Shown here one piece after another: positions 1 through 37,085 of a DNA stretch of 37,085 nt. The position numbers and the translations under genes are program-made. The DNA is taken from positions 1 through 37,085 of the IMG/VR virus record IMGVR_UViG_3300032241_000420; one strand, 5' to 3'. This stretch comes from a virus. The notes below the pieces were generated by a model. It saw only the letters and a program-made list of their open reading frames with translations, was not told where the DNA came from and did not search any database. Every line of letters starts with the position of its first letter. Within the stretch, counting starts at the first letter, position 1.

Positions 1-438
1 AAAGAAATTACATTTGAAACAAACGGAACTCAACTACTAACAGATGATTTCCAACGTTATTTGTTAAACTGGCAAAAAGGCGAAGGCGAACTTTATGCTA
101 GAGATGTAACATTTAGCGTTAGTGCTAAACTAAGTTGTAGTGGCGAATCGAGAGAAGATGCTATCAAACCAGATGTATTACTACAATATCAAGATGTAGG
201 TTATACATATTTGAAATTTGTAGTTGCAACAGAAGACGACGCATATGAAGCATTAGAAGTAATGGATATCTATCGTGCTAGCGGATTTACAGGCGCAGTT
301 TATCTAATGCCTGTGGGCGGTGTTGAAAGTGTTTACAGTCTTAATAATCGTCGTGTAGCAGAACTAGCTATGAAGGCAGGCTTGCGCTACAGTGATCGAT
401 TACAAGTACCACTCTTTAAAAATGAATGGGGAACTTAA
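1..438 (+). CDS. queE: QueE-like 7-carboxy-7-deazaguanine synthase, C-terminal part (5' end outside window)
   Basis: The frame is open from base 1, so the start and the radical-SAM CxxxCxxC motif lie upstream of the window; 145 codons remain. Visible hallmarks are FETNGT near the beginning, SVSAKLSCSGE in the middle, a KFVV strand, VYLMPVGG, and a C-terminal RYSDRLQVPLFKNEWGT that matches the usual family ending (RLHI..WGN.RGT). Family knowledge: QueE is a radical SAM enzyme that converts 6-carboxy-tetrahydropterin to 7-carboxy-7-deazaguanine, the entry to preQ0, queuosine and phage 7-deazaguanine DNA modifications. The stop is followed after one base by the next gene, so it is probably in an operon with the genes that follow. 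In a phage, the product most likely feeds DNA modification or tRNA queuosine; the partner genes would lie upstream. Family assignment is fairly sure; role is inference. Confidence 0.85.
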   Translation, partial: KEITFETNGTQLLTDDFQRYLLNWQKGEGELYARDVTFSVSAKLSCSGESREDAIKPDVLLQYQDVGYTYLKFVVATEDDAYEALEVMDIYRASGFTGAVYLMPVGGVESVYSLNNRRVAELAMKAGLRYSDRLQVPLFKNEWGT

Positions 439-439
439 A

Positions 440-577
440 ATGTTTTTTATGCTTTGTTTTATAATTGGTTGGATACTATTGATACTAGTGTTATTTCAAT
501 GGATTAAAAACATTCCGAGTGCCTGTACTGGTAATTGTAGACAAGGCAGAGATTGCGATTGTGTGGAGAAGAAATGA
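440..577 (+). CDS. Small single-pass membrane protein with Cys-rich tail
   Basis: This 45-residue product starts at ATG 440, chosen because GGGGAA (428-433) sits at good Shine-Dalgarno distance and queE ends at 438; a longer in-frame start at 392 would lie inside queE. Residues 2-22 form one strongly hydrophobic helix (FFMLCFIIGWILLILVLF), followed by a short polar tail with C29, C33, C39 and C41 in the pattern CTGNCRQGRDCDC. The tail could bind a metal or form disulphides. Its last codon and stop overlap the next start by ATGA, suggesting translational coupling. I recall similar CTGNC.QGR.C.C tails in small phage proteins, but no function is known to me. Confidence 0.65.
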   Translation: MFFMLCFIIGWILLILVLFQWIKNIPSACTGNCRQGRDCDCVEKK

Positions 578-1008
578 AAAACTTAATTAAAAGATTATTT
601 GGTATCGATGCACTGGTAAAAGAAAAAGACGAAGCTTTATCAAATCTTGCTGTTGCAAGAGCAAGTGAAGAACGAGCCAAAGAAGATGAACGCCTTGCTC
701 GAATGACTCCGAAAGAACGTGCTACTGTCAGAGGAGAGCCTTATGTTACTGTGTTAGAAACACACGTGAACAAAGAAAACATACGTAATGGTTTTTTTGA
801 GCTTGACTGGAATCCTGAATTTGTAGTACAATTAAAGCAAGCAGGGTACGGCTATGATGGTGATCCTGACGAAGAGATCGTGGATCGTTGGTTCAGAGAT
901 CTAGCAAGAAATATGCTAGCAGATGAAGGTGTAGATACTACCCGAAACAACACTATGGGATTCATTAACGTAAGCAAACTAGGAGGCGGTAAATCCGCTG
1001 TGGAATGA
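574..1008 (+). CDS. Conserved phage protein of unknown function
   Basis: 144 residues from ATG 574, which overlaps the previous stop (ATGA) and has GGAGAA just upstream (565-570); an in-frame TTG at 553 is less likely. The N-terminus (about residues 12-50) is a charged helix rich in Lys, Glu and Ala, likely coiled coil. The C-terminal half, from GEPYVTVLETHVN through NGFFELDWNPEFVVQLKQAGY to DEEIVDRWFRDLARNML, looks like a compact conserved domain that I associate with hypothetical proteins of marine T4-like phages. No catalytic motif is visible. It ends in an ATGA overlap with the exonuclease gene, so the two are probably co-translated. Function unknown. Confidence 0.75.
   Translation: MKNLIKRLFGIDALVKEKDEALSNLAVARASEERAKEDERLARMTPKERATVRGEPYVTVLETHVNKENIRNGFFELDWNPEFVVQLKQAGYGYDGDPDEEIVDRWFRDLARNMLADEGVDTTRNNTMGFINVSKLGGGKSAVE
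981..1007 (+). promoter_or_regulatory. Shine-Dalgarno separated from start codon by a small hairpin
   Basis: A perfect AGGAGG (981-986) stands 18 bases before the exonuclease ATG (1005), too far for normal use. The bases between can fold: GCGG (986-989) pairs with CCGC (995-998) around a 5-base loop TAAAT, with a possible extra G-U pair 985/999. Folding would bring the ribosome site to a normal distance but would use the last G of AGGAGG in the stem. Inference from sequence only. Confidence 0.4.
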
Positions 1009-2009
1009 CATATATTATAGTTGATACTGCTAACACGTTCTTTCGTGCTAGACATGTAGTTCAAGGTTCGTCCGACATTAAACTTGGCATGGCATTTCAT
1101 ATTACTTTTAACAGTATCAAGAAAGCATGGCAAGACTTTGGCGGCACTCATGTGGTATTCTGTCTCGAAGGTCGAAGCTGGCGCAAGGACTACTATAAGC
1201 CCTATAAGGCCAATCGTCAAGAAACTCGTGCAGCTATGACACAACGAGAACAAGAAGAAGATAAATTGTTCTGGGAAGCATTTGACGAATTTAAGAATTT
1301 CATTGTAGATAAAACTAACTGTACTGTAATGCGTCATGAGAATTTAGAAGCAGATGATTTAATTGCAGGTTGGATACAAGCACATCCAGATTCCAAACAT
1401 GTTATTATTTCGACAGATGGAGATTTTGCACAGCTAGTAAGTCCTACAGTTAGCCAATATAATGGTGTAGGTGATTTACACATTACACATGAAGGAATCT
1501 TTGATGCCAAAGGTAAACCCGTTAAAGACAAAAAGACAGGCGAGCCTAAGCCTGCACAAGACCCCGAGTGGATGCTGTTCGAGAAATGTATGCGTGGTGA
1601 TACCAGTGATAATGTCTTCTCGGCGTATCCGGGTGTGCGTACTAAAGGTTCTAAAAACAAAGTTGGTCTTACTGAAGCGTTCCAAGACCGTAACAGCCGC
1701 GGATATGCGTGGAACAATCTCATGCTTCAGAGATGGACTGACCACAATGGCGAAGAACACAGAGTACTAGAAGATTATCAGCGCAATGTGCAGTTATGCG
1801 ACTTAACAGCACAGCCAGAAGATATTAAAGATAAAATTAAAGAAACAATTAAGGCTAATGCAATCCCCAAGGATGTTAGCCAAGTTGGTATCCGTATGTT
1901 AAAATTTTGTAATGCATGGGATATGAAAAAGATTGCTGATAATATTCAGCAATATGCAGAACCGTTTCAAGCCAAATATCAAGGAGAACTAAATGGCATA
2001 TCTAACTAA
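1005..2009 (+). CDS. 5'-3' exonuclease / flap endonuclease (FEN1/T4 RNase H-like, PIN fold)
   Basis: 334 residues. The acidic metal-binding set of the FEN/5'-3' exonuclease superfamily is visible in order: D7 (VDTAN), E55 (FCLEG, followed by basic WRKDYYKPYKANR), E115/D117/D118 (LEADDL), D138/D140 (STDGDF) and D199/D202 (GDTSDN). The last is followed by YPGVRTKGSKNKVGL, which resembles the helix-3-turn-helix DNA-binding segment. Family members remove RNA primers and 5' flaps during lagging-strand synthesis. Length fits T4 Rnh-type proteins. The start overlaps the previous gene by ATGA and the 3' end overlaps the next gene by 17 bases, so it sits inside a tightly coupled operon. Enzyme family is secure; whether it is the primer-removal enzyme or a repair nuclease is inferred. 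Confidence 0.9.
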   Translation: MTYIIVDTANTFFRARHVVQGSSDIKLGMAFHITFNSIKKAWQDFGGTHVVFCLEGRSWRKDYYKPYKANRQETRAAMTQREQEEDKLFWEAFDEFKNFIVDKTNCTVMRHENLEADDLIAGWIQAHPDSKHVIISTDGDFAQLVSPTVSQYNGVGDLHITHEGIFDAKGKPVKDKKTGEPKPAQDPEWMLFEKCMRGDTSDNVFSAYPGVRTKGSKNKVGLTEAFQDRNSRGYAWNNLMLQRWTDHNGEEHRVLEDYQRNVQLCDLTAQPEDIKDKIKETIKANAIPKDVSQVGIRMLKFCNAWDMKKIADNIQQYAEPFQAKYQGELNGISN

Positions 2010-2184
2010 ACTATCAAAAGTAAACGAATCAATCACTATCAATCGTTATGACAACGGCTTCATGGTCGAAGTAGGTGGACGTGATGACGACAGCGAATGG
2101 AAAACTGCCAAGATCCTCTGTACAACAGAAGATGACATGCTTGCTGTAGTACAGGAGTGGACTACAATGGATCTCGATAATTGA
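1993..2184 (+). CDS. Small conserved phage protein, unknown function
   Basis: 63 residues beginning MAYLTKLSKVNESITINRYDNG. The start is supported by AAGGAG (1980-1985) and lies inside the last codons of the exonuclease gene (17-base overlap). The composition is acidic in the second half (GGRDDDSEWKTAKI, TTEDDML), with predicted beta strands in the first half. I associate this sequence type with hypothetical proteins found beside replication genes in marine T4-like phages, but recognise no domain. Function unknown. Confidence 0.7.
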   Translation: MAYLTKLSKVNESITINRYDNGFMVEVGGRDDDSEWKTAKILCTTEDDMLAVVQEWTTMDLDN

Positions 2185-2186
2185 GA

Positions 2187-2194
2187 GATAAATA
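2187..2194 (+). promoter_or_regulatory. Late-promoter-like box GATAAATA
   Basis: GATAAATA lies in the 61-base gap before the gene at 2246 and matches the NATAAATA form of the T4-type late -10 element (T4 consensus TATAAATA). It is directly followed by CGTACATTA, a string that also follows the similar boxes at 2956 and 6427. No -35 is expected for gp55-type late promoters. Assignment is by motif only. Confidence 0.4.
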
Positions 2195-2245
2195 CGTACA
2201 TTACTCGGGTGCCGTCAGGGCCCTTGTAATTCTAAGGAGAAAAAT

Positions 2246-2725
2246 ATGACAGTAATATACGCCAAGCCAATTGTGGATGGTAAGTTTTGGATCGTGGAGC
2301 AAGACGGCGCCAAGGTTGCAACACTACACAAGAAAGAAAACAACAAATTTGTTATGAGCAGTACAAATGGTGAAGTAATGTTTAATAAAAAACAGGACTT
2401 AACTAGAGAATTCGGAGAAGGCTTCTTTTTAACCAGCACGAAAGTTAAAGTTACTGCTCCAGATGTTCATGAATGCCATGGGTTTCCCACTAGTGTAAAA
2501 CCTTATAACAGCATGTACGATGTTAGAAATCGATTACCCCTGTTTACTAAAAGTAATGCAAGTAAGAGCTTGTACTGTGCAGGATACTATACAATCAAAT
2601 TTAATAAAGGGTGGGTCAAATCATTCTGTCCTAAAGTAATTACACTAGAACGTAATGAATATAAAGGCCCATTTAAAACTGAGTTTGAAATGAAACAGGT
2701 ACTAAGTAATGTCAAATCAGATTAA
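2246..2725 (+). CDS. Hypothetical phage protein
   Basis: 159 residues with a good ribosome site (AAGGAG, 2234-2239) seven bases before the ATG. The N-terminal third is strand-rich (IYAKPIVDGKFWIVEQDGAKVATL), then KKQDLTREFG and a segment with single Cys and His residues (HECHGFP) and a later YCAGYYTIKF / KSFCPKVITL. I recognise no enzymatic motif. The 3' end overlaps the next start at 2709, so expression is coupled. It is preceded by a late-promoter-like box, which suggests expression could be stronger late in infection. Function unknown. Confidence 0.75.
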   Translation: MTVIYAKPIVDGKFWIVEQDGAKVATLHKKENNKFVMSSTNGEVMFNKKQDLTREFGEGFFLTSTKVKVTAPDVHECHGFPTSVKPYNSMYDVRNRLPLFTKSNASKSLYCAGYYTIKFNKGWVKSFCPKVITLERNEYKGPFKTEFEMKQVLSNVKSD

Positions 2726-2954
2726 TCTTACACCTGTCACACAATTTGCTCAACTGGTAAGAGCCGCAGAACTTGCTCAAAGTAAAGAAGTAAAGATACC
2801 TATTCAGCAGGCTAGACTAATGAATCTAGCCTTTGTTGAACTAATGGATCAACTACATCAAGATTACCAAAGTATGTTTAATGCCCTTAAAAACAGTACC
2901 AATACTGAAGTAGTAAATGTAACGATGGATGGTGGCGGATTTAAAAACAACTAA
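2709..2954 (+). CDS. Small helical phage protein, unknown function
   Basis: 81 residues starting at ATG 2709 within the last codons of the previous gene (17-base overlap). The body (about residues 10-62) is predicted helical: FAQLVRAAELAQSKEV, PIQQARLMNLAFVELMDQLHQDYQSMF. It ends in a Gly-rich tail (MDGGGFKNN). No known domain is recognised. The overlap and small size are typical of the accessory genes between phage replication genes. Confidence 0.65.
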   Translation: MSNQINLTPVTQFAQLVRAAELAQSKEVKIPIQQARLMNLAFVELMDQLHQDYQSMFNALKNSTNTEVVNVTMDGGGFKNN

Positions 2955-2955
2955 G

Positions 2956-2963
2956 GATAAATA
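2956..2963 (+). promoter_or_regulatory. Late-promoter-like box GATAAATA
   Basis: A second exact GATAAATA, just after the stop of the 81-residue gene and about 30 bases before the next start. Four bases later comes CGTACATAA, as at the 2187 site. A transcript from it would begin within or next to the hairpin at 2964-2989. Motif-based call. Confidence 0.4.
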
Positions 2964-2989
2964 TATGCGTACATAATTGGATACGCATA
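2964..2989 (+). repeat. 8-bp inverted repeat directly before a start codon
   Basis: TATGCGTA (2964-2971) and TACGCATA (2982-2989) form a perfect 8-bp stem with a 10-base loop. The downstream ATG (2992) follows two bases later and has no obvious Shine-Dalgarno. It could be an operator, a 5' leader hairpin controlling translation, or an mRNA stabiliser. Confidence 0.45.
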
Positions 2990-2991
2990 CT

Positions 2992-3279
2992 ATGAGTCGA
3001 CCTAAACCGCAAGTGTTATTAGAACACATTAATAAAAAGACCTATAAGGCTGAGCAAATTCTCGAAGCCGAAGCTATTTGGGCTGTGTTCTATAAAAACG
3101 AGCCATTTAATCTAAAGAGCTTTAATAGTCTTACCTCATATCCTGGGCCTAAGTATAAGAAAGTTAGCTTTTCAAATCCAGGGCACGCTCACAATCTGGC
3201 GAAAAAATTAAATTTAACATTTGGAACAACAGATTTCCAAGTGGTTAAATTGACTCAAGGCACTATTGTAACACTATGA
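2992..3279 (+). CDS. Small basic phage protein, conserved in marine T4-like phages by recall
   Basis: 95 residues from ATG 2992 (MSRPKPQVLLEHINKKTYKAEQIL). A TTG at 2977 in frame would fall within the hairpin loop and is less likely; no strong ribosome site is visible for either. The sequence continues AEAIWAVFYKNEPFNLKS and GPKYKKVSFSNPGHAHNLAKKLN, a pattern I recall from hypothetical proteins of T4-like cyanophages. It is basic and compact, so nucleic-acid binding is possible but not shown. The stop overlaps the next start by ATGA. Function unknown. Confidence 0.7.
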   Translation: MSRPKPQVLLEHINKKTYKAEQILEAEAIWAVFYKNEPFNLKSFNSLTSYPGPKYKKVSFSNPGHAHNLAKKLNLTFGTTDFQVVKLTQGTIVTL

Positions 3280-3686
3280 TCACTAGAGATGCTCTAACTA
3301 AGATATTCTTACAGCAATGGGGCAAAAGTACAGACGAAGTTAATTTAAAACTATTTGGGCGTAAATGGTGGCAAAGTACTCGTGCAGGTAAACAAACCAA
3401 TTTTCGCCTAAGTGATGATGGTTACGAATTTTTGACTAGTGAATTGGAACTTAAAGAGTACGAAATTCCATTTACCGAACCAATCGAACTTAGTCCCCAA
3501 ACTATAGTATTTTTGGAAAGATATATCGACTGTCCGTATTATCTTACACCCATGAGTATTACCGTTTTTTCCGAACGTAAGAGCTTTGAACTATACCTAT
3601 TTTCGGACGATATTCGAAAATTTGGTTTGGTAAAAGCAATGAACGAACGTGAAAAAGAGCTGGCCAATTTGGGCAAAGACGAGTAA
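3276..3686 (+). CDS. Hypothetical phage protein
   Basis: 136 residues, start overlapping the previous stop (ATGA). The first 50 residues (MITRDALTKIFLQQWGKS through KWWQSTRAGKQTNFRLSDDGYEFL) are helical with aromatic clusters, and read like a winged-helix or DNA-end-binding shape without a diagnostic motif. The second half is strand-rich (SPQTIVFLERYIDCPYYL, ITVFSERKSFELYLFSDDIRKFG). Its tight coupling to the previous gene suggests a joint role. Last gene before the 113-base gap that carries the moxR promoter. Confidence 0.7.
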   Translation: MITRDALTKIFLQQWGKSTDEVNLKLFGRKWWQSTRAGKQTNFRLSDDGYEFLTSELELKEYEIPFTEPIELSPQTIVFLERYIDCPYYLTPMSITVFSERKSFELYLFSDDIRKFGLVKAMNEREKELANLGKDE

Positions 3687-3713
3687 AAACTCCTTAAAAA
3701 ACTTAAAAAGCTG

Positions 3714-3742
3714 TTGACATAATTGCTGGACTACCGTATAAT
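3714..3742 (+). promoter_or_regulatory. Perfect sigma70-type promoter before the MoxR gene
   Basis: TTGACA (3714-3719) and TATAAT (3737-3742) are separated by exactly 17 bp. This is the full bacterial housekeeping consensus, as expected for a phage early promoter read by unmodified host polymerase. It lies in the 113-base gap 3687-3799, followed by a leader of about 50 bases and a modest ribosome site (TAGGAA) before ATG 3800. Confidence 0.85.
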
Positions 3743-3799
3743 ACATACATAGACAGAGTTATTCGTAACAACAATTTTTTAACTAAGATAGGAAATAAA

Positions 3800-4888
3800 A
3801 TGGCAGAAATTAGTAGCCGTACAGTGGGCCCTAGCGGTGCTAAAAAGTCTTTGCGTAAGGCTTTTAAAAATCAACGTCCAATCTTCCTTTGGGGTCCTCC
3901 CGGAATTGGCAAGTCAGATATTATCAAACAACTTGGTACTGAACTCGATGCTCATGTAATCGACGTTCGTTTGAGTCTTTGGGAACCTACTGATATCAAA
4001 GGTATTCCATATTTTGATTCTAACGATAATACCATGCGTTGGGCTCCTCCATCGGAATTGCCAACACAAGAATTGGCTAGTAAATTTAAGAACGTTATTT
4101 TGTTCTTAGACGAAATGAACAGTGCGGCACCCAGTGTACAGGCCGCGGCTTATCAATTGATTTTAAATCGTCGTGTAGGTACTTATAAACTGCCCGATAA
4201 TGTCATGTTAGTGGCCGCAGGTAATCGCGAAACTGATAAAGGTGTTACATTCCGTATGCCTGCGCCATTGGCTAATCGTTTCGTTCATTTGGAAATGACT
4301 GTTAACTGGGACGACTACTTTGAATGGGCTGTTGAAAACAAGATACATCAAGAAGTCGTTGGTTTCTTGAGTTTCAGCAAAAAGGATTTATACGACTTTG
4401 ATCCAAAGTCTAGCTCACGTGCATTTGCTACTCCACGCTCTTGGAGCTTTGTAAGTGAATTGCTCACAGATGACGATGTGGATAATGAAACACTAACTGA
4501 TTTGGTATCGGGTTCGGTCGGTGAAGGTCTTGCTATCAAGTTTATGGCACATCGTAAACATGCTAGCAAAATGCCCAATCCGAGCGATATTCTGAGCGGC
4601 AAAGTTAAGAAAATGGATTCGAAAGAAATTTCAGCTATGTACACTTTGACTGTGTCGTTGTGTTATGAATTGAAAGATGCTTGCGATAAAAAAGCTAAAA
4701 ACTGGAATGATCAAGTTAATAACTTCTTTGAATTCATTATGAATAACTTTGAAACTGAATTGGTTATTATGGGCACTAAATTGGCTTTGAGCACTTACAA
4801 ATTGCCACTAGATCCAGATGAGATCAAATGCTTTGATGATTTCCATGCTAAATTTGGCAAGTACATTGCCCAAGCTACTGAAAAGTAA
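3800..4888 (+). CDS. MoxR-family AAA+ ATPase
   Basis: 362 residues. Walker A is GPPGIGKS (residues 32-39), Walker B is VILFLDEMN (99-107, D104/E105), sensor 1 lies in VAAGNRE (N142), and the PLANRF segment (R160) fits the arginine finger. The intervening DIKGIP and MPAPLANRF strings are typical of MoxR proteins. Family knowledge: MoxR ATPases work with VWA-domain partners to remodel or mature protein complexes, often by metal insertion. The partner is the very next gene (4960). A perfect sigma70-type promoter stands upstream, so it is likely an early gene. The C-terminal half (about 200-362) is helical without a recognised motif. The pair is known in marine T4-like phages, but its target there is not established to my knowledge. 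Confidence 0.93.
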   Translation: MAEISSRTVGPSGAKKSLRKAFKNQRPIFLWGPPGIGKSDIIKQLGTELDAHVIDVRLSLWEPTDIKGIPYFDSNDNTMRWAPPSELPTQELASKFKNVILFLDEMNSAAPSVQAAAYQLILNRRVGTYKLPDNVMLVAAGNRETDKGVTFRMPAPLANRFVHLEMTVNWDDYFEWAVENKIHQEVVGFLSFSKKDLYDFDPKSSSRAFATPRSWSFVSELLTDDDVDNETLTDLVSGSVGEGLAIKFMAHRKHASKMPNPSDILSGKVKKMDSKEISAMYTLTVSLCYELKDACDKKAKNWNDQVNNFFEFIMNNFETELVIMGTKLALSTYKLPLDPDEIKCFDDFHAKFGKYIAQATEK

Positions 4889-4904
4889 TTTGATTCAGCA
4901 CTAT

Positions 4905-4933
4905 TTGACACCACCTTCGGGTGGTGTTATAAT
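4905..4933 (+). promoter_or_regulatory. Perfect sigma70-type promoter for the VWA gene, hairpin in spacer
   Basis: TTGACA (4905-4910) and TATAAT (4928-4933) with a 17-bp spacer, again full consensus. It gives the metallopeptidase-VWA gene its own start of transcription in addition to any read-through from the MoxR gene. The leader is about 20 bases with AAAAGGA before ATG 4960. The spacer is almost wholly occupied by an inverted repeat. Confidence 0.85.
4908..4927 (+). terminator. 8-bp hairpin with TTCG loop, possible terminator or mRNA end
   Basis: ACACCACC (4908-4915), loop TTCG, GGTGGTGT (4920-4927): a perfect stem capped by the very stable C(UUCG)G tetraloop that T4 and host terminators often use. 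It lies 20 bases after the MoxR stop. The following bases, TATAATATATAC, are not a U-tract, so intrinsic termination would be weak; protection of the moxR mRNA 3' end is an alternative. Confidence 0.55.
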
Positions 4934-4959
4934 ATATACATATAGCAAAAGGAACATTC

Positions 4960-6144
4960 ATGTCACATACAGATCCAATTATTGATAAAATTATTGTAGC
5001 CCGAGTAGGCTTACTGCTTCGTCATCCATTTTTTGGTAACATGGCTACTCGTTTAAAAATCGAAGAAGGCAGTGAATGGATGGGCACAGCCGCTACAGAC
5101 GGACGCACCATTTATTTTAATCGTGAATTCTTTACTCCCCTTACGGTAAAACAAGTAGAATTTGTTATTGCACATGAAATACTACACAATGTTTTTGATC
5201 ATATGGGTCGACGCGAAGGTCGTAATCCACGTATCTTTAACATTGCCGCAGACTATTGTGTAAATGGACAATTGGTTCGTGACCGTATCGGCGAACATAA
5301 TATTGAAGGTATTAAAATCTTCCATGATCCTAAATATTATGGTATGGGTGCCGAAGAAGTCTACGATAAAATCTTTGATGAAATGGACGAAGACGAACTT
5401 AACGCACTAGGTCAACTTCTAGATGATCACATCGACTGGGGCGAAGATGGTAAAGATGGCAAGCCAAAATACACTAAAGAAGAACTAAAGCAAATCCGTG
5501 ACGAGATTCGTGAAGCTACTATGCAAGCGGCACAAGCCGCAGGTGCTGGTAACACTCCTGCTAGTGTACAACGCATGATTAAGGAATTTACAGAGCCTAA
5601 AATGAATTGGCGTGAAATACTACGTCAACAGATTCAAAGCACTATTAAGAATGACTATTCATTCATGCGTCCTAATCGTAAGGGCTGGCATATGAACGCT
5701 ATATTGCCTGGAACTCAATTTCAAGAAACAATTGATATCTGTGTAGCAATCGACATGTCAGGTAGTATTGGTGATGAGCAGGCAAAAGACTTTTTAACAG
5801 AGATCAAAGGTATTATGCAAGAATACAAAGACTTTAAAATTAAAGTATGGTGCTTTGATACCAAGGTCTATAACGAAGCCGACTATGACGGTTACAACAT
5901 TGACGAGTTTGATGACTACGAGCCAATGGGCGGTGGCGGAACCGAGTTCGATGCCAACTGGGAATACATGAAGGAAAATGATATTCAACCTAAAAAGTTT
6001 ATCATGTTTACTGACGGTTATCCTTGGGGTAGCTGGGGTGATGAAAACTACTGCGATACAGTATTCATTATTCACGGCAACGATAAGATTGTTCCACCTT
6101 TTGGAGAATACGCTTATTATCAGTTTGCAACAGAAGAAGCATAA
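4960..6144 (+). CDS. Metallopeptidase-like plus VWA-like protein (DUF2201 type), MoxR partner
   Basis: 394 residues in two parts. The N-terminal part resembles the putative metallopeptidase domain that precedes VWA in DUF2201-type proteins: VIAHEILHNVFDH places HExxH at 72-76, with H81 and downstream RNPRIFNIAADYCVN. A charged helical linker follows (about 140-225). The C-terminal part is VWA-like: DMSGS (265-269) is an intact MIDAS motif, with T328 in GGGGTEFD and D352 in MFTDGYP as the other expected metal ligands. Known pattern: such proteins are encoded beside MoxR ATPases and act as their adaptor or effector. It is separated from the ATPase gene by 71 bases that carry its own promoter. 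Both the protease-like and the MIDAS residues are retained, so both metal sites could function. Confidence 0.88.
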   Translation: MSHTDPIIDKIIVARVGLLLRHPFFGNMATRLKIEEGSEWMGTAATDGRTIYFNREFFTPLTVKQVEFVIAHEILHNVFDHMGRREGRNPRIFNIAADYCVNGQLVRDRIGEHNIEGIKIFHDPKYYGMGAEEVYDKIFDEMDEDELNALGQLLDDHIDWGEDGKDGKPKYTKEELKQIRDEIREATMQAAQAAGAGNTPASVQRMIKEFTEPKMNWREILRQQIQSTIKNDYSFMRPNRKGWHMNAILPGTQFQETIDICVAIDMSGSIGDEQAKDFLTEIKGIMQEYKDFKIKVWCFDTKVYNEADYDGYNIDEFDDYEPMGGGGTEFDANWEYMKENDIQPKKFIMFTDGYPWGSWGDENYCDTVFIIHGNDKIVPPFGEYAYYQFATEEA

Positions 6145-6431
6145 TGGCACTTAAAAATGGCAAGCCCAATCCCCTGGATTACTTCAATTTACGGAGGGTT
6201 GAGTTTGCCTGCCCTCATTTTAAATATACTGCATTAGACAAGTACAATCCTAGTCTAGTCAAATCTGTAGACTCTTGGATACGTAAGAATCTAAATAATA
6301 GGTATTATGTAGGACAAGGTATAACACTCGATAATACCAATACAATAGTGTATAATACACGTATTGGTTTTGAGTCTGAAAAAGAACTCAGTTTTTTCAC
6401 AATCGCCTGTCCGTTATTACAAACGAGATAA
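6144..6431 (+). CDS. Small hypothetical phage protein
   Basis: 95 residues whose ATG overlaps the VWA stop (TAATG), so it should be translated by re-initiation after it. It contains PLDYFNLRRVEFACPHFKYTALD and SVDSWIRKNLNNRYYVGQ, and is basic and aromatic with two Cys. No domain is recognised. Its last 100 bases also carry a promoter-like sequence with a palindrome over the -10 box. Coupling to the VWA gene hints at a shared role, but nothing in the protein shows it. Confidence 0.65.
   Translation: MALKNGKPNPLDYFNLRRVEFACPHFKYTALDKYNPSLVKSVDSWIRKNLNNRYYVGQGITLDNTNTIVYNTRIGFESEKELSFFTIACPLLQTR
6328..6367 (+). promoter_or_regulatory. Possible promoter with palindrome over -10, inside a coding region
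   Basis: TCGATA (6328-6333, four of six to the -35 consensus), 17 bp, then TATAAT (6351-6356). The -10 lies in a 13-base palindrome GTGTAT-A-ATACAC (6348-6360), itself flanked by CCAATAC (6337-6343) and GTATTGG (6361-6367). It would serve the operon starting at 6463. The palindrome could be a repressor site. It is also coding sequence, so chance cannot be excluded. Confidence 0.45.
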
Positions 6432-6434
6432 ATT
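6427..6434 (+). promoter_or_regulatory. Late-promoter-like box, one mismatch (GATAAATT)
   Basis: GATAAATT at the stop of the 95-residue gene and 28 bases before ATG 6463, followed after five bases by CGTACTT. It has the same arrangement as the boxes at 2187 and 2956 but with the last A changed. Weak call, made because of the repeated context. Confidence 0.25.
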
Positions 6435-6462
6435 ATATACGTACTTTACAAAAGGAGATATC

Positions 6463-6717
6463 ATGACTGATACTGTACAACAAACCGCCGAAGATCAAGC
6501 ACAACAACCTTCAAATGAATTAACCATTAACGACCTTAATGCTATGAAAGTTATTATAGATATTGCTAGTTCACGTGGCGCATTTAAACCAAATGAAATG
6601 GTTGCTGTCGGACAAACTTATACCAAGCTAGAAACATTTTTAAGTGCAGTAGCCGCACAACAAGCCGCACAACCACAACAACCAGCCGCACCGACTGCCC
6701 CAGCTACAGGAGCATAA
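6463..6717 (+). CDS. Small acidic phage protein with Ala/Gln/Pro tail
   Basis: 84 residues from ATG 6463, chosen because AAAGGAGAT ends six bases before it; the in-frame TTG at 6364 lies inside the previous gene. A short acidic N-terminus leads into LTINDLNAMKVIIDIASSRGAFKPNEMVAVGQTYTKLETFL, a compact helical domain (about 18-60) that I associate with small conserved proteins of T4-like cyanophages. The last 25 residues are low-complexity Ala, Gln and Pro. The stop and the next ATG are one base apart. Function unknown. Confidence 0.75.
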   Translation: MTDTVQQTAEDQAQQPSNELTINDLNAMKVIIDIASSRGAFKPNEMVAVGQTYTKLETFLSAVAAQQAAQPQQPAAPTAPATGA

Positions 6718-6718
6718 T

Positions 6719-7351
6719 ATGGCCCAAGAAATCAAACATGTAGGCCGTGTTAAAGCCACTAACAAAAAATGTTTAGTGGCTTATCGTACATTGCCTGGAG
6801 ATGCATATAGCTGTCTGATTATTCCTACTGAAAATATGCCAGATATCTATCACGATGCACTTATTAATTTAGTGGAAAGTGGTTCTGGTCAAAGTTCTTA
6901 TGAATTTGCCGAAGCCCTCGATCGCACACAATTTCCAGACGGATCTCGTATGTTGCCCTGGTTACATTCCAACAACAGATTGATTAAGGCACCTACTAAT
7001 GCTATCGAAGTAACACCAACAGTTCAAACTTCAATCTTGTTATCTGAACTTAACCAGATTATTGCCGAACAACGTGGTATTCCAGTTGATCAATTGTCAT
7101 TGCAAGAAAGCTCTGAACAAGAAGCTAAAAAAGCTACAGCGAAACAACTCGACAATACTAGTGTTACAGAACCTGTTAAAAAAGTTGGCAAAATTGAATC
7201 TGCAATAGTTACAGAAATAAACCCTGCAAGTTTTGACAGTCCAGATGCAGAAGCCAAATGGTATCGTAGCCAAGCTGATAAACTTGCCAAACAAGCCGCA
7301 GAGATGCGTCGCAAAGCAGAGGAATTGGTTCCGACCAAGAAAAAAGTGTAG
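6719..7351 (+). CDS. Conserved phage protein with charged helical C-terminus
   Basis: 210 residues, ATG one base after the previous stop. Residues about 5-95 (IKHVGRVKATNKKCLVAYRTLPGDA, DIYHDALINLVESGSGQSSYEFAEAL, FPDGSRMLPWLHSNN) form the part I recall from conserved unknown proteins of marine T4-like phages. Residues 105-130 (LLSELNQIIAEQRGIPVDQLSL) look like a helical hairpin. The C-terminus is a Lys/Ala/Glu-rich coiled coil ending PTKKKV. No catalytic motif. It belongs to a four-gene string with almost no spacing ending at thyX, so it is probably co-expressed with it. Function unknown. Confidence 0.75.
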   Translation: MAQEIKHVGRVKATNKKCLVAYRTLPGDAYSCLIIPTENMPDIYHDALINLVESGSGQSSYEFAEALDRTQFPDGSRMLPWLHSNNRLIKAPTNAIEVTPTVQTSILLSELNQIIAEQRGIPVDQLSLQESSEQEAKKATAKQLDNTSVTEPVKKVGKIESAIVTEINPASFDSPDAEAKWYRSQADKLAKQAAEMRRKAEELVPTKKKV

Positions 7352-7672
7352 ATGACAAACCAGGGAAGAATTCTTCCCAAGGATGTCATAGAACACTGGC
7401 CAGAAGTTTTCGGTGAAGTACATTTAAATGTGTTACCACTTAGGTATCTTCATACCGTACTGGTTAATTTTAAAGATGGCAAGATTTGGGAAATAAAAAT
7501 AACAGCCAAGACCAAACGTAGCGGATGGAGTGCCTTTGAAAAAAGCCTTAGCGAATTGTTTAAAACATACGAAGATTCTATAGACAATATAGACTTTAAA
7601 CTAGATACAGACAAAGTGCGTAAAGACGTAGAAGCTAGTACTCAAAAATTTTTAAAGAAGAAGAAGTTATAA
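7352..7672 (+). CDS. Conserved small phage protein, unknown function
   Basis: 106 residues; ATG abuts the previous stop without a gap. The sequence ILPKDVIEHWPEVFGEVHLNVLPLRYLHTVLVNFKDGKIWEIKI, then EDSIDNIDFKLDTDKVRKDVEASTQKFLKKKKL, matches my memory of a conserved hypothetical protein that accompanies the two preceding genes in T4-like cyanophages. The predicted fold is a small alpha/beta domain with a basic helical tail. The constant company of these three genes suggests a shared function, unknown to me. Confidence 0.75.
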   Translation: MTNQGRILPKDVIEHWPEVFGEVHLNVLPLRYLHTVLVNFKDGKIWEIKITAKTKRSGWSAFEKSLSELFKTYEDSIDNIDFKLDTDKVRKDVEASTQKFLKKKKL

Positions 7673-7675
7673 ATA

Positions 7676-8365
7676 ATGAATGTTAGACTACTTAGTTTTA
7701 GCCAGCCAACCGAAGAATTTGCAACTATGGGGATCGATGACGCCCAAGAGCTCATCGCTTATTGTGCCCGTGTGTCCAATCCCTCCAATCAACTCAACAC
7801 GGAGACGTCAGACAAACTCATCAGATACTTGGTCAAACACCAACACTGGAGCCCACTCGAAATGGTCTCCGCCTGTATCGAAATTACCACTACAAGAGAC
7901 ATTGCCCGACAGATCTTGCGACACAGAAGTTTCAGTTTCCAAGAGTTTAGTCAGCGATATGCTGACCCTACTCGAGACTTGTCGTTTGTACTGCGAGAAG
8001 CTAGACGACAAGACACAAAAAATAGACAAAACAGTATAGAACTAGACGTTCATGGCAACGATGAAGATCGGTTTTTAGCTTACCAATGGGAACGTATGCA
8101 AGAACTAGTTATTAAACAATCAAGAGAAGCATACGCTTGGGCGATTGAAAAAGGTATTGCTAAAGAACAAGCCCGTGCTGTATTACCAGAGGGTTTGATC
8201 GAAAGCCGTTTGTACATGAATGGTACGTTGCGTAGTTGGATACACTACTGTGAGTTAAGATCAAACAATGGAACACAAAAAGAGCATATGGAAATTGCGT
8301 TAGCCGTTGCTAAAGTAATATCCAAAGTATTTCCTATAATGGGTGACGTTTGTAGTGATTTGTAA
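7676..8365 (+). CDS. thyX: ThyX, flavin-dependent thymidylate synthase (mosaic gene)
   Basis: 229 residues. The ThyX signature is present as RHRSFSFQEFSQRY (82-95), matching RHRxxSxNExSxRY except that Asn is Gln89; the FAD-binding RHRx7S is intact (R82-H83-R84, S92). Also typical are H57 in QHWSPLE, the AKEQARAVLP helix (162-171), and RLYMNGTLRSWIHY. ThyX makes dTMP from dUMP with methylene-tetrahydrofolate, FAD and NADPH, here supplying phage DNA synthesis. The gene follows its neighbour by three bases. Base use changes inside the gene: by hand count about 49% GC in 7741-7980 and about 38% in 8101-8340. The last 32 bases overlap the antisense endonuclease gene. A divergent copy of its 3' end lies at 8985-9098, so the present 3' half is probably acquired. 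Complete and likely active. Confidence 0.95.
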   Translation: MNVRLLSFSQPTEEFATMGIDDAQELIAYCARVSNPSNQLNTETSDKLIRYLVKHQHWSPLEMVSACIEITTTRDIARQILRHRSFSFQEFSQRYADPTRDLSFVLREARRQDTKNRQNSIELDVHGNDEDRFLAYQWERMQELVIKQSREAYAWAIEKGIAKEQARAVLPEGLIESRLYMNGTLRSWIHYCELRSNNGTQKEHMEIALAVAKVISKVFPIMGDVCSDL

Positions 8366-8963
8366 GATTATTTATTGATATTTCTTCTTTACATATTGTG
8401 CAAGAACATCGAGATTGTATTCTTCCAATAGCCTGTTGTCGTATTTTTTCTTTAGTAGAATCTGTATGAATACGTCCAAGATTATGCTTTTTCCTAACTT
8501 CGGATCTTTTCTTTTTTAATATTTTAGCTTCTTCAATACCATGAATTTGCTCATAAGTTTTGCCTCTTCTTACATCTGAAAGTTTTTTTGATCTTAATTG
8601 TTTAAGTTCTTGAGCTTTTTTAGTTCCATATCGTATCTCATATGTTTGCCCCTTTCCTCTGTTTAATTTAGAATAATCAATATACTTAGATGTATCGCCA
8701 CCATCCCCCGATTCTAATTTTAAGTTTGCCCATTTATCAGAATTTATAATATCTAATTTTTCAGATAATGGTATAGAAAAATTCTTTAAATCTTCATTAT
8801 TTGCAAATGTTCCTATTATTTCTGTAGTAACATTATTTCCATGTTTGTTAAGATGAGAAACCCAGCGTGTTCCAGAACCTTTATATTTAAAGGGATCTTT
8901 TATTGTTTTTCCTAAATATTTTAAACCAGTGATTTTATGTGTTTTTATATATAAGTAAATCAT
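8334..8963 (-). CDS. GIY-YIG homing endonuclease with C-terminal zinc finger
   Basis: 209 residues. The GIY-YIG core is at the N-terminus in variant form: YLY (3-5) and YLG (16-18), then KTIKDPFKYKGSGTRW (19-34) and HLNKHG, the arrangement seen in Seg-type phage endonucleases; E68 in SEKLDII and GDGGDT complete the domain. Two related DNA-binding repeats follow (QTYEIRYGTKKAQELKQLRS and KTYEQIHGIEEAKILKKKRS), then GRIHTDSTKEKI of NUMOD3 type, and a CxxC...HxxxH finger (C188, C191, H203, H207). It lies antisense to thyX, overlapping its last 32 bases. Family members cut a target allele that lacks the gene and spread by repair. The duplicated thyX end next to it marks thyX as the likely target. 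Strongly supported family; target inferred. Confidence 0.92.
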   Translation of the reverse strand: MIYLYIKTHKITGLKYLGKTIKDPFKYKGSGTRWVSHLNKHGNNVTTEIIGTFANNEDLKNFSIPLSEKLDIINSDKWANLKLESGDGGDTSKYIDYSKLNRGKGQTYEIRYGTKKAQELKQLRSKKLSDVRRGKTYEQIHGIEEAKILKKKRSEVRKKHNLGRIHTDSTKEKIRQQAIGRIQSRCSCTICKEEISINNLTNHYKRHPL

Positions 8964-8968
8964 ACATT

Positions 8969-8976
8969 TATTTATA
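8969..8976 (-). promoter_or_regulatory. Exact T4-type late promoter box TATAAATA before the endonuclease gene
   Basis: On the minus strand TATAAATA ends six bases before the endonuclease ATG (8963). T4 GIY-YIG endonuclease genes are known to use late promoters. Here a start of transcription at the usual distance would fall at or just past the ATG, so the spacing is tight and use of a later start codon is possible. Confidence 0.4.
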
Positions 8977-8984
8977 TACTTTTA

Positions 8985-9098
8985 CATTTTATTGAATTGC
9001 GTAGTGCAAACGGCACCCAAAAAGAGCACCAGGAAGTTGCCATTGCCTGTGCTCAAGTTATTGCTGAGATATTTCCTCTAGCGACCAGTCTCCTTTAA
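8985..9098 (+). pseudogene. thyX: Stranded 3' remnant of an earlier thyX
   Basis: Read on the + strand from 8985 this encodes HFIELRSANGTQKEHQEV and continues to FPLATSLL with a stop at 9096-9098. Against the resident ThyX end (HYCELRSNNGTQKEHMEI...) about 20 of the first 31 residues are identical, while most codons differ. GC content over 9001-9060 is 50% by count, like the thyX 5' part and unlike the resident 3' part. No start codon or upstream thyX body is attached, so it is not expressed as ThyX. Its last 41 bases are also antisense coding for the glycosyltransferase gene, which may be why it survives. Confidence 0.9.
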
Positions 9099-9810
9099 AT
9101 GTTTCTGGAGGAAATGTTTTAGTATGCTGATAAAATTCTTCTTCCAGCCATTTAAAATCATTTATTTTGGCTAGCATATTAATATCATCTTTGTAAGTTT
9201 TTCCAAACCATTCGCCGGCACTTGCGCCGCCTTTAGAATATTCACCGTATTTTTTGTCACCACCTATATGTGTCCAAACACGTAATCTATATGCTGTTTC
9301 GATATCTTGCTGTCCTGGAATAATTCTACTGGCTAATTTGGCACACTCTCTAAATGCACTACGCCAAGTATTCAATGGAGTTGTATTAAATTGAGTTATA
9401 TTTGATACCGTTGGCATAATTTTAAATCTACTAGATATATTTGTAGTCATATCTGGATTAGACAAATCCATGTTTAATGTTAACTTAGTAGGTAATAATT
9501 TTACACCTCCGTATCCATATTCTAGTCCATTTATAGGATTACGACTGCGCCAAACATGTACTATGTCTTCTTCACTAGGATCTAGTTTTATATTAAATTT
9601 AAAATTTGTAAGAATTTGAGCATCAGCATCTACAACATAAAACATATTTGTTTTTGCTTCTTGTGCCGCTGCAATATGAGCCTGATGTATTCCTTCAACA
9701 CCGTCTATTCTAAAAACATTAGATGATAGATTTGCAGAAGTCAATAACAATTTCATATAATTACTATCGGCATTTATTTCATCAAAAGATATAAAAGCAA
9801 TATCGTACAT
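9058..9810 (-). CDS. Glycosyltransferase-like protein (GT-A type), paralogue 1
   Basis: 250 residues. The N-terminus IAFISFDEINADSNYMKLL, then IDGVEGIHQAHIAAAQEAKTNMFYVVDADA, gives a nucleotide-sugar-binding GT-A start and a DxD motif at D61-A-D63. HVWRSRNPINGLEYGYGGVKLLP and LNTWRSAFRECAKLAS are conserved blocks I recall from glycosyltransferase-like proteins of large marine phages. It is clearly related to the next gene upstream (9810-10700). Its start overlaps that gene's stop (TAATG) and it has an AGGAAA ribosome site. Its 3' end overlaps the thyX remnant. It probably adds a sugar to a virion, host or DNA target; acceptor and sugar unknown. Confidence 0.75.
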   Translation of the reverse strand: MYDIAFISFDEINADSNYMKLLLTSANLSSNVFRIDGVEGIHQAHIAAAQEAKTNMFYVVDADAQILTNFKFNIKLDPSEEDIVHVWRSRNPINGLEYGYGGVKLLPTKLTLNMDLSNPDMTTNISSRFKIMPTVSNITQFNTTPLNTWRSAFRECAKLASRIIPGQQDIETAYRLRVWTHIGGDKKYGEYSKGGASAGEWFGKTYKDDINMLAKINDFKWLEEEFYQHTKTFPPETFKGDWSLEEISQQ

Positions 9811-10700
9811 TAGCGTTTCCTAATAATACGGCGTGTATTGTTATAAACTGTTTTAAAAAATTTACTACCAGCTGGATCTAAATTGGCAATTTCTAATCCG
9901 CATTTTTCTCTAAGTTCTGTTCCATAGAAATTTATTTGTTTTACTTTTTCTTCATCGGGTGCATTTTCGTAGTGTTCATTCCAGTAGTTAGTCAAATAAT
10001 CAAAGTCTCTTACATTGGCATAATCCCAGTCTGTGCAGTTAGTTAAAGCGGCGCCTTCTCTAGCACCTAGTATACTGTAAATACCATTTTCTACATCTGC
10101 ACCAACTGAGCACCAGACTAATAAACGATGATAGTTCTGCCACCATACTGTTTTTAAATCTGCTACTTTTGCACCTTGATCGAGGCTCATTTTTACACCT
10201 TCTCGGAATCCTGCTCGCCATGCTTGAAAGGGTGTTGCATTGGTATAACTTTCTGAATAACTATCGTTAAATTGATAATATTTGTTATCAAAACAAAACT
10301 CTACAAGCCCTTTAGTATCATTAGGATCACTATTTTCGTGTGTACGCATTTCATTAACAAACTTACGTGTCCACATTTTTAATCCACCATTACCATACAT
10401 GAGCCCATTAACATGTACCTTACCACACCAACTAAATACATGATCCGGAGTAAGTCCTAATGCATCTATGTCTACTTCCATTTCAAGAAATTTAGGATCT
10501 ACAATATTGTCTGCATCTACGGTAACAAAATATTCAGTTTCACTTAATGCCGCGCAGGCTTTATGTGCGGCATCACTGCCTTTAACTCCATGTACACGTT
10601 TAGCCCACGGTACTTTAGCTAGTAAATCTGCATAATTTTTTTCAGCGTTGGGTTCATCATAGCTGAGAAATATAATATCTTGTTCTATTATTTTAATCAT
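9810..10700 (-). CDS. Glycosyltransferase-like protein (GT-A type), paralogue 2
   Basis: 296 residues, same family as its downstream neighbour: IIFLSYDEPNAEKNYADLL, VHGVKGSDAAHKACAAL, then YFVTVDADN with DxD at D62-A-D64, FSWCGKVHVNGLMYGNGGLKMW and FQAWRAGFREGVKMS line up block for block. A Trp-rich segment (VWWQNYHRLLVWCSVGAD) and a C-terminal tail with basic end (RRIIRKR) are its own additions. The start lies inside the preceding gene (8-base overlap) with no clear ribosome site, implying coupling. A tandem duplication followed by divergence is the simplest history. Acceptor unknown. Confidence 0.75.
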   Translation of the reverse strand: MIKIIEQDIIFLSYDEPNAEKNYADLLAKVPWAKRVHGVKGSDAAHKACAALSETEYFVTVDADNIVDPKFLEMEVDIDALGLTPDHVFSWCGKVHVNGLMYGNGGLKMWTRKFVNEMRTHENSDPNDTKGLVEFCFDNKYYQFNDSYSESYTNATPFQAWRAGFREGVKMSLDQGAKVADLKTVWWQNYHRLLVWCSVGADVENGIYSILGAREGAALTNCTDWDYANVRDFDYLTNYWNEHYENAPDEEKVKQINFYGTELREKCGLEIANLDPAGSKFFKTVYNNTRRIIRKR

Positions 10701-11298
10701 TTATTTTTAGTCCATATTTGGTAAACATTTTTTTAGTAACAATCGCAATATTGTCGATTGAATACTCCTTATTATTTTCAAAATTATACGAAATTTTATC
10801 AGATTTTAATAGGTCGTGTATTCTGATTTGAAAAGTTCTAATTAGAAAATCAAAATTAGATTCTAGTACTAAAAAAAATATTAGAGTATTATCATACATC
10901 GATCCCGACAATACTTTTCTACCTAAATCGGTAATTGAAAATTCCCATTGTTGATCGATTAAATTACAACAAACATTAAGTTCAGTCCCTTCGTTAACTG
11001 CATTTTTAATATGTTCTAAATATTTTGATTTAACTGTGTATTCATCGAATAACTTTTGTGTCATTAAACTATACTCGACAGTTCCATCAAAATTAACATG
11101 TTGATTTATTTTATATTCATGAGCGTGTTTTTTTCCTATACCAATATGGGTATAGTCTTCTTTAGACATTTCAACAAAAAACTTTTCTCTAGGTTCAGTA
11201 TCGTTTGTTACGCAAGTTATGCGTAAAGTTTCTGGATCAAAATATGCAAAATATTTTACCGAGGGAGCAACATATTTGGTTTTAATTTTTCGTGCCAT
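10693..11298 (-). CDS. Hypothetical protein inside the glycosyltransferase cluster
   Basis: 201 residues, with AAGGAG seven bases before its ATG although the start lies inside the upstream gene (17-base overlap). A basic N-terminus (MARKIKTKYVAPSVKYFAYFD) is followed by strand-rich sequence, HIGIGKKHAHEYKINQHVNFDGTVEYSL, a helical middle and an AT-rich, Lys/Asn/Ile-rich C-terminus. No DxD or other catalytic motif. Its place between two glycosyltransferase pairs suggests a linked role, perhaps the acceptor or an accessory protein; this is only inference. Confidence 0.65.
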   Translation of the reverse strand: MARKIKTKYVAPSVKYFAYFDPETLRITCVTNDTEPREKFFVEMSKEDYTHIGIGKKHAHEYKINQHVNFDGTVEYSLMTQKLFDEYTVKSKYLEHIKNAVNEGTELNVCCNLIDQQWEFSITDLGRKVLSGSMYDNTLIFFLVLESNFDFLIRTFQIRIHDLLKSDKISYNFENNKEYSIDNIAIVTKKMFTKYGLKIND

Positions 11299-12124
11299 AT
11301 ACTAACTCCTTTAATCTTAACAACATAGTATCATCAATAAAATCTTTTTCTACATAGTGAAATAATTTATCTTGTTTAATATTTCCTACAATTAACTTTC
11401 CTTGAGAGTTGAGTACATACGATAATACATTATGCCAGTGTTCAACTGGCTCATTCCAACCTTGAAGCAAAGGTTTCATGTGAATTAATTCTAATGGACT
11501 ATTTTGATCATCAACACTAGAATAGTTCATACATATTTCTATAGCAATAGCCGTAGCCAAATCCATACTAGGCCAATTTTGATACTCATTGGGTGCAAAT
11601 TTACTCCAACATAGTTCCCAGTTATTACATACAAATTCTAAAACACGATAAAACTCTAATGCTTCATCTGATTTTTTAAAATAATGTAAAGCATAATATG
11701 GACTAGATAACTTATTAGAAATAAATGCTTTTCTATATACTAAATCTTTTACAACTTCTAATTTGTAATTTTTAATACGACTACAAAATTTAATATTGTA
11801 ATCACTGCAATAATCCCACCATAAAGAAATATCTTCTAATAGTAACATATCAGAATCAAGTACAATAGTTTCATCGTACGGACTTGCATGATACATTTTC
11901 CATCTATTTTCTGTTTTTAACAGACTAGAAGGTTCTTCTATAAACCACGGGATTGGAATAATTTGATCAAATACCAATTTATAATCGTCAGGAATTATAT
12001 CATTAGTAACTATAGATACATTGTTAATTTCTTGGCTGTATTTTATACTTAATGCTAACGCATAGGCTTGCCTAACATAATCAACATTGGTATTTTGTGC
12101 AAAAATTAAAAATCCTTTAGACAC
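11282..12124 (-). CDS. Glycosyltransferase-like protein (GT-A/GT8-like), second pair, member 1
   Basis: 280 residues from GTG 12124, chosen because GGAGG stands five bases before it; in-frame ATG 12136 and TTG 12139 lie further inside the upstream gene. The sequence begins VSKGFLIFAQNTNVDYVRQAYALALSIK, then FDQIIPIPW and SPYDETIVLDSDMLLLED with DxD at D90-S-D92, the layout of GT8-like nucleotide-sugar transferases that act on a growing acceptor. It aligns along its length with the next gene upstream (IFAQN...DYV, FDQII, PYD.T.V.DSD). The start overlaps that gene's stop by eight bases. Sugar and acceptor unknown. Confidence 0.75.
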   Translation of the reverse strand: MSKGFLIFAQNTNVDYVRQAYALALSIKYSQEINNVSIVTNDIIPDDYKLVFDQIIPIPWFIEEPSSLLKTENRWKMYHASPYDETIVLDSDMLLLEDISLWWDYCSDYNIKFCSRIKNYKLEVVKDLVYRKAFISNKLSSPYYALHYFKKSDEALEFYRVLEFVCNNWELCWSKFAPNEYQNWPSMDLATAIAIEICMNYSSVDDQNSPLELIHMKPLLQGWNEPVEHWHNVLSYVLNSQGKLIVGNIKQDKLFHYVEKDFIDDTMLLRLKELVYGTKN

Positions 12125-12959
12125 CCAAACCTCCATCAATATATCTACTAAGACTTGATTTATTCATAACATGAACATCGAGTCCTGAAGTTTTGACCAA
12201 AGTATATTCACCTTGATATTTTTCTCTCTCTACTAAAAACTTCATTGAGTTATTATCACAACTAACAAGCAAATCTCTATCTGTAACATATATCATTCGG
12301 CCTGGGAGTTCTACTGCAAAATCTCCGTTTGTTTTTCCATTCATTATATGTATAGCAATACTAAAAGCAAAATCATTTCTAAATGTAGTAGCAGTAATAT
12401 TATATAAAGCTCTGAAATATGTCCACTCTGATTTAATGTAAGCTACTAGATTAAAAAATGCCTCTGTAAGATTATTCTTTTTAAATACAAATGCAGTAGC
12501 CCAATAAAATGGAATACTCCATTGGTTTATTCTAGTAAATTCTTGTGTAGGTCGATGATGAGCCAAATCCATGCTATTATGATAAATTTGAAAATCATAA
12601 TCATTGTCAAGTGCCGTCGATAGAGTAGGAGAATTAATAATAAAATCACTGTCTATTACTAATGTTTTATCGTACGGAGTTATATCGATAACTTTATCTC
12701 TAGAAAAATTTTTCCATTCTAAATTTTTTCTAGTTAAAGAACCATCATAAAATTGTTTTTTTTGTGATGCTGATGTTATTTCTATAATTTGATCAAATGG
12801 ATGATTTGGATACTGGCTTAACAACCAGCCTATACTATCTGTCGCAATTGAAACAGGAATATTTAGATGTTGTTTTAATTTTTCAGCTGAAAATATCGCT
12901 AATTTAACATAGTCGATACTACCATTATTTTGTGCAAATATTACTGCGCCGTTGTTCAT
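12117..12959 (-). CDS. Glycosyltransferase-like protein (GT-A/GT8-like), second pair, member 2
   Basis: 280 residues, ATG overlapping the previous stop (ATGA). It shares with its downstream paralogue the opening GAVIFAQNNGSIDYVKLAIFSA, the PFDQIIEIT strand and TPYDKTLVIDSDFIINS with DxD at D103-S-D105. Later blocks include YHNSMDLAHHRP, WSIPFYWATAFVFKK and a C-terminal LDVHVMNKSSL. The set fits a GT-A nucleotide-diphospho-sugar transferase. Codon use is AT-rich, like its neighbours. It is the second gene of the minus-strand operon led by the promoter at 13328-13357. Confidence 0.72.
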   Translation of the reverse strand: MNNGAVIFAQNNGSIDYVKLAIFSAEKLKQHLNIPVSIATDSIGWLLSQYPNHPFDQIIEITSASQKKQFYDGSLTRKNLEWKNFSRDKVIDITPYDKTLVIDSDFIINSPTLSTALDNDYDFQIYHNSMDLAHHRPTQEFTRINQWSIPFYWATAFVFKKNNLTEAFFNLVAYIKSEWTYFRALYNITATTFRNDFAFSIAIHIMNGKTNGDFAVELPGRMIYVTDRDLLVSCDNNSMKFLVEREKYQGEYTLVKTSGLDVHVMNKSSLSRYIDGGLGV

Positions 12960-13306
12960 AGCTCAATAATATCCGATATTTTTCTTTTGTTTCGAAGAAT
13001 TTTATATTTTTCCGCATAATCAGTAGTAGCCTTTAAATGTACATCTACAATTTGATTAAAAAATTCTTGCACATCTGAAACAACAATTGGAAAGTTGTTT
13101 GAATCAACAAACGCAACGTCGGTAGTATGACCTAAATCCAACATTATTTTTGTAAACGAAATTAGGTCAGGAGTAACTTTAAAACTAGCTCCATTTAGAT
13201 AGTGTACTGATTTTTGATTGTATTCTTCTAAAATTATTCTTTTTTGGTTACTCAATGTTGCCATGTAGTTGGCAACAGCAAATGCTTTTTCGATTCTCTC
13301 ATCCAT
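12956..13306 (-). CDS. Conserved small phage protein heading the glycosyltransferase operon
   Basis: 116 residues with GGAG before its ATG. It contains EKAFAVANYMATLSNQKRIILEEYNQKSVHYLNGASF, then SFTKIMLDLGHTTDVAFVDSNNFPI and a long C-terminal helix ending KRKISDIIEL. I recall this sequence type from hypothetical proteins of marine T4-like phages; no function is known to me. It is first in the operon, directly behind a sigma70-type promoter, and overlaps the next gene by ATGA. Confidence 0.75.
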   Translation of the reverse strand: MDERIEKAFAVANYMATLSNQKRIILEEYNQKSVHYLNGASFKVTPDLISFTKIMLDLGHTTDVAFVDSNNFPIVVSDVQEFFNQIVDVHLKATTDYAEKYKILRNKRKISDIIEL

Positions 13307-13317
13307 AGATAAACTCC

Positions 13318-13357
13318 GTAGTGTACTATAATAACACTACAGTAATTAGCTTGTCAA
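13318..13357 (-). promoter_or_regulatory. Sigma70-type promoter with inverted repeat over the -10
   Basis: Read on the minus strand: TTGACA (13357-13352), 18 bp, TATTAT (13333-13328). A perfect 7-bp inverted repeat, GTAGTGT (13318-13324) and ACACTAC (13334-13340), brackets the -10 box and the expected start of transcription. That placement suits a repressor operator, though a hairpin at the mRNA 5' end is also possible. It drives the glycosyltransferase operon away from the tail genes. Confidence 0.7.
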
Positions 13358-13375
13358 GAGATTATGGTTGATGAA

Positions 13376-14368
13376 TTAGGTATTAGGTAATGTACTAAAT
13401 GTATGAGCAGATACTGTAGGACGATAATCTGCACCGCCGTAGGTTGCAGATCCTACACTCATTTGAGTAGCCACATTAGGACTGGTAGGTCCGCCATAGG
13501 CATAATATAGTGTAACAGTGTTATTTACGACACCGGTAACATACTCATCTGTTCCCCAAGGAGGGTTTGGTTGTCCAGACTGATCTTCATATTTTACTAA
13601 CAATGTTAAAGTATTGCTAGATACCGAACCATAAATATCCACTTGGTTGGGATTGTAACTGCTGCTAATAACTTGATACAACAATGTGGGTGTGCTGGTT
13701 AGCTGATTATATCCGGTAGTAGTTGCTAGAGTATTTTGCGTTTGACCTGACAAATTTTGATTTAGAACAGCGGTACTATTAGCACCAATCACAAGGGTAC
13801 CCATGTGACTTAACATACTAGCCCAAGAATAATCCTTTGTACCTGGAGTAGTAGATTGACCTACAGTTAAACTTGCACTAAAACGTATCTGACCTCCCGA
13901 GTTAAAATAATATCCAGAGTTGGCAGAACTGGCAAACTGTAAACTTATTGTTTCTTGAAGTGTTTCAGTTGACCCATTAAGTCCCCAATTATTCGAACCG
14001 CTGGTTCCGTATGAGTCAGAGACTGGAGTAGATGTTTGAAAATATGTACTATTAAAATTTAAGTAGTTAGTTGAACAATTGGTTGCCATTGTTTGATAAG
14101 CACTTAGATCAGAGTAGGCAATTTTGGTACTAGTGGTAGGCCATGTTAAACTACCAGCAGTTAAATTTTGATGATTATAACAAGTTAGAATATCTTGATA
14201 CAAGGCTTGCCACTGTTTGGCTTTGATATTGGTAATGCTAGTAGGGCTTGGAGTAGGTATTTGACTGCTGTTGACAGTTTGACCGTAGAGAGTACCCAGC
14301 ACTCCAGCAATAGTAGTTTGGATCGAATTGTAATCACTTGCATAGATTAACGAACCTTGAGATGCCAT
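13376..14368 (-). CDS. Probable tail or virion structural protein
   Basis: 330 residues with AAAGG before its ATG. Beginning MASQGSLIYASDYNSIQTTIAGVLGTLYG, it is Ser/Thr/Asn/Gly-rich and strand-rich throughout, with few charged residues, and has no enzymatic motif. The block SGYYFNSGGQIRFSASLTV followed by WASMLSHMGTLVIGANST is one I recall from structural proteins of large marine phages. It lies last in the tail-fibre gene array, so it may be an exported or distal tail component. A promoter of the opposite module stands just beyond its 3' end (13318-13357). Confidence 0.7.
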   Translation of the reverse strand: MASQGSLIYASDYNSIQTTIAGVLGTLYGQTVNSSQIPTPSPTSITNIKAKQWQALYQDILTCYNHQNLTAGSLTWPTTSTKIAYSDLSAYQTMATNCSTNYLNFNSTYFQTSTPVSDSYGTSGSNNWGLNGSTETLQETISLQFASSANSGYYFNSGGQIRFSASLTVGQSTTPGTKDYSWASMLSHMGTLVIGANSTAVLNQNLSGQTQNTLATTTGYNQLTSTPTLLYQVISSSYNPNQVDIYGSVSSNTLTLLVKYEDQSGQPNPPWGTDEYVTGVVNNTVTLYYAYGGPTSPNVATQMSVGSATYGGADYRPTVSAHTFSTLPNT

Positions 14369-14399
14369 ATTTTTAACCTTTTATTTGAATTTATTTAGT

Positions 14400-16415
14400 T
14401 TATAAAACCACACACTCTACTAATTTAACACCAGTATCATCGTTGGTTTCCAAGGCAACTGCAAAAATATCCAAGCTATTCTGAGCTTTTTGAGCACAAC
14501 CGTTATCACTTGCAACTAATCGATCTCCTTTTTTAACAGCTCCAACAACTTTAACTGGAACACGACCTTTAAGTGCGATATATGTTCCGCCTACTAGGGT
14601 GTTATTCATTTTGTATGCAGGATGTAAACTAACTACACCTATAGCTAAATCGCCAAATGAACTGGCAGTAACTTCTTTTTCACCGCCTACTGCTACTACT
14701 GTTCCTTCATCATACTTAGCATCTGCTAGATATTTTTCTGCCAAGTCAGCATAATCAGCTGTGGTAGCAGTACCGTGTAATACATTACAGAATATATCTT
14801 TATTAATGTCACGTGCTACAATATTACTGGCAGAGGATGCTGTAGATGCACCTGCATATGAACTACCGTCAATTTGTAAATTAACTGCGTTGGTAGCAGA
14901 ACTAGCAGTTCCTGTAAATGAACCAGTAAATGTTTTACTAGTGGCATCGTAAGCAGTAGAATTATCAACAGCATTTACATTACCAGTATGCACACCAGCA
15001 GTATTTCCGGATAAAGTAGCAGTGATAGTTCCAGCACTAAAATTTCCATTTACATCTCTTGCAACAATATTATATGCTGTATTTGCAGTATCGGCAGCAT
15101 AGTAATTAGAACCCACTTGCAATAGATTAGCTTGAGTAGCAGTGCCATGTAAAACATTACAATAGATGTCAGAAACAGGATCTCTTACTACTATAGTATT
15201 GGCAGTTGACGACGAACTAGCTGTTATATAACTAGAACCAAATTTTAAACTATCGGCTTGACTGGCGGTGCCATTCATGTAAGTAACATTGATAGTGCCT
15301 GTAGTATCTCTTGCAACTAGTGAAAATGTTCCTGTGGTATTTTGTGTACTGGCAGCGTAATAACTTCCGTTAACATTAATATTATCAGCTTGTAAACTAG
15401 TACCATGCAAATAATTGCCGTAAATATCATTCCATCGTAAAGTACCTGATCCAAGATTATTTGATAAGTCGCCGCCTGGTAACACATCTCCATTTAAAAG
15501 CTGTAGTGGGGTAAGAGTCGCGCTAGAAGAATTTGTCGTTTGAAATACAATCGGGGAACTTGGAACTATGTTTTGTAGAATAGAAGATGTGACACCATTA
15601 AACAACCCTACAGAAACATCAAGAGTATATGTATTACCAACAGTAAATCCAGAATCAGAAAAATGAACTATTTGGCCAAAGGAAGCATTGCTTCCTAAAA
15701 CATAATTACTTGCTGCCACACCACCTAATTTATCAGCATTACTGGCTGTTCCCCAAAATCTATTATTATCTGACGTGACGCCTGGATAAGCGTCAGATGT
15801 TCCACCAGTGTTAACCAATGTAATACCCTGATGAATGGTTGTAAACCCAGTAACAGCATTTAAAGGCAAGTCAAAAGTGGCATCTGCACTAATAATAAAA
15901 ACAATTTCCCCATTAGTGTAGGCTTCAATTACTGTATGTGTATCGTTTACTGTATCTTTAACAGTGGTAGTTCTCATTTCTGTAATAGAAGAACCAGATG
16001 GAGTTTGTGGGCCTATCAAAACAAACCCAGGAGTACTACCGCTTCCGCCAGTTAAGGACCAAACTTTTAATTGATTTGTGCTGATATCAAAGTAAAAATC
16101 ACCTTCACTTAATCCTATAGGGTCAGAACTACTGATAGTCGAACTGCCCACTACACGAAATTCGGCGCCATCGAAAAAATTCAATTTCTGATTAACACTA
16201 TCGTACCAAATTTGACCGGTTAATGGGTTTGGAGGTGCTATAGAATTGGCAAAATTTTCTAAAAGATAAACAAAATTTTCGTTTTGGGCTTGTCCATAAC
16301 CAGCATAACTTTTGCCTATTAGTTTGATGTCCAATGAAGTGTCAATGGTTCCGTCAGCAATGGTTAAACCATTGTTTATAGCAGATCCGTTGTAATGGGT
16401 AATTGAATATGACAT
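14400..16415 (-). CDS. Tail fibre protein A (adaptor domain, repeats, ADLAE-type tip)
   Basis: 671 residues. The N-terminal adaptor block LIGKSYAGYGQAQNENFVYLLENFAN, P..P.TGQIWYD, then FFDGAEF, is shared by the four tail-fibre genes here and probably docks to the baseplate. The middle and shaft carry about four copies of a roughly 42-residue unit of the form GTA.QA..L..GS.Y..A...TA..IV.RD (about 14750-15420). The last 115 residues start YADLAEKYLADAKYDEGTVV and contain GVVSLHPAYKMN and RVPVKVVGAVKKGDRLVAS, a C-terminal domain common in phage fibres and related to tip or trimerisation modules. Ribosome site AAGGAAAG. Likely a trimeric receptor-binding or structural fibre. Confidence 0.85.
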   Translation of the reverse strand: MSYSITHYNGSAINNGLTIADGTIDTSLDIKLIGKSYAGYGQAQNENFVYLLENFANSIAPPNPLTGQIWYDSVNQKLNFFDGAEFRVVGSSTISSSDPIGLSEGDFYFDISTNQLKVWSLTGGSGSTPGFVLIGPQTPSGSSITEMRTTTVKDTVNDTHTVIEAYTNGEIVFIISADATFDLPLNAVTGFTTIHQGITLVNTGGTSDAYPGVTSDNNRFWGTASNADKLGGVAASNYVLGSNASFGQIVHFSDSGFTVGNTYTLDVSVGLFNGVTSSILQNIVPSSPIVFQTTNSSSATLTPLQLLNGDVLPGGDLSNNLGSGTLRWNDIYGNYLHGTSLQADNINVNGSYYAASTQNTTGTFSLVARDTTGTINVTYMNGTASQADSLKFGSSYITASSSSTANTIVVRDPVSDIYCNVLHGTATQANLLQVGSNYYAADTANTAYNIVARDVNGNFSAGTITATLSGNTAGVHTGNVNAVDNSTAYDATSKTFTGSFTGTASSATNAVNLQIDGSSYAGASTASSASNIVARDINKDIFCNVLHGTATTADYADLAEKYLADAKYDEGTVVAVGGEKEVTASSFGDLAIGVVSLHPAYKMNNTLVGGTYIALKGRVPVKVVGAVKKGDRLVASDNGCAQKAQNSLDIFAVALETNDDTGVKLVECVVL
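14750..15420 (-). repeat. Imperfect repeats of about 126 bp in the shaft of tail fibre A
   Basis: At protein level, units such as GTASQADSLKFGSSYITASS...IVVRD, GTATQANLLQVGSNYYAADT...IVARD and NLQIDGSSYAGAST...IVARD recur every 40-60 residues, each often ending CNVLHGTAT. The identical string CNVLHGTAT occurs twice. Boundaries are approximate. Confidence 0.65.
16386..16415 (-). repeat. 30-base near-identical gene start, copy 1
   Basis: The first 30 bases of tail fibre A match the first 30 of tail fibre B (18341-18370) with one difference (ATTCAA versus ATACAA context, + strand a/t at 16406/18361). This points to recent duplication or gene conversion. Confidence 0.85.
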
Positions 16416-16436
16416 CTAAATCTTTCCTTATTTTAG

Positions 16437-16444
16437 TATTTATG
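16437..16444 (-). promoter_or_regulatory. Late-promoter-like box CATAAATA before tail fibre A
   Basis: On the minus strand CATAAATA lies 22 bases before the start of the fibre gene at 16415, with AAGGAAAG between. It matches NATAAATA, and the position is right for a short leader. Motif-based. Confidence 0.5.
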
Positions 16445-16456
16445 CTAGAATAGCCC

Positions 16457-18370
16457 TTATTTTATTGTCACAATAGCTTCAACTACACCGGTTCCATCGG
16501 TGTTTTTATCAGTCAACGCTCGTCCAATAGTATTAAACGCTGTAATTTCTGTTTTATTTGCGGCACGTGCCATGCCTTTTCCAGCACTGACTAGTCGATC
16601 ACCTTTCTTAACCTTGCCTTTGACCTTGACTGGAACACGACCAGACACTGCAACCGCAGGATGAGTTTGGTTGTTTCCAGCTTGTGAATTCATCAGGTAG
16701 GCCGCACTAGAGCTGATTACTCCAAAAACTTCACTACTTAGGTCTTCTTTAACTGCTGTAATCTCTGCAGATCCCCCTAACTCGACAACAGTTCCAGTAT
16801 CGTAAACATCATCAGCTTCAAAACGTTCAGCTAGGTCAGCATACGTGGCCTGTAGTTGTGCGCCTGTGTCTAATTTCCAAGTTCCAGATATTGTACCACC
16901 GCCAACTGAGTTTGATTTAATAACGTCTGCATATAACGTTGCCACTGTGCCATTTCCGTAATGATCTCTAAGCAAAATTGTATCACCTGTGGCCGATGCG
17001 TCTGCTGTAGTAGTAGCAGAGTTAGCCTGACCAGTAACACCACCAGCAGTAGTAGCATACTTTACCGATAGATTACCAATATCATTGCTTGAAATTGCAT
17101 CAGTGATTCCATAACCAGATAATGTGGTTGGAGTCAGCAATACTCCAGACCAATTTATGTGAGAAACAGTTGCGGCATTACCTGTAATACTAATCGAATA
17201 TGTGTTAGTGTCGTTAATAACAACATCGGGTTTATCTGTAATATTTCCCCAGGCTACTGCATTAGCTAATGTGGCTGTGTCAGCTAATCCAGCTGTATCT
17301 GCTTTTCCGATAAACCTGGTTGCTGTTATATTAGCCGAACCGTCTCTAGCCGCAATAGTATTGGCTCCAGCGGCTGTACTAGCTGTATTAACACCAGTAC
17401 CAACTGTTAAACTATTTGCCTGTGATGCTACACCTATAAATTGCGAAGCATATACTTTATAAAATTGTAAAAGAGCACTGCCTAAATTAGTAGATGTAGT
17501 AGTTCCAGGAACTAGATTATTATCTACTATTTGTAGCGGTGTGTTGACAGTTGTGCCGGTTTTAGTTTGAAAACTAATTGTGTTTCCAGTATTGTTTTTT
17601 ATAGTAGGTATACCTGAACCATTGTTACTAATTGTTAATACTGTACCAACATTGACTCCTGCATCTGTGGTTGTTATCCCAGATGTAAATGACGGATTAT
17701 TTAACGGCGCAAAATAATCTGAAGCATGTCCATTTAAACTTAATGAATTAGTTGCAGTTCCATGCAAATTATAAGCAGAATTTAATGTAATACCTTGATA
17801 AATTGTTGGAAATCCTGCAATAGCGGGACTAGTTACAAAGTCTGCATCTGAACTAATAGTAAACACTACATTACCATCTGCAAGTGCTTGCTGTACAGCA
17901 TATCCTTGTATGTTGGCCGATTGCATTTGTGTGGTACCTTTACCAGTAACACTTTGTGGTCCTACCAATGTGTAGGTAGATCCATTGTAGACTTGCAATT
18001 GATCGTTCACACTATCGTATAACAAATCTCCCAATGTAGGGTTTGTAGGTAATGTTGGAAATTCTGAAGTAGTAACATGACTAATGGCCAATGTTTTCCA
18101 GTTAGTGCCATCATACACATTTAATTTTAATAATGAATTGGACGTCAGGGACGATGTGCTGGTGTTAAACCACAGTTGTCCATCGACTGATTTTGAGGGC
18201 GGACTAGTGTTAGCAAAATTTTCTAGCAAATAAACAAAATTATCATTTTGTACCTGACCATATCCAGCATAGTTTTTACCGATTAATGTAAGATCGGTGG
18301 TGCTATCAACAGTTCCGTCCGAAACTGTTGTTAATGGATTTCCGTTGTAATGGGTAATTGTATATGACAT
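16457..18370 (-). CDS. Tail fibre protein B (adaptor domain, ADLAE-type tip)
   Basis: 637 residues. The N-terminus is the closest to fibre A: SYTITHYNG start, LIGKNYAGYGQVQNDNFVYLLENFAN, GQLWFN, and further LQVYNGSTYTLVGPQS. The middle is Ser/Thr/Ala-rich and strand-rich (ASQANSLTVG, GSANITATRFIGKADTAGLADTATLANAV). The C-terminal 125 residues start YADLAERFEADDVYDTGTVV and hold FGVISSSAAYLMN and SGRVPVKVKGKVKKGDRLVSAGKGMA, the same tip type as fibre A. The first 30 bases are nearly identical to fibre A. Probably a trimeric fibre; the pair may form alternative or stacked fibres. Confidence 0.85.
   Translation of the reverse strand: MSYTITHYNGNPLTTVSDGTVDSTTDLTLIGKNYAGYGQVQNDNFVYLLENFANTSPPSKSVDGQLWFNTSTSSLTSNSLLKLNVYDGTNWKTLAISHVTTSEFPTLPTNPTLGDLLYDSVNDQLQVYNGSTYTLVGPQSVTGKGTTQMQSANIQGYAVQQALADGNVVFTISSDADFVTSPAIAGFPTIYQGITLNSAYNLHGTATNSLSLNGHASDYFAPLNNPSFTSGITTTDAGVNVGTVLTISNNGSGIPTIKNNTGNTISFQTKTGTTVNTPLQIVDNNLVPGTTTSTNLGSALLQFYKVYASQFIGVASQANSLTVGTGVNTASTAAGANTIAARDGSANITATRFIGKADTAGLADTATLANAVAWGNITDKPDVVINDTNTYSISITGNAATVSHINWSGVLLTPTTLSGYGITDAISSNDIGNLSVKYATTAGGVTGQANSATTTADASATGDTILLRDHYGNGTVATLYADVIKSNSVGGGTISGTWKLDTGAQLQATYADLAERFEADDVYDTGTVVELGGSAEITAVKEDLSSEVFGVISSSAAYLMNSQAGNNQTHPAVAVSGRVPVKVKGKVKKGDRLVSAGKGMARAANKTEITAFNTIGRALTDKNTDGTGVVEAIVTIK
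18341..18370 (-). repeat. 30-base near-identical gene start, copy 2
   Basis: Partner of 16386-16415, with one mismatch in 30. Both cover the first ten codons (MSY.ITHYNG). Confidence 0.85.
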
Positions 18371-18413
18371 TTATTTTTGCTCTGTTATTTTTTCAATATT
18401 TACCTTGAAATTT

Positions 18414-20069
18414 TTATAAATCTTTTTGGTAAACCCACACTAAACTTTGTAATATAAATTGCTTGATGGTTGCGTTATCAATTATAAAAACTCTGCATAA
18501 TGTATTTTCACCATGCTCGCTAACTGGAAAAATCTTGTTAAGATAACTCGTAGGAATATTCAAATTGGCATTTGAAAGGCCTGCAATAGTTACACTAATT
18601 GCCAAATTAGCTGTACTGACTGCTGTGTCCACATAAGATTTATTGGCGGCGTCAGTGGAACTTACCGGTGTTGCTACATTAATAATTGCTTTTGAGTTTA
18701 CATCAACTGAGCCTGTACCTTTTGGATTTAATATTATATTACCATTACCGGCTGGACCAACGTAACTAATAGTGTTAGAACTTATACCAACATAGCCTGC
18801 TTGGAATGAAGTTTGTACTCCAATTTGAGTTAAACCTGGGGCTGTTGTAATACCAGAACCAAGACTAGTTGCTGTTATTACGTCAGCATTATTAATTTTA
18901 TAAGTTTTTCCGCTAGCAAGATTTATATTTTCTGAACTATTCCAACTTAGGTAACTAAGATTCCATTCAAAAGTTTTATCAGTGCTACCGTGCAATATAA
19001 TTCCGCCGCCGTCGGCAGTGGCATCTGTGGGCATACTAGTAGTAGCAAGCTCAATATTTTTATCAGAAACTTGTAATGTGCTAGAATCTACAATAGTGGT
19101 ATTGCCTCGAACAGTTAAATTGCCTTGAACTGTTAGATCTCCATTTACATCCAGTGTACTTTCAGGAGATTCTGTGAATATACCAACACGTTCTAGTTGT
19201 GATTGTATTAAAAATGCCGATGTAATTGCACTTGCGCCATTGTTTACAGTAATTTCAAAATTTTGATTAGTAATATTTGATTGGAGTGTAAACTTAGATA
19301 AATCAACCAACACTTCATTATTACTATTAGCACCCAAAATTAACGGTGTTGCGTTTGCTAAAGTTAATATTCCAGTAGATAAACTATCACCGACTGTTGT
19401 AACAAAATTATCAGCAGTTAAATTTACTGAAGGATCAGATGTTACCAATGCTGTAGCTAAAGATGCTTGTACATAGAATGTGTTATTTGATAATGTGCTA
19501 GCTGTAAATCCTACATTTATAGTTGTAGGCATACCTGGTATTGGTGTTTGAGGTATAAATGTATCTTTGCTAAACACACCTAACAATATATTTGATACTT
19601 TTAAATACACTATTGTATGATTAATTAAGTTAACATCCAAAATATCAACAACAATAAATCCCGACGGGCCTTGAGTTTTTGTATAAATTGGTGCGGCTAA
19701 GATGTTTCCGTTACCAGCATTAAAGTTTAATTGTTCGTTAGCACTGTCAATCCATAAGTCTCCTGCGGCATAACTACTAGGAGGTGTACTAGACACTATT
19801 GTACCTCCACTTACTATAAATTGAGTACCCGTATAAACTTTTAATCTGTTTTCTGTAGTGTCAAACCACAGTTGACCAGTAATTGGATGATTGGGCTGGC
19901 TTACATTAGCAAAATTTTCTAATAAATGAACAAAATTGTCATTGATAAAAAGTCCATACCCTGTAGTATTTTTTCCTATCAAAGTTAAATCAGTAGCAGA
20001 TTGATCAATTGTGCCATCTACAATACTGGTAAGCGAAGTTCCGTTTGTTAAATTAATAGTATAACTCAT
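18414..20069 (-). CDS. Tail fibre protein C (adaptor domain, distinct C-terminus)
   Basis: 551 residues. The adaptor is present but divergent: LIGKNTTGYGLFINDNFVHLLENFAN, P.HPITGQLWFD, LKVYTGTQF. The central part has STLDVNGDLTVQGNLTVRGNTT, a repeat typical of triple-stranded beta fibres, followed by NIILNPKGTGSVDVNSKAIINVATPVSSTDAANKSYVDTAV, a common coiled-coil linker in fibres. The end (SEHGENTLCRVFIIDNATIKQFILQSLVWVYQKDL) is neither the ADLAE tip of A and B nor the collar tip of D. Its ATG overlaps the stop of fibre D (TAATG), so the two are translated together. Confidence 0.83.
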   Translation of the reverse strand: MSYTINLTNGTSLTSIVDGTIDQSATDLTLIGKNTTGYGLFINDNFVHLLENFANVSQPNHPITGQLWFDTTENRLKVYTGTQFIVSGGTIVSSTPPSSYAAGDLWIDSANEQLNFNAGNGNILAAPIYTKTQGPSGFIVVDILDVNLINHTIVYLKVSNILLGVFSKDTFIPQTPIPGMPTTINVGFTASTLSNNTFYVQASLATALVTSDPSVNLTADNFVTTVGDSLSTGILTLANATPLILGANSNNEVLVDLSKFTLQSNITNQNFEITVNNGASAITSAFLIQSQLERVGIFTESPESTLDVNGDLTVQGNLTVRGNTTIVDSSTLQVSDKNIELATTSMPTDATADGGGIILHGSTDKTFEWNLSYLSWNSSENINLASGKTYKINNADVITATSLGSGITTAPGLTQIGVQTSFQAGYVGISSNTISYVGPAGNGNIILNPKGTGSVDVNSKAIINVATPVSSTDAANKSYVDTAVSTANLAISVTIAGLSNANLNIPTSYLNKIFPVSEHGENTLCRVFIIDNATIKQFILQSLVWVYQKDL

Positions 20070-22204
20070 TATAGGACACCAGTAAAAATAATATAGTTTA
20101 TAGTTAGATAAGGATTCATAATATTAACAGCATTACCTGTTTGAGAACTAATCATACTACCAGTTGCAGGTAACCCTGCACCTGTTCCGGTTGTTGCGCT
20201 AGTTATATTTTGAGCATATCTATCTGAAACTGCATTTGGATCATAAGAAGTAGCATAATATTGAATATTGTTTGCACTCTTAAATGTATGTTGATGGTCA
20301 GGTAAATTACTAGTTGTCAATGTCACTTGTGAATTACCAGATCCAGCACCTTGAATATCTGCCGTTACATCTGATACACGATTGGCAGCGCCGCCGCCAG
20401 CACTAATTAGTGTACCACTACCATCTTTGTACGGTACTGTTAGATTGTTATTCATATTATCTTGGCCTAGAGGAAAACGTCCTCTTAGGTCAGGCAATGC
20501 AAATGTACTTAAACCTTGTAATAATGATGCAGATTTATAAGTAAATCCTATAACGCTATACAAAGCAGTATAAGTTGATATAGGAACTTCACTTCCGTCA
20601 CATAACAAATAACCAGAAGGAATTGTTGTTCCTGCAAAGGGAAAGATACAACCAATAGGAACAGTAGCTACATGGTTTAATAAATTTTGTTTTGTTACTT
20701 TTAGTAAACCAGTACCTTCTCTGTAAAGTAATAAATTATCTGAAAAGTTTGTATCAAGCGTTTCTGTTTTAGCAGAAACAATATTTGAACTAATTGTAGT
20801 AGTAAAAACTGCTGAACCAGTTAGCGTTTGGCCGTCAAAACTAATTACATCACTAATTACATCGCCTGTTAAACTAAATTCGGTAGGACTAGCTAGTTTT
20901 GCGGCACTACCATTAACACTTCCAGCTAAACTACCTGTAAAACTTCCATTGAAAGATCCTACAAATGATTGTGCATAGACATTTCTAAAAGGTCTATCAG
21001 AAGATCCAATATCATATAAATTAATTGCATTGCTAGTACCTGGAAGAATAACCGCGCCGGCAGTAGGATTACCGCTAAGTAAATTATTAACTAATATAGT
21101 TCCGTAGGTATTAACATTTCCACCAAAATTACTGTTTAATGCAACACTAAGACCGCCAGCTGTTTGAATACTACCGGTAGTTAAGTTTGTTGAATCAGTT
21201 GTGCTTGTAACAGTTAATCCGCCATCAGATGTAATCAATCCATTAACATCTAAAGTTGAACGTAATACTCCAGTATTGTTTATACCTACTCCTATTTTTC
21301 CTGTAGCATCTAGATATAAAACTGATTGACTGACTCCTCCATTGTTTAATTTAAAAGTTATACTATTTCCACTATTAGTGCTAGTGAGTACTGCCGAACT
21401 ACCAGTAGTTCCAATATTAAAACTTAGATCACTACCAATACTTAATCCTCGAGGATCTCTAATACTGATAGGATAATTGCTTACGCTGGCAATATCAGAT
21501 CTTAAAAAATTAGTGGATGGAATAATTTTATTGTTTAAAAGTAATCCGTCTGCAGACTGTGCAGTACCCCAAAATCTTGTTAGGCCAGTTGATGCATCTA
21601 ATGAGCTTAGGTTCACACCTTCATTGATAGTAGCAAAACCCGGTATAACCAATTTAGGAGTAAACGTATCTTTGCTTATAATACAAATTCTATAACTTGC
21701 CGCTGTACTAGAACTAGTAGCGTAATTTGAAATAACAGTATGTGTGACATTGTTTGTGTCAACAATGCTTTCGACTTGCGGACCAGTTAGTGTACCTTTA
21801 CTAAACTGAGGACCAACTAACAACCAATTAGATCCAGAAAACAAGTATAATTGACTATTTGCTGTATCGACCCATAAATCGCCTTGTAAACTGTTAGCGA
21901 CATCGGGTGCCGTAGCAGATTTTTTTAAACTACCAGCCGAAGTCCATGTTGTGCCATCCCATATCTTTAAAGTACTAACGCTGTTATCATACCATAATTG
22001 CCCTTGAACTGGGTTGCGTGGTGCAATACCGCTAGCAAAATTTTCTAAAAGATGTAAAAAATCTCCAGCTAGTATTGGAGCATATCCAGAATAATTTTGT
22101 CCTACGAAATCTAAACTAGTTTGTTGATTAACAGTCTGATCTTGAACTGTTATAGGAGGTTTAGCTGGGTTAGTTGCTTCTGTAAATGTAACCTGATAAG
22201 TCAT
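20069..22204 (-). CDS. Tail fibre protein D with phage tail collar domain
   Basis: 711 residues. Adaptor: FVGQNYSGYAPILAGDFLHLLENFAS, P.NPVQGQLWYD, LKIWDGTTW. The shaft contains SGNSITFKLNNGG, STLDVNGLITSDGGLTVTS and NGSFTGSLAGSVNGSA. From about 515 a tail collar domain is clear: PIGCIFPFAGTTIPSGYLLCDGSEV, then FALPDLRGRFPLGQDNM, and SNLPDHQHTF, whose H637 and H639 match the HxH that binds zinc in T4 gp12-type fibres. It ends NPYLTINYIIFTGVL, normal for the family. The family role is short-tail-fibre or receptor-binding tip. Ribosome site AAGGGG is seven bases before the ATG. Confidence 0.9.
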   Translation of the reverse strand: MTYQVTFTEATNPAKPPITVQDQTVNQQTSLDFVGQNYSGYAPILAGDFLHLLENFASGIAPRNPVQGQLWYDNSVSTLKIWDGTTWTSAGSLKKSATAPDVANSLQGDLWVDTANSQLYLFSGSNWLLVGPQFSKGTLTGPQVESIVDTNNVTHTVISNYATSSSTAASYRICIISKDTFTPKLVIPGFATINEGVNLSSLDASTGLTRFWGTAQSADGLLLNNKIIPSTNFLRSDIASVSNYPISIRDPRGLSIGSDLSFNIGTTGSSAVLTSTNSGNSITFKLNNGGVSQSVLYLDATGKIGVGINNTGVLRSTLDVNGLITSDGGLTVTSTTDSTNLTTGSIQTAGGLSVALNSNFGGNVNTYGTILVNNLLSGNPTAGAVILPGTSNAINLYDIGSSDRPFRNVYAQSFVGSFNGSFTGSLAGSVNGSAAKLASPTEFSLTGDVISDVISFDGQTLTGSAVFTTTISSNIVSAKTETLDTNFSDNLLLYREGTGLLKVTKQNLLNHVATVPIGCIFPFAGTTIPSGYLLCDGSEVPISTYTALYSVIGFTYKSASLLQGLSTFALPDLRGRFPLGQDNMNNNLTVPYKDGSGTLISAGGGAANRVSDVTADIQGAGSGNSQVTLTTSNLPDHQHTFKSANNIQYYATSYDPNAVSDRYAQNITSATTGTGAGLPATGSMISSQTGNAVNIMNPYLTINYIIFTGVL

Positions 22205-22214
22205 CTATAACCCC

Positions 22215-22823
22215 TTAAACAGTTACTAAGCCTGTTAGGCTTTGAATACGTACAGTATAATCAATTTGGATTAATCTGTTTAGGCTTTTTAATACAGGGT
22301 GAAAAATTACGTGAGTTAGCAATAAAGACGAGCCGTCTGAATTGAGGCTTTGAAGACCTAGTTCATCAAACACATACGTAGATTCATTATTATTAGTTGT
22401 ATCATATGCAGATTGTCCGCTAGGTTCTCCATAATCTAACAAACATGTAACAAAAATATCTGTATAATTTGTACCGGTTACGTGTCTTGTTTCAATAAAA
22501 TTTCTGCTAGGATCAGTATTTGTACTAGAATTATTATTGACTACTTTACTATAAGTTTGGTTATACAAACTTGCATTAGTTCCTGCTGTATTTGGAGTCA
22601 AATATGTAATAATACCTGTAGGATCGATAGCAGTTCCACCGTTACCAAATGCCATATTGTAGATAAAGCCTTGGCCACTATTAGCCATGCTTTCTGCTAG
22701 GGCAACGCTGATGTTCTCGTAATGGATGGCATTACGTTTATTGATGTAAATTTCTTGAGAAACTGGATCCCAAATTTTAATATGTCCTTCAATATGGATT
22801 CCTGTCGAGTCTTTAGTCTGCAT
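22215..22823 (-). CDS. Conserved virion-type protein (baseplate/tail)
   Basis: 202 residues. Blocks are IHIEGHIKIWDPVSQEIYINKRNAIHYENISVALA, FIYNMAFGNGGTAIDPTGIITYLTPNT, ASLYNQTYSKVVNN, DIFVTCLLDYGEPSGQ and LLLTHVIFHPVLKSLNRLIQIDYTVRIQ. I recall this highly conserved protein in structural modules of marine T4-like phages, always near baseplate genes; exact role unknown. It lies between the giant virion gene and the fibre array, 10 bases from fibre D. A GATAAATA box precedes it and the ribosome site is weak (AGAGAGA). Confidence 0.75.
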   Translation of the reverse strand: MQTKDSTGIHIEGHIKIWDPVSQEIYINKRNAIHYENISVALAESMANSGQGFIYNMAFGNGGTAIDPTGIITYLTPNTAGTNASLYNQTYSKVVNNNSSTNTDPSRNFIETRHVTGTNYTDIFVTCLLDYGEPSGQSAYDTTNNNESTYVFDELGLQSLNSDGSSLLLTHVIFHPVLKSLNRLIQIDYTVRIQSLTGLVTV

Positions 22824-22843
22824 ATCAATCTCTCTTTATCTTA

Positions 22844-22851
22844 TATTTATC
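22844..22851 (-). promoter_or_regulatory. Late-promoter-like box GATAAATA before the tail array
   Basis: On the minus strand GATAAATA lies 21 bases before ATG 22823, in the 48-base gap after the giant gene. It matches NATAAATA and could drive the fibre array separately from the giant gene upstream. Confidence 0.5.
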
Positions 22852-22871
22852 ATTGTCTATTATCTGGTAAT

Positions 22872-25800
22872 TTAACTTCTATATTCAGTGTACCAAACAC
22901 CTGGGCTAGATTTTAGGAAATCAGTTATTTTACTAGTATCATTTTGAATATTTACTGTGCTATCCCATACTGTTCCTACACGTGTTGTCACAGTTATTTG
23001 TGTGTTCTCAGGTATAGCATTGGTTAATTGCAACTGATTTGATACGCCATCGACTGTATAATCTGCAGGGAACAAAACATCCCCTGCAGGGCTGTAAGGC
23101 GCTACATTTATATTGTGAACAGAATATGGATTTTTCTTTAATCTAATACCGCCGGCAAATACTTCAACAGCACTCTTAGACAATGTTACTACATCACTGG
23201 CAGTCATTGCTTGTCCTTTGTATGTCCATGAAGTATTAAATCCGCCTGGAACAAATCCTAAATTAACAGTATTAGTACCGTCTGATATAATTTTTTCAGT
23301 AACTGGGGTTTCAGTATACGGAATTGTTTCACTAATTCCTATATCTTGCACAATCGCATTTGCTTTATTCAAATTATAAACTCCAGTACCCAATGTTCCC
23401 CTACGCAACTTGCTTAAAATATTGCCTGATTTGGCAAAATATTCGATACGTTCTCCACGAATTTCAATCACACCTGGTAAATTATATGCAGGATTTGGAG
23501 TACTTAGGTTGCTAGCATCGGTGACTACAATTTGTGTATCATTCCAATGTAAATCTTGCGCTAATAATGTTCTTTTATTAGCACTTAGACGTTTATAAGT
23601 AACACGATTTAACATATCTTTAAATTGCATATATGCAATTCCAGATTTCAACACATTACTACCAAAAGTAATTAAAGTAATTTTATCACCAGCTTCCGGT
23701 GTTGACGATAGTTTTATACTCTGTTTGTCATCATTTAATTTATAATCAATGTTAGGTGTTAACAATGTTGAATTTTTAATAACCCATACAGAACTATCAT
23801 TTGCAATACTTCTATCTAATTTTATTATACCTTCTAAAGTTTCTCTATAATAATAGTAATCCAATGTGTTAGGAGAAAGGCTAGTTGTTGATGAAATTGT
23901 AAATTCTGTACGTTGAATATCTAGTATAGAATGATTGTAAGAACTTATAACTTCAACTATATGTGTATTATCGTACGAGTTTGTAAAAGTAATTGAGCGG
24001 TTAGCACTATTATAAAAATAACTTTCTCCAGTAGTTATGCTTACTGTTAATGTCGTTCCTTTGTAGGCAGTATAGGTTGCTTTAGTTATTTTTATAGTAA
24101 CTCCGCTAGGATCAACAGTATAATCGTTGCCTAATTTTAACAATACACCATTAGCTATAACATTGATTTGCTGTATACTTGCTGAATAACTTGCAATCTT
24201 TGTCGAATCTAATGTATAATTAAGTCTATTATTAGATATAGTAAAATAAGAATTGTTAGGACCATCAAGAATAGTTTGATCTACTCGAACAATCATATTT
24301 GTTTCGGTTGGTAGAGAAATTCCAACAGGATAAATCAAAGGATATGATTTATTAGCTGGTCGTCCATCAGTTGCAATTATTTCACTATTAGTAATAGAAA
24401 ATGTTTGTTCAGCACCACTAACAATAATAAAATTAATCAAACTGTTTGAAGGTGGCGGATTATTAAATTTAATTCCCACAGCATTGGCAAATGCATACGT
24501 ACTATCAGTTTTAAATAATGTAGGATTTGAAACTTCTCCATCAATATATACTAAGCTCGTAACTGGTACTTGCCAAGGTGCTTTAGTAACAAACTCTGTA
24601 GTAACCCCGTCCCCAATGAAGTAATCAAGATCTAAAATATTGGCTCCGTTAAATCCTATATTAAATAAACTAACTAATTCGCCTACAGCCGGAGCCACAT
24701 TTAAATTAATTGTTTTGTTACGATAATCAACAGTATAATCTAATCTTATTGTTTTAATTTCGCCACCAACTTTAACAATAACTGCTTCTGGACTATTAGG
24801 CTGCTGGCCCATTATAAACCCAGTAGTTGTTCCATCTCCAATAAAATTATCTATTCTAATATTAGCAGAACCTGTTGTTGGTCTATCATATACTTTAATG
24901 GCCACAGTATCTACCACTTGTCCTGGAACCACTTCTTCAGGAGCAGGGCTAGTAGTTGGCGTTACTAGACCGTCACCGTCAATGATGATATCATCTGCTG
25001 AAATACCAATAGCAGTACTATATGCTAAATCTCCGCCAGTAATATCAGTATCATAACTATCAGCTGCCGGTGGAACAGAGCCATCACTGGTGCTTTGACG
25101 TAAAATAAATTCATCGCCGTCATTTACTATGAAAGTATTAGGAATTTGAAAAGTTTTTGATGGTTTAGCAGGAGCAGGATTATCTGGAATTCCGTCAGAA
25201 ATTAACGGTAACATTATAGATGTAGTTGGAGCTGTAGGTGTTCCGTATGCAGGACTGTCTAATCTTTCAGGATTCAATTGCCCTGTTACATAAATGTCAA
25301 GCCCGGCAGGAATAGATTGAGTTAAAACAAATGTACCGTTGGCATTGATTATTAAATCTGTTGGCTGTTCTAATGTTCTTGTAAATGTTATCGGAATACC
25401 GTATGAAATTCCAGAATACACTAACTTATTCAAAGTCAAAGTATGTCCATCTGAACCTTTACTCACAACTGTTGTTCCTTCTACAAATACTGATGTAGGA
25501 AGGCTTGGACATTGTACAAGATCATTTAAATTAACATGTGTTATATCTGCTATAGATATTTGATTACTTCCAGCAAATCCAAATGTAAATGTTAAAGTTC
25601 CGCTAGGAATACTGTCTGGATTTCTGTTTAATACAACTGTATTAGTTTGAAGATTGACAGAAGTAACAGTATGAGGATTAGATCCTTTGATTGTTCCGGT
25701 TTGTGTTTTTGTACCAGTAGCTGTACTAGAGTAACTTACAGTGCCTGGTATTACCGGCAGTACATTTGGATTGCCTGCTGTACAAGCTGTAACTATATAA

Positions 25801-28800
25801 GTTCCGTTGTAAGCTGTTGGGTTGGTTGCATTGTCACTTAACACATTGTTCACAGTAATTTGTTGTCCAATAGTATAAGGTGGCGCAGATTGCGGGTCAA
25901 ATGTTAACGTTGCTGTTGTGCCATCGCCTGATGTGCCAGTGACAGTAAGTACTGCAACATTAGAAGCAAATCCAATGCCAACTATACCCATGCCTGCAAC
26001 TATCCCAGCGACATTGTTAACAACCAATATATTGTCATAACTACCATTTGAATTATAAGTTGTTTGAATACCATATGCTGTTTGATTATTTACAGTAGTG
26101 ACTACTGGAGTATTATCAAGTATATTGAAATTGTATTCCTTAGCAATGCCATCTGATACAAATGGTCCTTCTACATTATTTTTTACGTGATAAACGTTAA
26201 TTTCTGTTCCGTTAGCAGGTACATACGGTAACGTAAATGAGTGTGTTCCAGCAGATACCGTTACAGCAAAGTCAGTATATTGGCTGTTATAAGATGAATC
26301 CCATTTATCTTTGTAGTAAGGTAGCGATCCCCAGCCTGTTTGGATGTTAAAACCTAGACCATCAACAATAACACCGCCATAGTCTATGCCTGTCATTAAC
26401 TGTGAAAGATCCTTACCTAGTTGGCCGGTTGTTGGATTATAATAAAATTCAATACGATCAGCGGCTGTTAATAAAGATTCATCAATCAAATATGTAACTA
26501 CAATTTGAGAATCATATGCAGGTGCAAAGTCTACATTAAATGTTAATAATCCCGAGTATTGTGTATAACTAGGAAGTTGAGCTGTTGATACACTAGAAGT
26601 TTCAACAACAGATAACGTGTATATTTCTCTTAGTTGAGGAATACTATTTACAGTTACACTGAAAGTTCCTACACGCACATCAGGAGCCCATTTTAATTTA
26701 AATGTTAATAAACTTCCTGTTCCTGTAAATGTTTCAACTTGTTGTAGTTGTGTTATATAATTAGTAGCAGATGTACGATCAAAACGCATACCAACTAAAG
26801 ATGAACGTATAACGCTATCTCCAATAATAGCTATAGCTCGGGCCGCCACGCCACCTTGCTCAAGGCCGCCGTCAATAATAACTTCAGGAGCACTTAGATA
26901 ATTACTTCCCGGAGTTAGCAATACAATACGATTAACTGTTCCGTTACTAATAAACGCTCTAGCTGTAGCTCCTGTTCCACTATCACTAACAATAGTCACA
27001 ACAGGTTCTGTAATATACCCAGAGCCACCCGAAGTTAACACAAGTTTAGTTATTGTAAATCCAACATTATCTAACCAGAATTTCCAAGGATAGTTTTGAA
27101 TATTTGAATCAGTAGCAACTATTTTTCCATTAACTACATTTGTATTAATTAAAGAAATAGCTCCATTTTCAAAAATTGGCATTAGATCAAAATCTGTAAT
27201 AGGCAGCTGAGCTGTATCTAAACTATCATAGTTGCTAACATATTCTCTAACTTTAGTTTTATATGGTTTAACTTCGCTGATATAATCTTCAAAATTAGCC
27301 AAGTTATCAACAGGATAATTTACAGGTTGGTCTAGGGCTCCAACATTGTGTTGTGCTTTAACAAAACTAGTCTTAAAAATCCAATCAATATACGGTTGTT
27401 CACTGTATGCATATTTTACACTGTTAAAGAATAAATTTAAATATTCTTGTTTAAGTTCATTTGTAAGAATATTATTTTTAATAGTATCTAAAATAATTCT
27501 TAATTCTATTCCAGCAACAATGTCGAATGATTCCCCGTCAAAAATACTTGAATCGTACCCAATGACTGTGTTAGAAAAATCATAAAGAGCACTGCTGAAC
27601 TGCATAGTTCCACTTTGTATGCCCACTGTTGCATAAGATTGTGTCCAATCAATGCTTGTACTGTCAGCATATTTGTATAATAATACCCAACCACCAGAGC
27701 CAACATTTCGTACCTTAACAGTTTGTCCTACAAAAGCAGTTATACTGTTTAAATCTACTAAAGTTGCTACTGAAAAATCTGCGGCAGTAAATTGACTTGC
27801 TGTGAATAATGTTCTAGATGTTGTAGGATCTGAATACGATCCGTACCAATCTGCATACTTCCAATAATTTCTTACATCATAACCTTGTGTTAAAATTCTA
27901 GACCAAAGTTTAGAGCTAGTATCATACGTATAGATACTCCAATTACCGCTAGCTTGACTATCACTATGTACTAATACACTATAACTTCTGACCACGCACT
28001 GTGTATTAAAATCATAGCCTTCGCCTGACGATATAACTTTAGCTCCAACAATTTGTCCTGCAGAATTAATAATTGATTTAACAACTGCACCTTGACCTGA
28101 TCCTACAATTTCGATGTATGGGCTCGTTGATGTTCCGTTTATAGAACTAATATAGCCTCGGCCTGCATTTAAAATATTAACACCCGTAATTCTTCCATCT
28201 TCTATGATAGGAGTTAATTCAGGAACAGTAAATGATATTACATTAATATATGATAATTCAGAATCCACATTAAGTATAGCATCATACAGACCTGTAATTA
28301 TTGTGGGTTCTTTGTCATAGGATTCTAAATTACTAATATCATAAGATTCGACAATTTGATTTGCCATCATTATCTGATTGACATACTCAATGAATTCTTT
28401 TAATGACTCAAGTCTGTTAACAAACATACTTTGTCTAGGTCTATTTTCAATGCCGTAACGTAATTTAATAGGTAGTGATGGATCGGGCACTAGTCTACCT
28501 GCAGAATCGACTCCGCATAAACTATCAATCCATTTTTGTTCAATAGTTTTTGGCAAATCTATATTTGGATCATTGCTTATTAGTTTATATTGATTGTGAA
28601 CATTTTGGGTTGTGTTTGTTGAAGTCCAATATTCTACAGACAATACTATATCCGTTGATGTTAGGTATTGTTTAACATTAGCTAGACTAAATGTGTTTAA
28701 ACCTGTTAAAGCTAGATAGGTATATCCTTGACCGCGTGGGCTTTGAATTAAACTAGCAACATCCTTGGCTGACATATTTCTGCCTTGAATGTTAGGAGTT

Positions 28801-31800
28801 ACTGATTTATTTTTAACCCAGAAATAATATATATTTTTAAAAGACTTACTAATTTTATCATATGTTTGTTTTGTAGAATAGACTGTATCACCATATAGAC
28901 TCTTTCCACTTATGCCAGTAGTTAAACCGGCAGCAGTATCAGCTTGAGCATCCCACTGGCTAGGTTTTAAATTAGTAGTTACCCATTCGTAAACATCGAT
29001 ACTTGCACCGGCAGCTAGTTGATTCCAAACTGCATTTCGATAAACTAAGTCTTGATCGTAGCTGTTGATGAATTTAGCAGTTCGTAAATCCCACCACAAC
29101 ATACCAACTTGTTGGTCAGTCCAAGACATCGAATTGTCTACCGTTACTGAACTTGTACCCAAAGAGTACACCGCAGGATCATAGAATGTTTTATACTTGA
29201 TTTCTTCTTCGGCAGGTCCAGCAATCTTACCTTGCAAAGGATCGATAACGTCTAAGTAAGTGACTAATGTTCCAGATGATCGATTATATAAAAAGGCTTT
29301 CTTAATCCTTGTAACATCTGGGATAGCTATTTGATTACTACGAACTTTCCAACTATAAGTATTAGCAGTTTTGCTATAATTATAAATTTTACCCGAAACT
29401 ATACCCTGATCAATAGCATACGGCGCACCAACAAATATTTGATTGTTAGCCACTGCTAGACCTGTACCATATCCATCATTTTCAGTACTGGTAGTAGTTA
29501 ATGATTCGCTATAAACCCACTTAGTGGCATATCTATCATAGATATCTACTCTACCACTGTTAATTTGATTAGTAACAAATGTAGTTGAATTTTTATCAAA
29601 TGTAGTTGAATTTTTATCAAATGTAGTTGAAGTTTGCGTATCACCATTTAAACTATAAACAACTAGTGTAGATGCGTTATTCATAAAGAACACTTTGTTA
29701 CCAAATCTTCCTGTAAATTCTGGTCGATTATCAACAATGTCTTGATATTTTATATAAGAATCATTAACGTATGAATACACACCAACTGATCCAGCTTGAT
29801 TAATTGTTGTTGTGCTAGTCAGGTCATCGCTAATAGCAAGGTATGTACCATCATCTGATAATGCAAGACTACATCCAAAACGTGAATCAATTCCTGTTAA
29901 TGTTTGAATTAAATTAAAAACAGAATTTGTTTTTTTATAAACATACACATTTTGCTGAGAATTAGTAGCTAATGTTGAACCATCGGCACTAATCTCTATC
30001 ACATTTCCAAAATTACTGTTAGTTGTAATTGTAGTTGGAGCTGTTAGTACTCCGTCATAAATCCAACTGACTGTTACAAAAGTTAGCAATCCTGATGGGG
30101 TACTATCTGGGGCATTACTAATAAGAAGAGTAGTATTACTTAATACTGAAAATACATATTGCCCGCTAGTAAATCCTGTTCCTTGTACAAACATGTCTGG
30201 AACAATACCTGCCGTACTAGTTACAGATATCACATAGCCGTTAGATGTTAATCCGCTTCCAACCGGATTGTATGCTGAATATATAGGATTAAATGTCGAA
30301 TAAATTAATTTATAGACAGTTCCAGTATTAGTACTGTTACCAACTGCACCAATGTATAATTCGTTATTGCTAAAAATTAAAGATGATCCAAATTGTTCGT
30401 TATCACTAGGTACTGGACTTACAATAGAATCAACTAATGTGTAATTATTATTTGCATTTTTCTTGTAAAGGCTAATAACACCTTGTGCTGGATGGCTACT
30501 ATTGTAGTTAGTACTTGTTGCATCAACCGGCAAATAAGGTAATTTTTTCCAAGCAGATACTCCAGTATTAGATATAATAGTACCATCAGCATGTATAGTT
30601 AAAATTAAATCATTTATGATATCTGAGCCACCAACTAAACTTCCTTTAATCAAAATCTTATCATTATCAAAGTAACCAGTACCGTTAGCATTTAAGCTCA
30701 CTGTGTAACCAGTAATTGTTGGTGTTACATTAAATGTTGCATTTACACCCAAGTCTACGCTACCTGATAAACCACTGTAAGTTTTCAATGGAGTCGTACC
30801 CGATAGTGCCGATGTTGATACTATAGTAGATCCTGTAACATTTACCGTAAAAGTAATATCATCAACAGAATCGATACCGCCTAATGCAGATCCTAATATT
30901 CGAATAACGTTACCTTGTTTATAACCTGCGCCGCCTGAAATTATCGTTATTGTTTTAGTATTATCCGTATGTACTACTACTGTAAATCTTGCACCTTGTG
31001 CTTGATTAATAGTTGTTCCAGATACTGCAATGTATTCAGCTGATAAGTTATTAGGAGTTTGATAATAGTCATTTCCTGATTTAACAATATCACCAGCAAG
31101 ATAAGGAGCCGCATGAGTTACAAGTCTAGTGGCTATATAACCTGCTTGAGGGCTTCCTGTGGCCATCCATTGGCTATCATCACTCATTGCTATTACATTA
31201 GCTATTATACTTGATCGATTAACATTTATAGATAGTACGCTGATTGTAAAACCTGAACCTGTTCCGCCGATTGCAGATGAATTAACACTTAATGAATCAT
31301 TGGTTTGATAATTTACACCGCCATTAATTAATTGAACCCTAACTACTTGTCCATTTTTAACAAAAATATTTGCAACTGCACCTGACCCATTTCCGCCCGT
31401 TAATGGTACATTAGGATAGATTACAGTTCCACTAGCAGGCGTGTATAATGATCCAAAATTTACAATACTAGCTAGTTCAGAAATAGTTCCGCGAGTAGAT
31501 CCTACTGTATAATTTGTCGACAATTCAGGTTGCGGTAAAATTTGAGTTCCTGACCAACCTGTGAGCGCACCGTATCTAGAATAGATAGTTGTTTGACCAT
31601 CACTTGTGCTATATGCCATTATATTACCAAGATTATTCATAGCAATAGTATTGCCATAATTATAACCTAGTTGTGGTGAAGAATTAGTTATAGGAGTTAA
31701 ATTGTATACTGTATTATAAATCCAAACAGCCCAACTGCCATCTTCAGGTAAAGTATTATCTGTCCATAGTAATTCTCCTGCATTTAATTTTAATGGAAGG

Positions 31801-34800
31801 ATTGTAGACAAATCATCTATAGAAGTTTTTAATCTTTGAGGAGTTAACGCATAAACTGTTATAGTATTCAAATCATTAAAAGGTGCAAATGCTGACAAGG
31901 TTGCATTTACTGAAAATGAGTTTAAATTAACATTTGCTATAGAATAAAAACCATTTATATGTGTGGTTTGTGTAATACCTACATAGGACCCTACTGTTAG
32001 TGTAACTAATCTATCCGTAGTAATGGTTAAAACTTTTGAAGGTGTATCATAAGTAACTGCTGTAATTTTTAAATTTACATCAGTAAATCTATATACATTC
32101 CAACTTGCACCTTCAAATGCACACCAAATATAGCTACCGTTTGTTAACACAGTTGGATCCTGACTCAAGACTGCATTAGTATTACCAATACTCAATTGTA
32201 CATCAGAAGAATTTACATAACCCGCTGTTCTTAAGAATGGTTTATAAGAACTTAATTGAGGCCATGGCTGTGAATTATATCCGTTAGTCGCCAAATAAAC
32301 ATTATTAGGTGTTATTTGAACAATAAACGTATTAATTGAATTGTCTAGTTTATTCAACAAATCATATGCTTGCGGATTATTTTTAACTAGCCCTTCATCA
32401 AGAATAAATTCAATTTGTTCAAATGCTCGAGATGCGCCATACTGGCCAACACGGATTGCCCATTCTTCATAAAATACTAAACTTTCTTTATTTTCACTGC
32501 TTAATACATTAAACAACTTGTTAAGAACATTTTGCGTTCCTTTTTCACGAATCATCCCTTGATAGAATTTAAATTCGCTAACATCATCTTGAATAATATT
32601 ATCTAGATATTGACGTTTCTGATAACCAACTAAATGTTGTGCCATAGTTTGTTGTGCTGAATCAAAACTATCTACGTCAAGACTATAAAAATCTGTAAAC
32701 TGAGTGGCAATATTAGTCCAATTAGGTAATATTTGAGGTTTAGGTTTTGTTGCTAATTGTGACCAATTGGTGGAAACAAATGTAGAAGATCCTGGTAAAA
32801 ATTCATTGGCACTATAATAATAGCCTTGATAGTTTACAATATCTCCCATATTGTAATCTTGCCACGGTTGCCATGCTTGAATACCTGCTTGGTCAAATAT
32901 AAATCCTGGAATATCTAATCCGCCATACCAACCAGTGGTTATATATCCCGATATTTTAATACGTTCTTGTCTATATCCACTTTCTGGATTATAGATTGTA
33001 TCATTGAATATAGTATTATTATCTACAATGATTACATGTTCATGCTGAATAAGATAAAAACTAGCACCATATATACCGTCAGTTGTTCTTGGATTATAAG
33101 TTACAACATTGTTCTTTCTATATGAATCTAAATCATTAGGAGGTAATGCTGTACCATCAACTTTAACAATTTCATAACTATTAAATTGATTGCCAATATC
33201 ATCAACTACTGATAAGTTAGCTGTAAATGTTATATTATCTGCGCTAGGACTTAAACTAATCACACTTGCACCGTCGATGCTGAGTCCGTCTAGTCTGGTA
33301 TAATCATTAATATCAAACACGTCTGTAGCGGCAATATTTCGATTGGCACTATAATAGACACCATTAAATCTAACAATAGTTCCGTACTGTACTGGATTAT
33401 TTGGAGACCAATCACTCCATTTATCTTTTCCTGTACTCCAATTTTGAGTGGTCCAGAACATAAATTCTTTTGCACTAGTTTCCCAGTTAGTTACTAAACC
33501 TAGGTTACTATTAAATTCGTTAAAACTAAATCCTTGATCTTTTAACCACTCTCCGTAACCAATTATAAAATCAACTACTTCTTGTATTGTTTTAAACTCT
33601 GTACCGTACGGTGCTACAATTTCAGTAGTTTTATCCCATAGTTTTCTAAATATAGCGTTAACTCCGCCAATTACTGGCAAAGATGCTAAACTAGCAAATT
33701 TAGTAGGATCAAATGTATTAGATGCTGTTGTTAAAGTTATTGTTTTAAAATAGCCACCGTTATACTGTACAATCGATCCTGGTGTATATTGTTGACCTGG
33801 TGTCCATGTTGAATAACTGTCAGATATTCCGCCTACATTAATAGATGCACCTGATTGCAAATAATTATAATATTTAAAATAAGGTTGTGTTTGACTGTAT
33901 CCAGAAACTTGGAATCCGCCTTGAAGTCGTGTAATTATAATACCACTATAACTTAATTTTAAAACTGGGCTGGATTTATTTAAAAAGATTTTATAATTTT
34001 CTTGTGGAATAAAAACACTGCCAGTACTACTAGGTGTTTTACTATCTAATAGTAAATTAAACTGATCTTTATTGCTAAATGCACCTATACGATAACTCAA
34101 CTGAGTATTCATTGTCATCAAATCAGTCAAATAACCTTCGTAAGATTTTTTGTTATTACTAAAAATATAATTTAGAATAAGATCAACAACATAATTAACA
34201 ATGCCCGCAGTTTGTACTTGTGTAGTACTTGAATACACACTTGGTAATTTAATATCTTGCGGACGAATTCTTAATCCAGTATCAAGATAAACAAGTTGTC
34301 CTGCTAAATTTCTTATGATTCGACTTCTATCTAATAGTAAACCAAACGTACTGGCTGGAGTTAATAACATGCTAGTTATTAGCACACTAAATGGATAATG
34401 GCTACTACGTCTCCACGCGGCTTCCACTGGGCCAACATCACCAAAAACAAAATTGAGATCTGTACTGGCTGTAATAAGTCCTTGTGCTAATCCTGATTGA
34501 ATTGGACTAATAAGATTACCTGATTCATCAACAGGAATATGTTGCATCAAGAAAGGTTTGGCATATTTGGTTAACTTAACTGGAGCGGCTGTTGGATCTC
34601 TTAATATACCATCGGCAATATCTTGCCACATTACACGATTGTCGCTAGTGTACGGAGCAGGACCATATACACTTGTCCACCACGAAGGTTCAATACTAAA
34701 CCCTAACATTTCCCAAGGACAAATATTAGGACGATCTGTATCTAGCAACCAACGATATACTCCTCTCCAATAACCTGGAATAACAGATCCGTCTGGTGCA

Positions 34801-37085
34801 TAATTACTAGAGTAGTTATAAGTAAATGTATTATTAATATCATAGCTAAGTGGTTTAGTAAAATCACTTCCTACTATTTTGGCCCAACGATAAAAATTTG
34901 GCGCCAACACGCTATTAAATTCTTCTCTACTATAATCTGTTTTTCTGTTGTATCCTGGAATTACATTAGCAATATCAAAAATTGCTGTATCATAACTAAC
35001 TTTTATATTGTTAAAAATTCTCTTTTCTAATTCTAAAATTAAATCATCTCTGTAATCGCCATAGGCTAATACTTGACTACCATCGTGTCCTTGAATCATC
35101 ATTTGAGGGGCTACAAGTGTAGTATCAAGATAAATTTTAGGTGCATACTTTGGCCACATGCCTAATTTAGTAGGTGTAGACGGAACAAAACATCCGTTAG
35201 TATTTTCATATTCATAAGTTGTAATAGTATCGCCGTTAGCAAATGCTAAAGAGGAGTCCATTACTACAAATCCTTGATTATCAAATGTATAATCTTGTCC
35301 GTAAATTAATTGAATACCATTTAGATAAACACCAACTGCTTGGGTAGATAATGTATTCAATGTAAAAACTTTAGATAACGGATATGTCTTAATACGATAA
35401 TCTACTACTGTTAAATCTGTTCTAATATTGGCACCATAAGGAACCATATCACTAAAATAATAAGGTGCAGTATTTGGTCTATCTTTATTAATTTTTTGTA
35501 AAATAGTATCAACTATTGTCACAGGGTCGCCGTCAATACCTAAATTTTCAGCAGTGTTTAAAAATATTCTTTTAAAATTATTATAGTCATCTCTACTTTG
35601 TTCTATAGCTCTAACAATATTATTAGATTCGCTAGTAATGTGATATAAAGATAAACTCATTGGACTACTATGTTGTACAAATTTAACACCGTACTGAGTT
35701 ACATTACCTAAATCTCTTAAATTACTATTGCCCGGAAACGATCCTGTAAAGGTGGTTAAATTATCTACAATTGAATTTACATGATCAATAACTTCGCCTA
35801 ACGTAAAATCAGACATGGCATTATTCAAAGGATTATTTTGTAAATTTACAGGTATTTCATAATAGCCTTTGTCATTTATAGGCTGTGCAGAAAATGCTCT
35901 AATGGTCAACACATCTGTTACCGCTATAGGAGTGTTTAGCACTACTTGCTTGTATTCCTGAGCAGTTGTCAAAGTCCATAATGTCGAATTTAGTCTTATT
36001 CCGTTAACATATACTCTTACTACCAGATCTTCTAAATTATTAATATCATCGTAAATGTCAACATTAAAATTATTTGTTTGATTAGTATTTTTATAAATTC
36101 TAACGGCTGCTTGAATTGTAGTTGCATTACAAGTTTGCCATCCATTAACATAAACAGGATTACCAGCAAAATCTTGGCTAGACAAATACCCTACATTAAT
36201 ATTTTTTGTTACTAAAGAAGTTGTTTCTTTGTATTCAAAACTGTCTGTTATAAGGTTAAAATTAAAAACTATGTCGCCGATGTTGCTGACGTTTTTGTAA
36301 CTTAATGGAAATCCTAAGATTGAATCTGAAACACCAGTACCAACTTTATAAGAAAAGACAGGAGTTCCTGCAAAAGTAGATCCGCTGTACACTGATGTAT
36401 CTCCGAAACTCACAGCATTACTATCTACTATATCAAACATAGGAGGCTGATTAGTATTAGTTTTTTGTTGAGCTAGTTGCCAACTAGTGCCGTTATACCA
36501 ATACATTAAACTTTGATTTTTTAAACCTTCAGTTATTAAAATTACTTGATTAATTTCAGGACTTGCTACTTCTACTAGATTAATTTGACTGCTGTTATTT
36601 TGATTTAAATGTAATACGTCAACAAATTCTACTCGATATATCTTATTACGTACTAAAGGATCTGTATCGGCTGTAAACAATATAGTCTGCCCTTGAGTAA
36701 GAGAGACTCCATCGATACTATAACCAAATGCTCCTTCTATAGTAGAAAATACATCTGTGGTATGTGTATCAATTAAATTTACATCTGCTATAGCATGAGT
36801 ACCAAAATTAAATAATTTTAAATCAGCATTAAATTCTATAATAGGTCTAACTGCTCTAGCCAATTGATTTAAAGTTGGAACAGATCCATTAAACTTAGCC
36901 GAAGCTGATATTACATCTGCATGAAACCATCGATTGTATCTACTCCAAGGATTATGATCCTTACTAGCTCGATTAATTACAATATAATCAGCTACGCTTG
37001 CATAACCTGTAGCATCACTAAAAGGTTCTATATCAAAAGGACTATTATCAAATTCAATAGCTTCAGAAGTAGTATAAGGACTAAC
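22872..37085 (-). CDS. Giant modular virion protein, over 4,730 residues (5' end outside window)
   Basis: The frame is open from 22872 to the window edge: reading upstream of the TTG at 36863 gives 74 more sense codons, including ASVADYIVINRASKDHNPWSR and RWFHADVISASAKFN, so the real start lies outside. The N-terminal 1,100 residues (ARAVRPIIEFNADLKLFNFG, DTDRPNICPWEMLGFS, PSWWTSVYGPAPYT) match my memory of a giant structural protein of large marine phages. Next come three carbohydrate-binding-like modules (32750-33806), an FG-GAP-like propeller (29400-31680), several GG.GY beta repeats, and C-terminal F.GDGTT..F strand repeats with IEIRGERIEYFAKSGN..SKLRRGTLGTG. No protease or lysozyme motif was seen. 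Its place before the fibre array suggests a baseplate, tail-tip or long-fibre role. The exact T4 counterpart cannot be told from sequence. Confidence 0.85.
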   Translation of the reverse strand, partial: VSPYTTSEAIEFDNSPFDIEPFSDATGYASVADYIVINRASKDHNPWSRYNRWFHADVISASAKFNGSVPTLNQLARAVRPIIEFNADLKLFNFGTHAIADVNLIDTHTTDVFSTIEGAFGYSIDGVSLTQGQTILFTADTDPLVRNKIYRVEFVDVLHLNQNNSSQINLVEVASPEINQVILITEGLKNQSLMYWYNGTSWQLAQQKTNTNQPPMFDIVDSNAVSFGDTSVYSGSTFAGTPVFSYKVGTGVSDSILGFPLSYKNVSNIGDIVFNFNLITDSFEYKETTSLVTKNINVGYLSSQDFAGNPVYVNGWQTCNATTIQAAVRIYKNTNQTNNFNVDIYDDINNLEDLVVRVYVNGIRLNSTLWTLTTAQEYKQVVLNTPIAVTDVLTIRAFSAQPINDKGYYEIPVNLQNNPLNNAMSDFTLGEVIDHVNSIVDNLTTFTGSFPGNSNLRDLGNVTQYGVKFVQHSSPMSLSLYHITSESNNIVRAIEQSRDDYNNFKRIFLNTAENLGIDGDPVTIVDTILQKINKDRPNTAPYYFSDMVPYGANIRTDLTVVDYRIKTYPLSKVFTLNTLSTQAVGVYLNGIQLIYGQDYTFDNQGFVVMDSSLAFANGDTITTYEYENTNGCFVPSTPTKLGMWPKYAPKIYLDTTLVAPQMMIQGHDGSQVLAYGDYRDDLILELEKRIFNNIKVSYDTAIFDIANVIPGYNRKTDYSREEFNSVLAPNFYRWAKIVGSDFTKPLSYDINNTFTYNYSSNYAPDGSVIPGYWRGVYRWLLDTDRPNICPWEMLGFSIEPSWWTSVYGPAPYTSDNRVMWQDIADGILRDPTAAPVKLTKYAKPFLMQHIPVDESGNLISPIQSGLAQGLITASTDLNFVFGDVGPVEAAWRRSSHYPFSVLITSMLLTPASTFGLLLDRSRIIRNLAGQLVYLDTGLRIRPQDIKLPSVYSSTTQVQTAGIVNYVVDLILNYIFSNNKKSYEGYLTDLMTMNTQLSYRIGAFSNKDQFNLLLDSKTPSSTGSVFIPQENYKIFLNKSSPVLKLSYSGIIITRLQGGFQVSGYSQTQPYFKYYNYLQSGASINVGGISDSYSTWTPGQQYTPGSIVQYNGGYFKTITLTTASNTFDPTKFASLASLPVIGGVNAIFRKLWDKTTEIVAPYGTEFKTIQEVVDFIIGYGEWLKDQGFSFNEFNSNLGLVTNWETSAKEFMFWTTQNWSTGKDKWSDWSPNNPVQYGTIVRFNGVYYSANRNIAATDVFDINDYTRLDGLSIDGASVISLSPSADNITFTANLSVVDDIGNQFNSYEIVKVDGTALPPNDLDSYRKNNVVTYNPRTTDGIYGASFYLIQHEHVIIVDNNTIFNDTIYNPESGYRQERIKISGYITTGWYGGLDIPGFIFDQAGIQAWQPWQDYNMGDIVNYQGYYYSANEFLPGSSTFVSTNWSQLATKPKPQILPNWTNIATQFTDFYSLDVDSFDSAQQTMAQHLVGYQKRQYLDNIIQDDVSEFKFYQGMIREKGTQNVLNKLFNVLSSENKESLVFYEEWAIRVGQYGASRAFEQIEFILDEGLVKNNPQAYDLLNKLDNSINTFIVQITPNNVYLATNGYNSQPWPQLSSYKPFLRTAGYVNSSDVQLSIGNTNAVLSQDPTVLTNGSYIWCAFEGASWNVYRFTDVNLKITAVTYDTPSKVLTITTDRLVTLTVGSYVGITQTTHINGFYSIANVNLNSFSVNATLSAFAPFNDLNTITVYALTPQRLKTSIDDLSTILPLKLNAGELLWTDNTLPEDGSWAVWIYNTVYNLTPITNSSPQLGYNYGNTIAMNNLGNIMAYSTSDGQTTIYSRYGALTGWSGTQILPQPELSTNYTVGSTRGTISELASIVNFGSLYTPASGTVIYPNVPLTGGNGSGAVANIFVKNGQVVRVQLINGGVNYQTNDSLSVNSSAIGGTGSGFTISVLSINVNRSSIIANVIAMSDDSQWMATGSPQAGYIATRLVTHAAPYLAGDIVKSGNDYYQTPNNLSAEYIAVSGTTINQAQGARFTVVVHTDNTKTITIISGGAGYKQGNVIRILGSALGGIDSVDDITFTVNVTGSTIVSTSALSGTTPLKTYSGLSGSVDLGVNATFNVTPTITGYTVSLNANGTGYFDNDKILIKGSLVGGSDIINDLILTIHADGTIISNTGVSAWKKLPYLPVDATSTNYNSSHPAQGVISLYKKNANNNYTLVDSIVSPVPSDNEQFGSSLIFSNNELYIGAVGNSTNTGTVYKLIYSTFNPIYSAYNPVGSGLTSNGYVISVTSTAGIVPDMFVQGTGFTSGQYVFSVLSNTTLLISNAPDSTPSGLLTFVTVSWIYDGVLTAPTTITTNSNFGNVIEISADGSTLATNSQQNVYVYKKTNSVFNLIQTLTGIDSRFGCSLALSDDGTYLAISDDLTSTTTINQAGSVGVYSYVNDSYIKYQDIVDNRPEFTGRFGNKVFFMNNASTLVVYSLNGDTQTSTTFDKNSTTFDKNSTTFVTNQINSGRVDIYDRYATKWVYSESLTTTSTENDGYGTGLAVANNQIFVGAPYAIDQGIVSGKIYNYSKTANTYSWKVRSNQIAIPDVTRIKKAFLYNRSSGTLVTYLDVIDPLQGKIAGPAEEEIKYKTFYDPAVYSLGTSSVTVDNSMSWTDQQVGMLWWDLRTAKFINSYDQDLVYRNAVWNQLAAGASIDVYEWVTTNLKPSQWDAQADTAAGLTTGISGKSLYGDTVYSTKQTYDKISKSFKNIYYFWVKNKSVTPNIQGRNMSAKDVASLIQSPRGQGYTYLALTGLNTFSLANVKQYLTSTDIVLSVEYWTSTNTTQNVHNQYKLISNDPNIDLPKTIEQKWIDSLCGVDSAGRLVPDPSLPIKLRYGIENRPRQSMFVNRLESLKEFIEYVNQIMMANQIVESYDISNLESYDKEPTIITGLYDAILNVDSELSYINVISFTVPELTPIIEDGRITGVNILNAGRGYISSINGTSTSPYIEIVGSGQGAVVKSIINSAGQIVGAKVISSGEGYDFNTQCVVRSYSVLVHSDSQASGNWSIYTYDTSSKLWSRILTQGYDVRNYWKYADWYGSYSDPTTSRTLFTASQFTAADFSVATLVDLNSITAFVGQTVKVRNVGSGGWVLLYKYADSTSIDWTQSYATVGIQSGTMQFSSALYDFSNTVIGYDSSIFDGESFDIVAGIELRIILDTIKNNILTNELKQEYLNLFFNSVKYAYSEQPYIDWIFKTSFVKAQHNVGALDQPVNYPVDNLANFEDYISEVKPYKTKVREYVSNYDSLDTAQLPITDFDLMPIFENGAISLINTNVVNGKIVATDSNIQNYPWKFWLDNVGFTITKLVLTSGGSGYITEPVVTIVSDSGTGATARAFISNGTVNRIVLLTPGSNYLSAPEVIIDGGLEQGGVAARAIAIIGDSVIRSSLVGMRFDRTSATNYITQLQQVETFTGTGSLLTFKLKWAPDVRVGTFSVTVNSIPQLREIYTLSVVETSSVSTAQLPSYTQYSGLLTFNVDFAPAYDSQIVVTYLIDESLLTAADRIEFYYNPTTGQLGKDLSQLMTGIDYGGVIVDGLGFNIQTGWGSLPYYKDKWDSSYNSQYTDFAVTVSAGTHSFTLPYVPANGTEINVYHVKNNVEGPFVSDGIAKEYNFNILDNTPVVTTVNNQTAYGIQTTYNSNGSYDNILVVNNVAGIVAGMGIVGIGFASNVAVLTVTGTSGDGTTATLTFDPQSAPPYTIGQQITVNNVLSDNATNPTAYNGTYIVTACTAGNPNVLPVIPGTVSYSSTATGTKTQTGTIKGSNPHTVTSVNLQTNTVVLNRNPDSIPSGTLTFTFGFAGSNQISIADITHVNLNDLVQCPSLPTSVFVEGTTVVSKGSDGHTLTLNKLVYSGISYGIPITFTRTLEQPTDLIINANGTFVLTQSIPAGLDIYVTGQLNPERLDSPAYGTPTAPTTSIMLPLISDGIPDNPAPAKPSKTFQIPNTFIVNDGDEFILRQSTSDGSVPPAADSYDTDITGGDLAYSTAIGISADDIIIDGDGLVTPTTSPAPEEVVPGQVVDTVAIKVYDRPTTGSANIRIDNFIGDGTTTGFIMGQQPNSPEAVIVKVGGEIKTIRLDYTVDYRNKTINLNVAPAVGELVSLFNIGFNGANILDLDYFIGDGVTTEFVTKAPWQVPVTSLVYIDGEVSNPTLFKTDSTYAFANAVGIKFNNPPPSNSLINFIIVSGAEQTFSITNSEIIATDGRPANKSYPLIYPVGISLPTETNMIVRVDQTILDGPNNSYFTISNNRLNYTLDSTKIASYSASIQQINVIANGVLLKLGNDYTVDPSGVTIKITKATYTAYKGTTLTVSITTGESYFYNSANRSITFTNSYDNTHIVEVISSYNHSILDIQRTEFTISSTTSLSPNTLDYYYYRETLEGIIKLDRSIANDSSVWVIKNSTLLTPNIDYKLNDDKQSIKLSSTPEAGDKITLITFGSNVLKSGIAYMQFKDMLNRVTYKRLSANKRTLLAQDLHWNDTQIVVTDASNLSTPNPAYNLPGVIEIRGERIEYFAKSGNILSKLRRGTLGTGVYNLNKANAIVQDIGISETIPYTETPVTEKIISDGTNTVNLGFVPGGFNTSWTYKGQAMTASDVVTLSKSAVEVFAGGIRLKKNPYSVHNINVAPYSPAGDVLFPADYTVDGVSNQLQLTNAIPENTQITVTTRVGTVWDSTVNIQNDTSKITDFLKSSPGVWYTEYRS
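29400..31680 (-). other. FG-GAP-like beta-propeller region in the giant protein
   Basis: Blade-like repeats include NYGNTIAMNNLGNIMAYS, FGSSLIFSNNELYIGAV, FGNVIEISADGSTLATN, RFGCSLALSDDGTYLAIS, RFGNKVFFMNNASTLVVYS and GYGTGLAVANNQIFVGAPYA. The FG....s.dg..l..ga pattern is that of integrin-type FG-GAP propellers. The repeats are interrupted by inserted GG.GY beta domains. Boundaries approximate. Confidence 0.65.
29576..29631 (-). repeat. 21-bp tandem repeat, 2.7 copies, in frame
   Basis: The + strand unit caaatgtagttgaattttta plus t occurs at 29576-29596 and 29597-29617 exactly, with 14 bases of a third at 29618-29631. It encodes TTFDKNS repeats in the giant protein between two propeller blades. 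Length changes by whole units keep the frame. Confidence 0.95.
32750..33806 (-). other. Three carbohydrate-binding-like modules in the giant protein
   Basis: Three segments share W....Y..G.IV.YNG.YY.A followed 12-20 residues later by a W/F and L: WTPGQQYTPGSIVQYNGGYF (33690-33806), WSPNNPVQYGTIVRFNGVYY (33289-33420) and WQDYNMGDIVNYQGYYYSAN (32750-32880). This is the signature of chitin/cellulose-binding CBM5/12-like modules often found in phage fibres. Assigned by motif only. Confidence 0.6.

Follow-up and report, generated by a model that had tools for sequence, protein, structure and literature searches.

The giant open frame at the right end of the window, by which we mean the whole 37,085-base stretch of viral DNA analysed here, probably encodes a scaffold protein of the baseplate wedge into which adhesive modules have been inserted, in a phage akin to the Atu_ph07/Phosso, PA5oct, SCTP-2 and RaK2/121Q groups; we set the probability of this reading at about 65%. 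The frame (22872..37085, minus strand) runs for 4,737 residues (519 kDa) without a stop and leaves the window at the right edge, its 5' end lying beyond, in agreement with the original prediction of more than 4,730 residues running past the window. The share of about 38% (14,214 of 37,085 bases) had also been given correctly. The whole IMG/VR record comes to no more than 37,085 bases and is evidently a genome fragment with genes cut at both ends, so this share is an accident of the contig ends and uninformative about the genome. At the left edge the cut gene is a QueE-like radical SAM frame (1-438, plus strand). Residue 32 of the window protein corresponds to residues 363-392 in most complete relatives (337 in L080 and L081, 188 in L051), which means that some 333 residues are missing from the window and that the whole protein can be estimated at about 5,070 aa. 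The frame of L051 (2378-16564) begins some 180 residues further in than those of the other relatives, either because its start is shortened or through an error in the sequence. Judged from the sequence, the giant frame is a coding gene under purifying selection; the differences against five relatives concentrate at codon position 3 (0.276/0.206/0.476 in L006). It matches the profile of PHROG 10938, virion structural protein (phrog_10938), with an E of 1.3e-279 in five stretches.

Jumbo phages are already known to have proteins of this kind, annotated as ‘virion structural protein’ or ‘hypothetical’, and the available text of the literature searched yielded no description of their modules. New here are the assignment to the gp7 slot, the full length, the anatomy of blocks and slots, and the confirmed propeller. 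A scan of IMG/VR gave 277 relatives, and the best 80 of these were kept (the tag ‘freshwater-type’ on IMG/VR relatives is a working label and not based on habitat). The frame is complete in 39 of the best 80, with 4,190-5,229 aa and 33 distinct proteins, and reaches the sequence end in the remaining 41; for seven records with a flank-cut frame, open frames of 5,267-5,681 residues are counted. The first 1,000 residues of the giant protein gave matches in 57 phage records. Homologues in isolated jumbo phages span 3,323-4,555 aa (Phosso 4,555, Atu_ph07 4,449, PA5oct 3,857, SCTP-2 3,807 and 121Q 3,323 aa) and have their blocks in the same order as the window protein. The raw HSPs against Phosso, Atu_ph07, PA5oct and SCTP-2 are collinear in 18 cases out of 19, with a single weak piece in Atu_ph07 out of line, and only this raw list counts as evidence, since the later chaining enforces collinearity. 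A scan of genome contigs returned ten loci, each on a MAG contig and spread over several phyla; four have complete frames of 3,942-4,221 aa. The ten are best read as binned phage from which no host can be deduced. One Neomarinimicrobiota MAG holds two contigs (L095 and L097) with a giant frame of 5,267 residues in each, which could be a single phage that was assembled twice, or twice binned with the bacterial genome. Among predicted viral structures there were 46 matches at E 0.001 or better (50 rows listed); those listed include the Atu_ph07 structural protein (E 3e-46), proteins of uncultured phages, one with 62-72% identity, and the 750-residue entry A0A2Z5HGI1.

The position of the gene points to the baseplate. 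In Phosso, PA5oct, Atu_ph07, 121Q, CBB and RaK2 it comes directly after the baseplate-wedge gene, apart from one intron-associated gene that lies between the two in 121Q. The wedge gene is of the gp6 type by name in 121Q and by size and place in the other five isolates. In all six a gp25-sized gene precedes the wedge gene, unnamed in the records of Atu_ph07 and RaK2; gp182 of Atu_ph07 is counted as a wedge subunit in the available text on that phage (PMC6102473). The gene upstream of the giant gene in SCTP-2 is an unannotated 3,096-aa frame, with no named gp6, and in the IMG/VR relative L034 a PHROG scan gave the order gp53, gp5 lysozyme, gp25, gp6, giant gene. In T4 the place directly behind gp6 is that of gene 7; for the window protein this evidence comes from relatives, the window's own upstream side being cut off. 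Searched at E 1, a profile built from six gp7 proteins of the T4 type matched in none of six jumbo genomes and did match in the T4 control. The hhalign probability of homology to T4 gp7 stayed below 1% in six of six comparisons, made with thin profiles (Neff 2.5-3.3) and with block A left out. Membership of the T4 gp7 family is thus not shown, and the giant protein may still work like gp7. Paralogy between its N-terminus and that of gp6 was also considered, and the profile comparison gave no match.

Downstream in the window come a protein of the phrog_11259 family and then proteins of the collar and fibre type. The former (22215..22823, minus strand; 202 aa) belongs to a family whose genes lie close to the giant gene in jumbo phages, and no PDB relative was found for it; the latter begin with a 711-aa tail-collar-domain protein (20069..22204, minus strand; PF07484, 66.1 bits). 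Two adjacent fibre-like proteins (14400-16415 and 16457-18370, minus strand) have C-terminal matches in common (phrog_6427 and phrog_22593), and the first of them has a Peptidase_G2 match just under the cut-off (24.7 versus 25 bits), a domain described as an autoproteolytic cleavage domain. In 121Q, CBB and RaK2 (L086, L088 and L113) a ClpA-like protease gene lies on the opposite strand directly after the giant gene. Further to the left in the window, seven consecutive open frames (9058-14368, minus strand) had no PHROG or Pfam match, and the GC content of 9001-13000 (0.285-0.340) is below that of most of the window. A 229-aa thymidylate synthase frame (7676-8365, plus strand), possibly an interrupted gene, matches only positions 377-578 of an 866-position profile; its 3' end overlaps a convergent frame (8334-8963, minus strand) that resembles homing endonucleases.

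The alignments divide the giant protein into conserved blocks separated by variable stretches, all on the minus strand. Block A covers residues 1-620 (35226..37085), block B residues 600-1180 with the motif PWEMLGF (33546..35288), block C residues 1440-1620 with FKFYQGMIREKGT (32226..32768), block D residues 2575-2860 (28506..29363) and block E residues 3190-3330 with EVKPYKTKVREY (27096..27518). The conserved N-terminal part that had been noted earlier is borne out, as residues from about 32 to 1576 align to the isolates, with gaps at the second and third of the carbohydrate-binding-like modules described below. Each block recurs in IMG/VR relatives and isolates (16-19 of 21 mapped relatives); PA5oct, Atu_ph07 and SCTP-2 dropped out of the block C alignment, although their HSPs extend to at least window residue 1576. 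An anchored 250-residue stretch of D measures 232-259 aa in 37 of the 39 complete proteins, and an anchored 80-residue stretch of E measures 78-86 aa, also in 37 of 39. The spacer between C and D varies from 244 to 1,570 aa (34 proteins; 1,040 aa in the window protein) and what follows E measures 536-1,638 aa (37 proteins). Spacer values are absent for up to five of the 39 because the chaining rule rejected overlapping pieces, and the 39 include near-identical loci. Constant blocks next to such variable spacers suggest a fixed framework that carries slots of free length. When the C-D slot of eight proteins was scanned, FG-GAP was found in three (the window protein and L059 above the cut-off, L048 below it), CBM5/12 below threshold in L044, an unrelated sub-threshold match in Atu_ph07, and no match in Phosso, PA5oct and L067, so the contents of the slot appear to differ between relatives. 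Profile searches of the PDB gave nothing meaningful for blocks A, C, D and E and the N-terminus, and for block B only chitin-binding domains and related phage chains. When members of block C and those of the N-terminal part were scanned against Pfam, the only matches were weak and scattered, and self-BLAST showed no match for internal repeats. A likeness of the KGT motif of block C to the P2 gpI proteins gained no support.

The carbohydrate-binding-like modules that the original prediction placed in this protein have been found again in the N-terminal core, with the fold of CBM5/12 seen for two of them. The model of residues 395-1592 is moderately confident (mean pLDDT 60). For folding, the first alignment took in 36 of 44 candidate relatives; 30 passed for the second, from which L053 was left out to give 29 relatives, the rejects having mapped too little or contained X. 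At E 0.001 or better, the PDB yielded no match to the modelled core as a whole. The structure comparison re-examined Foldseek matches, which makes absence from its lists uninformative. Residues 551-629 (35199..35435, minus strand) are modelled as a beta-sandwich of a type widespread among the tail-fibre and baseplate proteins of phages, with the best match in TSP4 of CBA120 (7rfv, Z 8.8, rmsd 1.9 over 64) and further ones in the baseplates of P1 (9vzk, Z 7.8) and T4 (5iv5_B, Z 6.3). Module 1 (residues 1091-1135; 33681..33815, minus strand) resembles CBM5/12 in both fold and sequence. The sequence evidence is suggestive: 23.9 bits to PF02839, under the Pfam cut-off of 26.2, and a family profile that matches chitin-binding proteins with a best E of 2.3e-4. 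Its fold matches 3wx7 (Z 6.8, rmsd 1.3 over 45). Module 2 (residues 1221-1267; 33285..33425, minus strand), an insertion relative to four isolates, was recognised by fold, in 8fqc_P1 (Z 7.7, rmsd 1.1 over 45) and in chitinase C (1wvv, Z 5.5, rmsd 2.1 over 46). The best Z values of the two modules, 6.8 and 7.7, lie below 8, as the module is small, and hence below the level trusted alone, and for module 1 the sequence agrees with the fold. Residues 1399-1444 (32754..32891, minus strand), another insertion against the four isolates, are likely a third such module by sequence pattern and order of strands and helices; there was no separate fold match for it. These modules are putative binders of chitin or a related glycan.

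The propeller in the C-D slot has been confirmed. In the model of residues 1690-2880 (mean pLDDT 66.5), residues 1792-2580 (29346..31712, minus strand) form a beta-propeller whose best match is an integrin alpha subunit of the FG-GAP type (alpha-M, 7usl_A; Z 29.1, rmsd 2.8 over 342 residues). WD40 and G-beta propellers score within one Z unit of it, and assignment to the integrin type therefore depends on the FG-GAP_2 profile, which gives 23.8 bits on the propeller region alone (cut-off 23) and 19.2, below the cut-off, on the whole protein. From the matched chains the propeller would have seven blades; its sequence has six [FY]G blade starts. The integrin calcium motif DxDxDG has no match in residues 1792-2580. 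An insertion inside the propeller (residues 2016-2177; 30555..31040, minus strand) is modelled with low confidence (pLDDT below 50, model residues 327-488). Of the beta repeats that had been predicted, the one beta-sandwich described above is confirmed by fold, while those of the C-terminal region (residues 4078-4470; 23676..24854, minus strand), with the pattern FIGDGxTTxF, stand as sequence patterns only. They are followed by a conserved piece (residues 4483-4570; 23376..23639, minus strand) with GERIEYF..LRRGTLGTG, 38.6% identical to residues 3712-3797 of the PA5oct protein (E 1e-10).

We hypothesize that one copy of the giant protein per baseplate wedge would join gp6 as the third wedge subunit and would link the hub and sheath to the periphery of the tail. 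The CBM5/12-like modules, the propeller and the C-terminal beta domains would then project outward, where they may hold fibres or bind glycans or proteins of the host surface, and a contact made by them would be passed on to the wedge. The contact with gp6, the presence of six copies and any binding by the modules are inferred. The available text on phage XM1 describes its (gp16)2-gp17 as homologous to the (gp6)2-gp7 of T4, with a gp17 that has 242 residues, against the 1,032 of T4 gp7, and that holds the tail spikes at the periphery (PMC10457771). There is thus a precedent for a third wedge subunit that differs in size between phages and bears parts used in host contact. The giant protein is best understood as such a subunit taken to an extreme, with a framework in the wedge and modules outside. 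It is a much more tentative thought, one we would bet against while still finding it worth stating, that the baseplate wedge of these jumbo phages has itself become the adhesin. A chain of about 550 kDa in six copies would unite a gp7-type scaffold with exchangeable glycan- and protein-binding modules in fixed slots, host recognition would be built into the contraction trigger and not hung on it by fibres, and recombination in the slots would re-tool the wedge.

The place behind gp6 could also be operon context only, and the protein an adhesin or a whisker-like fibre fixed elsewhere on the tail. The adhesive module content would suit such a fibre. According to the available text of the respective papers, CBB has hair-like appendages whose protein its authors leave unnamed (PMC5259590), and phAPEC6 bears similar fibres (PMC7247149). 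Against this, the adjacency to gp6 is kept in six distant isolates, no gp7 is detectable, and the giant gene is also present in GAP32, which the CBB paper suggests, in the part available, to be possibly without whiskers (PMC5259590). We therefore find this unlikely and keep to the wedge scaffold with inserted modules.

There are reports of the giant protein's homologues in virions. The record of PA5oct gp355 carries the note ‘ESI-MS/MS’. CBB_236, whose gene place was confirmed in L088, is among the virion proteins in the available text on CBB with the values 21 and 7.72 (PMC5259590), which we read as peptides and percent coverage. In that on phAPEC6, a phage 98.94% identical to 121Q, gp245 is a ‘hypothetical protein’ of 381.88 kDa with 17 unique peptides and 7.6% coverage, and it comes after the 131-kDa wedge protein gp244 (PMC7247149). 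The computed mass of 121Q gp582 is 382 kDa, and gp245 can safely be taken as a homologue of the giant protein. The original prediction had argued from the length of the gene for a strong structural or host-contact role. The structural part of this is supported by the virion reports for homologues and by the place of the gene among baseplate genes in relatives; the argument from length alone is weak, since a gene of about 15 kb makes up a few per cent of the genomes of isolated jumbo phages (285-490 kb). A role in host contact is plausible from the modules. Long variable slots separate the blocks, and one could imagine a precursor that, once assembled, is cleaved to give a wedge part (blocks A-C) and at least one adhesin part at the periphery. 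The low peptide coverage of the homologues (7.72 and 7.6) is compatible with this and is no sign of cutting, the mass in the phAPEC6 table equals the calculated one and does not settle the question, and no evidence of cutting was found. We regard a precursor as quite improbable. That two genes were joined into one frame during assembly or sequencing, a suggestion whose sole support is that the window is a metagenomic fragment, can be discarded in view of the 39 complete frames of 4,190-5,229 aa (33 distinct proteins) in the best 80 relatives and the same block order in isolated phages.

A family that has carried uninformative names thereby gains a position (the gp7 slot), an anatomy of fixed blocks and variable slots, and a role open to test. 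Should the slots be sites of host contact, a comparison across the many metagenomic relatives would show how binding changes while the tail stays the same.

The folds of the integrin alpha-subunit propeller and of the CBM5/12 chitin-binding modules both recur in the giant protein, where both are modules of a phage protein and the propeller lacks the calcium motif. With T4 gp7, a baseplate-wedge protein of 1,032 aa, the giant protein shares the gene place after gp6, but sequence homology went undetected in six of six hhalign comparisons. T4-type gp7 also bears the motif SNDGGQTW, which we take to be an Asp-box of a propeller. The place after gp6 is shared with Escherichia phage 121Q gp582 (and phAPEC6 gp245), RaK2 ORF070 and CBB_236 as well, which at 3,323-3,340 aa are the smallest version, with a C-D slot of 244 aa in 121Q, the ClpA-like gene directly next and the phrog_11259 gene further on. 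Pseudomonas phage PA5oct gp355 (3,857 aa) has all of blocks A-E and the C-terminal LRRGTLGTG piece, but it is 34% identical and its C-D slot measures 357 aa as compared with 1,040 in the window protein. Agrobacterium phage Atu_ph07 gp180 (‘structural protein’, 4,449 aa) and Sinorhizobium phage Phosso 294 (‘structural protein’, 4,555 aa) differ from the window protein in having 31-32% identity over the aligned part, a C-D slot without an FG-GAP match and a shorter part after block E, and they resemble it in the place after the wedge gene, in the same blocks and in having phrog_11259 close by. ORF58 of Sinorhizobium phage AP-J-162, in the available text on that phage, is likewise a ‘structural protein’, of 4,455 aa (PMC11242549).
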